Assembly: GCA_016280595.1 (NCBI GenBank)
Contig: JAEEHB010000060.1
Location: forward strand, 1-64,000
Reading direction: 5' to 3'
DNA from: Clostridiaceae bacterium
GTDB lineage: Bacteria; Bacillota; Clostridia; Oscillospirales; Acutalibacteraceae
DNA: 64,000 nt
Position numbers and translations under genes: made by a program. This document shows positions 1 to 64,000 of this stretch, piece by piece (within the stretch, counting starts at the first letter, position 1; the number at the start of each line of letters is the position of its first letter). The notes beneath the pieces are model-generated. The model saw only the letters and a program-made list of their open reading frames with translations. It did no database searches and was not told where the DNA came from.

Positions 1-53
1 AATTATTGACTTTAATTCTTTTTTATAGTAAAATCAAATAAATTAAACACCGC

Positions 54-170
54 GGTAGAGGGGAGTAGGTTTCAACCCTTAGGCAACAACCGCCTTTACG
101 GCTGGCTACCGGTGCATTTTTATGTTAGCGAGACCTTTAACATAGCGCCCTGCTATGTTAGAGGTTTTTA
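54..170 (+). promoter_or_regulatory. yybP-ykoY-type (Mn2+) riboswitch with overlapping terminator
   Basis: Conserved GGGGAGTAG (from 60) ... GGCTACCGGTGC ... GCGAGACCTTT (128-138) motifs of the yybP-ykoY aptamer. TAACATAG (138-145) can pair with CTATGTTA (153-160), followed by a T-rich tract, upstream of a P-type ATPase. Confidence 0.85.
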
Positions 171-212
171 ATTTGTAATTCAGTTTATTACAGAAGGAGA
201 GATTTTGCCCCA

Positions 213-2969
213 ATGAAACATTATCTCGAAGATGTCGGCGCGATTTACGAAGCGCTTGATTCCGGCGAAAACGGTCTTACTTCCGCCGAAGCGCAGAAAA
301 GACTTGCCGAAAACGGAAAAAACAAACTGAAGGAGCCCGAAAAGGATTCCCTTTTCAAAAAATTCCTTAACTCCCTCGCGGATCCGATGATTATTATGCT
401 CCTCATCGCCGCCCTTATTCAGGCTGGCGTTGCGGTGTTTGAAGCGATTAAGGCGGGCAACGGTTTCAAACTTGTTGATTTTGCCGATGTGCTTGTTATT
501 CTGGTCGTTGTTATAATCAACACCATTATGAGCCTTATCCAGGAGAGCAAGGCTGAGGCGGCTATGGAAGCTCTTATGCAGATGACCGCCGCCACATCAA
601 GGGTAATGCGCGACGGAGAAGTTGTAGTAATCAAGAGCGAAGACATCTGCGTAGGCGATGTTGTGCTGCTTGAAGCGGGCGACGCCGTACCTGCCGACTG
701 CCGTATTATCGAGAGCCATTCTCTCAAGGCGGAAGAGGCGGCGCTTACGGGCGAATCCGTACCCGTCACCAAATTCGTTGATGTGCTTATGTGCAAAGAC
801 GGCAACGAGGAGATTCCTCTGGGCGACCGTAAAAATATGCTTTACAGCGGCTCCGTTATCGTTTACGGCAGAGGCAAAGCGATTGTTACGGGCGTAGGTA
901 TGGATACCGAAATGGGCAAGATTGCGGACGCTCTTTCCCAGTCCGAAAAAGAGCAGACTCCTCTCCAGATAAAGATGGCCGAACTTTCGGCATTCCTCAC
1001 CAAACTTGTTATCGGTATTTCGATTCTCGTTTTCATTGTTGGTCTTGTTGAAACAGTGATTACCGAGAAAAGCGGTTTCACCTGGGCACATTTCGGCAAC
1101 GCCGCGCTCTCAACCTTCATTTCCGCAATCGCTCTTGCGGTTGCCGCAATTCCCGAAGGCCTGCCCGCAGTTGTTACCATTATCCTTTCAATCGGCGTTA
1201 CCGCTATGAGTAAGCGCCAGGCGCTTATCAGAAAACTTACCGCCGTTGAAACTCTCGGCTGTACTCAGATTATCTGCTCTGATAAAACCGGTACTCTTAC
1301 CCAGAATAAGATGACCGTTGTTGATCACTACGGCGATAACGAAAACCTTATAGCAACGGCTATGGCTCTTTGCTGTGACGCTCAGATAGATTCTGAGGGC
1401 AAAGTTACGGGCGAGCCTACCGAAGCCGCACTTGTTGCATACGCATATTCTCTGAATCTCAATAAAAACGACCTTGTTGAAGTTAATCCCCGTATAGGCG
1501 AAGCGCCGTTTGATTCGGGCAGAAAGATGATGTCAACCGTTCATCAGACTCCCGAAGGCATAGTACAGTATACCAAAGGCGCCCCCGATGTTGTTCTCAA
1601 TCACTGTAAATTCGCTCTTGTAAAAGGCGAAGTTGTTCCCTTTACCGAAGCGGTAAGGCAGGATATAGTAACCAGCAACAAAGCAATGGCAGATAAAGCG
1701 CTGCGCGTGCTTGCCGTTGCGACGCGTAAATATGACAGTGCTCCCGCATCATACGAGGCTTCAGATCTTGAAGAAGAACTTGTTTTCGTAGGCCTCACCG
1801 GTATGATTGACCCGGTAAGACCGGAAGTAAAAGCCGCTATTGACGAGTGCCGTGAGGCGGGCATCCGCCCGGTAATGATTACGGGCGACCACAGAGATAC
1901 CGCTGTTGCAATCGGCAGAGAACTCGGTATCATCAGCGACGCGAGCGAGGCGATACTCGGCTCGGATCTTGATAAATTCAGCGATGAAGAACTTGTTGAA
2001 GAAGTTACCAGATTCTCGGTTTACGCCCGTGTTCAGCCCGAGCATAAGACAAGAATAGTCAGGGCGTGGAGAGCGCGCGGTATGGTCACCGCAATGACCG
2101 GCGACGGCGTAAACGACGCTCCTTCAATCAAAGCCGCCGATATAGGCATAGGCATGGGTATCACCGGCACAGACGTTACCAAAGGCGTTGCCGATATGGT
2201 GCTTGCCGACGATAACTTTGCAACCATAGTCAATGCCGTTGAAGAAGGCAGAAAGATTTACGACAATGTCTGCAAAGTTCTTCAGTTCCAGCTTTCAACC
2301 AATATGAGCGAAGTGCTCATAATGTTTTTCTCAACCATATTCAATTTCACCATTCTCGGTCCGATCCATCTTCTCTGGGTCAACATGGTTACCGACTCGC
2401 TTCCCGGCCTTGCGCTCGGTATGGAAAAAGCGGAGGGCGACCTTATGCACCGCAAACCGCGTGCCACTACCGACGGCATTTTCTCGGGCGGCGCGGGCTT
2501 CGATATGGTATGGCAGGGTATATACCTCGCGTTTATTGAAATTGCCGCATATGTAATCGGTTTCTTCTATGCAAACCCCGGCGCAAAGTTATCCGCAATC
2601 TGGGGCGCGACCGATGCCAATAACAATATGTGCCTCAACGCAGTTGCCATGGCATTCCTCGCCGTAAACTTCGGTGAACTCTTCTGCGCCATCAATATGC
2701 GCTCGCGTCAGGGCTCGCTCTTCTCAAAGAGTATGTTCCGCAATTTCAACTGGTGGCTTGTCGGAGCGTTTGTTGTGACCGCCTTCCTGACACTGCTTCC
2801 GATTTATGTTCCGTTCCTGCGCGACATCTTCTTCCCGATTGCCGATGCAAAAGAGCATTTCACTCTCGAGTTCAATGAACTTGCCATCTCGATTATCCTT
2901 GCGGCAACCACAGTTCCCGTGTTTGAAATAGGCAAAGCAATCCACAGAGCGGCAAGGAAGAATAAATAA
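213..2969 (+). CDS. P-type cation-translocating ATPase (Ca2+/Mn2+ type)
   Basis: 918 aa; SDKTGTLTQNKMTV phosphorylation motif, TGES, AAIPEGLPAVVT, MTGDGVNDAPSIKAADIGIGMG; RBS upstream; Mn riboswitch leader. Confidence 0.95.
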   Translation: MKHYLEDVGAIYEALDSGENGLTSAEAQKRLAENGKNKLKEPEKDSLFKKFLNSLADPMIIMLLIAALIQAGVAVFEAIKAGNGFKLVDFADVLVILVVVIINTIMSLIQESKAEAAMEALMQMTAATSRVMRDGEVVVIKSEDICVGDVVLLEAGDAVPADCRIIESHSLKAEEAALTGESVPVTKFVDVLMCKDGNEEIPLGDRKNMLYSGSVIVYGRGKAIVTGVGMDTEMGKIADALSQSEKEQTPLQIKMAELSAFLTKLVIGISILVFIVGLVETVITEKSGFTWAHFGNAALSTFISAIALAVAAIPEGLPAVVTIILSIGVTAMSKRQALIRKLTAVETLGCTQIICSDKTGTLTQNKMTVVDHYGDNENLIATAMALCCDAQIDSEGKVTGEPTEAALVAYAYSLNLNKNDLVEVNPRIGEAPFDSGRKMMSTVHQTPEGIVQYTKGAPDVVLNHCKFALVKGEVVPFTEAVRQDIVTSNKAMADKALRVLAVATRKYDSAPASYEASDLEEELVFVGLTGMIDPVRPEVKAAIDECREAGIRPVMITGDHRDTAVAIGRELGIISDASEAILGSDLDKFSDEELVEEVTRFSVYARVQPEHKTRIVRAWRARGMVTAMTGDGVNDAPSIKAADIGIGMGITGTDVTKGVADMVLADDNFATIVNAVEEGRKIYDNVCKVLQFQLSTNMSEVLIMFFSTIFNFTILGPIHLLWVNMVTDSLPGLALGMEKAEGDLMHRKPRATTDGIFSGGAGFDMVWQGIYLAFIEIAAYVIGFFYANPGAKLSAIWGATDANNNMCLNAVAMAFLAVNFGELFCAINMRSRQGSLFSKSMFRNFNWWLVGAFVVTAFLTLLPIYVPFLRDIFFPIADAKEHFTLEFNELAISIILAATTVPVFEIGKAIHRAARKNK

Positions 2970-2984
2970 TCATTGTTTGCGATT

Positions 2985-3014
2985 AAGCCCGTGTGATTTA
3001 CATCATACGGGCTT
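2985..3014 (+). terminator. hairpin AAGCCCGTGTGA...TCATACGGGCTT after the ATPase gene
   Basis: Inverted repeat immediately 3' of the stop codon. Confidence 0.6.
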
Positions 3015-3063
3015 AACAATTTGTTAACTTGATTTTATTTTAATATTGTGATATAAATACTGT

Positions 3064-3900
3064 ATGCTGAAAACAATAAAAAATTCATTATGTATCAGTT
3101 TGAGTCTGCTTGTGCTTGCCGTGTGCTGTGCCTGCAGTATGGGCAGGGTTGAAAACGCCGGCACAAGCGCAAAGCAAAACGATACCGGCTCAAATATCGT
3201 CAGGGTAACATTTCCCGAGGGCTTTACCGTTTCTCAGATTGCCCAAAGGCTCGAAGAAAACGGAGTTTGCTCTGCGGCTGAATTTACCGGTGCCGTCAAT
3301 GATGCGGAAAATCTTGAAAAATACGGTATTGAAATTGATTCGCCTTCAGAGCGCGCTTTTCTGCTTGAAGGTTATCTTTTTCCCGACACTTACGATTTTT
3401 ACATAGGAGAAAAAGTGTCGTCGGTCATAAGAAAATTCGTTGTCAATTTCAATTCTCAGATAACAGAAGAAATGCGCACAAGGGCGGCTGAACTCGGCTA
3501 CTCGCTCGATGAGATAATCGCCATTGCCTCCATTATTCAGGAGGAGGCCGATGTCTTATCCGAAATGCCCAGAGTTTCAGCGGTGCTCCACAACAGACTT
3601 GCCAGCCCCGAATTTCCGAAACTGCAGTGCGACGCCTGTACATTCTATCTCAGAGACAGCGTCAAGCCCTATGTTTCCGAAAGCGACTATGAGCGTTATC
3701 TTCAGACCTACAGCACCTATAACTGCACAGGCCTGCCGGAGGGCCCGATTACCAACCCCGGCATCGAAGCCGTCAAGGCGGCGCTCTATCCGTCGGATGA
3801 TAATTATTACTTCTTTGTGACGGATGCAAACAACACATATTATTATGCCGAAACTTACAGCGAGCATCTTGAAAACTGTAAGATTGCAGGCATTCAATAA
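3064..3900 (+). CDS. MltG/YceG-like endolytic transglycosylase (lipoprotein-like N-terminus)
   Basis: LEGYLFPDTYDF, IIAIASIIQEEA, HNRL, TYNCTGLPEGPITNPGIEAVKAALYP are characteristic of YceG/MltG. Confidence 0.9.
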   Translation: MLKTIKNSLCISLSLLVLAVCCACSMGRVENAGTSAKQNDTGSNIVRVTFPEGFTVSQIAQRLEENGVCSAAEFTGAVNDAENLEKYGIEIDSPSERAFLLEGYLFPDTYDFYIGEKVSSVIRKFVVNFNSQITEEMRTRAAELGYSLDEIIAIASIIQEEADVLSEMPRVSAVLHNRLASPEFPKLQCDACTFYLRDSVKPYVSESDYERYLQTYSTYNCTGLPEGPITNPGIEAVKAALYPSDDNYYFFVTDANNTYYYAETYSEHLENCKIAGIQ

Positions 3901-3916
3901 ACAGGAGGACAGTTTA

Positions 3917-4537
3917 ATGAAAAAACTTACAGCAATCGTTCTCGCAGTGATTACCGTACTCTGCGTTTTCGCGGCATGCGGCAAAAACGGCGGCACCAAA
4001 AACAAACCCGAAGAAGAAACCCTGACATTTGAAGACTACGAATATGTTCTTCTTGAAGACGGCAGCGCAAAGATAGTAAAATATAACGCGACTGAATCCG
4101 TTGATGAACTTACAATACCCGATACAATCGAAAACGCTTCCGTTACCGTTATCGGCGAAAGCGCTTTTGAAGGCTGCAAACTTATCAGAAAGGTCAACCT
4201 CCCCATGAGCGTTGTTACCATTGAGAAGAAGGCATTTGCATCTTCATCCGCAGGCTTTGTGTTCAACACTTCCGGCAATGCTCTCAAAGCCATCGAAGAC
4301 GAGGCGTTCAAAGACTGCACAAATCTTGTTCAGTTTGATATCAGAGGTGTCGAAACAATCGGCAAAGATGCTTTCGCAGGCTGCACCGCTCTTCAGGTGT
4401 TCACCATCAGATCCGATGTTCAGCTCAGTAACGATTCTTTCACCGATGCAAACAACTTCAAGGTTGTTACTCACGAAGAGTGCAAAAACCTCGTTAAATT
4501 CGCGAAAGATAACGGCCACGAAGTTCAGATTTTCTGA
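3917..4537 (+). CDS. Leucine-rich-repeat (BspA/LRR_5-like) lipoprotein
   Basis: Signal peptide with CG lipobox (VFAACGKNGG); repeats such as VTVIGESAFEGCKLIRKVNLP and LKAIEDEAFKDCTNL. Start taken at MKKLTAIV with RBS. Confidence 0.8.
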   Translation: MKKLTAIVLAVITVLCVFAACGKNGGTKNKPEEETLTFEDYEYVLLEDGSAKIVKYNATESVDELTIPDTIENASVTVIGESAFEGCKLIRKVNLPMSVVTIEKKAFASSSAGFVFNTSGNALKAIEDEAFKDCTNLVQFDIRGVETIGKDAFAGCTALQVFTIRSDVQLSNDSFTDANNFKVVTHEECKNLVKFAKDNGHEVQIF

Positions 4538-4539
4538 TT

Positions 4540-6255
4540 ATGAAAAAGACTCTTTCCGCGCTTTTATCAGCAATAATAATTTGTTCAGTAACCCTTCCGG
4601 CATTTTCCGCAAATGCCGGAGGGGCTTGTCTCAATATAGCCCTTGCCTCAGATCTGCATTATAATCAGCCGAGAGAGGAAATAAGCGGCGATATTGACGA
4701 TGAGATATATTTCTATGCCAACAGGCGCGCGGCCATGGAGGACGAAAGCGGATTTATTATTGATGAGTTTCTCAGGCAGTGCAGAGAAAACGACAGTCTT
4801 GATTATGTGCTGATTTCCGGCGACCTTGCCGACAACGGCAAATCAACACCCGAAGAGCATTACGATGTTGCCGCCAAACTCAAGGCGTTTGAAGACGAAA
4901 CGGGCATACCCGTTTATGTGTGCAACGGCAATCACGACTGCGGAAACAACTGTGCCACTACCAACGATGATTTCCGTGAAATATACGCGGATTTCGGCTA
5001 TGCCGAAGCGAAGGAAACTCTCGAAGGCACACTTTCATACACCGTTGACCTCGACGAAAAATACACCCTCATAGTTGCCGACAGCTGCGACCCCGATAAA
5101 TCCACCGAAGACGGTCTTACGGCGGACAGGGTTAACTGGGTGGTTTCTCAGGCGAAGAAGATTAAATCGCAGGGCAGATATCCCGTGCTTATGATGCACC
5201 ACAATCTGCTTGACCATATGCCCGTGCAGAGGATTATCAGCCACGACTTTATTGTGAGAAATCACACGCTTACAGCAGAGCAGTTTGCAAACGCAGGTAT
5301 CAAGGTTGTATTCACCGGGCATGAGCACGGCAACGATGTTGCTTCATACACGAGCACGCTCGGCAACATAATCACCGATTTCTCAACAACTTCTCTCACC
5401 ATGTATCCGCTTGAATACAGGTGTATTACCTTCACCGATGACACAATTACATATGAGAAGAAATCGATAGACAGCATAGATACCGACGCTCTCACAGCCG
5501 CCTGCGACGGCTTCACAGACGAGCAGATTTCCCTTATGAATGAAGATTATGCTTCTTACTCAAAAGGCTTTTTCAAGGCGGGCATAAAATACAGGCTTAC
5601 TCTCTCGCTCTCTCCCGAAAAACTCGGTATAGACGAAAACGCCTTCTATGCTCCCGTAGTTTACACCGCGATAGACGGCCTTCTCAGAATAATGGATATG
5701 CCTCTCTACGGAGAAGGCAGTGTTGAAGAACTTGCCGCAGAGTACGGCATTGACCTGCCGGAAACTAGTTTTGCCGACGGGTGGGACCTCGCAACCGAGA
5801 TTCTCTCTTATCACTACGCGGGCAACGAGCCCTATGCCCTTGACGGGCCTGAGGTAACTCTGCTGCTGCGTGTTGCGGACCTTATTCTGCTTGACGCACT
5901 CTCGGATGTCAATGACGAGGTTTTCCTCAAAGCGGCCAATAGCATCGCTTCATCGCTCGGTACAGGCGGTATCTGTAAAGAGTTTACAAAAACTATGGCA
6001 AAAACATTCGGTCCGGTCACGGCAGGGGAATACCTGATTGTCGCCATAGCTTCTCCTCTTCTCTACGGCTTTGCTTATGACAGCGATGAAATAAACGATA
6101 CCGACGGCTCGATTGACGGTTATGCAGTGAATAATAACGCAGCGGCGGTAAAAGATAACGTTTCCGGGTTTTTCTCTAAAATCCTGCTTCACATTTCTCT
6201 TTTCTCGCGGTATATTCTTAAGATTTTCACTAAACCTTTTGTAGGATTGAACTGA
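4540..6255 (+). CDS. Secreted calcineurin-like metallophosphoesterase
   Basis: Signal peptide; ASDLHYN, ISGDLADNG, CNGNHDCG, MMHHN, FTGHEHGND motifs. Confidence 0.88.
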   Translation: MKKTLSALLSAIIICSVTLPAFSANAGGACLNIALASDLHYNQPREEISGDIDDEIYFYANRRAAMEDESGFIIDEFLRQCRENDSLDYVLISGDLADNGKSTPEEHYDVAAKLKAFEDETGIPVYVCNGNHDCGNNCATTNDDFREIYADFGYAEAKETLEGTLSYTVDLDEKYTLIVADSCDPDKSTEDGLTADRVNWVVSQAKKIKSQGRYPVLMMHHNLLDHMPVQRIISHDFIVRNHTLTAEQFANAGIKVVFTGHEHGNDVASYTSTLGNIITDFSTTSLTMYPLEYRCITFTDDTITYEKKSIDSIDTDALTAACDGFTDEQISLMNEDYASYSKGFFKAGIKYRLTLSLSPEKLGIDENAFYAPVVYTAIDGLLRIMDMPLYGEGSVEELAAEYGIDLPETSFADGWDLATEILSYHYAGNEPYALDGPEVTLLLRVADLILLDALSDVNDEVFLKAANSIASSLGTGGICKEFTKTMAKTFGPVTAGEYLIVAIASPLLYGFAYDSDEINDTDGSIDGYAVNNNAAAVKDNVSGFFSKILLHISLFSRYILKIFTKPFVGLN

Positions 6256-6269
6256 AAAAATACATAAAT

Positions 6270-6304
6270 GTGTCGGACATTTCGGAAAAATGTCCGACAT
6301 TTTT
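6270..6304 (+). terminator. rho-independent terminator
   Basis: TGTCGGACATTTcggAAAAATGTCCGACATTTTT inverted repeat with T-run. Confidence 0.85.
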
Positions 6305-6376
6305 GCTTTGACTTATTATAATTTTTATGATATACTTTTTCAGATAAAATTTTATAAAAGAACAGGAGAAATCCAA

Positions 6377-8110
6377 ATGATTACTTTTTCTGGTTTCGGC
6401 GTATTCCTCGGCGATGTTTCAAGAGCGGAAATCAAACACTACACAAAAAATCCGCTCAAAGCCCAGGAGAAAGTTCTTAAAAAGATTTTAAGAAGAAACA
6501 AAAACTGCGAACTCGGTAAAAAACTCAACCTCGGCGATATCCACTCAATCAAAGAGTTTCAGGATAAAGTTCCTCTTTCAAGTTATGCCGATTACGAGCC
6601 CTATGTTGACAGAATGATTAACAACGGCGAAGACAGAATCATGTTTTCCGGCAAGAATATCCGTTACGCTTCTTCTTCGGGTTCAGTCGGCAAGCCCAAA
6701 ATCCTTCCTAAAGGTATAAATGACCTGTGGAAGATGCAGTGCATCGGTTTCTCTGTTTCCGTAGCAACCGCTTATCACTGGATGAAAGAGAATATGGGCG
6801 TTACCATGTATAACCAGGTAGGCCCCCTTGCTCTCAACCTTTCAGGTCACAAACTCGAAGACGGCAAGCAGTGCAACGGCGCAGGTCAGATTCCTCTGCG
6901 TTATCTCAAATGCATCCTTCCCTTCTTCTGCACCTCTCCGCTTGAACTCCTCTTCCCCAGCCTTGAGGATAAACTTGACACATCTTATCTTCACCTTCGT
7001 TTCTGCCTTGAAAACAAAAAGGTAAGTTACCTCGGATCAATCGTTGTTACCCTTCTTACCCAGATGTTTGACTATCTTGAGGTAAACTGGGAAATGCTCT
7101 GCGACGATATCGAAAAGGGTATTATCAACCCCAATATCGACATCACTCCCGAACTTCGCAAAAAGTTTGAAAAGAAGTTCAAGCCCAATCCCAAGAGAGC
7201 GGCTGAGCTCAGAGCGGAATTTGAAAAAGGTTTTGACGATCCCATTGCTCCCAGAATCTGGCCGAGACTCCAGTGGGCATACGGCATGATGGGCTCCAAC
7301 CTTCTCGTTTACGTTGAAAAACTCCGCAAGCATATAGGTCCCAACGTTCCCATTCACAATATGGGTTACGCGGCGGCAGAAGGCTTCTTTGCAGCCCCCA
7401 CAGACCTCAATGTAAATGACTACGTTCTTCTTCCCTGGTGTCTCTTCCTTGAGTTCCTTCCCATCGGCGAGGATGATGACCACGCGGATTACTCACAGAG
7501 ACCTCTGCTTATGAACGAACTCGAAGTAGGCAAGAACTATGAAATGATAGTCACCAACTTCTCCGGTCTTTACAGATATAAAATCGAGGACGTTGTTAAA
7601 GTTACAAGAATGTATAACAACACTCCCGAAGTTGAACTTCTGTTCAGACAGAATCTTTCAATGAACGTTGCCAACGAAAAGACCACCACCGATATGGTTG
7701 TTGCCGCGGCATCCAATGCTGCCAAGGCTCTTGACCTCGAATTCCAGGGCTTCAGCTTCTATCCCGATTTCTCCACCAAGCCTCCCAGATACACAATGCT
7801 CTGCGAAGTTAAGGGCGGCATTCCCGATGAGGAAACCAGACAGAAGCTCATAAAGGAAATCGATTCTCAGTTTGACGCTATCAACGAGAAATTCTATAAG
7901 TACAGACGCTGGGGTATGCTCAATACTCCCGAAGTGCTCTTCCTTAAGCCCGATACTTATGTTGATTACAACAAGTATCTCGCAGACAAAGGCATAGTGC
8001 TTAACCAGATTAAGCCCGTTACCGTTATTAATAACGAAGAGAGAGAAAAATTCTTCTTCTCACACGTTGATACCGATGCCGATGTAGTATCCTATGTACT
8101 CAACAAATAA
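6377..8110 (+). CDS. GH3 family (auxin-responsive GH3-like) acyl-acid amido synthetase
   Basis: Similar to the GH3/PF03321 family: YASSSGSVGKPKILPKG nucleotide-binding motif, VTNFSGLYRYKIEDVVKV. Start at 6377 with AGGAGA RBS, not 6290. Confidence 0.82.
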   Translation: MITFSGFGVFLGDVSRAEIKHYTKNPLKAQEKVLKKILRRNKNCELGKKLNLGDIHSIKEFQDKVPLSSYADYEPYVDRMINNGEDRIMFSGKNIRYASSSGSVGKPKILPKGINDLWKMQCIGFSVSVATAYHWMKENMGVTMYNQVGPLALNLSGHKLEDGKQCNGAGQIPLRYLKCILPFFCTSPLELLFPSLEDKLDTSYLHLRFCLENKKVSYLGSIVVTLLTQMFDYLEVNWEMLCDDIEKGIINPNIDITPELRKKFEKKFKPNPKRAAELRAEFEKGFDDPIAPRIWPRLQWAYGMMGSNLLVYVEKLRKHIGPNVPIHNMGYAAAEGFFAAPTDLNVNDYVLLPWCLFLEFLPIGEDDDHADYSQRPLLMNELEVGKNYEMIVTNFSGLYRYKIEDVVKVTRMYNNTPEVELLFRQNLSMNVANEKTTTDMVVAAASNAAKALDLEFQGFSFYPDFSTKPPRYTMLCEVKGGIPDEETRQKLIKEIDSQFDAINEKFYKYRRWGMLNTPEVLFLKPDTYVDYNKYLADKGIVLNQIKPVTVINNEEREKFFFSHVDTDADVVSYVLNK

Positions 8111-8129
8111 TTATTCCGGAGTTAAAACT

Positions 8130-9767
8130 ATGGGGAAAGCGATTAGAAAAATTACGGCTGTTATGCTGTGCGCCGCTCTTCTGATTACCGCCGTTTATAT
8201 CGGCGGCAGTCAGAAAGCCGCCGCTGAGCAGACCAATCAGCCTGTTATCTATATACTCGGTTACAACACTCATATTGCCGTGCTTAACGCAGGGCTTGAG
8301 GATGACGAAGTAAGCGCTTCGTTCAAGACTGATAAACTGATCGGGCTGTTAAAGGATAACATAGATGTCTTCCTAAAAGCGTTTGTTACTCAGGACTGGT
8401 CCGATTTCTGCAAGATAATCATTGACTTTATGACCGATAGTTTTCAGTATCTGAGGCTTGACGGCAACGGCGAGCCGGTTTATGAGTCAAGAACTGCCCG
8501 CCTGCAAAACAGAGATTTTGTTTACGGCAGAATGCAGAGATCACCTGACCTCGATCAGTTCAATTTCCATTATGACTGGCGTCTCGATCCCACCGAAAAT
8601 ATGCAGGCTCTCAGGGACTATATCGACCTTGTCCTTGAAATGACCGGCAGTGAAACTTTCTCTCTGTGCGGCAGATGCGAAGGTGCCTGCCTCGCGATGA
8701 CTTACTATGAGACCTATCACGATGAGAGAATGACGGATCTCACTTTCTACGCATCCGCGCTCAAAGGCGCCTCTCCCGTAGGCGAAGCGTTCAGCGGCAA
8801 CCTTTATGTTGATGCCGATGCTCTCGAAAGATATCTCAACGATACTGAACTCGGTGTAGACATCAAAGTGGGCGACACCATTGAAATCAATGACGAAACG
8901 ATAATCAAGATTCTTAAAGTCGCGAGCGATGTTTACGGCACCGATCTTGTCTGCTGGGCTGTCAACAATGTTTATCAGCAGATTTATGATGCAATAATTC
9001 CCGAAGCGCTCAGAGCGTCATTCGGCTCATTCCCCGGTTTCTGGGCTATGGTCGAGGATAAGTACTATGAGCAGGCAAAAGAACTTGTTTTCGGCGGAGT
9101 TGAAGATGAATACGCCGGACTTATACAGAAGATTGACAATTATCATTACAACTATATGAACCGCGCCGATGAAATTATCAAAGAGGCGAGCGAAAACGGT
9201 GTAAGAGTTGTAAATGTTGTCAAATACGGCAAACAGCCTCTGCCCGTTATCGAAGATGCCGATATTCTTTCGGACGGTATCTGCAAGGTTGACAATGCTT
9301 CTCTCGGAGCAACATGTACAAAAACCGGCGAAACTTTCAGCGACGAATATATTGCCGCTGCCGAAAGCAGGTACATAAGCCCCGACAAATGCATAGACGC
9401 ATCCACCTGTATGTTCCCCGAAACCACATGGTTTATAAAAGACCTTCATCATAATGACTTCCCGAAAGTCGGCAACGCTTTTGTTTATACCGTTACGCTC
9501 AATCACGATATGACGGTGACTTCCGACGCCCTCTATCCGCAGTATAATTTCTACACTCCCGCCATGGAGTTTGATTATGAACTCGGCACAGAGGTTGTAA
9601 ACGGTACCATTGAGCCCTATTCGGTCGATAAGCAGTCGAGCAGACTTGATGAGTATAACGAAAACACCGCAAACAGTTTTATAAGAAAAATCAAGCCGTT
9701 TTTCAGTTTCCTTTTCAAAATCACCACATTTTTCCTTAAACTGATAACACCCAAAGCAAAAGTGTAA
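8130..9767 (+). CDS. LCAT-like alpha/beta hydrolase, secreted, with GxCxG nucleophile elbow
   Basis: Signal peptide; FNFHYDWRLDP (LCAT-like YDWR) and LCGRCEGACLAMTYYE nucleophile elbow. Confidence 0.65.
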   Translation: MGKAIRKITAVMLCAALLITAVYIGGSQKAAAEQTNQPVIYILGYNTHIAVLNAGLEDDEVSASFKTDKLIGLLKDNIDVFLKAFVTQDWSDFCKIIIDFMTDSFQYLRLDGNGEPVYESRTARLQNRDFVYGRMQRSPDLDQFNFHYDWRLDPTENMQALRDYIDLVLEMTGSETFSLCGRCEGACLAMTYYETYHDERMTDLTFYASALKGASPVGEAFSGNLYVDADALERYLNDTELGVDIKVGDTIEINDETIIKILKVASDVYGTDLVCWAVNNVYQQIYDAIIPEALRASFGSFPGFWAMVEDKYYEQAKELVFGGVEDEYAGLIQKIDNYHYNYMNRADEIIKEASENGVRVVNVVKYGKQPLPVIEDADILSDGICKVDNASLGATCTKTGETFSDEYIAAAESRYISPDKCIDASTCMFPETTWFIKDLHHNDFPKVGNAFVYTVTLNHDMTVTSDALYPQYNFYTPAMEFDYELGTEVVNGTIEPYSVDKQSSRLDEYNENTANSFIRKIKPFFSFLFKITTFFLKLITPKAKV

Positions 9768-9778
9768 GGGAGAAAGTT

Positions 9779-10186
9779 ATGCTTAAATTCACCGCAAAAG
9801 ATGTATTCGGCAGGGAAGTGACCGAAAAGGATTACTCCGGCGCGAAACTGATTATGATAAATTTCTGGGAGCCCTGGTGCGGCCCCTGCGTGGGCGAGAT
9901 AGCCGACCTCCAGAAACTCTATGATAATTACAAAGATAAAGGTCTTGTGATTCTCGGAATGTTCAGCACGGCGGATATGACCGACAGAGCAAAGATGATA
10001 ATCACAATGAACCGCGTCACCTATCCCATCCTTCATTTCACCGAAGAACTGAGAAACTATACTACGCAGTATGTGCCTACGACCGTCTTCTTTGACGGGC
10101 AGGGAAATCTGCTCTCTCCCGAGCCGGCGGTAGGATCGAAATCATACGAAGGCTGGAAAGCGGAAGTTGAAAAATATCTCGCATAA
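9779..10186 (+). CDS. TlpA/ResA-like thioredoxin-fold protein
   Basis: NFWEPWCGPCVGEIADLQKLYDNYKDKGLVILGM; CGPC redox site; VPTTVFFDGQG. Confidence 0.85.
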   Translation: MLKFTAKDVFGREVTEKDYSGAKLIMINFWEPWCGPCVGEIADLQKLYDNYKDKGLVILGMFSTADMTDRAKMIITMNRVTYPILHFTEELRNYTTQYVPTTVFFDGQGNLLSPEPAVGSKSYEGWKAEVEKYLA

Positions 10187-10192
10187 AAAACA

Positions 10193-10220
10193 GGAACCGG
10201 AAGAAAACTTCCGGTTCCTT
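10193..10220. terminator. bidirectional terminator between convergent genes
   Basis: GGAACCGGAAG-AAAA-CTTCCGGTTCC flanked by A-run and T-rich sequence. Confidence 0.85.
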
Positions 10221-10235
10221 CATTTTGTGATTTTA

Positions 10236-11048
10236 TCAGTCGAGGAAATCTTTTCTGTAATCAAGATTGAAGGCTTTTGCCAGGTCCCTGAGGTTGTCGT
10301 CAGTTATTGCGTTTGCCTTGGGCAGATGAGCGGTGAGCATATACTGCTTTGCCGCCTTTTCAACCGTTTCGATAAGTCCGAAGGTTTCGTCCATATCTTT
10401 GCCCGCGCCGTAAATTCCGTGCAGAGTCCAGATTACAAGTCTGTACTGCTTCATCTTCTCGGCGGTCGCTCTTCCGATTTCGTTATTGCCGCATACCATC
10501 CAGGGGAGCACTCCGATGCCGTCGGGGAAAACGACTATGCTCTCGGTCATCTGACCCCAGAGCGTGCGCGTGATTTTCTTTTCGTCCGCTTCATGCACCT
10601 GTGTCATAGCAAGCGTGTAATCGGGGTGGCAGTGCATGATGATTCTGTTTTCGGGGTTTACCTTAAGGCGCTCGATGTGGCTCATAAGGTGCGCGGGCAG
10701 TTCACTCGTGAATCTGCCGCCGTCTTTGTAGCCCCACAGCAGTTCTGCGGTAGTACCGTCTTTAGCAATTCTGATTATTCCGAGGTTCGTTTCCGGATCG
10801 TGCTTTACGTTTTTGAAGTATTTGCCCGTGCCGGTCACGATGAATATTCTGCCGGTTAACTCTTTCGCGTCAAAGCCTGTGGGTATGGTCCTTATCACAT
10901 TGTTAAGGTCAAGATATTCGCCTACAACATTTTCATCAAGAATATAACTGATATTTCCGCCGTTTCTTTCATCCCAGCCGAGTTTGTACATCAGCGAGGT
11001 TATTTTCATCATTTCTTTTAAGAACGGGGCTTCGAATATATCTTTCAT
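10236..11048 (-). CDS. rhaD: Rhamnulose-1-phosphate aldolase
   Basis: Class II aldolase features (GWDERNGGNISY, HCHPDYTLAMTQ, TLHGIYGAGKDMDETFGLIETVEKAA). Confidence 0.93.
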   Translation of the reverse strand: MKDIFEAPFLKEMMKITSLMYKLGWDERNGGNISYILDENVVGEYLDLNNVIRTIPTGFDAKELTGRIFIVTGTGKYFKNVKHDPETNLGIIRIAKDGTTAELLWGYKDGGRFTSELPAHLMSHIERLKVNPENRIIMHCHPDYTLAMTQVHEADEKKITRTLWGQMTESIVVFPDGIGVLPWMVCGNNEIGRATAEKMKQYRLVIWTLHGIYGAGKDMDETFGLIETVEKAAKQYMLTAHLPKANAITDDNLRDLAKAFNLDYRKDFLD

Positions 11049-12280
11049 TTTCTGTTCACCAGCACTTCCTGTTCATATTTTTTTATTTCGTCAATGTAAC
11101 TGTCGTAAAGATTCTGCCTTTCAAGATATTCGTTCCATACATCACCGAAAGGAGCGGTTTTGAGCGCTTCCTGCTTGACCATAAGAGCGGTGAAGTCCGC
11201 TCCGTCCTGCATTTTTTTGATATCTTTACTCTGAAGCAGAGCAAAGAGCAGAGCCTTCTGTACGCTTCTCACGCCCGTGACCCAGGCGGAGATACGGTTT
11301 ATGCCCGCGTCAAAGTAATCGGTTGCTATAAACACTCTGTCAAGCGCGTTGTTTCGGACGATTTCTTTTGCGATTTCTCTGGTTTCATCGTCGAAAAGGA
11401 TTACGTGGTCACTGTCCCATCTCACGGGGCGGGTTACGTGAAGCGCAATCTTATCATTAAAGAGCAGAAGCGAGGAAATCTTGTCGCTCACAAGTTCGGT
11501 CGGATGATAGTGACCGTTATCCATAAGGGGAGTGATGCCTTTTGAAGCCGAATAACTGAGGCAGAATTCCGCGCTGCCTACAGTATAACTTTCAAGTCCT
11601 ATGCCGAAAACTTTGCTCTCGAGCGTTACATAGACTTTTGATTTGTCATAGTCAACGGAAAGGATTTCATCGAGCGATTCCTTGAATCTCTTTCTGGGAC
11701 CGAGTCTGTCGGCGGGAATATCCTTGAATCCGTCGGGTATCCAGATATTCATAACACAGGGAATACCCGTTTCGTTTGCAAAGTATTCCGAAATCTTTAT
11801 GCAGGCCTTGCCGTGCTCTATCCAGTATTTCCTCACGTTCTCGTCGGGAGAAGAGAGGGTGAGATTATCTTTTACCATAGGGTGAGAGAAAAATGTGGGG
11901 TTAAAGTCTATGCCGAGATTTCTTGCCTTTGCAAACTCAACCCATTTCGCAAAATGACGGGGCTCTATTTTGTCTCTGCCGGGGTTTTCTCCGTCGAATA
12001 TTGCATAGCAGGCGTGCAGATTGAGTTTCTTCTTGCCGGGCATAAGAGAAAACGCCTTGTCTATGTCCGCCATAAGTTCTTCGGGAGTCCTCGCTTTGCC
12101 GGGGTAGTTGCCGGTGGTCTGTATTCCGCCCGAGAGAGCCTCGCGGCTGTCAAACCCGGTAACATCGTCGCCCTGCCAGCAGTGTACGGAAACCGTGACA
12201 TCTTTCAGAGTTTCAATCGCTTTGTCGGTGTCCACTCCGTAAGCGCTGTATATTTTTTTCGCTTCTTCATATCTTGACAT
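11045..12280 (-). CDS. rhaA: L-rhamnose isomerase
   Basis: YEEAKKIYSAYGVDTDKAI, SVHCWQGDDVTGFD, GNYPGKARTPEELMADIDKAFSLMPGKKKLNLHACYA. Start moved to MSRYEE with AGGAGG RBS. Confidence 0.95.
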   Translation of the reverse strand: MSRYEEAKKIYSAYGVDTDKAIETLKDVTVSVHCWQGDDVTGFDSREALSGGIQTTGNYPGKARTPEELMADIDKAFSLMPGKKKLNLHACYAIFDGENPGRDKIEPRHFAKWVEFAKARNLGIDFNPTFFSHPMVKDNLTLSSPDENVRKYWIEHGKACIKISEYFANETGIPCVMNIWIPDGFKDIPADRLGPRKRFKESLDEILSVDYDKSKVYVTLESKVFGIGLESYTVGSAEFCLSYSASKGITPLMDNGHYHPTELVSDKISSLLLFNDKIALHVTRPVRWDSDHVILFDDETREIAKEIVRNNALDRVFIATDYFDAGINRISAWVTGVRSVQKALLFALLQSKDIKKMQDGADFTALMVKQEALKTAPFGDVWNEYLERQNLYDSYIDEIKKYEQEVLVNRK

Positions 12281-12547
12281 AGTATTCCTCCTGTCATTTT
12301 GCCTGAATCTTTTTTCCAATAATATACTTTACATTTTTTTTGCGTTTATTTCAACAGAAAACGCGAAAAACAGAAAAGATATTTTATTTTTGGCTCTTTA
12401 CTGTATATCTTATTGAAAAAAACAGGTAAATTGTTGACATTTACAAAAAAATATTATAATATATCTCTGTATAATAGCATCGTTATGATGATTAACGGTG
12501 ACCGATTGCTTTTGAAAGCATCAATCTTATTATTGGAGGCTTCAGAA

Positions 12548-13447
12548 ATGACAAAGAAACTTATTTCAATTATGCTTGCAATGCTGCTCGTATTCTCTGT
12601 TGGCGCCGCTGCTTTTGCTGTTGACGGCGACGTTACGGACACCAATCCCCCCGCTGCCGATGAAGGCGGATATGATTACACCAAAGACGAAAGATTCAAT
12701 GAGATTCCCGATATCAGCAACGGCGAATTCACTTACGGCAGTGAAGCGAAGTGCATGTATCACATCGTAGAGGGCAAAGCCGTTACGATGAAAGAAGCAA
12801 GCGAACTTGAACTTGATGATATAATCAGCCTTACCATTCCCACTCATTACATTGAGGCTGTCACCATCGTTGCTTATTATGCTCTTAAGTGCCCCTCCTG
12901 CGGTCAGGCAATCGGCGCTAAGAAGATTTTCAACATTTACGATAAAAACAAAGGCAAGTGCACCAATCCCGACTGCGAAGCAAAACTTCCCGCTCCCGAC
13001 GGCATTGTTTACCGCTTTATTATCGTAGATTTTGACAGCGCTCATTTCGACACCTTCTCAGGTATGAACTTTGTAAAGCGCACAAAGAATATATTCGAGT
13101 CCACAGCCAATCTTTACGGTGACGGTAAGGATCTTCCTTTCAGCTTCCTTGAGTTCAAGAGTGAAGTTCCCGAAAGTGAAGGCGACGGCGAAGACGGCGG
13201 CGACAGCAAAGAGGCAGAGGCTGTTATCAATTATGATGAACTCGTCAACTTCAAGACATCCGGTTCATCAATGAGCAGCTTCAAATCTCTTATGTGGGAT
13301 GTGCTTACCAAGTATTCCTACAGGCAGGAAAAGCACATGGCCGATGAGAACACCATCAAAACTTACGATACTATGTCCGAAATCCTTATCAAGATTATCG
13401 AAGGTATCGGCTCCGCACTTAGATTCTTCCCCTCGCTTATATTCTGA
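12548..13447 (+). CDS. Secreted hypothetical protein with CxxC...CxxxxC zinc-ribbon-like insert and C-terminal hydrophobic segment
   Basis: Signal peptide MTKKLISIMLAMLLVFSVGAAAFA; CPSCGQAIGAKKIFNIYDKNKGKCTNPDC; GGAGG RBS. Confidence 0.75.
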   Translation: MTKKLISIMLAMLLVFSVGAAAFAVDGDVTDTNPPAADEGGYDYTKDERFNEIPDISNGEFTYGSEAKCMYHIVEGKAVTMKEASELELDDIISLTIPTHYIEAVTIVAYYALKCPSCGQAIGAKKIFNIYDKNKGKCTNPDCEAKLPAPDGIVYRFIIVDFDSAHFDTFSGMNFVKRTKNIFESTANLYGDGKDLPFSFLEFKSEVPESEGDGEDGGDSKEAEAVINYDELVNFKTSGSSMSSFKSLMWDVLTKYSYRQEKHMADENTIKTYDTMSEILIKIIEGIGSALRFFPSLIF

Positions 13448-13466
13448 TAATTGAATAATAATTTTA

Positions 13467-13494
13467 AGGACCGCCCGAAAGAGCGGTCCTTTTA
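13467..13494. terminator. rho-independent terminator
   Basis: AGGACCGC-ccgaaaga-GCGGTCCTTTTAT. Confidence 0.85.
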
Positions 13495-13505
13495 TGTTTG
13501 TTATT

Positions 13506-15026
13506 TTATATTCTTTCAATTGTATTTCCGTCTGCGGAGATTTTAAGGCGGATTTCTTCGCTTCCGAAAGTGAGCCTTATTTCATCGCTGTTTCCGATAA
13601 ATGGCTTAACCGCTTTCTTTAACCTGCCCGAAAGAAGATTATCCGTAACGATATATTTACCTTTGCCGTATTCTATTTCACAGTATTTCCCTTTTGCTTT
13701 ATTTTTCAGTTCTTCGGGAAGGAATCTCTTCGGCGTTACGGTTGTTGTTCCGTTTTCTTTCACAAGAGAAGAAACTGCAGAAAGCGTATTTTCGCTTATA
13801 GTTCTGCCGCAAAGGAAGCAGAGTTTAGCGTTTTTAAGAGCATCATACCCGACGGTGTCATCAAATACCGCCGTGCTGTTCATCGGCAGGAATGAGCGGT
13901 GCTTTGTGAGGAACGAAAGCGCTATATTATCCCAGGAAATGCTGTTTTTAAACGACTTGCCGTGAGTTACCAGGCGTATGGCCCTGATGTATTTTTTTGA
14001 ATACTTATCGGGCTTTATTTTTTTGTTGCCGTAAAGCATCTTCTTCCATATTAGCGGATCGTTCTGACCCCAGAAAGAATCGTCCTGCCTGATAATGCAT
14101 ATTTCGGGCGTGTAGTCGCTTATGTCGTAACTGCGTTCTTTGCCTCTGTATTTGCCGCAGAATTCCATGTACTTCTTTCCGTACGGCGTAAGCGCCCCGT
14201 CTTTTTCCATAGGCGAGCAGCTTTCGGCATAAACGCGGTTTACACCTGCATAATAGGCGAATTCAAGGTTGGAATAAAGTTCTTCCGGCGAGTGACCGGG
14301 ATTGGTAAGCCTGTACCAGGAGTCAACACAGTTCCACAGCGGTATTCCGTACTGAAGTGCGGCGCCTCCGGCTATAGCAAACTGAATGTTTGAGCAGGAT
14401 TCCTTCTGTGATTTGAAATTGGGAATTATGCCGCAGGAGGCAAAAATATGAAACAGCACCGGGAAAACGTGTTCACCGCACAGAGCGGGGGAGCCTGCGT
14501 CTTTTATTTTGCCTGCGAATTCTTTTAACTGGGATTCAAGCAGAGCTTTCTGCTCGTTAAGATTATCGCTTTCGCTCAGAGCAAAAACGGGCGGTTTGAT
14601 TTTTCTTTTTGAAGCCATTTCGATTGAAAGGTTTCTGTTTATAATGCAGTGCTCAAATTCATCATACTCAATTCCCGCAAGGTTGCCTTCGCTTGCCAGA
14701 GCGGCGATGTATTCAGGAGGCAGATTAAGCCTGTGTACTCCGCCTTCTTTGCAGGACCAGTCAAAGCCGTCGGGAGATTTGCAGTCATAGCCGAAATTCT
14801 GAAATTCGAAATTCGCCACAAAATCCATATCGAGTTCTTTGAAGATTGAAGCAACCTTTTTTGCATCCTCAACGGCATCTTCATAGTTTTTTCTGTTGGG
14901 GTCAAAATGGCAGACAGCGTAATCGGCGGCTTTGCCGTCGCCTATAGTGAGGGCAAAACCGGGCCTGTTTTCAAGAACAACACCGTCAAAGACGTTGAGC
15001 CCTATAAGCATTTTTTTGTTTTCCAT
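13506..15026 (-). CDS. Uncharacterised protein, possibly glycoside-hydrolase-like (TIM-barrel type)
   Basis: 506 aa complete ORF with GGTGAAA-type RBS; acidic/aromatic motifs (ANFEFQNFG, GIEYDEFEHCI, PLWNCVDSWYRLTNPG); no family recognised with certainty. Confidence 0.6.
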   Translation of the reverse strand: MENKKMLIGLNVFDGVVLENRPGFALTIGDGKAADYAVCHFDPNRKNYEDAVEDAKKVASIFKELDMDFVANFEFQNFGYDCKSPDGFDWSCKEGGVHRLNLPPEYIAALASEGNLAGIEYDEFEHCIINRNLSIEMASKRKIKPPVFALSESDNLNEQKALLESQLKEFAGKIKDAGSPALCGEHVFPVLFHIFASCGIIPNFKSQKESCSNIQFAIAGGAALQYGIPLWNCVDSWYRLTNPGHSPEELYSNLEFAYYAGVNRVYAESCSPMEKDGALTPYGKKYMEFCGKYRGKERSYDISDYTPEICIIRQDDSFWGQNDPLIWKKMLYGNKKIKPDKYSKKYIRAIRLVTHGKSFKNSISWDNIALSFLTKHRSFLPMNSTAVFDDTVGYDALKNAKLCFLCGRTISENTLSAVSSLVKENGTTTVTPKRFLPEELKNKAKGKYCEIEYGKGKYIVTDNLLSGRLKKAVKPFIGNSDEIRLTFGSEEIRLKISADGNTIERI

Positions 15027-15057
15027 CTTTTCACCTCTGAATACTGTCAGCGTATTT

Positions 15058-16545
15058 TCAGTTTCTGAAATCGTTCTTTTTATCTATTCCGTATCTTTTA
15101 AGCACTCCCGGGAAGAAATTCGCATAGAAGAATATGCTAAGAAACTCGTAAGCGGAAAAGAAAAAGTGATGAAGCGCAAATCTGATTCCGTGCCCCTGAA
15201 ATTGTTTGAGCACGTCAATAATGTTTTTCTTGGCAAGCTCGTATTTTCTCGCTTCACCGCCGAATGATTGTTTTGAAAACGCGCGCCAAAGGAAGAAATC
15301 GCGTATGACTTTTATTTCAAGCGAAGGAATCTGTGAAAAGTTAGGGGAGGGCGCGGTAAAGAATTTGGCTCTCTGATAATCGCGGAAGGTTTTCGGCGGG
15401 TCGTATCTTCCGCTTTCCACAAGTTCATTGAAAAGTTTCATGCCCGGGCTCGGCATAAAGAAGAAAAACGTCATATGAGTAGCATTTATCCTTTTAGCCA
15501 GTTGCACCGAATCATAAAGGTTTTCTCTTGTTTCATCGGGCAGACCGACTATGAAACTCGGGAGAGTAACTATACCTACATCGTTGCAGTCCTTTATAGT
15601 CTGCTCAATTCCGTCATAGGGAATTCCCTTGTTTATCTTTTTCATCATTTCGCGCGAGCCTGTTTCAATACCGAAGTCGACCCAGAGACAGCCGGAGTCT
15701 TTCATATACTGAAGATCTTCTTTGTCAAATATGCCGATGCGCGTCTGCACACCCCATTTGAAACCGAGACCTGATTCTCTGAATGCGTCGCACTGATATT
15801 TCATTTCTTCGCGGTTTCTGCACCAAAGTTCATCTGAGAAATAGATACAGTCAACGCCGTAATGCTCCATAAGATATTTTACTTCTCTGAGAAATGTGTC
15901 AACATCTCTCATACGGTATTTGCAGTTATGGAATTTTTTGTTAAAACAGAATGAGCAGTTGCCTACGCATCCTTTAGCCATATATTCGTGGCAGGTGTGT
16001 TTATAACCGTACTGTGATGTCAGATACTTCGGTACGTCAACAAGCGTAAAATCAAGTTCGGGCAGAGTGGTAAGGTCCATAAACGGTCTGCCTTCCGAAT
16101 ACTGCGTTTCACCGTTTTCACTCCAGCAGAGACCGGGAATCTCTTTAAGACATCCGCCTTGCTCGGCGGTTGTGACAAGTTCAAGCCAGGTTTCTTCGCC
16201 TTCGCCGATTGAAATGAAATCAATATCGATATTGCTGAAAATGAAATCGGGATCTATGGAAGCGAAAACTCCGCCCCACACAACTTTCGCGCCGAATGTC
16301 TTTGCGGCTTTTGTAACCTTTTCGGCGTCATAAAATGATTTCATTGAAATAACCGACACTCCGACAAAATCGGGAGCGAATTCTTCAATCTCTTTTTTGA
16401 TATTTCCCGCTTTTATAACCCTGTCAAGGATTTTAACCGTGTGACCGTGCACCTGAAGATAAGTGGCAATGGAAAGTAAGCCCAGGGGCAGAGCAATCTG
16501 CCGGGCGTATCTTTCTGTTTCGGGATTGATAAACAAAACTCTCAT
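15058..16545 (-). CDS. B12-binding-domain radical SAM protein
   Basis: N-terminal cobalamin-binding-like domain (MRVLFINPE...LGLLSIATYLQVHGHTVKILD); radical SAM CVGNCSFC motif. Confidence 0.92.
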   Translation of the reverse strand: MRVLFINPETERYARQIALPLGLLSIATYLQVHGHTVKILDRVIKAGNIKKEIEEFAPDFVGVSVISMKSFYDAEKVTKAAKTFGAKVVWGGVFASIDPDFIFSNIDIDFISIGEGEETWLELVTTAEQGGCLKEIPGLCWSENGETQYSEGRPFMDLTTLPELDFTLVDVPKYLTSQYGYKHTCHEYMAKGCVGNCSFCFNKKFHNCKYRMRDVDTFLREVKYLMEHYGVDCIYFSDELWCRNREEMKYQCDAFRESGLGFKWGVQTRIGIFDKEDLQYMKDSGCLWVDFGIETGSREMMKKINKGIPYDGIEQTIKDCNDVGIVTLPSFIVGLPDETRENLYDSVQLAKRINATHMTFFFFMPSPGMKLFNELVESGRYDPPKTFRDYQRAKFFTAPSPNFSQIPSLEIKVIRDFFLWRAFSKQSFGGEARKYELAKKNIIDVLKQFQGHGIRFALHHFFFSAYEFLSIFFYANFFPGVLKRYGIDKKNDFRN

Positions 16546-16673
16546 TGCCGTATCTCCGTGAATACTTTATGAAGATATTCTATTTTATAATTATATGTTT
16601 GTCAATAGAGTGTAATGTGAAAGCGTTGCGTTAAGCAAGAGAAACGAAAGATATAAACTTATAATTGTCAGAA

Positions 16674-16700
16674 TTAGCACTCTCAATGGCAAAGTGCTAA
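16674..16700 (+). promoter_or_regulatory. CIRCE element (HrcA operator)
   Basis: TTAGCACTC-N9-AAGTGCTAA; one mismatch to consensus TTAGCACTC-N9-GAGTGCTAA; upstream of clpB. Confidence 0.92.
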
Positions 16701-16800
16701 AAATTCATTATTTGTTCATAATATTCGCGTATTTTATTCACAGCGGAGCGGTAATATCACATTGTAATGAATATACAGATAATCGAAAGGGGATGTATTT

Positions 16801-19386
16801 ATGAATACTCAGAAATATACTCAGAAGAGTATTGAAGCGATTAACACCGCTCAGAAATATGCGCAGGAGTCATCGAGCAGCCGTCTTGAGCAGGCTCATA
16901 TTTTATATGCTCTGCTCAGTCAGGAAAACGGTCTTATAGGCACTCTTGTTCAGAGCATCGGGGCTGACCTCACATCGCTCAAAAATATCGTTCAGTCAGA
17001 AGTTTCATCTTATCCGAAGGTAAGCGGCGGTGATTTGTATCTTTCGCCGGCGGCTTCTTCCGCTCTTGACGAAGCGGAAAACTGCGCCGACAAAATGAAG
17101 GATGAGTTTATATCCGTTGAGCATATAATGCTCGGCATCATTAACAAAGCGGATCCGTTTATCAAAAAGACTTTTGCTTCATTCGGTATTACCTCCGATT
17201 CGTTCCTTTCTGCGCTCAGGAAGGTCAGGGGCAACAGAAACGTTACTTCCGATAATCCCGAGGATACTTATGACGCTCTTAAGAAATACGGCAGAGATTT
17301 AACCGAAATGGCGCGCGCGCAGAAACTCGATCCCGTTATAGGCAGAGATGAAGAAATAAGAAATGTAATCAGGATTCTTTCGCGCAAGACCAAAAACAAC
17401 CCCTGCTTAATCGGCGAGCCGGGCGTAGGCAAAACCGCAATAGCAGAAGGTCTCGCCGCGAGAATTGCCAAGGGCGACGTACCCGAAAGGCTCAAAGACA
17501 GAACCGTTTTTTCGCTTGATATGGGCTCGCTTGTTGCAGGTGCGAAATACAGAGGCGAATTTGAGGAGAGACTTAAGGCTGTTCTTACCGAAGTGCAGAA
17601 GAGCGAAGGCAAGATTATTCTTTTCATTGACGAGCTCCATCTTATTGTAGGCGCGGGCAAAACCGACGGCGCTATGGATGCCGGCAATATCCTGAAGCCC
17701 CTTCTTGCGAGAGGCGAACTTCACTGTATAGGCGCGACCACTCTCAATGAATACAGGCAGTATATTGAAAAAGACGCAGCGCTTGAAAGAAGATTTCAGC
17801 CCGTGATCGTACCCGAGCCTACGGTTGAGGACACCATTTCAATCCTCAGAGGTCTTAAGGAAAGATATGAAGTGTATCACGGCGTCAAGATTCAGGACAG
17901 CGCCATAATCGCCGCCGCAACTCTTTCTGACAGATATATTTCAGACAGGTTTCTTCCCGATAAGGCGATAGACCTTGTTGATGAAGCCTGCGCTTCAATC
18001 AAGACCGAAATAGATTCGATGCCGTCCGAACTTGACGATATTTCTCACAAGATTATGCTTCTCGAAATTGAAGAGGCTGCTCTTAAAAAAGAGACGGATA
18101 AACTCTCAGTTGACAGGCTCGAAAACATCCGCAAGGAACTCTCCGAGCAAAGAGATATCTTCAATGAACTCAAGTCAAAATGGGAAAACGAAAAGCAGTC
18201 AATCGGCAGAGTCAGAGAACTCAGAGAGCAGATTGAAAATGTAAACGCGATGATTGAAAAGGCGCAGAACAGTTACGACCTTGAAACCGTCGCTCAGTTA
18301 AAATACGGCAAACTGCCCGAACTCAGAAAAGAGCTTGAAGCGGAAGAGGAAAAATCACAGGGCGACGGCGGCGCAACCCTTCTGCGTGACAAAGTGACCG
18401 AAGAGGAAATAGCAAAAATCGTTTCCCGCTGGAGCGGCGTTCCCGTTTCCAAACTTATGGAAGGTGAAAGAGAGAAACTGCTCAACCTTGATTCAATTCT
18501 TCATCAGAGAGTTATCGGTCAGGATGAAGCGGTCAGAAAAGTATGTGATGCCATCCTAAGGTCGAGAGCGGGAATCAAAGACCCCTCAAAGCCTATCGGC
18601 TCGTTCCTTTTCCTCGGCCCTACGGGTGTGGGCAAAACAGAACTTGCCAAAGCGCTCGCTCAGGCTCTGTTTGACGATGAGCACAATATGATAAGAATTG
18701 ATATGAGTGAATATATGGAAAAGCACTCCGTTTCAAAACTTATCGGAGCGCCTCCGGGATATATCGGCTATGACGAGGGCGGTCAGCTTACCGAAGCCGT
18801 AAGACGCAGGCCTTACTCCGTTGTGCTGTTTGATGAAATTGAAAAAGCGCATCCCGATGTATTCAATATCCTGCTTCAGGTGCTTGACGACGGCAGAATA
18901 ACCGACAGCCGCGGTCGTACGGTTGACTTCAAGAATACTATCATAATTCTCACCTCCAATCTCGGCTCGGATGCTATTCTTGACGGCATCGTAGACGGTG
19001 AAATAAGCGAAGAGGCGAGAGCGGTTGTCACGGCTCTGCTTAAAAACAGTTTCAGACCCGAATTCCTTAACAGAATTGATGAAACCGTATTCTATAAGCC
19101 GCTGAGCAAAGCGGATATCGGTGAAATAATCGAGCTGCAGATTGCATCTCTCAGAGAGCGTCTTGAAGAGAAGCAGCTTCACCTTGAAATAACAGATGAA
19201 GCCAAAGCGTTTATCGCGGACGAGGGTTATGATCCCGTTTACGGCGCAAGACCGCTTAAGAGATTTATTCAGAGCAGGGTGGAGACGATTGTTGCCCGTC
19301 TGATTATTGCCGACAATCCGGCTCCCGGCTCGCTTGTTAAAATCGATTATGACGGCGGTGAACTTACCGGCTCAATCGAGGCATAA
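16801..19386 (+). CDS. clpB: ATP-dependent chaperone ClpB
   Basis: 861 aa, two AAA+ domains ([30 protein letters not shown]), Clp_N domain, middle coiled-coil. Confidence 0.97.
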
Positions 19387-19412
19387 ATTTTTATTTATAA
19401 AATAAATACTTG

Positions 19413-19442
19413 TTGCAAACACTCCCCGCACGGTGATATAAT
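19413..19442 (+). promoter_or_regulatory. sigma-A-type promoter TTGCAA-N18-TATAAT
   Basis: Hexamers at 19413-19418 and 19437-19442 upstream of the yfcC-like/iol operon. Confidence 0.6.
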
Positions 19443-19545
19443 AAATAAAACTGTGCATCCGGCCCGCATTAAGAAGGCGGACGGTAACGGGGAGTGTTTC
19501 TGTTTGTCAGGGGAAATAGTAAAAGAAAACAATACTGAAAATGTA

Positions 19546-21171
19546 ATGGAAAACGAAGAAAAGAATACAGGTCTGCACCTCAATAAAAAAACCATACTCG
19601 GTCTGTGTGCGATTCTCGTAGTGATTATGGTCTTTGCGGGCGTGCTCACTCAGATTGTGCCCAGAGGCGAATACTGCTTTTATCCCGATAACACTTACCG
19701 CCTTGCAGACGGCGCCGTTGTGTGCATCGGCGAGCAGGACAGCGTTTTTACCGTTGACGGCAAAAACAAAATCGGATATAAAGACTATCTCGCCCGCCTT
19801 AAGGAATACGGCATTTCCGTTGTATCTTATTCCGATGAGGGCGAAATAGACCTTACGGGTGCGGAGGACCTGAGCGAAAAGATAATCGATGGCACATATC
19901 ACGAAATCAATTATAAAATGCCGCTCTGGAAAGTCCCTGCCTCGCTTGTGCTTGTTTTCGGCTCGGAAAATATCACAACGGGTATTGCCATTATTCTGTT
20001 TATTGTGCTTATCGGAGGCACTTTCTTCATCCTTGATGAAAGAAATATCCTCAAGTACATAATGGCGGTTGTAATAAGGAAATTTGAAAACAGAAAGTAT
20101 ATTCTTATCTGTGTGATGATATTCATCTGCATGCTGCTCAGTTCAACCGCGGGCATATTGGAAGAATCGGTAACGCTTGTTCCGATTGCGGTTGCCGTTG
20201 CCCTCGCTCTGGGGTGGGACAGCCTTGTAGGTATCTCAATCAGCCTTATCGCTGTTGCTTTCGGCTTCACCGCCGCCACATTCAACCCCTTCAACGTTGT
20301 CACCGTGCAGAAACTTGCAGGTGTTCCCGTCTTTTCGGGGCTTTGGCTTCGTTTGATTACTTTCGCAGTTGTTTACGCCTCACTCACCGCATTCGTTGTT
20401 CTTTATGCCAAAAAGATTGAAAAGAATCCCGAAAAATCAATCTGCCGCGAAACAGATAAAGAACTCAGAGACAAGTTCAGGCTTACGGATGCCGATACCG
20501 TGCTCGAAGATAAAAGCACCGCCAAGGCAACAAGGGCATTTTTAATCTGCATCAGCTGTGTTCTGCTTTGCATAATTCTCGATTTCGCACTGTCGCTCGG
20601 CGGTATGCTTTCAATGCCCGGTATGGCAATACTCTTTACCGTAGGCGGCCTTGTCGCCGGCTATAAGACGGGGCTCAGAGGCAAGCAGCTTTTCGGCGGA
20701 TTCCTCAAAGGTGTTAAAACAATCGCCCCCGCAATTCCTCTTATCTTCTTCATACTCGCAATCACATATATCCTGAGCGAAGGTATGATTATTCACACAA
20801 TTCTCTATAAGGTTTACGGACTTATTTCCGATATGCCGCCTTTCGGCGCAATCCTGCTGCTGTTTGCGTTTATAGTGGTGCTTGAATTCTTTATCGGCTC
20901 GGGTACGGCAAAAGCCTTCCTCGTTATGCCGATAGTTGCTCCGCTCGCAAGCCTTGTGGGTATTTCCGGCAACTCGGTTGTGCTCTCATTCTGTATGGCG
21001 GACGGCTTTACAAATCTGCTTTACCCCACAAGCGGTATTATGATTATCGCAATAGGTCTCGTAAATGTTTCTTACGGCAAATGGCTTAAATTCACCTGGA
21101 AATTGTTTGCGATTGAACTTATCATTTCAATTGCGCTTATGTATTTTGCCGTCAGCATCAATTACGCATAA
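19546..21171 (+). CDS. YfcC/DcuC-like transporter (putative amino-acid or anaerobic C4-dicarboxylate carrier family)
   Basis: Multi-pass membrane protein; TQIVPRGEY, SSTAGILEESVTLVPIAVAVALALGWDSLVG, GSGTAKAFLVMPIVAPLASLVGIS, PTSGIMIIAIGLVNVSYGKWLKFTWKL. Confidence 0.88.
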   Translation: MENEEKNTGLHLNKKTILGLCAILVVIMVFAGVLTQIVPRGEYCFYPDNTYRLADGAVVCIGEQDSVFTVDGKNKIGYKDYLARLKEYGISVVSYSDEGEIDLTGAEDLSEKIIDGTYHEINYKMPLWKVPASLVLVFGSENITTGIAIILFIVLIGGTFFILDERNILKYIMAVVIRKFENRKYILICVMIFICMLLSSTAGILEESVTLVPIAVAVALALGWDSLVGISISLIAVAFGFTAATFNPFNVVTVQKLAGVPVFSGLWLRLITFAVVYASLTAFVVLYAKKIEKNPEKSICRETDKELRDKFRLTDADTVLEDKSTAKATRAFLICISCVLLCIILDFALSLGGMLSMPGMAILFTVGGLVAGYKTGLRGKQLFGGFLKGVKTIAPAIPLIFFILAITYILSEGMIIHTILYKVYGLISDMPPFGAILLLFAFIVVLEFFIGSGTAKAFLVMPIVAPLASLVGISGNSVVLSFCMADGFTNLLYPTSGIMIIAIGLVNVSYGKWLKFTWKLFAIELIISIALMYFAVSINYA

Positions 21172-21195
21172 TATTTATCCGAAAGGCTGTTATCT

Positions 21196-22245
21196 ATGAC
21201 ACGGCTTGAAGAAAACTTATATATTAAAAAACCACTGCGCTTCAAAGACGGAAAATTCCGCATCCTCACTTTTTCCGATTTGCACGGCATCCGCAATTAC
21301 GACACGCGTCTTATCCGCGACCTTGACGCTATTATCGAAAACGTAAAGCCGGACCTTGTGATGCTGCTCGGCGATGTCGGCTGGCGCACAGCGGTTACGG
21401 ACGCGCAGGTGTTTGCCGAGTATCTTTCCGATGTTGTTGCCCCTATGGAGCGCAGAAAGATTCCCTGGTGCCACGTTTTCGGCAATCACGATGACGAGCG
21501 CGGTCTTACCAATGAAATGCAGGAGCCCGTCTATGAAAGTTTTGAATGCTGCGTTTCAAAATGCGGGCCGGAGGAAGCCGCGGGCACGGCAAATTATGTT
21601 TTGCCGATAAGAAGCGAAAACTCCGATGAAATCATATTCAACGTGTGGGGTCTCGATTCTCACGACAGTATGGGGGACTACATAAAAGAGTTTTCCCTTA
21701 AAACCGATCCGTGGTTTTTCAATCTGCCCGATCCGCTCTATCCGTTTTGCGGTTATGACAGTATCCGCTTCAATCAGATAATGTGGTACTGGAATTCATC
21801 CGAAGAATTAAACGCCTCTGCAAGCAAAAAGATTCCCGGAATTATGGCTTTCCATATCCCTCTGCCCGAGTTTATTGTGCTTTATAAAAACACCGCGCAG
21901 ACTTATTACAAAGGCACAAGGCGTGAATCGGTCGGCTGCGGTCCCTTCAATTCGGGCCTTTTCAACGCCCTCGTTGAGCGCGGCGAAGTCAAGGCTGTTA
22001 TCTGCGGGCACGACCACATAAATGATTTTGAGGGCGATTACTGCAATATCCGCCTTGCTATGGACGGCGGCATCTCTTACGACTGCTACTGTGATGACGA
22101 CCTCAGAGGCGGAAGAGTAATAGAGGTTAAAGAAGACAGCCCCGAGATAATAGAAACCTATATGGTCCGTTCTGCGGATTATGTTGAGGATTACCCCGGC
22201 ACCTGTGTAAGAAAATACGGCGATACCATGCCGATAGACGAATAA
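21196..22245 (+). CDS. Cytosolic calcineurin-like metallophosphoesterase (Dcr2/PAP-like)
   Basis: TFSDLHG, MLLGDVGW, HVFGNHDDERGLT, MAFHIPLPEF, VICGHDHINDFEG. Confidence 0.88.
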   Translation: MTRLEENLYIKKPLRFKDGKFRILTFSDLHGIRNYDTRLIRDLDAIIENVKPDLVMLLGDVGWRTAVTDAQVFAEYLSDVVAPMERRKIPWCHVFGNHDDERGLTNEMQEPVYESFECCVSKCGPEEAAGTANYVLPIRSENSDEIIFNVWGLDSHDSMGDYIKEFSLKTDPWFFNLPDPLYPFCGYDSIRFNQIMWYWNSSEELNASASKKIPGIMAFHIPLPEFIVLYKNTAQTYYKGTRRESVGCGPFNSGLFNALVERGEVKAVICGHDHINDFEGDYCNIRLAMDGGISYDCYCDDDLRGGRVIEVKEDSPEIIETYMVRSADYVEDYPGTCVRKYGDTMPIDE

Positions 22246-22261
22246 GAAAGGAACATAAAGT

Positions 22262-23068
22262 ATGGACAAGAGACATATCAGAGGACCCCGCAGTTATGAC
22301 TACGGATATAACGAAATCACCACTATGGGCGATAAAGAAGTAAACAGCCTTATGGATTTCGGCATTCTCAAACTTAAAGAAGGCGATGTTTATACAGAGA
22401 AACTTCCGCTTGAAAGAGGATATCTTCTCATAAGCGGCAAGGTCGTATTTGAATGGGAAGGCAATTCCCGCGAAGCGGACAGACCTAACTGTTTTGATTA
22501 CTGCCCCTGGATTCTTCATGTTCCTTCAGGCACCGAAATCAGCATCACCGCTCTTTCGGAGGCTGAAGTTCTTATTCAGAGAACAGATAACGAAAACACC
22601 TTCCCCTCAAAACTCTGGCTCCCCGAAGAGTGCAGAAACGAAAACAGGGGAGCGGGCACGATGAGAGAAGCTTCCACCAGAATTGTGCGCACAGTTATCG
22701 ATTATTCCACCGCTCCTTATTCCAATATGGTTATGGGCGAAGTAATCGGTTTCCCGGGCAAGTGGTCAAGTTATCCCCCTCACTGGCATCCGCAGCCCGA
22801 AATCTATTTCTATAAATTCCTTCCCGAAAACGGCTATGGTTTTGCCGAACTCGGAGAAGATGTTGTAAAGACTCACACCAATTCAACGGTCTTTATCTGC
22901 GATAAGGAAACTCATCCGCAGACCACTGCTCCCGGCTATGCAATGTGGTATTACTGGGGCATAAGGCACCTTGAAGGCAATCCTTATATCACCCCCGTTT
23001 TCATAGACGAGCATCTCTGGGTCACCGACCCCGATAAAGAAAAAGACTTCTGGCCCCCTGAAAAATAA
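22262..23068 (+). CDS. iolB: 5-deoxy-glucuronate isomerase
   Basis: VMGEVIGFPGKWSSYPPHWHPQPEIYFYKFLPENGYGFAELGEDVVKTHTNSTVFICDKETHPQTTAPGYAMWYYWGIRHLEGNPY is IolB-characteristic. Confidence 0.95.
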   Translation: MDKRHIRGPRSYDYGYNEITTMGDKEVNSLMDFGILKLKEGDVYTEKLPLERGYLLISGKVVFEWEGNSREADRPNCFDYCPWILHVPSGTEISITALSEAEVLIQRTDNENTFPSKLWLPEECRNENRGAGTMREASTRIVRTVIDYSTAPYSNMVMGEVIGFPGKWSSYPPHWHPQPEIYFYKFLPENGYGFAELGEDVVKTHTNSTVFICDKETHPQTTAPGYAMWYYWGIRHLEGNPYITPVFIDEHLWVTDPDKEKDFWPPEK

Positions 23069-23088
23069 TTAATGCGGAGGAGAAATAA

Positions 23089-24939
23089 ATGAAATTAACA
23101 ATGTCACAGGCACTCGTTAAATTCCTTGACAATCAGTATGTCAGTTTTGACGGTGTTGAAACAAAATTCGTTGACGGCATCTTCGGTATCTTCGGTCACG
23201 GATGCGTTGTAGGTTTAGGTCAGGCTCTCGAGCAGGGCGGCCACAGCCTTAAATTCTATCAGGGCCATAACGAGCAGGGTATGGCTCACGCCGCTATGGC
23301 TTTTGCAAAGCAGAGCAGAAGACGCAGAATTATCGCCTGCACATCTTCTATCGGCCCCGGCGCTCTCAATATGGTTACCGCCTGCGGCACCGCCACAGCA
23401 AACAGAATTCCTCTGCTTGTGCTTCCCGGCGACACTTTTGCCTGCCGTCAACCCGACCCCGTGTTACAACAGATTGAGCAGCCTGCAAATTACAGCATCA
23501 CAGCTAACGATGCTTTCAAGGCTGTTTGTAAATATTGGGACAGAGTCGTAAGACCCGAGCAGCTTATGACTGCCGCCATCAATGCGATGCGCGTGCTTAC
23601 CGACCCTGCTGAAACAGGTGCAGTCTGCCTCGCAATGCCTCAGGATGTAGAGGGTGAAGCGTTTGACTACCCCGATTATTTCCTGCAGAAGAGAGTATGG
23701 TACCTTGACCGCAGAATTCCCACAGAGCGCGAAATCGTAAAAGCCGCTGAAATGATTAAAGCGGCAAAGAAGCCTCTGCTTGTAATCGGCGGCGGCGTCA
23801 CTTACTCAGAGGCGTGGGATACCGCAAAGGCTTTCTCGGAGAAATACGGCATTCCCATCGGCGAAACTCAGGCGGGCAAGGGCAATATTCCCTGGGATTA
23901 TCCGCTTAACCTCGGCGGTATCGGTGTAACCGGCGGCGCGGCGGCAAACGCACTCGCTAAAAAGACCGACCTCGTTATTTCCGTCGGCTCAAGACTTACC
24001 GACTTCACCACCGCTTCCAAATGGGGCTTCCAGAATCCCGAAGTTAAAATGCTTTCAATCAACATCTGCCCGTTTGATGCATTCAAGATGGATTCCGTTT
24101 CCGTTATAGCAGACGCAAAACTCGCCCTTGAGGCAATTGATAAAGCGCTCGCGGGCGATTATACCGCCTCGTGGGGCGACGCAATCAAAGAAGCGAAAGA
24201 TTCCTATACTGCAGAAGTTGACCGCAATTATTCCGTTGAACTTCCCGGCGCTCTTTCACAGACCAGAGCACTCGGCGAAATCAATAAAGCAATTGCTCCC
24301 GATTCAATAGCGGTCGGCTCCGCGGGCTCTCTTCCCGGCTGCCTGCAGAGGCTGTGGAGATCCACCGTGCCCGGCACCTATCATGTTGAATACGGTTTCT
24401 CCTGCATGGGTTATGAAGTATGCGGCGCCCTCGGCATCAAACTTGCCGAGCCCGACAAAGAAGTATATACAATGTGCGGCGACGGCTCTTTCGTGATGCT
24501 TCACTCCGAACTTTACACCGCCGTTATGGAAGGCGCAAAGATAAATGTAATGCTCTTTGACAACCAGGGCTGGGGCTGTATCGAAAACCTGCAGAATAAT
24601 CAGGGCACAGATACTTTCGGCACCCGCTTCTGTGCGAGAAATCCCGAAACAGGTATGCTTGACGGCGACCTTGTTCTTATTGACTTCGCAAAGATTGCCG
24701 AAGGCTACGGCTGCAAAGCATACACGGTTGAAACCGTTGAGCAGCTTAAAGCGGCTCTTGAAGATTCCAAAAGACAGACCGTTCCCTGCCTGTTTGATAT
24801 CAAGGTTGCCCACAAGAGTATGAGCGACGGATATGACGCCTGGTGGAGAGTCGGTGTTGCCGAAGTAAGCACAAGCCCCAGAGTACAGGCTGCTTACGAG
24901 GACCTTCAGGAAAACATCAGGAAAGCAAGATTATATTAA
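23089..24939 (+). CDS. iolD: 3D-(3,5/4)-trihydroxycyclohexane-1,2-dione hydrolase (ThDP-dependent)
   Basis: 616 aa ThDP enzyme; [57 protein letters not shown]. Confidence 0.96.
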
Positions 24940-24953
24940 GCGGAGGAATCAAT

Positions 24954-25847
24954 ATGCTTAACAAAGATAAAGTAAAACTTGCCATTGCTCCCATAGCATG
25001 GACCAACGATGACCTTCCCGACCTCGGCGCGGAAAATACATTTGAGCAGTGCGTGAGCGAAATGGCTCTCAGCGGCTTCAAAGGCAGCGAAATCGGCAAT
25101 AAATACCCCAAAGATGTTGCTACCCTCAAGCATAAACTCGATGTCAGAGGTCTGCAGATCTGCAACGCCTGGTTTTCATCACTCCTTCTCTCCGAAGGCT
25201 ATGACGCAACCATCGAAGCATTCATCAAACACAGAGATTTCCTCTATGATCTCGGCGCAAGAGTAATCGGCGCATCCGAGCAGGGCAATTCAATTCAGGG
25301 CACAAGCAAGTCTATCTTCGGCGATAAGCCCGTATATACCGACGAAGAGTGGGAACTCATCAGAAAAGGTTTCAACGAGATGGGCCGTCTCGCAAAAGAG
25401 AAGGGTATGTACTTCACCGTTCATCATCATATGGGCACAGGTGTTCAGACCGAAGAAGAAATCGATAAACTTATGAGTATAACCGATCCCGACCTTGTTT
25501 ATCTTCTTTATGATACCGGTCACCTTGCATTCAGCGGTGAAGACGCAATCGGCGTGCTTAAAAAGTATGCCAAGAGAATCAAGCATGTTCATCTTAAGAG
25601 CGTGCGCAAAGCCGTTATTGCCGAAGGTAAAGAAAAGGGCTGGAGTTTTCTTGACTGCGTCAGAGCAGGCTCGTTCACCGTGCCCGGTGACGGCGACTTC
25701 GATTTCACACCCGTTTTCGATATTCTCGATGAGAGCGGTTACGAGGGATGGATAGTCGTTGAGGCGGAGCAGGATCCGGCGAAGGCGAATCCGTATGAGT
25801 ACGCATGTCTGGCGAGAAAGTATATCTTTGAAAAAACCTCTTTATAA
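24954..25847 (+). CDS. iolE: myo-inosose-2 dehydratase (IolE-like TIM barrel)
   Basis: LAIAPIAWTNDDLPDLGAENTFEQCVSEMALSGFKGSEIGNKYPKD; start at MLNKDK with GGAGG RBS. Confidence 0.93.
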   Translation: MLNKDKVKLAIAPIAWTNDDLPDLGAENTFEQCVSEMALSGFKGSEIGNKYPKDVATLKHKLDVRGLQICNAWFSSLLLSEGYDATIEAFIKHRDFLYDLGARVIGASEQGNSIQGTSKSIFGDKPVYTDEEWELIRKGFNEMGRLAKEKGMYFTVHHHMGTGVQTEEEIDKLMSITDPDLVYLLYDTGHLAFSGEDAIGVLKKYAKRIKHVHLKSVRKAVIAEGKEKGWSFLDCVRAGSFTVPGDGDFDFTPVFDILDESGYEGWIVVEAEQDPAKANPYEYACLARKYIFEKTSL

Positions 25848-25852
25848 TTCGG

Positions 25853-26430
25853 TCGGGACATAAAAGGCGAAAAGCGAAAAGACAATAGAGTTAAAAAGGA
25901 CTGCGAGTTAGTAACTTGCAGTCCTTGATTATAGTTTGGTTATGATTTGATATAAGGAATGTTTTGTTATTGTCTTTTCTCGGAGCCTTTGCTCATTCGC
26001 CGTATCCTGATACTGTCTTCATTCGCAAATGCTCCGTTTTCATCCTTTTCTGTCTCCTCCCTAAGTGCCACTCAAAAAGCAAGATTAAAAACAGATTGCA
26101 TATTTTAGCACTCACCCCGTAGGGGTGCGGGTGTCCGGTGGACACCTTCGCGAAGCGAAAGCACCGACCGAACCGACAGGTGAGACCGGATATCATCCGC
26201 CCGCTACAAGGATATGCGGAGCATAATTATGCCTTCCCCTTGAGGGTGCGGGTCTCCGGTGGAGACCTCTGCCGAAGGCAGAAGCACCGACCGAGCCGAC
26301 AGGTGAGACAGGTGCCTGTGAAACAGACGGATGAGGTGGAAAAAAACATAAGACAGGATATGCGTGAGCATAAACACCATCGGCGCTGTGCGCCCCTTCA
26401 TTGCGCATTGCGCATTGCGAATTTCGAATT
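25853..26430. repeat. Non-coding intergenic repeat mosaic (copies of a dispersed hairpin element)
   Basis: Two local copies of GGGTGCGGGTNTCCGGTGGANACC...AGCACCGACCGANCCGACAGGTGAGAC (about 26115-26225 and 26241-26315); a third copy at 47074-47190. Flanking GCCGTATCCTGATACTGTCTTCATTCGCAAA segment also recurs near 46690. Confidence 0.85.
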
Positions 26431-26436
26431 CAACAC

Positions 26437-26466
26437 AAAAACCGCTGCACACGGCAGCGGTTTTTT
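26437..26466 (-). terminator. terminator after clpX
   Basis: AAAAACCGCTGC-acacg-GCAGCGGTTTTTT immediately downstream (on - strand) of the clpX stop. Confidence 0.85.
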
Positions 26467-26476
26467 GTTATTGTTT

Positions 26477-27739
26477 TTATCCTGCGTTTTCGGCGCTGTG
26501 GATTACGAGGGGCTCGTCACCGTCGTTTACGCAGGCGGCGTTTATGATAACCTTCTGCGCGCCGGCGTCGGAGGGCGTGTCATACATAGCGCCCATGAGC
26601 GTCTGCTCAACTATCGAGCGCAGACCTCTTGCGCCTGTCTTCTTTTCAACGGCCTTTTCCGCGATTGCTTCAAGCGCTCCGTTTTCAAACTCAAGTTCCA
26701 CGCCGTCAAGGCGGAAGAGTTCGGTGTACTGCTTGATTATCGCGTTCTTGGGCTCGGTGAGTATTTTTACAAGAGCGTCTTTGTCAAGGTCTTTGAGCGT
26801 GGTTATAACGGGCAGTCTGCCTACAAGTTCGGGTATAAGGCCGAATCTTACAACATCCTGCTGTACGACCTTGCTTATCAGGTTTGCCTTCTCAAATTCC
26901 TTCTTACTCTTGACATCCGCCTCAAAGCCGACTGCTGAGCCGGACATACGCTTCTCAATTATCTGCTCTATGCCGTCAAAAGCGCCGCCGCAGATGAAGA
27001 GAATGTTGGTGGTGTCTATCTGTATAAATTCCTGCTGGGGGTGCTTTCTGCCGCCCTGCGGAGGCACATTGGCAACGGTGCCTTCCACTATTTTGAGCAG
27101 CGCCTGCTGCACGCCTTCGCCGCTTACATCCCTTGTGATTGAGGGATTTTCGCTCTTGCGCGCAATCTTGTCAAGCTCGTCAATGTAGATAATGCCGCGC
27201 TCTGCGCGCTCAATATCATAGTCGGCGGCCTGTATAAGGCGCAGAAGGATGTTTTCAACGTCTTCGCCCACATAGCCCGCCTCGGTGAGGGTGGTGGCGT
27301 CCGTGATGGCAAAGGGCACGTCGAGTATCCTCGCGAGCGTCTGTGCGAGCATAGTCTTACCTACACCCGTGGGGCCAAGCAGCAGCACATTGGACTTCTG
27401 AATTTCAACGTCCGTCGCCTTCATCGCCATAATGCGCTTATAGTGGTTGTAAACGGCAACGCTCAGCGTAATCTTCGCTTCGTCCTGCCCGATTACATAC
27501 TCGTCAAGCTGTGCCTTTATTTCATGAGGCTTCGGCAGGGAGTCAAAGTCTTTTACTTTGCCTGCGCCGGAGTTTTTGTCATAAAACTCCTCGCCCAGAA
27601 TGCTGTTGCACAGGGCTATGCATTCATCGCAGATATATACGCCGTCGCCTTCAATGAGTTTATTGACCTGGCTCTGACTTTTATGGCAGAAAGAGCAGGA
27701 GTGATTCTGAGTATAACGCTTATCGTCATCTCTCGGCAT
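26477..27739 (-). CDS. clpX: ATP-dependent protease ATP-binding subunit ClpX
   Basis: N-terminal zinc finger [17 protein letters not shown]...[28 protein letters not shown]. Confidence 0.97.
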
Positions 27740-27753
27740 AGGGGAAATCTCCT

Positions 27754-28335
27754 TTATCTGTGTGCAATAACTTTGTCAACCAGTCCGTATTCTTTTGCCT
27801 CTTCGGCTGTAAGCCAGTTGTCTCTGTCCGTATCAAGGGCAATCTCGTCAAGCGATTTGCCTGTGTTTGCGGCGAGGATGGCATTGAGTTTCTCTTTGGT
27901 CCTCTGAATGTGAGCGGCGGCAATCTGCATATCGGTCGCCTGACCCTGCATTCCGCCCATGGGCTGGTGAATCATAATCTCGCTGTTGGGCAGGGCATAT
28001 CTCTTGCCCTTGGTACCGCTTGAAAGCAGGAAGGCTCCCATTGAAGCCGCCATACCCATGCAGATGGTGGAAACATCGCATTTGATGTACTGAATGGTGT
28101 CATAGATAGCCATACCTGCGGTTACCGAGCCGCCGGGGCTGTTGATATAAAGGCTGATATCCTTGTCGGGGTCCTGGCTCTCAAGGTAGAGAAGCTGGGC
28201 AACCACAAGGCTCGCGGTCGCATCGTTTACTTCGTCTGAAAGGACAATGATTCTGTCATTGAGCAGCCTTGAAAAAATATCATAGGAGCGCTCACCGCGG
28301 TTGGTCTGCTCTACTACATAGGGAATAGGTAACAT
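27754..28335 (-). CDS. clpP: ATP-dependent Clp protease proteolytic subunit
   Basis: [44 protein letters not shown] catalytic Ser; [12 protein letters not shown] catalytic His. Confidence 0.97.
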
Positions 28336-28382
28336 TTTACTGCCTCTTTTCATTTAGTTATTGCGGTAAATCCCCTTAAGGA

Positions 28383-29705
28383 TTATTCCGCGTCTTCGTC
28401 TTTCTTTTCTTCTGCTTTTGCTTCGGGTGCTTTTGCTACAGCGGAGTCAATAACGAGTTTTGCCGCCTGCTGAATCTTAAGCTGGTTTGCGATAACGTCG
28501 GAAGCAACGATTTCCTTGATTTTTTCAACATCAAGGTCATAGTTTTCAGCCATCTTCTTATATTCTTCTTCAATCGCCTCGTCGTCGATGGTGATATTTT
28601 CGAGTTCGGCAATCTTTTCAACCGCAAGTTCGTATTTAACTTCGTTTACGGCTCTCTCGCGCATATTTGCCTTGAAGGTGTCAAGGTCCATGCCCATATA
28701 CATGAGATAGGTCTCAAAGTCGAGGCCCTGCTGTGAAACTCTGTTTGCAAACTGCTGAACGCTCTCCTGAGCCTTGTTGTCATACATAACTTCGGGAATT
28801 TCGCCTTCGACATTGTCGCACAGAACGGCGATAACGGCATCCTCAAAGTCGCGCTGAGCATGCTCCTCTTTGTGAGCAAGCAGGTCGGCTTTTACGCCCT
28901 CTCTCATTTCGGCTACGGTGTCGTAATCCTGGTCCTTGGCAAACTCGTCATCAAGTTCGGGCAGCTGCTTAACCTTGATTTCCTTGAGTTTGATTTTGAA
29001 AACGGCGTCTTTGGAAGCGAGTTCTTCGGCATAGTTTTCGGGGAAGGTCACATTGATGTCAAACTCTTCGCCGATGCTGTGGCCGATAATCTGCTCCTCA
29101 AAGCCGGGTATGAACTGACCGCTGCCGATGGTGAGGTTGTAGTTTTCGCCTTTTCCGCCTTCAAAGGCTACTCCGTCAACAAAGCCTTCAAAGTCGATTA
29201 CGGTGATGTCACCGTCCTGAACCGCTCTGTCATCAACATCAACGATTCTGGAGCCTCTGTCAAGCATAAAGTCGATTTCTCTGTCGATATCTTCTTCGCT
29301 TACGCTCACTTCAGCCTTCTCCGCCTCAAGACCCTTGTATGCCTTCACGGTGATTTCGGGTTTCACGGTTACCTTAACGGTGAAATTCGCGCCCTGCTCA
29401 ACGTCCATATACTTGATATCAAGGTCTTTGGGCTGGTCAACGGGAGTGATGTCCGCTTCTTTATATGCGTTTTCAATCTCTTCGGGGAATATCGCTTCAA
29501 GAGCATCCTCATAGAAGAAATCTTTGCCGTAAAGTCTCTCTATCATCTGCCTGGGTGCTTTGCCCTTGCGGAAGCCGGGAATCTGGATGGACTTTCTGTT
29601 TTTCAGATATGATTTCTGAACAGCGGCCGCGAAATCCTCGGCAGAGACGGAAATCTCGATTGTGTAAATGTTGGTGTCGGTTTTGTTTGCTGAAACTAAA
29701 CTCAT
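28383..29705 (-). CDS. tig: Trigger factor
   Basis: VQKSYLKNRKSIQIPGFRKGKAPRQMIERLYG; FKBP-like domain; upstream of clpP-clpX. Confidence 0.97.
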   Translation of the reverse strand: MSLVSANKTDTNIYTIEISVSAEDFAAAVQKSYLKNRKSIQIPGFRKGKAPRQMIERLYGKDFFYEDALEAIFPEEIENAYKEADITPVDQPKDLDIKYMDVEQGANFTVKVTVKPEITVKAYKGLEAEKAEVSVSEEDIDREIDFMLDRGSRIVDVDDRAVQDGDITVIDFEGFVDGVAFEGGKGENYNLTIGSGQFIPGFEEQIIGHSIGEEFDINVTFPENYAEELASKDAVFKIKLKEIKVKQLPELDDEFAKDQDYDTVAEMREGVKADLLAHKEEHAQRDFEDAVIAVLCDNVEGEIPEVMYDNKAQESVQQFANRVSQQGLDFETYLMYMGMDLDTFKANMRERAVNEVKYELAVEKIAELENITIDDEAIEEEYKKMAENYDLDVEKIKEIVASDVIANQLKIQQAAKLVIDSAVAKAPEAKAEEKKDEDAE

Positions 29706-29724
29706 TATTGTTTCCTCCGGTTAG

Positions 29725-30441
29725 TTAATTTACTTGATTGTCTGTGCCTGATTCGGGCACATAAGCGGGTATGAATCCGAGGTAATCCCCGGAAATCAGG
29801 CGAAAATCAATCCCGTCCTCATTCACGCCCGTGTAGGCGGTGAGGTGCGAATAGGAGTGAAGATGCCCGTAATAGCATCGCTTTATGCCTTCGTCCGTAA
29901 GCACGGAATATATGTCATCGCATCTGCGTTCTTTTGTGAGAGGGGGATAGTGCAGAAACACAACGGGCTCAAGCCCCGTCTGCTTTGCGGCGGCTATGCT
30001 TGCCCTCAGGCGGCCCGCCTCGCGCAGGATGATTTTTTTATCCTCATCCTTTTCCGCGTCGAAAAACCAGCCTCTGGTGCCGCATATTGCTATTGAGCCG
30101 CATTCGTAAGCGTTGTTGTGCAGTATGTTGAGCGTATCAAGCGAATGCTGCTTAAAGAAATCGTCCGCCTTTTTCTTTGTGGACCACCAGTAATCGTGGT
30201 TGCCCTTCATCAGAATCTTTCTGCCGGGCAGTGAGTTGAGAAATCTGAAATCCTCTAGCCCGTCTTCCATATTCATACACCAGGAAACATCGCCCGGGAT
30301 TACCACCGTATCCTCCGGTTTCACGAGCGCGCGCCAGTTTTTCTCGAGCCGGATTTCATAGTCGTCCCAGCCGGAAAACACATTCATCGTTTTGCCCGTG
30401 GAGAAGGAGAGGTGAGTGTCCGCAATTACATAAAGTGACAT
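29725..30441 (-). CDS. Metallophosphoesterase
   Basis: IADTHLSF, VIPGDVSW, MKGNHDYWW, LHYPPL, YYGHLHSYSH. Confidence 0.9.
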   Translation of the reverse strand: MSLYVIADTHLSFSTGKTMNVFSGWDDYEIRLEKNWRALVKPEDTVVIPGDVSWCMNMEDGLEDFRFLNSLPGRKILMKGNHDYWWSTKKKADDFFKQHSLDTLNILHNNAYECGSIAICGTRGWFFDAEKDEDKKIILREAGRLRASIAAAKQTGLEPVVFLHYPPLTKERRCDDIYSVLTDEGIKRCYYGHLHSYSHLTAYTGVNEDGIDFRLISGDYLGFIPAYVPESGTDNQVN

Positions 30442-30452
30442 TTTTCGTTTCC

Positions 30453-31937
30453 TTAAATATCAATCATGCCGAGCACGACTTTTTCCATTTCGGATTTCTC
30501 ACAGCAGCCTGAAAATCTGATTTTCTTATCCTTGAGGCCCGCGAGGGGAGCGGGGCACTCAAGAGAAGTGATTTCGGCGAGTCTGTCAACCATTTCAAAT
30601 TCGTCAAGGCCCTGCTGTCTGCCGTCAATCGCCTCAAGCACGGCGGCGCTGAATTTGAAGGGACTTGCCGTTGCCGCGATTACCGTGGGCGTGCAGTCGC
30701 CTGTGGCGGCGCGGTAGTTATTGTAAACAGTAACGGCAACTGCGGTGTGAGTGTCGCACAGGTAGCCTCTTTCTCTGAAATTCTCCGCTATGGTGCGCTT
30801 TGTGGCTTCATCGTCGCAGTATCCGGCGGCAAACACCTCTTTGATTTTAGCGAGAGTTTCGCCGTCAACCGTATATTTGCCTTCGCTTGCAAGCAGAGAC
30901 ATCCACTCTTTCACTTTTTCGCTGCCGGCTATTGAGTAAAGCAGACGCTCGAGGTTTGATGAAATAAGGATATCCATGGAAGGGGAGATGGTGGTGTAAA
31001 ACTGCCTGTTTCTGTTGTAAACTCCCGTAGTGAGAAACTCGGTGAGCACAGAATTGCTGTTGGAAGCGCAGATGAGTTTCGCGACCGGCAGACCCATTCC
31101 CCTTGCGTAATATGCGGCAAGAATGTTGCCGAAGTTGCCCGTGGGCACGGTGATGTTTATCTTATCGCCGCACTTGATACTGCCGTCTTTTACGAGGTCG
31201 CAGTAGGCGGAGAAGTAATATACTATCTGCGGAGCGAGCCTGCCCCAGTTGATGGAGTTGGCGGATGAAAACGCCTTGCCGTGCGAGCGGAGAATATCAC
31301 CGATTCTTTTATCGGTAAAGATTTTCTTTACTCCGTTTTGAGCATCGTCAAAGTTGCCTCTGATTGCGCTCACGGCAACGTTGCCGCCCTCCTGGGTGCA
31401 CATCTGCAGTTTCTGCATCGCGCTCACGCCGTCGCTCGGGTAAAAGACGAGAATTCTTGTGTTTTCAACGTCTTTGAAGCCCTCGAGAGCCGCTTTGCCG
31501 GTGTCGCCTGAAGTTGCAACGAGTATAACCGTCTCAACGCCCTGTGCCACTTTGCTGTTTGCAACGGTCAGCAGGCGCGGGAGAATCTGCAGCGCCATAT
31601 CCTTGAACGCGCAGGTCGGACCTTTGAAAAGTTCCAGAATGTATACTCCGTCGCTCAGCTTTGCAACGGGGGCGATTCTTTTATCCGAAAAGCCCGTTTC
31701 ATAAGCGCCTCTTACGCAGGAATCAAGTTCTTCGGGGGTGAAATCGGTGAGAAATCTGCCGAGTATGTCTTTCGCTCTTTCTATATATCCTTTTTCTGAA
31801 AGCGCCGCGATTTCATCGAGCGTTACCGAAGGAATGCTCTCGGGCACGAAAAGCCCGCCGTCAGCGGATATGCCCTCGGAAATCGCCTTTGAAGCGCTGA
31901 CTTTTACGGAAGGATCTCTGGTGCTGATATAGTTCAT
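30453..31937 (-). CDS. thrC: Threonine synthase
   Basis: MNYISTRDPSVKVSASKAISEGISADGGLFVPE; LFKGPTCAFKDMALQILPRLL; ATSGDTGKAALEGF. Start at MNYIST with RBS. Confidence 0.96.
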   Translation of the reverse strand: MNYISTRDPSVKVSASKAISEGISADGGLFVPESIPSVTLDEIAALSEKGYIERAKDILGRFLTDFTPEELDSCVRGAYETGFSDKRIAPVAKLSDGVYILELFKGPTCAFKDMALQILPRLLTVANSKVAQGVETVILVATSGDTGKAALEGFKDVENTRILVFYPSDGVSAMQKLQMCTQEGGNVAVSAIRGNFDDAQNGVKKIFTDKRIGDILRSHGKAFSSANSINWGRLAPQIVYYFSAYCDLVKDGSIKCGDKINITVPTGNFGNILAAYYARGMGLPVAKLICASNSNSVLTEFLTTGVYNRNRQFYTTISPSMDILISSNLERLLYSIAGSEKVKEWMSLLASEGKYTVDGETLAKIKEVFAAGYCDDEATKRTIAENFRERGYLCDTHTAVAVTVYNNYRAATGDCTPTVIAATASPFKFSAAVLEAIDGRQQGLDEFEMVDRLAEITSLECPAPLAGLKDKKIRFSGCCEKSEMEKVVLGMIDI

Positions 31938-32095
31938 AAAGTCACCTTCTTGCATAAATCGGTTTATTATATCACGCCCGCATATATTTGTAAAGAAAAA
32001 AGATAACAAAAAACAACTTGTAAATGAGGCTGTGATGTATTATTATTGACTATAAGGGCGGCAATATGCCTCACCCGGAATAAGGAGGAAATACA

Positions 32096-34273
32096 ATGCC
32101 TGTTTTTTTCGATGAAGAAAAAAAGATTTTCAAACTTGACACAGCCGGCTCGAGTTATATTTTTGAAATTTACGAGCAGGGCTACCTTGTTCACCTTTAC
32201 TACGGCGCAAAGATACCCGACAGCAACGTGACATCCTTTGTTGACAGAGGCTTTTTCGCCTCCGAATGTCCCGTGAATATCAATATCGACAACCCCCGCT
32301 TTTCCCCCGATGTTTCACCGTTTGAGTTCCCGGGCGAAGGCTCGGGCGATTTCAGGTCGTCCGCAATCGCCGTGAGAAACGAAGAGGGCAACAACGTAAC
32401 GGATATGCGCTATGTTTCCCATAAGATTTACCCCGGCAAGCCCGCGATTGAAGGCCTGCCCGCCCTGTTTGTAAATGATGAGAGCGAGGCGCAGACTCTT
32501 GAGGTGCTTGTGCGCGACAGTGTCACGGGCGTTGAGGCGGTGCTTTTCTACACCGTGTTTGAAAAATACAGCGCGATGACCAGAAGCGTGAAGGTCATCA
32601 ATCCTACCGCCAAAACCGTGCGCATCGAAAGAATCATGAGCTGCTGCGTTGATTTTGCCACGCACGATTACGATATGATTACCCTCTACGGCAAGTGGCT
32701 CAAGGAAAGAAGCCTTGAGAGAGCGCCGCTCACCCACATAAAGCAGGGCGTAGCGAGCAAGAGAGGCTCGTCAAGCCATCATCACAATCCCTTTGCCGCC
32801 ATTGTCGATCACGACTGCAACGAGGATTACGGCAGCGCCTACGGTTTTAACTTCGTTTACAGCGGCAACTTCGTCTTTGAGGCGGAGATTGACCCGTTTG
32901 CGGGCACACGCGCCGTGATGGGCATAAATCCGGAGGGCTTCGAGTGGACTCTCGAAAGCGGAGAATCATTCAGCGCGCCCGAAGTGGTTATGGTTTACTC
33001 GGATGCGGGTCTGGGCAAAATGAGCCGCACCTTCCACCGCCTTTATACCGATAACCTCATAAGAGGCAAATGGGCTCATATAAAACGCCCATTGCTCATA
33101 AACAACTGGGAAGCCACCGGTATGGATTTCACGGGTGACAAACTCGTCACCTTCGCCGAAAGGGCAAAGGAACTCGGCATAGATATGCTCGTTATGGACG
33201 ACGGCTGGTTCGGCAGACGCGACGACGACACGAGTTCACTCGGCGACTGGATTGTAAATGAAGAAAAACTCGGCGGTCCACTCAACAAATTCATTGAGAG
33301 AATCAACGCTCTCGGCATTAAATTCGGCATCTGGTTTGAGCCCGAGATGGTCTCGCGTGACAGCGACCTTTACCGCGCGCACCCCGACTGGTGCATTCAC
33401 GTGCCCCGCAGGGAAAAGAGCATCGCCAGAATGCAGTACGTACTTGATTTCGGCAGAAAAGAAGTGCGCGATTACATCTATTCGCTTATGTACGGCATCC
33501 TCTCCGCAAACAAGATTGACTATGTCAAATGGGATTTCAACCGCTATCTCTCCGAGGCGGGCTCGGCGGGCCTTCCCGCAGACAGGCAGAAGGAAACCTT
33601 CCACCGCTTCGTGCTCGGCACTTATGATATACTCAACCGCCTTACAACCGATTTCCCCGATATTCTGCTTGAGGGCTGCGCGAGCGGCGGCGGCAGATTT
33701 GATCCCGGTATGCTCTATTATTCCCCGCAGATATGGTGTAGCGACGATACCGACCCGATTGAGCGCCTGAGCATCCAGTTCGGCACCTCGCTCTGCTATC
33801 CCGCCTCCGCAATGGGCGCCCACGTTTCAGCCAGCAGGCGCGCGTGCCTTGAAACAAAAGGAAATATCGCCCTCTGGGGCACCTTCGGCTACGAGCTTGA
33901 CCCCAACACCTTCACCGAAGAGGACAGGGAAACAGTTAAACTTCAGGTCAATGAATACCATAAGTATTACGATGTGATTCATTCGGGCGATTTATACCGC
34001 CTGATTACCCCCGATAAGAACGATTTCAGGGCCGCGTGGATGTTTGTCTCGCGCAATAAAGAGGCGGCTCTGGTCACAAGCGTTGTTATGAGGACTCCCG
34101 AGGACCGCGCCTTCTTCCTGAAACTCAAAGGTCTCGATCCGGATAAGTATTATGTGGAGGACGAGAGCGGAGAGGCCTATTCGGGCGCGCTGCTTATGAA
34201 CGCCGGTCTCTGCCTCAATAATTACGGCAACGCGGACGGTGACTCGTTCAAGATTTATCTGCGCGCTTTGTAA
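32096..34273 (+). CDS. Alpha-galactosidase, GH36
   Basis: MDDGWFGRRDDDTSSLGDW, YVKWDFNRYLSE, LEGCASGGGRFDPGMLYYSPQIWCSDDTD. Confidence 0.95.
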   Translation: MPVFFDEEKKIFKLDTAGSSYIFEIYEQGYLVHLYYGAKIPDSNVTSFVDRGFFASECPVNINIDNPRFSPDVSPFEFPGEGSGDFRSSAIAVRNEEGNNVTDMRYVSHKIYPGKPAIEGLPALFVNDESEAQTLEVLVRDSVTGVEAVLFYTVFEKYSAMTRSVKVINPTAKTVRIERIMSCCVDFATHDYDMITLYGKWLKERSLERAPLTHIKQGVASKRGSSSHHHNPFAAIVDHDCNEDYGSAYGFNFVYSGNFVFEAEIDPFAGTRAVMGINPEGFEWTLESGESFSAPEVVMVYSDAGLGKMSRTFHRLYTDNLIRGKWAHIKRPLLINNWEATGMDFTGDKLVTFAERAKELGIDMLVMDDGWFGRRDDDTSSLGDWIVNEEKLGGPLNKFIERINALGIKFGIWFEPEMVSRDSDLYRAHPDWCIHVPRREKSIARMQYVLDFGRKEVRDYIYSLMYGILSANKIDYVKWDFNRYLSEAGSAGLPADRQKETFHRFVLGTYDILNRLTTDFPDILLEGCASGGGRFDPGMLYYSPQIWCSDDTDPIERLSIQFGTSLCYPASAMGAHVSASRRACLETKGNIALWGTFGYELDPNTFTEEDRETVKLQVNEYHKYYDVIHSGDLYRLITPDKNDFRAAWMFVSRNKEAALVTSVVMRTPEDRAFFLKLKGLDPDKYYVEDESGEAYSGALLMNAGLCLNNYGNADGDSFKIYLRAL

Positions 34274-34352
34274 AGTAAAACAACTTTACAAAATACGCAA
34301 AAATGTCCGTTTTTCACAGAAATCTTATATAATAAAAGAAAATTCAGCGCAT

Positions 34353-34403
34353 AAAACCCGCTGCTTGTAATGTGATAATGCTTTACAAACGGCGGGCTTT
34401 CTG
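34353..34403 (+). terminator. terminator after the alpha-galactosidase gene
   Basis: AACCCGC..TTGTAA..loop..TTACAA..GCGGGCTTTCTGTTT interrupted hairpin. Confidence 0.6.
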
Positions 34404-34731
34404 TTTGCTCTGAGCGGGTTTCCGCAACCTCCGGCACTCTGAAACAGGACCCGGAATTCGTCCGCAATATTCTTTAATGGCAAAATAAGCGTTGGAAATG
34501 ACACGATTTGCCACTTCTGAGGAAGTTTTGCGGCGAAAATGCCGGGCACGGAAACTGCATTGTGTATTTCGCCGAATTTATTTGTGAAATTATTACAAAT
34601 TTTAATGTAAAGCAAAAAACTTTTACATATTTATCAAGGCTTTGTCAGACCTGAAGCAGCAGAAAAATTAACAAATTCGGGCGCCGAAAATTAGAAAAAT
34701 TTACAAAAATTTATTTGCCTATATATATATG

Positions 34732-34761
34732 TTGACAGCGGCGCTTTATATTAGTTATAAT
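34732..34761 (+). promoter_or_regulatory. Consensus sigma-A promoter TTGACA-N18-TATAAT
   Basis: TTGACA 34732-34737; TATAAT 34756-34761; predicted start near 34768. Confidence 0.85.
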
Positions 34762-34767
34762 TCTCTT

Positions 34768-34998
34768 GAACATAAAGCGCACAGAGGGGGTAGTGCCCCC
34801 AAAAGCACTCAAGCCTCAGCGCAAAAGGTGTTCTTAATGGATTGACAGCGTGTCGTTTCAGCCGGTTTCCCGGCGGACGGCGTTGGCGAAGGCACAAAGG
34901 GAGGTCAGTCGCGGCGCGTGTCCGGGCGCACGGTTCCGGGCATGGTCAATCCGGAGCAACCTTAATGTATCTTAACCCGACAGGAGGTAAAAACCAGA
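34768..34998 (+). promoter_or_regulatory. Long structured 5' leader of unknown class
   Basis: About 230-nt GC-rich leader in an AT-rich intergenic region; GGGGG-TAGTG-CCCCC hairpin (near 34786-34800), enclosing ATTGAC/GTCAAT pairing, CCGG-rich internal stems. Confidence 0.5.
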
Positions 34999-37900
34999 AT
35001 GAAAAAATCACTTCGCGTAATTTCTCTCATTCTCTCCGTAGTTCTTGTAATGAGTACCCTTACGGTAATGGGCTATGCCAGGGCTGATTACAAAGGCAAC
35101 AACAGCACGTTGCTCAATCCCAACAATGCAAACGGATTGAAGTTTGACGATGTTGACACTGCCGTTTATTCTACGGAACAATACGCCACTATGGCGCTTG
35201 ACAGGCTCGATCAGCTGCTTGCCGAGTTGAACCTCAACCTTGAGATTCCCATCATCGGCAACCTCAACTTAACGAGCATCGACAGCACCATAGCCAATGT
35301 CAAATCACTTTGGCAGGGCGTTTCAGGTCTTCTCAACTCACTGGGCGACGCTTCACTGCTTGACCTGAGCGCCATTCAGAACACTGCCAGAGCAAACGGC
35401 TCCGACCTGCAGGTTGTTTATGACCTGCTCGACCTTATCGGCGGCCTTGCTCCCATCGCCAGCCTCTATGTTAGCGGCCAAATCGATCTCGGCCTGTTAA
35501 ACGGTCTGATTTCCGATTATGTCTTCAACATCAGAGAGCTTGTGTTCGGCCTTCTCTGCCAGCTTACCGGCCTTGCAGAAGGTCAGCAGCTCACCAACAA
35601 CAAGGGCGTTGGTACTGAAGATTATGAATACTTTGATGTAAAAGCTATCCCCGTCAGATACACTCAGTATGACGGCACCAGAAGCCCGACCATCGTATTC
35701 CTTCAGGACCTTCTCAACAACCTTGTTCTCGGTAACTGGGAAAAACTGAATGACCGTTTCTACGGTATCACCACCGCAGATATCGGCTACGGCGTCAACA
35801 ACAAGGGCTCATGGGTTGTATATGATGAATATATGTTCCGTGACGGCTCCGCATCCGGCGCTATAATCGATAAAACAACCAATCCGCTCGATCTTGAGCA
35901 TTACGACTATTACGGCTGGGTACATCCCGACAGATGGGTAACCTTCGGTCTCGGCGATGCTATCAGAGTCGCAAAGAATTCTGCTGCTCCCGCTCCTTCC
36001 TATTCAAAAGTTGACGTAAGCAGATTCACCGGCGGTAACAACGGCCTCAATGTTTACAATATGGTTGAAGAACTTCTTCTTCAGGCATACAACGGCATCG
36101 CTGTTCCCGTTCTCAACAGAATCGTTGCAAGGTGGCTCAATGAGAAGTGCGGCTACACCTTCGACAGCAAATACACCGAAGAGTGGATGAGAGACGCCAA
36201 CAACAATATTGTGACGGACGAGCAGGGCAACAACGTTCCCAACCCGTACTACGACTATATGTATATGGGCGAAGCTCCCGAAGAAGGCGCAAATTCCAAC
36301 GAAGCCATCTTCAAGATCTTCAACGCGGGCAACATTCATGTTCCCTATGCAACAGTTGAGTATCCTTACACACTGTTTGTTGACGCGTTTAACCACAACG
36401 CCGTAAACTTTGTTGATAAAATCATCAAGTACACTTCCAAGTCTACTTCCGGTGATGTCACCACCTACACCTGGAAAGATTTCAACAGTGCCGGTGTTGA
36501 GATTGCTTCCTATAATCTTGAACTTATCGACGGTGACAAGAGCAACCTTTCTCAGAACGTCCAGAACCTTGTCAAGTTCATTCTCAAGGTTACCGGCAAC
36601 GAGTTCTTCTCCAATTCTCTTGTCAACAGAGGAGAAGTTTATGATATAGACGAAATTGACCACCTTGAGTATCAGTCACTTATCGCTTATATCATCAGAA
36701 GCGTTATCAACGCCAGCGTTGACTGGATGTACATCCCCGACAATGCCGAAACCGAGACTATCGTCGGCGCGGGTCTTGAAGCATGCGCTCAGCTCGCATA
36801 TCAGGATATTCCCCAGTTTACCTACACTCTTCCCAAGACCACAGACTTCAGCACCCTTGAGGCTTACAATGTGGCCGCTATCAAGGAAGCCCTCAGAATC
36901 CTGATGGATGTTGCGGTTTACAACATCAACGCCAACCTTGACGCCGAGTATGCAACCGCTCCCGGCGCATCAACCACCAACAACGGCACCACCAACAACA
37001 CCGGTCTTCTTGCTTACCTCGGCAGCAACTCTTCTGTCGATTACACCAAGACCATCAGAGCACTTGCCGCATGGGGCGTAACCTTCTGGGCATCCACCAA
37101 ACTTCCCGGCGCAAGCTCATACAGCTGTCTGCTTAACAGAGATTTCAACAGTGACAACTACGGCGGCGCTTACACCAACCTTACCGAAAACATGGTTTGG
37201 GAGGACCTTGATACCCTTCTTAACAGCATTATCCCCATCAAGGGCAACACCGCATGGCTCGCCACCGAAATCAACTCGCAGACTTATGTAGTTAAATCCC
37301 TTTTATTTGATTACATTATATATCCTCTCGTCAACAACCAGTGGCCCACTCTGCTGAAGCTTCTCTCCAGAAACGAGAACAACAACGCAGAATTCAAGGC
37401 ATACGGTATTGAGAGAGTTATTATCAACCTTCTCAAGAGAATCTTCGATGTTCTCTTCCCGAACGTTTTCGCGGCAGACAAATTCGCTATCGATGACATT
37501 ATCAATAACACCCTTCTTTCAAACATGGTATCCGACCTTCTTACTACTCTGTCGGCCACGCTGAGTGTACAGACCAGTAAGACCAACAAAGTTCCAATCT
37601 CCGGCAGAGGTAAGATTATAGCCGGCGTTGCTCTTCCCATCGTATGTAAGATTCTCGGTCTTGACAGCAGACAGGAGTTCGGCGAGCTTGAAAACTACAT
37701 CCCGTCTGTTATCTTCCCCGACGGCAACAACAACTATAAATTCCAGGTTTTCAACGGCTCCACCGGTGTTAACACCAGTTACATGAACACCAGCGGCCGT
37801 GTTATCGACCATCTTTACACTTATAAGATTCTCACCGCGAAGTTCAAGGATGTTACCGCCTCAGGCGAAGGCACCAACCTCACCGGTCTTTCACAGAATG

Positions 37901-40323
37901 ACCAGATTGCCGGCGATCCCGCAGATGTTACCATTCCCAATATTACCGCGGGCAAACTTCTCAGAGTAAGAATTACTTATAATGTTCTTGATGAGAGCGG
38001 TTCACCGCTTCAGGCAAAGAACGAAAACAATCAGCTTGCCGATCAGGTTCTTACGAGTGACAAGTACTGCTACGTTGTTGCCGATGAAGATGCGGCAAAG
38101 AGCGACAGCGATGCTATCGCCACCGCGAATATCGGCGGATTCATCGTGAAGTACGCTCCCGATATCTATCTTGACAGCGGCACCGGCCTTTCCGGCATCA
38201 ACGATTACTCGATTGAAGTTAAGAATGACAGCGGCTCGGGCGGTCTGAGCATCGGCAACCTCAACGCATCCAGCCCCTGGATTGCAAAATCCACCGATGC
38301 CAAAGACATCTCGGTTGCCACTACCGAGCAGGGCGCTTCCTACTACCTGTATCCCTTCGATGCAGATACCACCAACTATACGAGAACCGCTTGGGAATAT
38401 CAGAAAGATGAAGACGATGCCTATGTTCTTGACCAGTGGGGTCAGAGAATAAAGACCACCGAAATCATCGAAGACGGCAAGACCAATATTGCCGACAACG
38501 TTTACACCGTTTCTGTTCCCGTCGTCATCGAAGGCGGCTCCTCCGCCTCCATCCAGGTCAGAGTTCACCTGTATGACAGTTACGGCCTCGGTTCACTTGT
38601 AAACAACGTACTTAAGAAGAACTATTCTTACAACAGCGTCAGGACCACCGGTACAGACGCGGTTGACACCCTTGAAGCTGAACTTATTAAAGCAATCCAG
38701 TTCCTCTATCCTCCCAGAAGAAACGGCGCCACATTTGAAGCCGATTCTGTGGAAGACGGAACAAGCAAATTCCTCACTCTTTACAGAGCGCTTTACTCTG
38801 CAGAGCAGGGTCTTGACAATTACCTGCTTCCCGCCAGCGCGCAGGAACTCTGGAATGCTATTGAAGGCACAGCATCCGCTCCCGGCATGAAGCACAATTA
38901 CAGCCGCGAGTCCTTCGTACGCAACGGCGTAACCCTCTATTACAGAGATTACCTTGAATATGATGAGACCGGTTATCAGTACTTCGGTCAGAGAAACTAT
39001 GTTGCTCACTCATATAAGGTATATAAGAACGCCGTAAGCTACGCAAACGGCTTGCTTGACAAAGAGTGGAAGTATGTCAATTACACTCCCGAAGAGTTCG
39101 ATGAACTTTCAGCCGAAGAACAGGCAGACGTAATTGAAGCCTTCCAGAATCAGGAGCCCGATATCATCACCCCGATTGAGTTCAGCTATGCAACCCATAT
39201 GCTTACACTCACTTATAACAGGCTCCGTCCCTACACCGAAAACAGCAACTCCAAACTTCTCCTTGCAATCTCCACCTACGGCTCAGAAACCGGCGACTTC
39301 ACCTCAGAGTCAGCCGCAAATTACGCCAGAGCGGTTGCCTTTGCAAATGCTTCCAAGACCAGCAACAACGCCGAACGTTACAACAAGGCGATGAGCAACC
39401 TCATAGAAGCGTGGAAAGGCCTTGAGCCCGGCGCAAATTATGACGATCTTGATGCGGCCGTTGAAGCAGCTCTTGAGATCTTCTCCGATCTCGGTATTGC
39501 CGATATGGCAGGCGACCTTGACCCTGACGCCCTTGCAACTCAGGACACTTACACTGCCGCTTCCATGGATGCTCTTGTTGCAGCATACGAGGCAGGCCGT
39601 ACAGCGCTTGACGAGCTTTCCTACTCATTAGCCGAGCAGGATAAGGTTGATGAACTTGCAGACGCAATCACCACCGCAATCAACAACCTCGAAGATTATA
39701 ATCCGGGCAGCGGCGGAGATGACGAAGATGAATTCTCATTCGGTGCTAACGATGAGTATTATGCAGAGGGTTGGCACGGTGAAGAATATGCGCCTTACAT
39801 TGACGAAGATTATGCTTCTCAGGCTGAATTGGAAGAAGTATACATTGAGGATCTGGGAGACGTTGTTCCGGTCAGCGGCGTAGTATTCGGTCTTCCCTCA
39901 GGCGCGGAAACGGAAGCCGTTAACAGTATGTTTACTGTAACTGACGGTTACTTTGTAATTCTTCCTTACAGTATTGACCCCGACAATATCAGCGAAGATT
40001 ATGCAAGTTCCGGCTCGGTTCTTCTCGTATTTGATAACAATGACGAGTTCCAGGGCGCATATATCCTTGCTCTCAGAGGCGACATTGACTCAAACGGCGC
40101 CTTTGATGACCTTGATATTGAGTGGGCAAGATTCGCCTTCGACAGCGACGGTGAAGACGGTTACGGTATCAAGTATTCAGAATGTGATGAACACAGATTA
40201 ATTGCTGCAGCTGATATGAACGCCGACGGCGCTTTCGACGACCTTGATATTGAGTATCTGCTGTTCTATTTCGACGGTGCGACACTTGATCAGGTAACAG
40301 GAGAAATCTTTATCGAAGAATAA
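34999..40323 (+). CDS. Giant secreted protein with C-terminal dockerin-like domain
   Basis: 1774 aa; signal peptide; C-terminal pair GDIDSNGAFDDLDIEWARFAFDSD ... ADMNADGAFDDLDIEYLLFYFDG resembling type I dockerin Ca-binding repeats. Confidence 0.85.
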   Translation: MKKSLRVISLILSVVLVMSTLTVMGYARADYKGNNSTLLNPNNANGLKFDDVDTAVYSTEQYATMALDRLDQLLAELNLNLEIPIIGNLNLTSIDSTIANVKSLWQGVSGLLNSLGDASLLDLSAIQNTARANGSDLQVVYDLLDLIGGLAPIASLYVSGQIDLGLLNGLISDYVFNIRELVFGLLCQLTGLAEGQQLTNNKGVGTEDYEYFDVKAIPVRYTQYDGTRSPTIVFLQDLLNNLVLGNWEKLNDRFYGITTADIGYGVNNKGSWVVYDEYMFRDGSASGAIIDKTTNPLDLEHYDYYGWVHPDRWVTFGLGDAIRVAKNSAAPAPSYSKVDVSRFTGGNNGLNVYNMVEELLLQAYNGIAVPVLNRIVARWLNEKCGYTFDSKYTEEWMRDANNNIVTDEQGNNVPNPYYDYMYMGEAPEEGANSNEAIFKIFNAGNIHVPYATVEYPYTLFVDAFNHNAVNFVDKIIKYTSKSTSGDVTTYTWKDFNSAGVEIASYNLELIDGDKSNLSQNVQNLVKFILKVTGNEFFSNSLVNRGEVYDIDEIDHLEYQSLIAYIIRSVINASVDWMYIPDNAETETIVGAGLEACAQLAYQDIPQFTYTLPKTTDFSTLEAYNVAAIKEALRILMDVAVYNINANLDAEYATAPGASTTNNGTTNNTGLLAYLGSNSSVDYTKTIRALAAWGVTFWASTKLPGASSYSCLLNRDFNSDNYGGAYTNLTENMVWEDLDTLLNSIIPIKGNTAWLATEINSQTYVVKSLLFDYIIYPLVNNQWPTLLKLLSRNENNNAEFKAYGIERVIINLLKRIFDVLFPNVFAADKFAIDDIINNTLLSNMVSDLLTTLSATLSVQTSKTNKVPISGRGKIIAGVALPIVCKILGLDSRQEFGELENYIPSVIFPDGNNNYKFQVFNGSTGVNTSYMNTSGRVIDHLYTYKILTAKFKDVTASGEGTNLTGLSQNDQIAGDPADVTIPNITAGKLLRVRITYNVLDESGSPLQAKNENNQLADQVLTSDKYCYVVADEDAAKSDSDAIATANIGGFIVKYAPDIYLDSGTGLSGINDYSIEVKNDSGSGGLSIGNLNASSPWIAKSTDAKDISVATTEQGASYYLYPFDADTTNYTRTAWEYQKDEDDAYVLDQWGQRIKTTEIIEDGKTNIADNVYTVSVPVVIEGGSSASIQVRVHLYDSYGLGSLVNNVLKKNYSYNSVRTTGTDAVDTLEAELIKAIQFLYPPRRNGATFEADSVEDGTSKFLTLYRALYSAEQGLDNYLLPASAQELWNAIEGTASAPGMKHNYSRESFVRNGVTLYYRDYLEYDETGYQYFGQRNYVAHSYKVYKNAVSYANGLLDKEWKYVNYTPEEFDELSAEEQADVIEAFQNQEPDIITPIEFSYATHMLTLTYNRLRPYTENSNSKLLLAISTYGSETGDFTSESAANYARAVAFANASKTSNNAERYNKAMSNLIEAWKGLEPGANYDDLDAAVEAALEIFSDLGIADMAGDLDPDALATQDTYTAASMDALVAAYEAGRTALDELSYSLAEQDKVDELADAITTAINNLEDYNPGSGGDDEDEFSFGANDEYYAEGWHGEEYAPYIDEDYASQAELEEVYIEDLGDVVPVSGVVFGLPSGAETEAVNSMFTVTDGYFVILPYSIDPDNISEDYASSGSVLLVFDNNDEFQGAYILALRGDIDSNGAFDDLDIEWARFAFDSDGEDGYGIKYSECDEHRLIAAADMNADGAFDDLDIEYLLFYFDGATLDQVTGEIFIEE

Positions 40324-40344
40324 TCTTTAAACGGTTTTAACAAT

Positions 40345-40369
40345 CCGGCGGGCGCAACCCGCCCGCCGG
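40345..40369 (+). other. intergenic hairpin between the two giant genes (no T-run)
   Basis: CCGGCGGGC-gcaaccc-GCCCGCCGG. Confidence 0.6.
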
Positions 40370-40405
40370 CAAAGAATAAACACTTATAAGGAGGCAGAAA
40401 TACAG

Positions 40406-43400
40406 ATGTCAAATTTTAAGCGGATTTTAAGCGCTTTTATGGCTGTGTTGATGGTTCTCGGTATGTTCTCCTGCCTTTCCACCATCGGTTTTGCAGGTTC
40501 TACGGACCATTATGTTCACCACTCCGTAAAGACCACTGCGACCAACGATAACTGGGACAAGACATACGACCATGCTGGCGAAGACTATACCACATCACAG
40601 AACAACAACATAAAATTATACAGTGAGCTTACAACCCTGTATGGCAATGACTATAATGAGCCGTTCATTTATTACGGCATTCAGTTCTTTGAGCCTGCGA
40701 CTGCAGCCGGCTCCGACACAATCGAGTATTCATATACCGATCCGGCAACAAATGAAGAAATCACATACTGGGCTCCCACCGACCATAAGGTTCAGCCCGG
40801 AGAGCCGCTTCTCGGCAGGTACTATTTCAAAACAAATGCATACATCGGTTCAATGCAGGCAAACTTTTTCTTCTCAAGAAAATTCTTTGATTTAGCACCG
40901 TCGCAGGCACAGACCTATACTGCATCATACGATTATCCGACAGATGCAACAGAAACTCTTTACACTCCCGACGGTCTTACCAACAAAACTTTCACCATTG
41001 CAGACGGCTCGGCTCACAATCCGAACGGTCCTTTCTACGCATCATTTGCTGAGCATGGTGTTGATGTATCCAACCCGAAAATCACTCTTGCCCGTGCTGC
41101 CAGAAAAGACGCGCAGTTAAAAGGAACGAAAAATCCTCCCAACTACGGTCTTTCATATGATACCACTTACGGTTGGGACGTAGCAGAGTATTACTGCACA
41201 TATACATATCCGTCAGGAACTGCCAATGCAGAAAAACTCTGTATTCCCATTGATGAAAATGTTGACGAATATTTCGGTCAGTGGGTTGTTAAAGTCAGAA
41301 CAACGTCTGAAGTAACATTCAAAGGAACTGCAAACGAAGGAACAGTTAACAATGTTACTCCCGGTACTGTAGGCTATGTCGGTTACGAAGAAGGCTATCA
41401 GAAGGGCATCAACAGTAACGCATCCAACGCAGTTCCCGTTGTTACCGACAGTTCCGCCAACATGTTAAAGACATCGGCAAAAGACCCCAGCGTTTTAGGT
41501 ATTACTTACCATCTTGATACAGAAGATGCCAACCACATCTTCGTTATTGACAATGGTAGCACTCCCTCACAGGGCAACAACATTAAATTCTATGACGGCG
41601 AAACCGAACTGACCGATCTCCGCATGACAAATCAGACCGGTTCTTCCGTTGATATTTCCGGCAAGACTTATTCCAAAGACGGCCTCACCTTCGCAGGCTG
41701 GAAAGATGCAAACGGCAATACCGTTACCACAGTTGACGCTTCCTCAGGCGACGTAAGCGTTTACGCAAAATGGAACGCAGTTGCAACCTTCACCGCTCCC
41801 GATGCGAACCCCGCATGGACGAGCCAGACCCAGACCGTTGAAGCGGTTTCCGGAGCCACCTTTACCGCTCCTTCACCCGCTCCCACCAAGTCCGGTTCCG
41901 TATTCGCAGGCTGGTATGTACAGGGTGACGCAACCCAGACTCTTGTCACCTTCCCCGCAGCAGCAACTGCAAATACCACCTACGTTGCGAAATTCTCACA
42001 GCAGTACACAATCAGCTTCTATGACAGAGGCACATTGTTTGATACACAGACCGGCCTTGAAGGTGAAACAATCTCCTTCCCGACAGAGGCACAGCTTCTT
42101 CAGGCAAACTCCAATGACGGCTATACTCTTACCGGCTGGTCTCCCGCAGATACCGTAATCAACTCCACTACCAGCAGATATGATGCCGTATGGTCCGAAA
42201 AGGGCTACACCGTTTATTACAATACCGACGGCGCCGGCACCATTGCAAACGGCAACTTCGTATACGGTGCAACAATCACCGATCCTTCACCTGCTCCCAC
42301 AAAGACAGGTTATCAGCTTGCAAGCTGGTCTTACTATGAAGACGCTGCATATTCGATTCCTTACAGCGGCGGCACAATGCCCGCAAAAGACCTTTATGCA
42401 AAGGCATCATGGACAGCAAACAGCTACCCCGTAACATTTACAGTTGACGGCGCGGAAGATACAAGCCTTGCAACAACCGCTGCTTATGACAGCAACATTA
42501 CAATGCCTCAGCTTCCCACCAAAGCAGGTTACTATTATGAAAAATGGCTGCCCGATGACGGCTACAGAATGGACAGCACAAGCGGCAAAGCTTACTCCGT
42601 AACAGGTCAGGCAATGCCCCAGCAGGCAACATTCAAAAACGGCAACACCACCATTGACAGCCAGTACTTCAACACCGATGCAGCCGTTACCTTCCCGAGC
42701 GAAGCTGACGTTGCAGCACACGGCGGCATTCCCAACGGTATGACCTTCAAGGGTTGGAGCCGCGGCTCCGGCGCAAACGCAGTCTTCATTCCCAAGGAGA
42801 ATGCGACCGATACCATGCCTCCCGAAGATACTGTTTACAGCGCAGTATTCGAAGGCACTCCGTACAACCTTACAATTTATGTTGACGGTGAACAGTACGG
42901 CGAAGTTCTGAGCGTAAACTACGGCGCAATTCTTCCTCTGCCCGAACTTGATCCTCCCACCGGTTACCATTGGGGTGATTGGCAGGGTGTTCCCGCAGAC
43001 GGATTGATGCCCAACAGCGACCTCACCGTTTCAATCAATTCTGTTATTAACCAGTACTCCATCATCGTCAAAGACGGTGACACCGGTGCTGTTATTGACA
43101 CCATCACCGACGACTACAACGCACCTATTACCGCTCCCGCACTGAGCACTTATGATAAGACGGGCTTCACCACTAACAGTTACAGCAAGGCATGGCCCGC
43201 AACAATGCCTCTTGACGGCGACGAGATTAGCGTTCTCTACACCAGAAACGATTATAAGATCAAGTACAACCTCGGTCTCGGCCTTGATCCCGTTGAGGTT
43301 TCCTATGCATATGAGGCACCTATCGCCGAATATGTACCCACAACAGAAGGCTATACCTTCGACAGCTGGAATCCCACAGTTCCCTCCACCATGCCCGCAG

Positions 43401-46258
43401 CGTCACAGGCAAATGCGGTTGCATTCGAAACCACTGCTGTATGGAACATCCATAAGTGGACAATCGAATATCAGACAAAACAGGAAGGCGGCACATACGG
43501 CAGATACGGTACTGTTGAAACCAACGTTGAATACGGCAGTGCCATCCAGCTCAGAGGCAAGAAGACTGAGACCGGTTACACCTACTCCGACTGGTCCGCT
43601 TCACCTGATACTTATGTAGCACCTCCCGCAAATATGCCCGACAGCGACCTTGTTCTGTATTCAACAGGTACAAAGAACACTTATGTTGATAAGTGGTTCG
43701 ATCTCGGCGCGGATCCCGCAACCGATGAGCCTTATCACACTGCAACAGTTGCTTACGGCGATACCATTCCTACCGTAGCTCTTCCCGAGCATGCAGGTCA
43801 GGTTGAGCCTTACTGGGAGGCAAATGTAACCGTTACCAACAACATTCAGCCCGACGAAGCGGTTATCTTCGTTTACAAGTCAACCGCAGGTCAGGTTAAC
43901 TACAGCCTTGTTTACAGCGTACAGCAGCTTAACGGCAGCTATGTTGACGAAGAGCCCATTATCCTCACAGCAACAGCAGGCAGCACAGTTTCCTCCGTTC
44001 CTTATCAGACCAGAGAAGGCTTCACCTGCAATGCACAGGGCACCGATGCAACCATCGTTGTAGCAGGCGACGGCAGCTCCGTAATGCATGTTAAACTTGA
44101 TCGTGCATCCTTCAACATCATCGTTAAAGTTGACGGCCTTGCAGATCAGAGCACAGCTTATCTCTACGGCGAAGCAATCAGCGAGCCCGCTGCTCCCACA
44201 GTTGAAGGCAAGACCTTCAAGACCTGGAAGTACACTAAGGGTGCCACCACTCAGGTCATCTCCTTCCCGGCAACGATGCCCGCTTATGACATCACCGCCA
44301 CCGCTCAGTTTGATGACAACAGCTACACCCTTACTGCTTATGTTGACTACCTTGACGGCAACGGCTTCGTTCCCTTCAGAACAGTAAGCTATACTCACGG
44401 ACAGACTATTGCCACTGTTGCCAACCAGAACAAAGAGTACTATGATTTCACCGGCTGGAAGACCACTTCCGCTCTTGAAACCGATTATGTATTCGGTACT
44501 CCCGCAACAGGCGATGTTGACATTTACGCATCCTTCACTCCCAAAGAGTACACCCTTATCTTCAAGAAGATGGTAAACAGTGAAGACCAGGGTCAGTTTG
44601 ATTCAGTCACCGCGAAATACGGCGCAGAAATCACCTATCCCGCAGCTCCTCCGGTAGCAGGTAACTCCTTCACAGGCTGGTCTGCAGAGTATGCAACCAT
44701 GCCCGGCGGCGGCGGCACCGTATATGCTTACTACGGCAGAGTACAGAGGACTCTTACCTTCGATGTTGACGGTAAGACCACAGTTCAGAAGTACTACATG
44801 GGCGACACCATCGTTCCCATTGACAATCCCTCCAAGACCGGTTATGTGTTCAACGGCTGGAATCCCGCACTTCCCGATCCTCTTGTAATGCCCGATGAAA
44901 ACCTTACCGTATCCGCCACATGGAGACTCGGCACATTCACCGTAACATTCATTGCGAACCCCGAGGATGTTGAAAACACAACCACCACATCTCAGGTTCA
45001 GTTTAACGATGAGTTCAATGCTCCCGAAAGCGTAGCCGACAGAGAAGGCTTCAACTTCGTCGGCTGGAAAGTTCAGGGTACACAAGGTTCCAACACCGTG
45101 ACCTTCCCGTACAAACTTGAAACCGAAGGCATCACCTTCGTAGGCGTATGGTCACAGGATCTTTCCGCAAAACTCGTTCAGAATGTTCAGCGCGCAGCAG
45201 ATCCCAAGTACTATCAGCTTGGTGAAACCGATTACACCGTAACCATCAAGACGAAGGCTCTCAAGCTTCACATCACCGATGGTACTACCACCTGGACTTA
45301 CAGCAAGCCCACATTCTACAATGCTCCCGAAGTCAGCGGCATTAAGTCAATCACTTACAACGATCAGACCGGCGAGGAAATCTGGGTAATCTCCGCAGCA
45401 CTTGCCGCAGGCGAAGATCTGTACAAAGCATATATCACTACTATGGACTTCACCCCGTATGATCCCAGCACTGGTTACGTCTTCAGCGTAATCTATGATG
45501 AGAGAGATGCTCAGACCATAGCAACCGAGTGCACACTTAATAGTGTAGAAAGCACAGCGTTTGAAGAAGGCACCTACAAACTTGTCCGCGGCAACTATGT
45601 AACATGGACCGTAACTACAACCAAGAACGTAACCTGGCTCAAGTTCGACTATGATTACACTTCAACCAAGGACGAAGTTACCAAGAGCTACAGCGTACTC
45701 TACAAGAGAGGCGCACAGGCGAGCGACAATCTCACCATCACCGAGAATGAGAACAACCTCGTCTGGGTCATCAGAACGGCTGTTACTTACACAACCTCCG
45801 ATCAGAGAGTAACTCAGAACTGGAAACTGTCCTACAAGACAGGTGCCACCTCCGATTACATCGCTGTAAACGAGGCAAGTCCCGTTCAGCTTATCGTCTG
45901 CCGCAACGACGACGCTATGACTGATTCTTCACCCAATTACGACAAGTATACAATCGTAAGCGCCAAATCGGCAGTTGAAGGCTCAGTGAAACTCGGCACA
46001 CGCAGCGACGTCGAAATCGTAACCACCGACGACTGTAACTATGTCCGTATCACTGTTGACGGCAAGAGCGCAACCTTCCAGCGCACCAGCGCCAATACCA
46101 AAGTCACCACAGACGGTATGGATCAGGGTCTCATCAAGTGGACGATCTACTACAAGTTCGCTCCCAAGAGCGGTGCAGGCCAGTATGAAGTAACCTGTAA
46201 CGCCCGCGGCCCGAGATGGGACGGCGCAGAATCCTTCAACATCGTTGTTACTGCGTAA
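40406..46258 (+). CDS. Giant secreted InlB B-repeat (Listeria-Bacteroides repeat, Flg_new) protein
   Basis: 1950 aa; signal peptide; ~15 repeats of the form (Y/F)xFxGWxx...MPxxDxxxxAxW; Ig-like C-terminal tail. Confidence 0.85.
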   Translation: MSNFKRILSAFMAVLMVLGMFSCLSTIGFAGSTDHYVHHSVKTTATNDNWDKTYDHAGEDYTTSQNNNIKLYSELTTLYGNDYNEPFIYYGIQFFEPATAAGSDTIEYSYTDPATNEEITYWAPTDHKVQPGEPLLGRYYFKTNAYIGSMQANFFFSRKFFDLAPSQAQTYTASYDYPTDATETLYTPDGLTNKTFTIADGSAHNPNGPFYASFAEHGVDVSNPKITLARAARKDAQLKGTKNPPNYGLSYDTTYGWDVAEYYCTYTYPSGTANAEKLCIPIDENVDEYFGQWVVKVRTTSEVTFKGTANEGTVNNVTPGTVGYVGYEEGYQKGINSNASNAVPVVTDSSANMLKTSAKDPSVLGITYHLDTEDANHIFVIDNGSTPSQGNNIKFYDGETELTDLRMTNQTGSSVDISGKTYSKDGLTFAGWKDANGNTVTTVDASSGDVSVYAKWNAVATFTAPDANPAWTSQTQTVEAVSGATFTAPSPAPTKSGSVFAGWYVQGDATQTLVTFPAAATANTTYVAKFSQQYTISFYDRGTLFDTQTGLEGETISFPTEAQLLQANSNDGYTLTGWSPADTVINSTTSRYDAVWSEKGYTVYYNTDGAGTIANGNFVYGATITDPSPAPTKTGYQLASWSYYEDAAYSIPYSGGTMPAKDLYAKASWTANSYPVTFTVDGAEDTSLATTAAYDSNITMPQLPTKAGYYYEKWLPDDGYRMDSTSGKAYSVTGQAMPQQATFKNGNTTIDSQYFNTDAAVTFPSEADVAAHGGIPNGMTFKGWSRGSGANAVFIPKENATDTMPPEDTVYSAVFEGTPYNLTIYVDGEQYGEVLSVNYGAILPLPELDPPTGYHWGDWQGVPADGLMPNSDLTVSINSVINQYSIIVKDGDTGAVIDTITDDYNAPITAPALSTYDKTGFTTNSYSKAWPATMPLDGDEISVLYTRNDYKIKYNLGLGLDPVEVSYAYEAPIAEYVPTTEGYTFDSWNPTVPSTMPAASQANAVAFETTAVWNIHKWTIEYQTKQEGGTYGRYGTVETNVEYGSAIQLRGKKTETGYTYSDWSASPDTYVAPPANMPDSDLVLYSTGTKNTYVDKWFDLGADPATDEPYHTATVAYGDTIPTVALPEHAGQVEPYWEANVTVTNNIQPDEAVIFVYKSTAGQVNYSLVYSVQQLNGSYVDEEPIILTATAGSTVSSVPYQTREGFTCNAQGTDATIVVAGDGSSVMHVKLDRASFNIIVKVDGLADQSTAYLYGEAISEPAAPTVEGKTFKTWKYTKGATTQVISFPATMPAYDITATAQFDDNSYTLTAYVDYLDGNGFVPFRTVSYTHGQTIATVANQNKEYYDFTGWKTTSALETDYVFGTPATGDVDIYASFTPKEYTLIFKKMVNSEDQGQFDSVTAKYGAEITYPAAPPVAGNSFTGWSAEYATMPGGGGTVYAYYGRVQRTLTFDVDGKTTVQKYYMGDTIVPIDNPSKTGYVFNGWNPALPDPLVMPDENLTVSATWRLGTFTVTFIANPEDVENTTTTSQVQFNDEFNAPESVADREGFNFVGWKVQGTQGSNTVTFPYKLETEGITFVGVWSQDLSAKLVQNVQRAADPKYYQLGETDYTVTIKTKALKLHITDGTTTWTYSKPTFYNAPEVSGIKSITYNDQTGEEIWVISAALAAGEDLYKAYITTMDFTPYDPSTGYVFSVIYDERDAQTIATECTLNSVESTAFEEGTYKLVRGNYVTWTVTTTKNVTWLKFDYDYTSTKDEVTKSYSVLYKRGAQASDNLTITENENNLVWVIRTAVTYTTSDQRVTQNWKLSYKTGATSDYIAVNEASPVQLIVCRNDDAMTDSSPNYDKYTIVSAKSAVEGSVKLGTRSDVEIVTTDDCNYVRITVDGKSATFQRTSANTKVTTDGMDQGLIKWTIYYKFAPKSGAGQYEVTCNARGPRWDGAESFNIVVTA

Positions 46259-46289
46259 TCAGTCTGACAACAGCATAACAACATAACAC

Positions 46290-46324
46290 GCGCCCCGGAC
46301 AGTTTGACTGCTCCGGGGCGCTTT
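46290..46324 (+). terminator. terminator
   Basis: GCGCCCCGGA-cagtttgactgc-TCCGGGGCGC-TTTCCCTTT. Confidence 0.8.
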
Positions 46325-46334
46325 CCCTTTGGTC

Positions 46335-47335
46335 GGTCGTAGCAATAAGCGCGAAAAACGAAAAAACAAATTATAAAGGAGTACGGGTTTTGCACTCGTA
46401 CTTCTTTTCTTTATGTGTTCTGATTTGAATAAGGAATAGTTGATTATTGTTTTTTCTCAACGCCTTTATTCGCTCGCCGTACCTTAGTACTGTCTTCGCT
46501 CATAAATGAAAACTAAGACCGTCAGAAACACAGTCGTCTCACTCGCTTTTTCACTTCGTGATACTCCTTGTTTCTTCCTTTCACCGCCTCGCTTCATCGT
46601 CTGACGGACCCGTCCCCCTTTGTCACTTCGTGACATTTCCCCCACACTGTGGGGGAATCTTCCACAGGCAGCGCTTCGTCGGTTCGACACCGTATCCCGA
46701 TACTGTCTTCAGTCGAAAATACGCCGTTTTCATCCTTTTCTGTTCCCTCCCTGAGTGCCGCTCAGGAAGCAACATCAAAAACGGATTGTATTTTAAATAA
46801 ACTCTCCGTAGGGAACGACGTCCCGGCGTTCCGACCGTGCCGCAGGCGCGGAGTTTAGAAGTGAACCAAACATAATAATTGTCATTCCGAGCTTGTCGAG
46901 GAATCTGCACATAGATCCTTCGACTCGCTCTGCAACCCCTCAGAAACATAGTCGCCCTGCTCACTGGTTCGTTTCGCAGTTCTCCTTGTTTCTTCATCTC
47001 AGCGTAACGCCTTTATCTGCCACAGGCAGCGGCGTTACGCTTCGACCCAGGATGACACAAGTGTTAATGCATACCCCGTAGGGGTGCGGGTGTCCGGCGG
47101 ACACCTCTGCCGCAGGCAGAAGCACCGACCGAACCGACAGGTGAGACCGGATATCATCCGCCCGCCAAAAAGGATATGCGTGAGCATCAATGTAGGGAAC
47201 GTCGTTTCGGTGTTCCGTCCGTGCCGCAGGCACGAAAATGCCTTCCCCTCAAGGGGAAGGCTTATCATCGGCGCCCTGCGCCCCTCAATTCTGCATTCTT
47301 AATTCTGCATTCCGCATTGCGAATTGGCACAATTA
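46335..47335. repeat. Non-coding mosaic of dispersed hairpin repeats
   Basis: Shares modules with 25853-26430; internal duplicates of GTAGGGAACG(A/T)CGT..GGNGTTCCG(A/T)CCGTGCCGCAGGC (about 46808-46856 and 47191-47240); hairpins GTCACTTCGTGAC and CCCCCACACTGTGGGGG. Confidence 0.85.
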
Positions 47336-47667
47336 TCACCAACCGAAATTTGCAATATCGAAATATGATGTAAACTATGCCGAATTTTCGTTTTGGGGTG
47401 AAATATCGCTTGCAAAATCCCCATATATAATGTAATATATATTTGTTCGCGGCAACCGTACGGTTGCTTTGATTTTTGTCCGGCAATCAATTACCTGCCC
47501 GGGCTCTTCCGGATGCGTGCAAAACGCCTTCGCCGTGATTAATCCGGCCGGTGAAAACCCGGTGAGCGTGGCAGAAAATCCCCCTCAGAACCGCCTTTTC
47601 CCTCCAAAAGGGTTAAAAAGCGGTTACAGTTTGCTTACAAAATTGTTAAAAAAATGTAAATTATTGC

Positions 47668-47696
47668 TTGACATATAGACATTTCAATGTTAGAAT
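47668..47696 (+). promoter_or_regulatory. sigma-A promoter TTGACA-N17-TAGAAT
   Basis: TTGACA 47668-47673; TAGAAT 47691-47696. Confidence 0.75.
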
Positions 47697-47809
47697 AAGG
47701 TGATTATAATTGGATATTAGTCTGTGCCTGCCCGGATAACAGGCACCGATTGTATTCGGTTGCTCACAAATTCAATGCAGAAATGCAATGTTTCAAAGGA
47801 GGAAATTGC

Positions 47810-50800
47810 ATGAAAACATTTAAAACTTTTGCGAAGAAACCTTTAGCAGTTCTTCTGGCTGTCATTATGGTGGTCGGAAGCATTTCGGTTATCGCAATGG
47901 CAGTCGATGAACCCACAGGCAATGCTGAATTCATAGCCAATTTCAAGGTTTATGATGAAGACTCTGAGAGTTACAGCATTGATGATTCAGCCAATGGTAT
48001 TGAATATGCAGGGCCCGGTGACAAGGTTAAAGTCGAGTTAAGACTTGCCACGGACTTTACTGTATGTGATATGGGCTTTATTTTCAAGTTTGATAAAGAT
48101 GTTTTTGATTACGCCTGGTCCTATAATGGCTGGGAAGATGACTTCGAAGATTATTTTGAAGAAGTGGATGACGGCACATATAATGTTCCAGATCTTAACT
48201 CCAACTATAATAGAAGCCAGTCCTTTATGTATGAGGAAGCCACTCACTTTGAAAATATAGAAAGCACAGGAGTAAGTGCAAGTGAATTCACCAATATGGG
48301 CGGCATCTATTTTATCTTGATGAAGAAGAGTCAGGATAGATATCGTCATCAGTATGGTACTTTTACGCCTGTAGAAGGTCAGAGTGTTCCTACATTTTCA
48401 GATCATGAGCTTATCTGCTCAACTTACCTTATTGTTAAGCAGGATGTTCAGCTTAGTGATGTCGGTGAGTTCATTCTCGTTGAGCCGGCAACTAAAACGC
48501 TTTCAAAAGGCGGAGCAAACACTTATCTCTATAATGAGATGACATTGTATGACGCTGATAGAAACGAGGAGTGGGCAGCTGCCACTTATAATTTCAATTT
48601 GACAGGCGTTTCCGAAGCCCTTATGTTCGGCGGTAGCATTCGTGCATATACTATAAACGGCTACGGCTATTATCCCGGTGCAACCCAGGATGATCCCCGG
48701 GAGACCGAGCGCGACTTCTATGCGGAATACGGTGCTACATATGCCGAGGCCAAAGAAGCCGATCCCAATAACGCTATTCCCGATCCCACACCCGTGAGTG
48801 ACGACTACACCTTCTTAGGCTGGTCTACAGAACTTCCGACAATCACCGACGGCAGTACTGCTGCTCCGACCGATGAAAACGGCAGACCTGTTTACGGCGG
48901 CGATTACAGCAAAATGCTCACAGAAGCACAGCTTAACGAGATTAAGTATCTCGGTTTTGACAGCGAAGAAGTACCCGTTTCAAAACTCTATGCAGTATAC
49001 ACCGCAGCTGACACCTCTTATACTGTAAATGTCAAGGATCCTCAGGGCGACGATTATGCCGACGGCTCCAAGTCGGGCATCGCAGGTTATATCGGTGAGC
49101 AGATAGCAATCACTGCTGATGCTCTTCCCGACGGCGTTTCACTTCCCGAAGGCACTGAAATAGACGCTATCTCTCCCGCAACTCTTACTCTCGGCGCAGA
49201 TGAAACCGCCAATGTCATCACCATCACCACAAAAGTTAAGACCTTCACTGTAACATGGAAAGAAAACGCTGATGACACTGACAGCCTTAAAGAGATAACG
49301 GTTGATTACGGCACCGATTTGACTGATACAAACAACCAGGATTATGCAGATCCCGATCTGAAGTATCTCGATAAAACTTCCGATAACTTCGGTACATATG
49401 TATCCAAGTGGACCGATCATCCCACCTCTGTAACGAGTAATGTAGTTCTCACACCCGCAGAGTATTCACCTCTTCCCGTAAAGGTCATCTATGACAACAA
49501 AGACCGGGCAGGACACGTTGGTAAATTTGACACCAACGGCGAAAACCCGCTCGAGTCAAGTGTTAATTACGGCACAGCCATCAGCGCTGCATTCACCGAT
49601 ACTCTTAAGGCTCCCGAAGGCTATATGTTCGCTTCCAACGGCGCAGAATACCTTGAGCCCGACGCAACGGACTACACTGCGGTTGCCAATCTCAGCAGCC
49701 TTCCCGCAAATGTCAATAAAGACAATTACGAGATCGTAGTTGATAACGATACTCTTACCGTCAACATTTACCCCGTATTTGAGATTATGGACGGTAACGT
49801 AGTATTCAACGCAAACGGCGGTAAGTTCGATACTTCCGTATCCTCCGATCCCGATGCGCTTTCATACGATCTTAATTACGGCGATACTTACACAATTCCC
49901 GATGCTGATGATTTCAGCCAGAAAAAGACCGATGATAATGGTGCATCCTACTATGACTTCATCGGCTGGAACACCGATCAGAACGCGACAGAAGCAATCT
50001 CAGTTTCCGGCACATTTAAGCCCGAAACAGACGACGCAACCGAAACCTACTATGCAGTTTGGAAAGACAACAGAATTACTGTTACCTTCGTAGGCAAGGG
50101 CGGCAACACCGATGTCGTCAAGACCTTCAAGAGAAACCTTGTTGACGGCAAGTATACTCTTACCGATGATGATATGCCCGCAGCCGATGCTGTTCAGACA
50201 GATGAAGGTGAGACTTGGGTATGGGATATCGATAACAACGAACTCACATCCAATACCACAATCGCCGGTCACTCTGTATATGATGTGAAATACAGCTGGA
50301 CCGATGCTTCCGGCAACGCCCAGAACGCAAATGACGGACCTCGTCCGGCAAGTGATGAATTCACTGCACTGGCTGCTCCTGAGTTTGACAGCACCAAATA
50401 TGAGTTCAAGGGCTGGTACAAAGACAGCATCCGTGAAGGCGATCCCGATTATGCACCCGGTGCACCTATCACAATGCCTGCCGAGGCTCTCAACCTCGTC
50501 GGTCAGATAGTTCCTCAGACCTTCAAGATTACCTATAAAGTAAGCGGCGCAGGCTACAACTCCGCAGATACATACGCTGAAGAAAACTATGCTTACAATG
50601 ACGATGTTACTCCTTATGCCGAGCCTGCGGCTATCGACGGTTACACCTGGAGCGGTTGGTCAGATATTCCCGAAAAGCTGCCTAACTATGCTGTTACAGT
50701 AACAGGCACCTTCACTCCCAAGCAGTACTCCATAGTTTATGTTGATCCCGATGGTCACCTTGTAAAGGCAATCACCCAGGATTATGACACCCCAATCAGT

Positions 50801-52537
50801 GAGGGTGCTCCCGATATTGATAATAACTGGCATACTCCTGCACTGACCTACACAGGCTGGGATTACGAACTTCCCGAAAAGATGCCTCTGTTTGCCGACA
50901 CCGACACCTTCGAGGTTGACGGCGTAACCTACACCGGCGTTAAGGTATCTCCCGTATCCCGTCCGAACGAGAAAGTAACGGTTTACTTCGAGCACATTGA
51001 CGGTGAAAAGGATTCCCTTGAGGATTATCCCGGCAGCCCGCTGAATGAGAGTGATATTCCCGCTTTCAGAGGCACAGATATCAAAGACGGCTATGATGTA
51101 GCATGGGATCAGACTCTCACCGTATTCCCCGATACTGAAACCACAATCAAGGCTGTTCAGACACCCAAGAAGGTCAATGTTACTATTGATACGGGCGACA
51201 GCTCAACAACCACTTCCACTCAGGTTGATTACAACGCTAAGATTGATAAGCCTTCAGATCCCACCAACCCGAATTACCCCGACTTTGAAGGCTGGTATCT
51301 GCCCGACGGCACACCGTTCGATTTCGATCAGCCCATCGATCAGATAGGTTCCTACACTGAAGATCTTACCATCACCGCGGTTTACAGCATAACCGATACT
51401 TACTATCAGGCTACCGGTGTTGACACCGCTACCGGTGAATTCACCTACACTGCAGATAAGACTTTCAAGAACTACAGCAACAAGACCGACGATGATTCCT
51501 ACACCGCTCCGACTGTTGATGATATTCTTAAGATGGAAGGCTTCACCGCTAAGTTCTGGAGTCTTGATAAGTCAACAGAAATTGTTCCCGACGGAAACTT
51601 CGCAGCAACCTCAAGAGAGTTCTACCCCGTTTACGAGATTAATAAGCACACTGTTACTTACGTAAACGAAGGTGCCGATTATAAGGTATTTACTGATGTT
51701 CCCTTCGCAGGCGATGTTCCCAGACCCGACGCCGATCCCACAAGCGCGGATCCCGAGCTTGTATTCGCAGGCTGGAAAGACGCAAAAGGCAATGCACCCG
51801 GCGACTATGCTTCAATGCCCGATGAGGATCTGACCTTCACCGCTCAGTATGTTGTTCCCGGTGCAGACTACACTATCACTTACTATGACCGCGAAGGCAA
51901 TGTATACAAGACCTTTGTTGTACATTCCGGCGATCCGATAACCGATGAATACATTCCCGATGATCCCACAAGATTCGGCTTCGTATTCAAGGGTTGGGAT
52001 CCTGAGATTCCCGATGTAATGCCCGAAGAGAATCTTGAGTTCAACGCCAAGTGGGAAATCGATCCCAAGTTCGTTGCTCTCGTAATCGGCGGCGTGGTTG
52101 TATCCGGCGCAGTTGTCGGCGGCGTTGCAGCAGCTAACACTGCTCTCATCACCGGCGCGGTTATCGCAGGCGGCGCTCTGGTAATCGGCGGTATCGTTCT
52201 TGCCGAGCACACCTACAAAGTAACCTACATCGTTGACGGTGAAGTTTACAGAACATTCTACATCGTAGAAGGCACCAAGATCATCGTTCCGAAGGATCCC
52301 ACTAAGGACGGCGCAACCTTCGAAGGCTGGACTCCCGAGATTCCCGAGAAGATGCCCGCAAATGATCTTACCTTCAGCGCAACCTGGTCCACCGACAAGG
52401 CCGATGACGGCGCAGCACCTGTTGACAGCCTGATTCCCGATACCGGTTCTGCAACAGCAGGTCTCGCGGCATTCGCAGTAATCTCCTCTGCAGCCGCAGC
52501 CGCATATGTCATCACCCGCAGAAAAAAGGAAGACTGA
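47810..52537 (+). CDS. Cell-wall-anchored InlB-repeat protein with cohesin-like N-terminal domain
   Basis: Signal peptide; AGPGDKVKVELRLATDFTVCDMGFIFKFDKDVFDY; ~12 InlB-like repeats; C-terminal LIPDTG + hydrophobic stretch + RRKKED. Start at MKTFKT with AGGAGG RBS. Confidence 0.82.
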   Translation: MKTFKTFAKKPLAVLLAVIMVVGSISVIAMAVDEPTGNAEFIANFKVYDEDSESYSIDDSANGIEYAGPGDKVKVELRLATDFTVCDMGFIFKFDKDVFDYAWSYNGWEDDFEDYFEEVDDGTYNVPDLNSNYNRSQSFMYEEATHFENIESTGVSASEFTNMGGIYFILMKKSQDRYRHQYGTFTPVEGQSVPTFSDHELICSTYLIVKQDVQLSDVGEFILVEPATKTLSKGGANTYLYNEMTLYDADRNEEWAAATYNFNLTGVSEALMFGGSIRAYTINGYGYYPGATQDDPRETERDFYAEYGATYAEAKEADPNNAIPDPTPVSDDYTFLGWSTELPTITDGSTAAPTDENGRPVYGGDYSKMLTEAQLNEIKYLGFDSEEVPVSKLYAVYTAADTSYTVNVKDPQGDDYADGSKSGIAGYIGEQIAITADALPDGVSLPEGTEIDAISPATLTLGADETANVITITTKVKTFTVTWKENADDTDSLKEITVDYGTDLTDTNNQDYADPDLKYLDKTSDNFGTYVSKWTDHPTSVTSNVVLTPAEYSPLPVKVIYDNKDRAGHVGKFDTNGENPLESSVNYGTAISAAFTDTLKAPEGYMFASNGAEYLEPDATDYTAVANLSSLPANVNKDNYEIVVDNDTLTVNIYPVFEIMDGNVVFNANGGKFDTSVSSDPDALSYDLNYGDTYTIPDADDFSQKKTDDNGASYYDFIGWNTDQNATEAISVSGTFKPETDDATETYYAVWKDNRITVTFVGKGGNTDVVKTFKRNLVDGKYTLTDDDMPAADAVQTDEGETWVWDIDNNELTSNTTIAGHSVYDVKYSWTDASGNAQNANDGPRPASDEFTALAAPEFDSTKYEFKGWYKDSIREGDPDYAPGAPITMPAEALNLVGQIVPQTFKITYKVSGAGYNSADTYAEENYAYNDDVTPYAEPAAIDGYTWSGWSDIPEKLPNYAVTVTGTFTPKQYSIVYVDPDGHLVKAITQDYDTPISEGAPDIDNNWHTPALTYTGWDYELPEKMPLFADTDTFEVDGVTYTGVKVSPVSRPNEKVTVYFEHIDGEKDSLEDYPGSPLNESDIPAFRGTDIKDGYDVAWDQTLTVFPDTETTIKAVQTPKKVNVTIDTGDSSTTTSTQVDYNAKIDKPSDPTNPNYPDFEGWYLPDGTPFDFDQPIDQIGSYTEDLTITAVYSITDTYYQATGVDTATGEFTYTADKTFKNYSNKTDDDSYTAPTVDDILKMEGFTAKFWSLDKSTEIVPDGNFAATSREFYPVYEINKHTVTYVNEGADYKVFTDVPFAGDVPRPDADPTSADPELVFAGWKDAKGNAPGDYASMPDEDLTFTAQYVVPGADYTITYYDREGNVYKTFVVHSGDPITDEYIPDDPTRFGFVFKGWDPEIPDVMPEENLEFNAKWEIDPKFVALVIGGVVVSGAVVGGVAAANTALITGAVIAGGALVIGGIVLAEHTYKVTYIVDGEVYRTFYIVEGTKIIVPKDPTKDGATFEGWTPEIPEKMPANDLTFSATWSTDKADDGAAPVDSLIPDTGSATAGLAAFAVISSAAAAAYVITRRKKED

Positions 52538-52570
52538 TTCCTTAACGGTCGACCGCAATAAATAAACTTA

Positions 52571-52606
52571 ATGCCCATCGCCGAAAGGCGGTGGGCATAG
52601 TTTATT
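52571..52606. terminator. terminator
   Basis: ATGCCCATCGCC-gaaa-GGCGGTGGGCAT, flanked by AATAAACTTA/TAGTTTATT. Confidence 0.8.
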
Positions 52607-52659
52607 GCAGCATATAAAAAAAGACTGCGGAGGATAAATCCGCAGCCCTTTTTGTTTTA

Positions 52660-54477
52660 TTATTTATCAAACTTTTCTTTCAGTTTTTCATAAACCTCGT
52701 CCGGAATTTCCGGGTTGCCTTTTGAATAACTCGGTATGCATCTGTATTCCGGGTTCTTCGGGTCTGTGCAGGTGGTATCGTTTCTCCATTTTTCTCTTTC
52801 GTCCGGATTTCTGAGGTTTGGGATGTCTTTCGGCACTCCGCCTTCGAGCACGGAGTAATAGGCAAACATACCGGGCAGAAACATATCCATCGCCTCATAC
52901 ACATCCACTATGTCGGTGTTTCTGTTGCCCTTGATGCGCTGAACGAAATTAAACATCACATACACATCGCTGCCGCCGTGACCTGCGCCCTGCGAAAAAT
53001 CGGAGAGGCTGTCCTTTGTTTCAATCTGCTCCGCTTCGCCGTCGTTTGCGCCTTCGGCGGAGTCGAGGTTAGCGTAGAGCGTGCCCGTGCCGCCCGCTTC
53101 GGCGTCCTCTCTCGCGCTTTCAAGCCTGCCCATTGAGCCGTAAACCGTGTACCATACCGAATTCTTGGAGGGACCTACGCCGTGCAGACTTTTGAGAATC
53201 GCTCCGTTTTCGAGCGTTACGAGTTCCGCGCCGAATGCTCCCGCCTTTGCGCCCATTCTGTACATACGGGCGTTGAAGGGAGCCTCAAAGCCTGTCACCT
53301 TAACGGGTCTGAGTCCCGTGATGTGAATCAGCGGGCCGAGCGAGTGCGTGCAGTAATAGAATGCGCTCATCGTGTTGCGCCAGTGCATCGGATCGCACAG
53401 GGTGTATCTGTGCCAGCCGTCTTCGCAGTTGTGCATATATTCGCCTTCGCCGTATTCAAAGGTGCCGAGTTTGCCCTGCCTGTAGAGTTTGCGCATCTTC
53501 TTGGGCGCGGGCATATAGCAGTAGTTTTCGGCATAGGCGTAAATCTTGCCCGTCTTCTCCGCGGTCTCAATAAGTTCAACCGCCTCTTTCATATTCTGAA
53601 CGGGCAGCACTTCCGAGATAACGTTTTTGCCCGCCTGCATCACCTTTACTGCAAAGGGCGCGTGCTCGTTAGCGTAATTCGCGAGGCACACGGCATCCAT
53701 ATCGTGCTTTATGAATTCGTCAAAGTCCGTGTACAGCGCGATGTTTTTATCCGCAAACTGCTCTTTTATATCATTGAGCCTGTCTTCGTTGAAATCGCAC
53801 ACCGCAACAAGTTCGGCATCGTCAAACTCCTTACAGTATTCCATAAACGTTTTGCCTCTCGCCGCGCCGAAAACACCGAATTTGATTTTCTGTGTCAGCC
53901 CTTTTCTGCGTATTACCTTATACGGCGAGCCGTCCTCGTAAACCATCTGCACTTCGTCTATGCCGTATTCCTCGAGCACGGCGTTCCAGCGGTTTTCCAT
54001 ATTCATATCATATTCAACCGGGAGAAAGCCTGCCGTGAGGTAGGATTTGACAGCGCCCTTGCGCCACTCATCGGTTGTAAGGGATATGTAGTCAACGCCT
54101 TCTGCCGCGAGTTTCTTTAAGGTGATTGCGCTGAGATACTTACTCAGTTTTCTGCCCCTGAAATCGGTGCGTATGCCCACCATGTGCATATCGCCCGCGT
54201 TTCTGTCAAGAAACTTGAAAGCGGTCACGGTGCCTATGTGTTCGCCGTTGTAATCAAGGAAGAACACATCTTTATACGGGTCGATATCGTCCCAAGAGGT
54301 AATGGCGTCGTCAAAGGCGGCGTCTGTCGCGTCATCGCCGACAAGCCCGTTTTTGCATATTTCAACCCAGGCGGCTTTATCCTCTTCGCCCTTGTAGTTT
54401 GAAATTGAATATCCGTCGGGAAGCGGCGGGTCGTCAATCGGAGTGCCGGGAAACCAATACATTTTAAGCTGAGCCAT
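52660..54477 (-). CDS. GNAT acetyltransferase - Gfo/Idh/MocA oxidoreductase fusion
   Basis: N-terminal GNAT-like (GTVTAFKFLDRNAGDMHMVGIRTDFRGRKLSKYLSAITLKKLAAEG); from ~210 aa IKFGVFGAARGKTFMEYCKEFDDAELVAVCDFNEDRL...VISEVLP typical Gfo/Idh/MocA. Confidence 0.88.
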   Translation of the reverse strand: MAQLKMYWFPGTPIDDPPLPDGYSISNYKGEEDKAAWVEICKNGLVGDDATDAAFDDAITSWDDIDPYKDVFFLDYNGEHIGTVTAFKFLDRNAGDMHMVGIRTDFRGRKLSKYLSAITLKKLAAEGVDYISLTTDEWRKGAVKSYLTAGFLPVEYDMNMENRWNAVLEEYGIDEVQMVYEDGSPYKVIRRKGLTQKIKFGVFGAARGKTFMEYCKEFDDAELVAVCDFNEDRLNDIKEQFADKNIALYTDFDEFIKHDMDAVCLANYANEHAPFAVKVMQAGKNVISEVLPVQNMKEAVELIETAEKTGKIYAYAENYCYMPAPKKMRKLYRQGKLGTFEYGEGEYMHNCEDGWHRYTLCDPMHWRNTMSAFYYCTHSLGPLIHITGLRPVKVTGFEAPFNARMYRMGAKAGAFGAELVTLENGAILKSLHGVGPSKNSVWYTVYGSMGRLESAREDAEAGGTGTLYANLDSAEGANDGEAEQIETKDSLSDFSQGAGHGGSDVYVMFNFVQRIKGNRNTDIVDVYEAMDMFLPGMFAYYSVLEGGVPKDIPNLRNPDEREKWRNDTTCTDPKNPEYRCIPSYSKGNPEIPDEVYEKLKEKFDK

Positions 54478-54570
54478 AAACACATCTCCTCTGTATGACA
54501 GATTACATTTTAATGTTATCACAACACCTCTGCGATTTCAATGATAAGCGTGAGAAAGGGCATAAAATTA

Positions 54571-54599
54571 TTGACAAAAATAAGCAAACAATCTATAAT
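54571..54599 (+). promoter_or_regulatory. tRNA promoter TTGACA-N17-TATAAT
   Basis: TTGACA 54571-54576; TATAAT 54594-54599. Confidence 0.9.
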
Positions 54600-54609
54600 G
54601 ATAGCCTAA

Positions 54610-54696
54610 GCCGGTGTGGCGGAATAGGCAGACGCAAGGGACTTAAAATCCCTCGGTGGCAACATCGTACCGGTTCGACCCCGGTCACCGGCACCA
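54610..54696 (+). tRNA. tRNA-Leu (UAA), CCA encoded
   Basis: GCCGGTG/CACCGGC acceptor, GGGACTTAAAATCCC anticodon arm, long variable arm, GGTTCGACCCC T-arm, ACCA end. Confidence 0.97.
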
Positions 54697-54698
54697 CC

Positions 54699-54730
54699 CG
54701 CCGCGGACAGTTAAGTCCGCGGCGCCTTTT
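54699..54730 (+). terminator. tRNA terminator
   Basis: CGCCGCGGAC-agttaa-GTCCGCGGCG-CCTTTT. Confidence 0.85.
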
Positions 54731-54808
54731 CATTTGCAAATAAATCTATTGAAACATACGCCTTGATGTGCTATACTTCTTATGAAGAAAAAACAGGAGG
54801 TCATTATT

Positions 54809-55330
54809 ATGGGTCTGTTTTCCAAAATACTCGGCGGCGGCGAAAACGCCGACAAAGCCGAGCAGATGGCAAAAGATTTGCTCAAAGGCATTATGAACGG
54901 CGCGGTTTCCGCCGAAAAGAAAGACGAGCAGCAGCCTCAGCAGAGCGCGCCCTCATCTTACGCCCCCACGCAGGGTAAGCCGAAGCAGGGCTTTTCGTGG
55001 GGCGACGTGAAACCCGACGAAGAAAACCAGTTTGATTATCCCGGCCCCTATTACGAATATTTCAAAAAGATTTACTCCGAGGAATTCCCCGGCTACGACC
55101 TTCGGTGCGAGGTTGTCAATGAAGGCGCAAGGGCGGCAATAGCCTTTATTTCCGATGACAGAACCGCTCTTATGGTAGAACTCGTTTCCGAAAACTCCAC
55201 CGCCGACAAACTCCGCAGAAGATGCAAGGCCAACGGCATCCCATATCTCCGTTTCTATCACAATCATCACGGCTGGTGGAACACCCGCGCTTATGTAGTT
55301 GAGCGCACCCGCAAGGCGCTGGGCGCCTGA
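54809..55330 (+). CDS. Hypothetical protein, C-terminal domain possibly nuclease-like
   Basis: ATG with AGGAGG RBS; low-complexity linker then ALMVELVSENSTADKLRRRCKANGIPYLRFYHN. Confidence 0.7.
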   Translation: MGLFSKILGGGENADKAEQMAKDLLKGIMNGAVSAEKKDEQQPQQSAPSSYAPTQGKPKQGFSWGDVKPDEENQFDYPGPYYEYFKKIYSEEFPGYDLRCEVVNEGARAAIAFISDDRTALMVELVSENSTADKLRRRCKANGIPYLRFYHNHHGWWNTRAYVVERTRKALGA

Positions 55331-55340
55331 TAATTTCACA

Positions 55341-55482
55341 TAAAACAGAAAGAGAATGCTTTGCGCCTGCGGCGGACCCGGCACGGACTTTTCAGAGTGC
55401 TTCGCAGGCAGTGTGCCCGTGTACGGTCCCGTACATTCAGGGTAATTAACCCTGGATTTAATTTCTTCTCTTTCTGTTTTTA
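55341..55482 (+). ncRNA. Candidate structured RNA associated with the reverse transcriptase gene
   Basis: Perfect 15-bp inverted repeat AAAACAGAAAGAGAA (55342-55356) / TTCTCTTTCTGTTTT (55466-55480) enclosing stems GCCTGCG/CGCAGGC (55365-55371/55403-55409), TGTACG-gtcc-CGTACA (55420-55435), CAGGGT-aatta-ACCCTG (55438-55454). Confidence 0.6.
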
Positions 55483-55507
55483 TTTTATCTGATAAAAGGT
55501 AAACGCC

Positions 55508-56716
55508 ATGTCAATGCTCGATTCCCTTTCCGAAAGAGAAATGTGGGAAAGGTTTTATTCTTACAAATCAACGCTTAAATCTTCGCCGTATTTTGCAGAT
55601 GAGCTGCGCGCTTTTATTGACGGCGTGGAGTACCTGCCCGTGTGTGAAACGATAAACGGCGGCGGGGAGTTTCCTCTGCCGCGCAAAATGATGATAAGCA
55701 AACTCAGCACGCAGAAAAAGAGGACCGTCTATGTTTATCCCGACAGGGAAAATATGGTGCTCAAAATGCTCACTTTTATGCTCCTGCGAAAGTACGACAG
55801 CCTGTTTGCCTCAAACCTCTATTCCTTCCGCCCGCACCGCAGCGCGAAGGATGCCGTGCGCTTTCTGAGGAAAGAAGTCGCGGGCAAAAACCTGTATTAC
55901 TACAAAGCGGATATTCACGATTATTTCAACAGCATTCCCGTGCCCGCTCTCTTGCCTGTGCTTAAAGACGTGACGCAGGATGACCCGAAACTTTATACCT
56001 TCCTCGAAAAACTGCTCACGGAGGAGCGCGTGCTTGACGGCGGCAAAGAAATCACCGAGCGCAAGGGAATAATGGCGGGCACGCCGCTCTCATCCTTCTA
56101 TGCCAATCTCTACCTCTGTGACCTCGATGCTCATTTTGAAAAGGCGGGCATCACATACGCCAGATACTCCGATGATATTATCGTTTTTGCCGCCGCGCCT
56201 GAGGAGAGCGAAGCAAACGCGCGGTTTATACGCTCTTTTCTTGCGGAAAAGGGGCTTGAAATCAACCCCGAAAAAGAGTATTCGGGTACTACGGACGACG
56301 GCTGGACTTTTCTCGGCTTTGAGATGCGCGGCGACACGGTGGATATTTCGCCCGTCACCTTAAAAAAACTCAAAAATAAAATGCGCCGCAAAAGGGATGC
56401 CCTTCACCGCTGGCAAAAGCGAAATGACGCGGGCGGCGAGAGCGCGGCAAAAGCGTTTATCAGAGTGTTCAACCGCAAACTCCTCGAGAGCCCCGAGGGT
56501 AATGAACTGAGCTGGAGTTACTGGTTTTTCTCAGTTATCAACACAGATAAAAGCCTTCGCGAAATCGACGCCTACGCGCAGGACTGCATCAGATATCTCG
56601 TGAGCGGCTCTCACCGCAAATCCCGCTTCAACGTGCGGTATGAGGATATGAAAAAACTCGGCTACAAAAACCTTGTGCACGAATACTACGCGTTTACGGA
56701 AGATAATAACGAATAA
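55508..56716 (+). CDS. Reverse transcriptase, stand-alone (402 aa)
   Basis: RT motifs: SFRPHRSAKDAVRFL, YYYKADIHDYFNSI, KGIMAGTPLSSFYANLYL, YARYSDDIIVF, GLEINPEKE, FLGFEM. Confidence 0.92.
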   Translation: MSMLDSLSEREMWERFYSYKSTLKSSPYFADELRAFIDGVEYLPVCETINGGGEFPLPRKMMISKLSTQKKRTVYVYPDRENMVLKMLTFMLLRKYDSLFASNLYSFRPHRSAKDAVRFLRKEVAGKNLYYYKADIHDYFNSIPVPALLPVLKDVTQDDPKLYTFLEKLLTEERVLDGGKEITERKGIMAGTPLSSFYANLYLCDLDAHFEKAGITYARYSDDIIVFAAAPEESEANARFIRSFLAEKGLEINPEKEYSGTTDDGWTFLGFEMRGDTVDISPVTLKKLKNKMRRKRDALHRWQKRNDAGGESAAKAFIRVFNRKLLESPEGNELSWSYWFFSVINTDKSLREIDAYAQDCIRYLVSGSHRKSRFNVRYEDMKKLGYKNLVHEYYAFTEDNNE

Positions 56717-56720
56717 AAAC

Positions 56721-56751
56721 AACTGCCGGTCTGTCAAGACCGGCAGTTTTA
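56721..56751. terminator. terminator after RT
   Basis: AACTGCCGGTCT-gtca-AGACCGGCAGTTTT. Confidence 0.9.
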
Positions 56752-56765
56752 TGTATTTACTGTAT

Positions 56766-57647
56766 TTATATCACATAATATTCCGCGAGGGTTTCCGTCA
56801 GAGCGCGGCACACTCCCGTGAACAGATGCTCTTCATAGGGCACTTTATCCATCAGCGTCACATTTGCGCCCGAGGTGCTTTCAACGGAGGGAAACACCTT
56901 GTGCCCTTCGCCGTTTGCCCTCACTTCGTCCGTTTCGGTTACGCCCGAGTTCGCTATCAGTTTATCCATAGCCCTGCTGAGTTCGGCAATCTCGGCGTCC
57001 GCTTCTTTCGCGAGGTAATTGAGCAGATACACTTTGTCCTCCGACGGCAGTTTGTAGATATAGTTCTGCGTTTTGCTGAGTTCCTCCTGCCAGCGTCTGA
57101 GTTTCGCCCTCTCTTCCGCTATGGTGAAGGTCCTGTTTTTGCCATCCGCGTCTTTGGTGTAGAGGCTGTTCACCTCGTTGAATATATCCATAAGGTCGAG
57201 CAGGTCATAACGGATTTCAAAGTATTCATCATAGAGCGAACTTATATTGCCGAGTTTTTCCGAGAGCGCGTATACCGAAGCGCCTATTCCGGACGGGAGA
57301 GAGCCCGCGCGGGAGGCTATATCTGAGGCTTTTGCGTTCCACTCTCTGATTTTGTCTATATCAAAATCCGTGAGCATTGCCGGGTAGCCGGAATTAATCT
57401 CCTCGCGCAGAGCACAGTAGTCTTTGAGGGCGAGAGCTTTTTCGCTGTCCTGCTTTTCGAGCAGGCTTGCGGCTGAGGCGAAGTTTCCGTTTTCCGCTTT
57501 TTTCTGAGCCGAGAGAAAAACGAGGCTGTCCTTCGCAAGGAAAAGAGCAATGCAGGAAATCAAAATGACGGCAGCGGCACAGACCGCAATCACAAGTTTC
57601 CTGCGGCCGCCGTCTTTTTTGTTTTGCACCGTCATTTCAGTGTTCAT
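56766..57647 (-). CDS. Hypothetical membrane-anchored coiled-coil protein
   Basis: N-terminal TM helix KLVIAVCAAAVILISCIALFL; helical extracellular part. Confidence 0.75.
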   Translation of the reverse strand: MNTEMTVQNKKDGGRRKLVIAVCAAAVILISCIALFLAKDSLVFLSAQKKAENGNFASAASLLEKQDSEKALALKDYCALREEINSGYPAMLTDFDIDKIREWNAKASDIASRAGSLPSGIGASVYALSEKLGNISSLYDEYFEIRYDLLDLMDIFNEVNSLYTKDADGKNRTFTIAEERAKLRRWQEELSKTQNYIYKLPSEDKVYLLNYLAKEADAEIAELSRAMDKLIANSGVTETDEVRANGEGHKVFPSVESTSGANVTLMDKVPYEEHLFTGVCRALTETLAEYYVI

Positions 57648-59236
57648 CAGATAATCTTTCCTTTAATAGGCGCGTCAATTATAAAATCGATATTGTCCAT
57701 AAAGGACGAGACAACGCCGTTGAATGCGTCGGGCAGGAAATCTGCAACCGAGCCGGATACTCCGTTTGCGAGCGCCTTGCTCGGCGGAGAGGATGTGGGA
57801 TACATGGTCACGCTCTTGTCCGTAAATACGAAACGCATCCTGCGCTCCGTGATGGATTCAAGAGGTCTTATCCACATTTCAAGTTCGTTTTCGCTGTTCC
57901 ATACGGCTGTGCTCACCGCGGTGTAATCCATACCGCCCAGGTGGTATTTGCTAAAGCGCGGCTTTCCGTCCATACCGCAGGAAATCATATTGTGGTCCTT
58001 GCCCTCGTCCCACGCCATCACGCATTCGTTTTCGCGGAAATCAAAAACGATGTTGTTTATGTTGCCGCTCTTTTCGCTGGACATAAACACCACGGGAATC
58101 GCGAGCATCGAGGTCGGGAAACCGACCGTGTTGAGCAGGGTGTTCTTTTTGAACTGAAGCACTCTGCCTTTTAGCGCCTGCTCAGTGACGCTCCTCGGGG
58201 CTGTGCCGAGGTTTGGCATCGGGTCGAGCTTTATTTCGGGCATATCATCGGGAGCCTTGCGCTTGTTGCTTATAAACATCTGCGGGAAGTGGCGGAAAAT
58301 GCAGTCTCTCGTTTTCTGCTCGTTTATTTCGCTGCAGGTGCAAACGAGGAGCGCGTCATAATCGTGGAAAAAAATGGCAAACTGAGAAAACATACCGTCC
58401 ATTCTCTCGGTGTGCTCCATTTTGTTTATCCAGAAGTAATAGCCGTAGCCGCACACGGAGTCGGATTTCGGGTCGCCGTTGTCGCTGTTGTCCGCCTGCT
58501 TTGAGAGCGCCGCTTCAATGTAATCGGCGGGGATAATCTGCTTGCCCGCGTACTGCCCTTTGTTGAGCACGCACAGGGCGACTTTTGACAGATCGTAAGG
58601 GGCGATGAAGAGACCCCAGCCTCCCGTCTCCTGACCGGAAGGGTCGAGTTCCCACGCGGGCGGAGTGATGCCGAGCGGCTCAAAGAGCCTCGGGGTGAGG
58701 TACTCAACCAGGCCGAGCCCCGTCAGTTTTTTGATGATGGCGCCGCACATATAGGTGTTTTCGCTCACATAGAGGAATTTCGTGCCGGGCTCAAACTCCC
58801 ATTTTTCGTTAATGAAATCTGCAACCCACGTTTTGCTGGATTTATCGCTCAGGTAGTTTACCCTCTTGCCCGCCGTCATGGTGAGCAGGTGGAAAACCGT
58901 CATCTTTTCGAGCCATTCATCCTTCTTTTCGGGTCTTAATTCGGGGAAGAAATCAATCACCTTGTCATCAAGGCTCAGAAGTCCCTCCGAAACGGCGAAG
59001 CCCACCGCTATGGAAACGAAACTTTTGCTTACGGAAAACATTGTGTGAGGTATGTCTCTCGCATAGGGAGCGGCGTGGCATTCAAATGCCAGTTTGCCGT
59101 GGCGGTAAAGCATAAGAGAATGGAGTTCAATCTCCGACTCCTTGAAATCGTCCACAAGCGCGGCGATTTCCTTTGAGTCCATACCTACCTGCTCCGGGAA
59201 TTTTGCCTCGGGTATATCGAGATTCTTTTTTGCCAT
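57647..59236 (-). CDS. Serine hydrolase (class C beta-lactamase/PBP-like)
   Basis: TMFSVSKSFVSIAVGFAV (SxxK), VSENTYMCG (YxN-like region). Confidence 0.9.
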   Translation of the reverse strand: MAKKNLDIPEAKFPEQVGMDSKEIAALVDDFKESEIELHSLMLYRHGKLAFECHAAPYARDIPHTMFSVSKSFVSIAVGFAVSEGLLSLDDKVIDFFPELRPEKKDEWLEKMTVFHLLTMTAGKRVNYLSDKSSKTWVADFINEKWEFEPGTKFLYVSENTYMCGAIIKKLTGLGLVEYLTPRLFEPLGITPPAWELDPSGQETGGWGLFIAPYDLSKVALCVLNKGQYAGKQIIPADYIEAALSKQADNSDNGDPKSDSVCGYGYYFWINKMEHTERMDGMFSQFAIFFHDYDALLVCTCSEINEQKTRDCIFRHFPQMFISNKRKAPDDMPEIKLDPMPNLGTAPRSVTEQALKGRVLQFKKNTLLNTVGFPTSMLAIPVVFMSSEKSGNINNIVFDFRENECVMAWDEGKDHNMISCGMDGKPRFSKYHLGGMDYTAVSTAVWNSENELEMWIRPLESITERRMRFVFTDKSVTMYPTSSPPSKALANGVSGSVADFLPDAFNGVVSSFMDNIDFIIDAPIKGKII

Positions 59237-59324
59237 ATGAGCACCTCTTGTTCAGGTAAACTTGTAAGGTTGTTTCAATAATATAAAAATATTATATCAC
59301 AGACAAATTCAAAATTAAAGATGT

Positions 59325-62300
59325 TTATGATTTTCTGAAGGAAGACATTGTGTCGAGGAATTTTTCAATAAGCACAAGGCGGTTTTCGCCCTCGTCAAAT
59401 TTGAGATAGATGCAGGGCTTGCCTCCGCCTGCGGAAACCGTGAGCCGTCCGCTGAATTTCGCGGCTGTGTGCTGCACAACCTCCATATCGAAATCGGATA
59501 TCTTGAAGCACAGGCGGCTGCCTTCGGACGAGATTTCGTAGATATCGTTTGCCGCCGCTTTGCTTCTGATGAGCGAAATCTTGATAAGGCCTTTCACGCT
59601 CTCGGGCGGGTCGGAGAATCTGTCAATGAGTTCATCGAGCACATCGGACACATCTTCTTCGTTTTTGATATCCGCAATCCTGCGGTAAATATGCAGGCGC
59701 TGAGGCATACTCGAAATGTAGTCCTCGGGTATGTGAGCGTCAATCGGCAGGTCAACCAGGCATTCTTTTTCACTCTTGCTTTCTTCAATGCCTTTTTCTT
59801 CGTTCACCGCCTGCTCAAGCAGTTTTATATACATATCGTAGCCGACCGCTTCCATCTGACCGTGCTGACCGGTGCCGAGCACGTTGCCCGCGCCGCGTAT
59901 TTCAAGGTCGCGCATCGCTATGTGGAAGCCGGAGCCGAATTCCGTGAATTCCCTGATTGCCTCAAGGCGCTTTTCGGCGATTTCCGAAAGCTGTTTGCCC
60001 CTGGTAAATGTGAAATACGCGCTCGCGCGCCTCGATGAGCGCCCTACTCTGCCCCTTATCTGATGAAGCTGGGCGAGGCCGAGTCTGTCCGCGTTTTCAA
60101 TGATAAGCGTATTTACATTGGGCACATCTATTCCCGTTTCGATTATCGTGGTGCACACGAGTATGTCGATTTCGCCCTCAAGCAGTTTTCTCCACACTTC
60201 GCTGAGTTCATCCTCGCTCATCTGCCCGTGAGCAACCGCCACCATCGCGTCGGGAATACGGTCTTTGATTTCGGAGGCCTTGCTCTCGATATTTTCCACT
60301 TTGTTATAGAGGTAATAGACCTGACCGCCCCTGCGCAGTTCCTGCTCCATAGCCTGCGTAAGCACGCCGATGTCATACTCAATCACATAGGTCTGCACGG
60401 GCTGTCTGTCAAGCGGAGCCTCTTCGATTACGGACATATCGCGGATTTTGCTCATCGCCATATTGAGCGTGCGCGGAATCGGGGTCGCGGTGAGCGTAAG
60501 CACATCCACGGCAGGGTAGAGGGTTTTGAGTTTTTCCTTCTGATTTACCCCGAAACGCTGCTCTTCGTCTATGATGATAAGCCCCAGGTCGCGGAATTTT
60601 ATATCGTTTGAAATCAGGCGGTGAGTGCCCACTACTATATCAATACTCCCGCGCCTTATGCCCGCCACAGTCTGCTCGATTTCGCGCTTCGTGCAGAATC
60701 TTGACAGCATAGCCGATTCAACCGGGAAACCGTCAAAGCGCTTTAGCACGGTCTGATAATGCTGCAGGGCGAGTATCGTGGTCGGTACGAGGATTGCCAC
60801 CTGCTTGCCGTCTGCCACAGCCTTGAATACCGCCCTGAGCGCCACTTCCGTTTTGCCGAAGCCGACATCGCCGCAGAGAAGGCGGTCCATAGGATACGGT
60901 CTCTCCATATCCGCCTTGATTTCTCTTATGCAGCGCAGCTGGTCCTCTGTTTCGGGGAATTCGAATCTCCGCTCGAAATCGGACTGCATATCTATATCCG
61001 GCGAAAAAGCGTGTCCCTTGATTTTAAGGCGCTTTGCGTAAAGTTCTATCAGTTCTTTCGCCATCGTCTGCACGGATGAACGCACCTTTGAGCGCGTGCG
61101 CTGCCAGTCCGTGCCGCCGAGTTTGCTGAGTTTTACGGCCTTGCCTCTGTCGGAGGAGCCGATATATTTTGAAACCTGGTCGAGCTGTGTTACGGGCACA
61201 TAAAGAAAATCGCCCTTGTCGTAGCGGATTTTGATATAGTCTTTTACTTTGCCCGATGATTCCAGGCTGTTGATGCCCTCAAATATGCCTATGCCGTGCG
61301 CCGAGTGAACAACATAGTCGCCGCGGTGCAGTTCGCTCAGGCTGTTGAACGCGTTCTTGCTGCTCTTTCTCACCTGAGTCTGCTTTACCGCCGTGCGTGC
61401 GCGGTAGGTAAACAGAGCAAACGAGGCGGAGGGGTACTCCATACCGTAGGAGAGCGAGCCGGGTATCACGCTTACTCTGCCCTCGGGAAACTGCTCGGGA
61501 ATTGAGGGGAAGTATGTGTTGGCAACGCCCTCGTCCTCAAGGTCGTGCGAGAGCACCTCGGCGGATTTTTCCGTGCCCGCCATAATCACGCAGGTGTATT
61601 TCTGCCTCGCCGTCCTTCCCGTGACATCCTCGATAATAGCGGCGAGCGAGCCGTTCCAGGGCGGTATCTGCTTTGCCGTGAAGGAGATGAGTTCCTTTAC
61701 CGCCGTGTCGAAACTGCCTCTTGGCAGGTTGTCAAGGTAAACGGCGCCCATATCGTTATAGAGTTTATACAGTTCGTGGTCCTCGAGCGTAAAGCGGTCA
61801 AGCCCTCTGCACAGCACGCCGTCCTTGAGCAACGCCTTGACGGTTTCGTGCTGAATGGTCGCGGCGCTGTTCCATTTATCCTTAACGGCAAAACTCTCGC
61901 ACACAAAGAGCATATTATCCGCCGCGTAGTCAAACAGTCCGCCCGCGTCCGGGTAAATAATCGGCATGAATTTATCCGCGCAGCCCACTTTTATGCCGGA
62001 GGCGATTTTTTCCTTTTCCGCATTCAGCATTTTGAGGCCTTCGCCTCTTATATGCTTTTCGGCAATAAGGCGGTCTATAAGCGCCGTGAGTACTTCGTCC
62101 GTCACCAGGATTTCTTTCGCCGGGCTTATCCTGACCTCCTCGAGCATCTCGGTGCGCCTCTGAGTATCAAGGTCAAATGAAAATACGGAATCGACGCTGT
62201 CGCCCCAGAATTCCACTCTGCAGGGCTCTTTCGCGTCGGGCGGGAAAAAATCGAGTATGCCGCCTCTCACGGCAAACTGCCCGGGGCCGTCAATCTGCTC

Positions 62301-62789
62301 CGCCCTCGTGTAGCCGTTTTCCGCAAGTTTGAGCGCGGCTTCGTCCATATCATAGTCTTCGCCCGCGCGCAGGGAAAGGCTCTTGCTCATAAGCACGGCA
62401 GGGGGCACGGTCAGCTGCATCGCCGCTTCGGACGAGGCAACCACGGCGTCATAGTTTCCGGTGAGCATCTTATCAAGCACGTGAAGACGCCTGTGCTCGT
62501 ATTCCCTCGAAACGGTTTCGTCCGTGCGGTATGAAATATCCCTCGCGGGGTAAAGATAGGCTCTCATCCCGAGCGCCTCAAGGTCGGATACAAGGCGTGA
62601 GGCCTGCGATTCATCCGGCACAAGCACCAGGGCGCGCCTTTTGAAGCCCGTGCACAGCGAAGAGATGACATGAGCCTTGTGAATGTATGACAGCCCGGTA
62701 ACGCCCAGAGGTACGCGGCCCTTGTGAATCGCGTTTACCAGCGAGCGGAATTCGGGTATTTTTTTTGCAAGGTCGGTGTAGCCGTTCAT
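59325..62789 (-). CDS. mfd: Transcription-repair coupling factor Mfd
   Basis: 1154 aa; CarD-like RID (LHRGDYVVHSAHGIGIFEGI), helicase motifs LLCGDVGFGKTEVALRA, IIDEEQRFGV, QIRGRVGRSSRRASAYF. Confidence 0.97.
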   Translation of the reverse strand: MNGYTDLAKKIPEFRSLVNAIHKGRVPLGVTGLSYIHKAHVISSLCTGFKRRALVLVPDESQASRLVSDLEALGMRAYLYPARDISYRTDETVSREYEHRRLHVLDKMLTGNYDAVVASSEAAMQLTVPPAVLMSKSLSLRAGEDYDMDEAALKLAENGYTRAEQIDGPGQFAVRGGILDFFPPDAKEPCRVEFWGDSVDSVFSFDLDTQRRTEMLEEVRISPAKEILVTDEVLTALIDRLIAEKHIRGEGLKMLNAEKEKIASGIKVGCADKFMPIIYPDAGGLFDYAADNMLFVCESFAVKDKWNSAATIQHETVKALLKDGVLCRGLDRFTLEDHELYKLYNDMGAVYLDNLPRGSFDTAVKELISFTAKQIPPWNGSLAAIIEDVTGRTARQKYTCVIMAGTEKSAEVLSHDLEDEGVANTYFPSIPEQFPEGRVSVIPGSLSYGMEYPSASFALFTYRARTAVKQTQVRKSSKNAFNSLSELHRGDYVVHSAHGIGIFEGINSLESSGKVKDYIKIRYDKGDFLYVPVTQLDQVSKYIGSSDRGKAVKLSKLGGTDWQRTRSKVRSSVQTMAKELIELYAKRLKIKGHAFSPDIDMQSDFERRFEFPETEDQLRCIREIKADMERPYPMDRLLCGDVGFGKTEVALRAVFKAVADGKQVAILVPTTILALQHYQTVLKRFDGFPVESAMLSRFCTKREIEQTVAGIRRGSIDIVVGTHRLISNDIKFRDLGLIIIDEEQRFGVNQKEKLKTLYPAVDVLTLTATPIPRTLNMAMSKIRDMSVIEEAPLDRQPVQTYVIEYDIGVLTQAMEQELRRGGQVYYLYNKVENIESKASEIKDRIPDAMVAVAHGQMSEDELSEVWRKLLEGEIDILVCTTIIETGIDVPNVNTLIIENADRLGLAQLHQIRGRVGRSSRRASAYFTFTRGKQLSEIAEKRLEAIREFTEFGSGFHIAMRDLEIRGAGNVLGTGQHGQMEAVGYDMYIKLLEQAVNEEKGIEESKSEKECLVDLPIDAHIPEDYISSMPQRLHIYRRIADIKNEEDVSDVLDELIDRFSDPPESVKGLIKISLIRSKAAANDIYEISSEGSRLCFKISDFDMEVVQHTAAKFSGRLTVSAGGGKPCIYLKFDEGENRLVLIEKFLDTMSSFRKS

Positions 62790-63391
62790 ATGTTCACTCC
62801 GAGTTCTCCGAGTCTGAGTTTAAGGGTGTCTATGTTTCCGTCGTGCCTTATCGCCTTCATCCCGCATTTTTCGGCGGCATCGGCGTTTGCCTGCACATCG
62901 TCTATGAACACGCACTCCTCTCTCTTAAGCCCGAATTTTACAAACAGTTTTTCGTATATTTCCTTTTCGGGTTTGAGCAAAAGATAATCGGCGGAAATCA
63001 GGTAGCCGTCAAAAAGCGAGAGCGCGGGGATGTTGACTTTGTTTTCATAAAAATCAACCGAGGCGTTGCTCAGCAGAAAAATGCCGTAACCTTTTTCCCT
63101 GAGGGCGAGAATCAGGTCATACATCTTTTCAAACGGCGGCATATAGGGATAAAGGTTATAAGCCATATCCTTCACCTTATCGTATGCGTGAGCGGGAATC
63201 TCCGGCCCCGCGATTCTCATTATGTCCGCAGGCGTTACCGTGCCCCTGTCTTTTTCCGCCCAAAGATTGTTTCTGAAAATCTCGCGCAGGGCTATATCCG
63301 CGGTCTCTTTGTCAAAAAGAGAATACAGAGTTTTTTCGGGGTTATAGTCAATGAGCACGCCGCCCATATCAAATACAATGTTTTTAATCAC
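62786..63391 (-). CDS. HAD-IA family phosphatase
   Basis: IVFDMGGVLIDYNPE; LLSNAS; VFIDDVQANADAAEKCGM. Confidence 0.93.
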   Translation of the reverse strand: MIKNIVFDMGGVLIDYNPEKTLYSLFDKETADIALREIFRNNLWAEKDRGTVTPADIMRIAGPEIPAHAYDKVKDMAYNLYPYMPPFEKMYDLILALREKGYGIFLLSNASVDFYENKVNIPALSLFDGYLISADYLLLKPEKEIYEKLFVKFGLKREECVFIDDVQANADAAEKCGMKAIRHDGNIDTLKLRLGELGVNI

Positions 63392-63572
63392 CGTTTCACC
63401 TTATTTCCCTTAAATGCTCCTATGCCCTCTCCGCAGACGGAGGGGGCTCTCAACACAGATAATATACACTTTTTATGCCTCACAGTCAAGCGTGCGTGCA
63501 TTAAAATATATTATTGAAAACGAAGATTTACTGTGATAAAATCAAGTTATGACAGGGGAGGTGAGCGAGAAA

Positions 63573-64000
63573 ATGAAAAATGTAAGTCCCGTTATAATTC
63601 TGCCCGGCATCAACCATTCGCCCGTTTATCTTTATGATGAAAACGATGATCCCGTAACGGACGAAAACGGCAAGAAAACAGGCGGCACCCTTATGATACC
63701 CGACACCGCCGCTTTCAAAGAAAAACTTCCCGCCCTCGCCAAAGCCCTCGCCGCGAGTATCGTCACCCGCAAGGCGGACGGCGTATATGAAAAAGCCTAC
63801 GACTGCGCGGCAGCGGTTTCACGCATACAGCAGTGCGACTTAAACGGCGATTTCATCAATAACTTAAAGCCCGAGCGCTGGTATTACCCCGTGTCCGAAA
63901 TGGATGAGGAACTAAAAGGCTGGGCATACCGTATGGTGCCCATGCAGGCGCTCACAAAGGAAATCGGCGAGGACAAACTCTTTTTCTTCACCTTCAATCT
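63573..64000 (+). CDS. Partial ORF running off the window end; possibly a second LCAT/lipase-like protein
   Basis: GGGGAGGTGAG RBS; MKNVSPVIILPGINHSPVYLYDENDD... ending ...LFFFTFN; resembles the N-terminus of the 8130-9767 product (absent from the ORF track because it has no stop in the window). Confidence 0.6.
   Translation, partial: MKNVSPVIILPGINHSPVYLYDENDDPVTDENGKKTGGTLMIPDTAAFKEKLPALAKALAASIVTRKADGVYEKAYDCAAAVSRIQQCDLNGDFINNLKPERWYYPVSEMDEELKGWAYRMVPMQALTKEIGEDKLFFFTFN

Follow-up and report, generated by a model that had tools for sequence, protein, structure and literature searches.

Giant surface proteins with predicted cohesin and dockerin ends: putative parts of an enzyme-free assembly in a relative of ruminant-gut Clostridia

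Cohesin-dockerin pairs, in which the cohesin binds the dockerin through its 8-3-6-5 sheet, are known mainly as couplings of enzyme machines. The scaffoldins described to date fall into several classes, among them cell-wall-anchored (nonSLH) scaffoldins and monovalent or polyvalent adaptor scaffoldins (PMC11557425). In Limousia, the N-terminal cohesin of cSca5 is predicted to take the dockerins of scaffoldins, and the protein ends in an LPxTG anchor (PMC12997984). Dockerins with a dual binding mode owe it to their internal symmetry, and the dockerin of PDB entry 5lxv has a single binding mode (PMC5429695).

The locus described here lies in a 64,000-nucleotide stretch of one contig (the window) and encodes three giant proteins. 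The housekeeping gene mfd places the host among ruminant-gut Clostridia MAGs, as an uncultured relative of these, and the assembly is 78% complete. The reading we favor, with fair but far from full confidence, is that the three proteins belong to a cohesin-dockerin assembly built of giant surface proteins and carrying no enzymes. Domain identities, domain order, an anchor motif, gene linkage, genus-wide conservation and the lack of recognised catalytic domains in the scanned set were established directly, while binding, pairing and an adhesive or structural fibre are inferred.

All three open reading frames were confirmed on the plus strand, at 34999-40323, 40406-46258 and 47750-52537, and the region singled out by the original prediction opens at 34768, just past a sigma-70 promoter match at 34732-34761 (Table 1). 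Because of the promoter matches, the 82 bp spacing of genes 1 and 2 and a hairpin after gene 2, the first two genes appear to form an operon, and gene 3 to be transcribed separately from a promoter of its own, although there are no transcript data. The start of protein 3 is most likely the ATG at 47810, which has AAAGGAGG upstream, rather than the TTG at 47750. Between genes 2 and 3 lies a 1.3-kb non-coding stretch (46330-47660) containing several near-repeated GC-rich segments. Elsewhere in the window, a probable anti-phage reverse-transcriptase unit (54782-56716, plus strand) adjoins a tRNA-Leu gene (54610-54696); it comprises an RTasCOG2852 protein of 182 aa, a UG26-type reverse transcriptase (PADLOC E 1.9e-171) and an RT-5 RNA at 55361-55469 (Rfam 77.7 bits).

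Table 1. Position, strand and supporting evidence of the features annotated at the locus
Feature	Position	Strand	Basis
Sigma-70-type promoter (TTGACA-18-TATAAT) of the putative protein 1 - protein 2 operon	34732..34761	+	12/12 consensus match
Protein 1, 1774 aa: signal peptide, ~1500-aa body, C-terminal X-like module and predicted dockerin	34999..40323	+	ORF
X-like module, aa 1632-1693, directly before dockerin	39892..40077	+	Alignment A3, 26 sequences: G..GTG...V......G...Y....RGD
Predicted dockerin, two Ca loops	40078..40320	+	D1 of loops at 40081 and 40213
Protein 2, 1950 aa: cohesin-like domain at N-terminus, then InlB B-repeats; no anchor recognised at C-terminus	40406..46258	+	ORF; PF09479 E 5.4e-60
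Predicted divergent cohesin domain of protein 2	40664..41437	+	Profile A4; AlphaFold pTM 0.79; Foldseek
GC-rich hairpin 3' of the protein 2 gene, likely terminator	46290..46321	+	Fold -27.5 kcal/mol, z -3.4
Protein 3 promoter (TTGACA-17-TAGAAT, TG ahead of second hexamer)	47668..47696	+	11/12 consensus match
Protein 3, 1575 aa from ATG: cohesin-like domain at N-terminus, then InlB B-repeats and a sortase signal	47810..52537	+	ORF
Predicted divergent cohesin domain of protein 3	47930..48511	+	Profile A4; AlphaFold pTM 0.70; Foldseek; hhalign 91.8% to cohesins
Gly-rich hydrophobic hairpin, ~45 aa, inside protein 3	52058..52195	+	~100 aa before anchor
Sortase-type sorting signal of protein 3 (LIPDTG, hydrophobic stretch, RRKKED)	52430..52534	+	PF00746 E 7.3e-4

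Protein 1 gave no Pfam or NCBIfam match in a whole-protein scan, and it carries neither a cohesin nor an anchor. Its body (34999-39890), some 1500 residues kept across the genus, holds no recognised domain. A sister gene on contig C12 of the same genome (L139) encodes another dockerin-tailed giant, of about 1800 aa, in which nothing besides the dockerin was recognised. FIVAR-like helices close to the protein 1 C-terminus reached an E-value of 0.04 and are not claimed. In all protein 1 orthologues the X-like module, with its G..GTG...V......G...Y pattern, stands immediately ahead of the dockerin. The pairing is reminiscent of X-dockerin dyads by its arrangement; homology to known X modules is not implied.

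The terminal sequence of protein 1, DIDSNGAFDDLDIEWARFAF ... DMNADGAFDDLDIEYLLFYF, had been described as two near-identical Ca-loop repeats, and this description proved accurate. Two 12-residue loops, DIDSNGAFDDLD and DMNADGAFDDLD, carry acidic residues or Asn at positions 1, 3, 5, 9 and 12 with dockerin-type spacing, and repeats 1 and 2 are identical at 13 of 23 residues. With a duplicated 12-residue Ca loop and a following helix, the tail meets the motif criterion of a dockerin; loop positions 1, 3, 5 and 12 stay acidic or polar in most tails. When the genome was searched with Pfam Dockerin_1 (PF00404), the protein 1 tail was matched only weakly and below the cut-off (E 0.021, 16.2 bits vs 22.9), whereas other dockerin-tailed giants of the genus pass it (L305 with 34.6 bits and L306 with 38.5 bits), as does the sister gene on C12 in the genome search (26.4 bits). 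Profile-profile comparison of 31 protein 1 tails with a tail set that includes Dockerin_1-positive relatives gave 99.5%. The best PDB sequence match of the tail, a very weak one (E 0.3), was to the dockerin chain of 5lxv. Because protein 1 scores below the Dockerin_1 cut-off while other giants exceed it, we term the tail a divergent dockerin, not a Pfam-defined member; that it binds a cohesin in a calcium-dependent manner is only inferred, from sequence.

Repeats 1 and 2 of the same protein agreed at 0.27 of the tested positions, against 0.11 for repeats of different proteins, and the within-protein value was reached in 0 of 5000 permutations (27 protein 1 tails). Among array tails, many of the more divergent ones are not parsed by the simple loop pattern and fall outside this symmetry test. 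Both faces of the dockerin change together from species to species, which fits symmetric, dual-mode binding; gene conversion between the repeats could be an alternative source of the agreement. A distance-matrix test of dockerin against cohesin, given the protein 1 body, returned a partial r of 0.42 (2/5000). Because the X-like module scored nearly as high (0.32), the signal that dockerin and cohesin covary over and above their shared descent is weak and only suggestive, and does not serve as main evidence.

The N-terminal domains of proteins 2 and 3 were modeled with AlphaFold at moderate confidence (mean pLDDT 71 and 67, respectively; pTM in Table 1). With the protein 2 model, the top 20 Foldseek matches in the PDB were all cohesins, led by 5lxv (E 1.4e-3) and 5k39 (probability 0.98), none of them passing E 0.001. 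With the protein 3 model, ranks 1-34 were cohesins, the best again being 5lxv (E 2.2e-7, probability 1.00), and target TM-scores were mostly about 0.5-0.6 for single cohesins; rank 35 was a non-cohesin adhesin domain (CLIPPER, 9ifr). Judged by Foldseek, both models meet the criterion of a cohesin jelly-roll, and the possibility that these would be plain Ig or MucBP domains was not borne out.

Sequence profiles were compared by hhalign, using 30 bona fide cohesins of the order. These cohesins reached 95.3% with a set of intermediates (domains from sister genera and internal cohesin-like domains) and 91.8% with the protein 3 family (A2), but only 46.8% with the protein 2 family (A1), while A1 and A2 matched each other at 97.4% and unrelated cross-family control profiles gave at most 2.4%. 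In a genome search, the protein 3 profile alone picks up the protein 2 domain (E 9.5e-4). By these comparisons the N-domains of proteins 2 and 3 are homologous, and the 'pGd...f...fd' pattern that had been proposed to be common to them is real and conserved in relatives. Pfam Cohesin (PF00963) matched nothing anywhere in this genome, and neither it nor NCBIfam detected a cohesin in proteins 1-3; the same Pfam model has matches in 133 of 295 genomes of the order. Against PDB sequences, an HMM of the protein 2 N-domain gave no match and that of the protein 3 domain gave weak cohesin matches (3ul4, E 0.074; 1aoh, E 0.52). One of the intermediates, a 365-aa protein of a sister genus (L149) found by the protein 3 profile, combines a Dockerin_1 match above the cut-off (32.2 bits) with a weak Cohesin match (E 0.0013). 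The name cohesin-like is used because the Pfam cut-off is not met and the profile-profile values are 91.8% and 46.8%. Resting on profiles and models, our assignment is that the N-domains are divergent cohesins missed by Pfam, with their binding of dockerins inferred.

InlB B-repeats (Flg_new, PF09479) make up most of proteins 2 and 3, with 12 and 7 stretches and E-values of 5.4e-60 and 2e-24, and both proteins qualify as tandem Flg_new repeat proteins. A sortase-like anchor had been suspected on protein 3, and its LIPDTG...RRKKED signal scores 19.9 bits against a Gram_pos_anchor cut-off of 20. As the protein has an LPxTG-like motif, a hydrophobic stretch and a basic tail, and the genome has four sortase matches, protein 3 meets the criterion of a sortase-anchored protein. 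No recognisable anchor was found on protein 2. The Gly-rich hairpin located about 100 residues before the sortase signal also occurs in five related anchor proteins (L076, L111, L112, L113 and L114), and not in L150.

Relatives of protein 1 were found in 38 of the 99 genomes searched, nearly all of the same genus. In at least 19 genomes, protein 2 follows immediately after protein 1, and most of the others hit a contig edge at that point. Protein 3 adjoins only in the closest relative (G040), its relatives otherwise being dispersed. Comparison of the protein 1 N-terminus with a named genome collection confirmed no relative. Of 45 genomes searched with profiles of tail and head, 44 have dockerin tails and 41 have cohesin-like domains; the present genome holds four of each, differing in sequence. 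Among the matches listed, at least 40 ORFs hold both a cohesin and a dockerin, with the cohesin N-terminal to the dockerin in 40 of 40. At least 52 of 123 dockerin tails among the matches listed, in 28 genomes, are followed, 173-565 bp further on and on the same strand, by a cohesin-like domain encoded in the next ORF, and in no listed case does a cohesin-like domain on the opposite strand follow within 1 kb. Because they are drawn from the matches listed, these neighbour counts are lower bounds. One array (G044:C22) contains four consecutive cohesin...dockerin giants of 2000-3600 aa. On contig C10 of this genome, a 3188-aa cohesin...dockerin ORF is followed after 115 bp by an ORF that starts with a cohesin and is cut off by the contig end, and contig C29 opens with an ORF ending in a dockerin; the two truncated ORFs may be one gene. 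The locus is one node of a genus-wide system. The original prediction of a 'mini' system of three genes is supported as to its cohesin and dockerin parts, but its frame was too small, and protein 2 has no visible anchor. In another genome, G035, two small secreted proteins of 385 and 400 aa (L313, 2292-3449 and 3478-4680) contain two X-dockerin copies each and are possible cross-linkers; a profile search found no cohesin-like domain in that genome.

The absence of a catalytic domain had been claimed for the locus alone. No such domain was found in proteins 1-3 with Pfam and NCBIfam, and the claim extends to the 14 dockerin-tailed proteins of other genomes that were scanned. In total, 17 dockerin-tailed proteins of the genus were scanned with Pfam, namely those 14 and three of the four in this genome (protein 1 and the C10 and C12 ORFs), so that not all dockerin-tailed proteins are included; none had a recognised catalytic domain. 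The 14 from other genomes carry InlB repeats, Big_3, BspA-type LRR, SHIRT or nothing known. The mark of a cellulosome or mucinolysome, dockerin-bearing enzymes on a scaffoldin, was not seen among the 17. It could still be argued that the locus belongs to an enzyme complex of cellulosome type, with its dockerin-borne enzymes missed in an incomplete genome. The level of completeness would allow this, the gene just upstream of protein 1 encodes a GH36 alpha-galactosidase, and elsewhere in the family enzymes do carry cohesin/dockerin ends, as in a subtilase from another genus (L145:6364-9789) that bears a dockerin tail along with a cohesin-like domain and an InlB repeat. However, the GH36 protein has no dockerin match, and with only repeats, LRRs, SHIRT and unknown regions seen in the tailed proteins scanned, we regard an enzyme complex as very improbable.

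A more serious objection is that the domains descend from cohesins and dockerins without binding each other, the N-domain being a cohesin-fold adhesin or stalk cap for other ligands and the dockerin a calcium-stabilised C-terminal cap. Strong divergence, the failure of PF00963 to match, the CLIPPER domain in the protein 3 Foldseek list and the fact that the remainder of the proteins is stalk repeats all agree with such a loss. It does not sit well with a two-fold dockerin symmetry kept within each protein while the sequence shifts between species, with Ca-loop positions kept acidic or polar in most tails, or with tails and cohesin-like domains that co-occur across the genus and adjoin in the DNA; we consider it unlikely, though not to be dismissed. 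Binding may also be real with the partners assigned differently, protein 1 docking onto another cohesin (e.g. on C10) and proteins 2 and 3 taking other dockerins. Four tails and four cohesin-like domains of differing sequence allow several pairings, and the assembly is incomplete. The position of protein 2 right next to protein 1 throughout the genus, and the recurrence at many loci of a dockerin tail next to the cohesin of the following gene, make this arrangement rather doubtful, more so than an absence of binding.

Under the favored reading of an enzyme-free assembly, protein 3 would be linked to the wall by sortase and form the base, holding its N-terminal cohesin outward on the InlB-repeat stalk. 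Protein 1 would be secreted and act as a cap, its C-terminal X-like module and dockerin docking in a calcium-dependent manner onto a cohesin, which could be that of protein 2, of protein 3 or of a sister protein elsewhere in the genome. Such docking would place the large conserved body of protein 1 on the cell surface. Sister proteins that have a C-terminal dockerin and a cohesin at or near the N-terminus could serve as links between base and cap, extending the chain. More tentatively, and as a conjecture that we would put at well short of even chances, the genus may build ordered non-covalent fibres by head-to-tail cohesin-dockerin coupling of InlB-repeat giants, with an anchored base, links and a dockerin-only cap, the gene order (tail of n beside cohesin of n+1) mirroring the order of links. 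If true, gut bacteria of this kind assemble large modular surface structures from parts annotated as hypothetical InlB-repeat or dockerin proteins, and this enzyme-free use would have stayed hidden as the cohesins lie under Pfam detection. Gene order would then yield direct, testable partner predictions, and the system would offer new orthogonal pairs for protein engineering.

Cohesin-dockerin coupling itself is already known. No paper naming dockerin together with InlB B-repeats was found in the open-access literature searched. Nor did the literature covered, which excluded most subscription journals, contain a set of giant InlB-repeat proteins coupled by cohesin and dockerin throughout a genus and free of enzymes. 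As giant secreted or wall-anchored repeat proteins, those described here resemble fibrillar adhesins and internalin-type InlB B-repeat surface proteins (PF09479), but differ from them in their cohesin and dockerin ends. In having a small conserved module directly before the dockerin, protein 1 resembles the X-dockerin dyads that serve in type II cellulosome anchoring (PDB 5g5d, 5m0y). The best structural match of both N-domains, 5lxv, is a complex of the Ruminococcus flavefaciens ScaC cohesin and its dockerin. It connects enzymes with an adaptor, unlike the present proteins, and the dual mode suggested by symmetry here contrasts with the single mode of that dockerin. Proteins with one or more cohesins and a dockerin in a single non-catalytic chain (G044:C22, G032:C37 and C10) are comparable to monovalent and polyvalent adaptor scaffoldins, although here they are InlB-repeat proteins of 2000-3600 aa in head-to-tail gene arrays, with no enzymes to carry. 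Protein 3, with an N-terminal cohesin-like domain and a C-terminal LPxTG-type signal, is most readily set beside cSca5 of the Limousia mucinolysome, a proposed receptor for the dockerins of other non-catalytic proteins. That system includes many dockerin-bearing glycoside hydrolases, whereas here no dockerin-tailed enzyme was found, the cohesin lies below Pfam detection and the stalk is made of InlB repeats. The role of an anchored cohesin that we propose for protein 3 nevertheless has a direct precedent in the predicted role of cSca5 (PMC12997984).

What the first reader, a model, noticed from the sequence alone, without database searches (positions are those of the whole stretch)
55341..56750. 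Stand-alone reverse transcriptase preceded by a structured RNA closed by a 15-bp perfect inverted repeat: candidate retron/DRT-like system
Seen: AAAACAGAAAGAGAA (55342-55356) and TTCTCTTTCTGTTTT (55466-55480) are perfect reverse complements enclosing 109 nt with at least three further stems; the RT ORF starts 27 nt downstream and the unit ends at a strong terminator (56721-56751). Known: retrons have inverted repeats a1/a2 bounding msr-msd upstream of the RT, and some defence RTs (e.g. DRT2) use an upstream ncRNA as template. Against a classical retron: I see no clear VTG or NAxxH motif, the catalytic motif is YSDD, and the C-terminus (SYWFFSVINTDKSLREIDAYAQDCIRYLVSGSHRKSRF...LGYKNLVHEYY) looks like a different RT clade. 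A new RT/ncRNA lineage is therefore possible (inference).
Basis: partly seen in the sequence, partly recalled or inferred. Interest (0 to 1): 0.85.

Follow-up and report, generated by a model that had tools for sequence, protein, structure and literature searches.

The report
UG26 reverse transcriptase–RNA defence cassette
This is a compact three-part cassette (a small protein, a folded RNA and a reverse transcriptase) from a gut bacterium that belongs to a catalogued but experimentally unstudied group of probable anti-phage systems; the RNA is real and conserved, and probably serves as the short template that the enzyme copies again and again into repetitive DNA.

Summary
The 15-bp inverted repeat (55342-55356 / 55466-55480) is the only one of its kind in the window and closes a strongly folded 139-nt RNA. 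It is not a new lineage. The core RNA is Rfam RT-5 (RF03026, 77.7 bits), the enzyme is PADLOC group UG26 (568 bits), and the RT is not stand-alone: the gene just upstream (54809-55330) is PADLOC RTasCOG2852, present upstream of 101 of 114 related RTs. The RNA is found at 99 of 100 UG26 loci searched. In two genomes it lies 1.2 and 7.4 kb from the RT, behind its own TATAAT box, so it is an independent RNA, not an RT leader. In the nearest relative, other genes occupy the site of exactly this 2-kb cassette. Retron is excluded. Best explanation (0.6): a Class-2-type DRT in which the invariant UUUAA loop 3' of hairpin P3 is a short template for repetitive, probably protein-primed cDNA, as in DRT9 and DRT10. 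Structure and association are shown; template, priming and defence are inferred. The direct-repeat test of the template is only suggestive.

The parts
54809..55330 (+). Partner gene: small protein with a predicted N-terminal helix, a disordered linker and a C-terminal alpha/beta domain (PADLOC RTasCOG2852)
   Evidence: PADLOC 189 bits; present upstream in 101/114 UG26 loci; AF2 model, C-terminal domain pLDDT mostly above 90
55342..55480 (+). Structured RNA: Rfam RT-5 core plus closing stem P1
   Evidence: RF03026 77.7 bits at 55361-55469; extended model R1 matches 99/100 loci; fold z -5.7
55342..55356 (+). P1 closing stem, 5' strand
   Evidence: covaries with 55466-55480: 12 of 15 pairs with changes on both sides; test free of selection
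55365..55371 (+). Pseudoknot 5' strand GCCUGCG, pairs with 55403-55409
   Evidence: 98.9% of cells paired, 5 of 7 pairs with changes on both sides
55374..55429 (+). P2 irregular stem with apical hairpin; its loop 55403-55409 CGCAGGC is the pseudoknot 3' strand
   Evidence: 10 of 13 P2 pairs with double changes
55436..55456 (+). P3 hairpin, immediately 5' of the candidate template loop
   Evidence: all 7 pairs covary
55457..55465 (+). Loop UUUAAUUUC between P3 and P1 3' strand: candidate template (AUUU-A-AUUU at 55456-55464 in this window)
   Evidence: UUUAANNNN; positions 2, 4 and 5 invariant in 95/95; template role inferred
55466..55480 (+). P1 closing stem, 3' strand
55508..56716 (+). UG26 reverse transcriptase, 402 aa
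   Evidence: PADLOC RT_UG26 568 bits; AF2 pLDDT 92
56165..56176 (+). Catalytic YSDD (residues 220-223)
   Evidence: Y220, D222 and D223 in 106/106, S221 in 105/106 homologues
56684..56689 (+). C-terminal Tyr393-Tyr394: candidate protein primer
   Evidence: Y394 in 99/106, Y393 in 89/106; role inferred from DRT9/DRT10
56721..56748 (+). 12-bp inverted repeat followed by a short T-run, probable terminator of the cassette
   Evidence: sequence
54722..56774 (.). Variable segment between conserved flanks (tRNA-Leu side and lipoprotein/hydrolase side); holds exactly this cassette here and other cargo in the nearest relative G040
   Evidence: blastn of the window against G040

Best explanation
A three-component UG26 DRT cassette: COG2852-like protein, RT-5 RNA and UG26 RT. 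The RT binds the RNA, whose P1 closing stem, pseudoknotted P2 and hairpin P3 form a scaffold that presents a 9-nt single-stranded loop (UUUAANNNN) to the active site, with P3 as the 5' template boundary. The RT copies this short segment repeatedly by template resetting, probably starting from a C-terminal tyrosine, and makes tandem-repeat cDNA; for this window the prediction is (TAAAT)n. The cDNA-bearing complex, with the partner protein as accessory or effector, acts against phage. Shown: the three parts, their conservation, the RNA structure, and that the RNA can be a separate transcription unit. Inferred: RNA binding, template choice, priming, product and defence.
For: RT and partner match DRT models. 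Next-best PADLOC groups after UG26 include UG4, UG17 (= DRT10), UG27, DRT9, Drt3a and DRT2, several of which use ncRNA templates (PMC12483538, PMC12632851, PMC13174585). The fold matches group II RTs, then DRT9 and DRT2. The RNA is present at 99/100 loci and all helices covary. The UUUAA loop is nearly invariant although unpaired and lies just 3' of a stable hairpin and before the closing stem, the place of the template in DRT10 (PMC12632851). DRT10-type loci fetched here show a similar 13-18-bp closing stem around 104-117 nt in L126 and L127. Direct repeats flanking the loop are longer than in composition shuffles (3.46 vs 2.92, 0/500) and slightly longer than when halves are swapped among 68 representatives (p = 0.0065). 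A C at the foot of P3 leaves it unpaired and goes with CUU in A' (p = 0.011). C-terminal Tyr pair conserved. The RNA with its own TATAAT box lies far from the RT in L118/L119.
Against: Nothing here shows RNA binding, cDNA or defence. The direct-repeat signal is weak when counted as repeats of 4 nt or more against swaps (p = 0.18 for 72 representatives; 5 nt or more p = 0.03). UUUAA may be a binding signal rather than a template. Tyr394 is replaced by His or Trp in 6 of 106. The model R1 does not recognise DRT10 RNAs, so the resemblance is of layout only. The cassette sits among ordinary chromosomal genes, not a visible defence island.
Confidence: 0.6

Rival explanations
1. Same UG26-RNA complex, but the RNA is a structural or regulatory cofactor and not the template: the RT makes untemplated or phage-templated DNA, and UUUAA is a recognition signal.
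For: UUUAA is invariant, unlike the variable DRT10 template; the direct-repeat evidence is weak against swaps.
Against: RTs with known ncRNA templates (DRT10, DRT9, Drt3a, DRT2) are among the next-best profiles; DRT9 and Drt3a also have conserved templates (PMC12483538, PMC13174585).
Confidence: 0.2
2. Cis-acting leader or attenuator that controls expression of the downstream RT.
For: The RNA usually lies directly upstream of the RT, and P1 is followed by a U-rich tract.
Against: In L118 and L119 the RNA is 1.2 and 7.4 kb from the RT with other genes, some on the opposite strand, between them; L079 has a gene inserted between RNA and RT. No alternative anti-terminator fold was seen.
Confidence: 0.07
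3. Retron: P1 is the a1/a2 repeat and the RNA is an msr-msd copied once into branched msDNA.
For: Inverted repeat around a structured RNA upstream of an RT.
Against: VTG and NAxxH in only 2/106 homologues each; retron_St85 score 55.7 against cut-off 235; UG26 model wins by more than 400 bits; Rfam assigns RT-5; retron structures rank below group II, DRT9 and DRT2.
Confidence: 0.02
4. A domesticated housekeeping RT without a defence role, for example in repair or DNA modification of gut Clostridia.
For: No close relatives in sequenced phages or plasmids; ordinary chromosomal neighbours.
Against: Patchy distribution (19/198 relatives), no conserved neighbours other than the partner, cassette-sized replacement at one site, and the UG/Abi kinship.
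Confidence: 0.1

Closest known systems
UG26 group of UG/Abi reverse transcriptases (PADLOC RT_UG26 with RTasCOG2852)
   Same: RT matches over its full length at 568 bits, partner at 189 bits
   Different: Nothing tested differs; this is a member. The model library names no RNA and no mechanism
Rfam RF03026 RT-5 RNA
   Same: Full-length match 1-104 at 77.7 bits, gathering score 45.7
   Different: The Rfam structure shown lacks the 15-bp closing stem and the pseudoknot, both supported here by covariation
DRT10 (UG17 RT + SLATT + ncRNA)
   Same: Three-part operon; RNA with long closing stem around about 104-117 nt; candidate template 3' of a stable hairpin; conserved C-terminal hydroxyl residues
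   Different: Partner is a COG2852-like protein, not SLATT; no RNA sequence homology found; loop sequence is conserved rather than variable
DRT9 (UG28)
   Same: Conserved U-rich loop in the ncRNA, C-terminal tyrosine pair, similar RT fold (PMC12483538)
   Different: DRT9 has no partner protein and a poly-U template; here the loop is UUUAANNNN and the RT is about 90 residues shorter
Retrons
   Same: Inverted repeat bounding a structured RNA next to an RT
   Different: RT motifs and families differ; RNA can lie far from the RT

Membership tests
UG26 RT (UG/Abi, DRT) | Full-length match to the group's RT model, clearly above neighbouring groups | tested here: met
   568 bits against 117 for the next UG group
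UG26 RT (UG/Abi, DRT) | Associated RTasCOG2852 gene | tested here: met
   54809-55330, 189 bits; 101/114 loci
UG26 RT (UG/Abi, DRT) | Anti-phage activity | not testable with these tools
   No experiment found in the held open-access papers
RT-5 RNA (RF03026) | Score above gathering threshold | tested here: met
   77.7 against 45.7
Retron | VTG and NAxxH motifs in the RT | tested here: not met
   2/106 homologues each
Retron | Match to a retron RT family at its cut-off | tested here: not met
   retron_St85 55.7 against 235
Group II intron RT | NCBIfam TIGR04416 at cut-off and intron RNA present | tested here: not met
   116 against 300; no group II intron match in Rfam
DRT10 | UG17 RT and SLATT partner | tested here: not met
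   UG17 113 bits against UG26 568; partner is COG2852-like
DRT10 | A-B-A' template repeat in the ncRNA loop | tested here: inconclusive
   AUUU-A-AUUU in the window; enriched over composition shuffles, weak against swaps
DRT9 | Conserved C-terminal priming tyrosines | tested here: inconclusive
   Y394 99/106, Y393 89/106; closeness to the active site not measured
Class 2 DRT (ncRNA-templated) | RNA-templated repetitive cDNA | not testable with these tools
   needs cDNA sequencing

The most novel reading that the evidence does not exclude
UG26 is a further telomerase-like antiviral RT: it uses the UUUAANNNN loop of RT-5 RNA for protein-primed tandem-repeat cDNA, and its COG2852-like partner, a restriction-endonuclease-like fold without a recognisable catalytic triad, senses or wields that DNA. 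This would be a DRT type with a new partner and a nearly fixed template sequence.
Probability: 0.45. Interest if true: 0.75.

Novelty: new member of a known kind. Interest (0 to 1): 0.55.

Why it matters
The parts of this system are catalogued separately (RT_UG26 and RTasCOG2852 in PADLOC, RT-5 RNA in Rfam); no description of all three as one system was found in the papers available here. Putting them together gives a complete, clonable cassette with a defined RNA, a nine-base candidate template and a precise predicted product, so the idea that Class 2 DRTs generally make repetitive cDNA from a short loop can be tested on an unstudied group. The nearly fixed UUUAA loop contrasts with the variable template of DRT10.

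Tried and rejected
Retron and group II intron readings. A cis-regulatory leader. Phage or plasmid origin: no close relatives in phages, plasmids or IMG/VR. Homology of the RNA to DRT10 RNAs: model R1 and Rfam found nothing significant at the ncRNA position of five UG17 loci; the best R1 hit (18.4 bits, L127) lies inside the RT gene. Family assignment of the partner by Pfam or PDB sequence: nothing; its fold search gave only a weak match to EcoT38I endonuclease (E = 0.006), and the motif glutamate is lost in divergent members, so an active nuclease is not claimed. Mestre 2022 (UG/Abi) and Weinberg 2017, the sources I recall for UG26 and RT-5, are not in the library, so what they say of each other's part could not be checked.

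Full report
Observation. The two 15-nt arms at 55342-55356 and 55466-55480 are perfect reverse complements around 109 nt, and this is the only such repeat (15 bp, 40-250 nt apart) in the window, against none in 100 simulated windows. The RNA folds far better than shuffles (z = -5.7).

What it is. Rfam names the RNA: RF03026, RT-5, 77.7 bits, full length. PADLOC names the enzyme, RT_UG26 at 568 bits with the next UG group at 117, and also the gene just upstream, RTasCOG2852 at 189 bits. So the RT is not stand-alone. Among 114 related loci, 101 carry the COG2852-like gene directly upstream of the RNA, and in 50 loci with enough flank no other neighbour recurs beyond a spurious antisense frame and a scattered ABC-transporter-like family at inconsistent positions.

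The RNA. An alignment of 26 diverse sequences (A2) supports five helices: the closing stem P1, a pseudoknot between GCCUGCG (55365-55371) and the P2 loop CGCAGGC (55403-55409), P2, its apical hairpin, and P3. In all, 92% of cells pair, and 36 of 45 pairs show changes on both sides; no shuffle and no slid version comes near. Those 26 were picked because a closing stem could be seen, so P1 was retested without that selection: a sequence profile of the core alone found 101 distinct copies, and their flanks pair at a mean score of 15.2, against 12.1 when arms are swapped between loci and 8.2 when shuffled; for 48 copies with divergent arms the figures are 13.7 observed and 9.7 swapped. The closing stem is therefore real, and lies outside the Rfam model. 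A covariance model of the whole RNA finds it at 99 of 100 loci; the exception is L078.

An independent RNA. Conversely, 15 genomes found by RT-5 alone (14 of them over the Rfam cut-off) all carry a UG26 RT, in 13 close by and in two at 1.2 and 7.4 kb. Those two genomes have no detectable COG2852 partner, and the RNA there follows its own TATAAT box. Of nine loci where the partner gene was not detected, six have a perfect TATAAT 22-27 nt before the core, that is, just upstream of P1. L079 has a gene inserted between RNA and RT. A leader or attenuator is therefore unlikely, and the partner is accessory to a minimal RNA-RT pair.

Setting. In the nearest relative with both flanks (G040, 83-88% protein identity) the same tRNA-Leu and flanking genes surround different cargo, a large glycosidase-like gene and a subtilase-like gene; the part unique to the window, about 54722-56774, is exactly the cassette. 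Distribution is patchy (19 of 198 relatives), mostly rumen and gut Clostridia, and without close phage or plasmid relatives.

How it may work. The RT model is confident (pLDDT 92), and its best full-length matches are group II RTs, then DRT9 and DRT2. DRT9 copies a conserved U-tract from C-terminal tyrosines (PMC12483538), DRT10 copies an A-B-A' loop downstream of a stable hairpin (PMC12632851), and Drt3a copies a conserved ACACAC loop placed likewise (PMC13174585). RT-5 has the corresponding layout: hairpin P3, then a 9-nt loop UUUAANNNN, then the 3' strand of the closing stem. Positions 2, 4 and 5 are invariant in 95 of 95. In this window AUUU-A-AUUU (55456-55464) would give (TAAAT)n. Other members show different matching repeats: GAUUU in L002, GCUUU in L059, GUUUU in L026, CUGUU in L033.

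How strong the template evidence is. Repeats are longer than in composition shuffles (0/500). When 5' and 3' halves are swapped among loci the excess is small: mean p = 0.0065 for 68 representatives, but p = 0.18 for repeats of 4 nt or more and 0.03 for 5 nt or more. An independent hint is that a C at the foot of P3, which breaks its pair with U, goes with CUU in A' (p = 0.011). Several related tests were made on the same data, so these p values should be read loosely. The C-terminal Tyr pair is well but not perfectly conserved, and its distance to the active site was not measured.

The partner. It has a predicted N-terminal helix, a disordered linker and an alpha-beta-beta-beta-alpha-beta-alpha domain with a weak resemblance to a restriction endonuclease. 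Conserved residues are Y83, N157, V162 and R165 in A4 numbering, while the would-be catalytic glutamate is lost in divergent members. A non-catalytic nucleic-acid-binding or effector role is a guess.

Verdict. A new member of a catalogued but, as far as the held literature shows, functionally unstudied kind. New here: the three parts joined, the RNA extended by P1 and the pseudoknot, its independence from the RT, and a specific template prediction.

Noticed in passing
L118 (RNA at about 2913 of the reverse strand) and L119 (about 2715): RT-5 RNA as a separate gene 1.2 and 7.4 kb from its UG26 RT; in L119 the RT starts directly behind a large HD-GYP-like gene.
   Followed up: partly
L060 4790-4986 and L069 4777-4991: Two RNAs carry 55-75 nt of extra hairpins at the tip of P2 while everything else is kept.
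   Followed up: partly
L078: A UG26 RT (60% identity) with no recognisable RT-5 RNA or COG2852 gene upstream.
   Followed up: no
L063: A UG26 cassette on a 2.3-kb contig assigned to Phoenicibacter (Actinomycetota); either transfer between phyla or a binning error.
   Followed up: no
L190 2239-8102: In the nearest relative the tRNA-Leu site holds a large glycosidase-like gene and a subtilase-like gene instead of the cassette, so it looks like an exchange site.
   Followed up: partly
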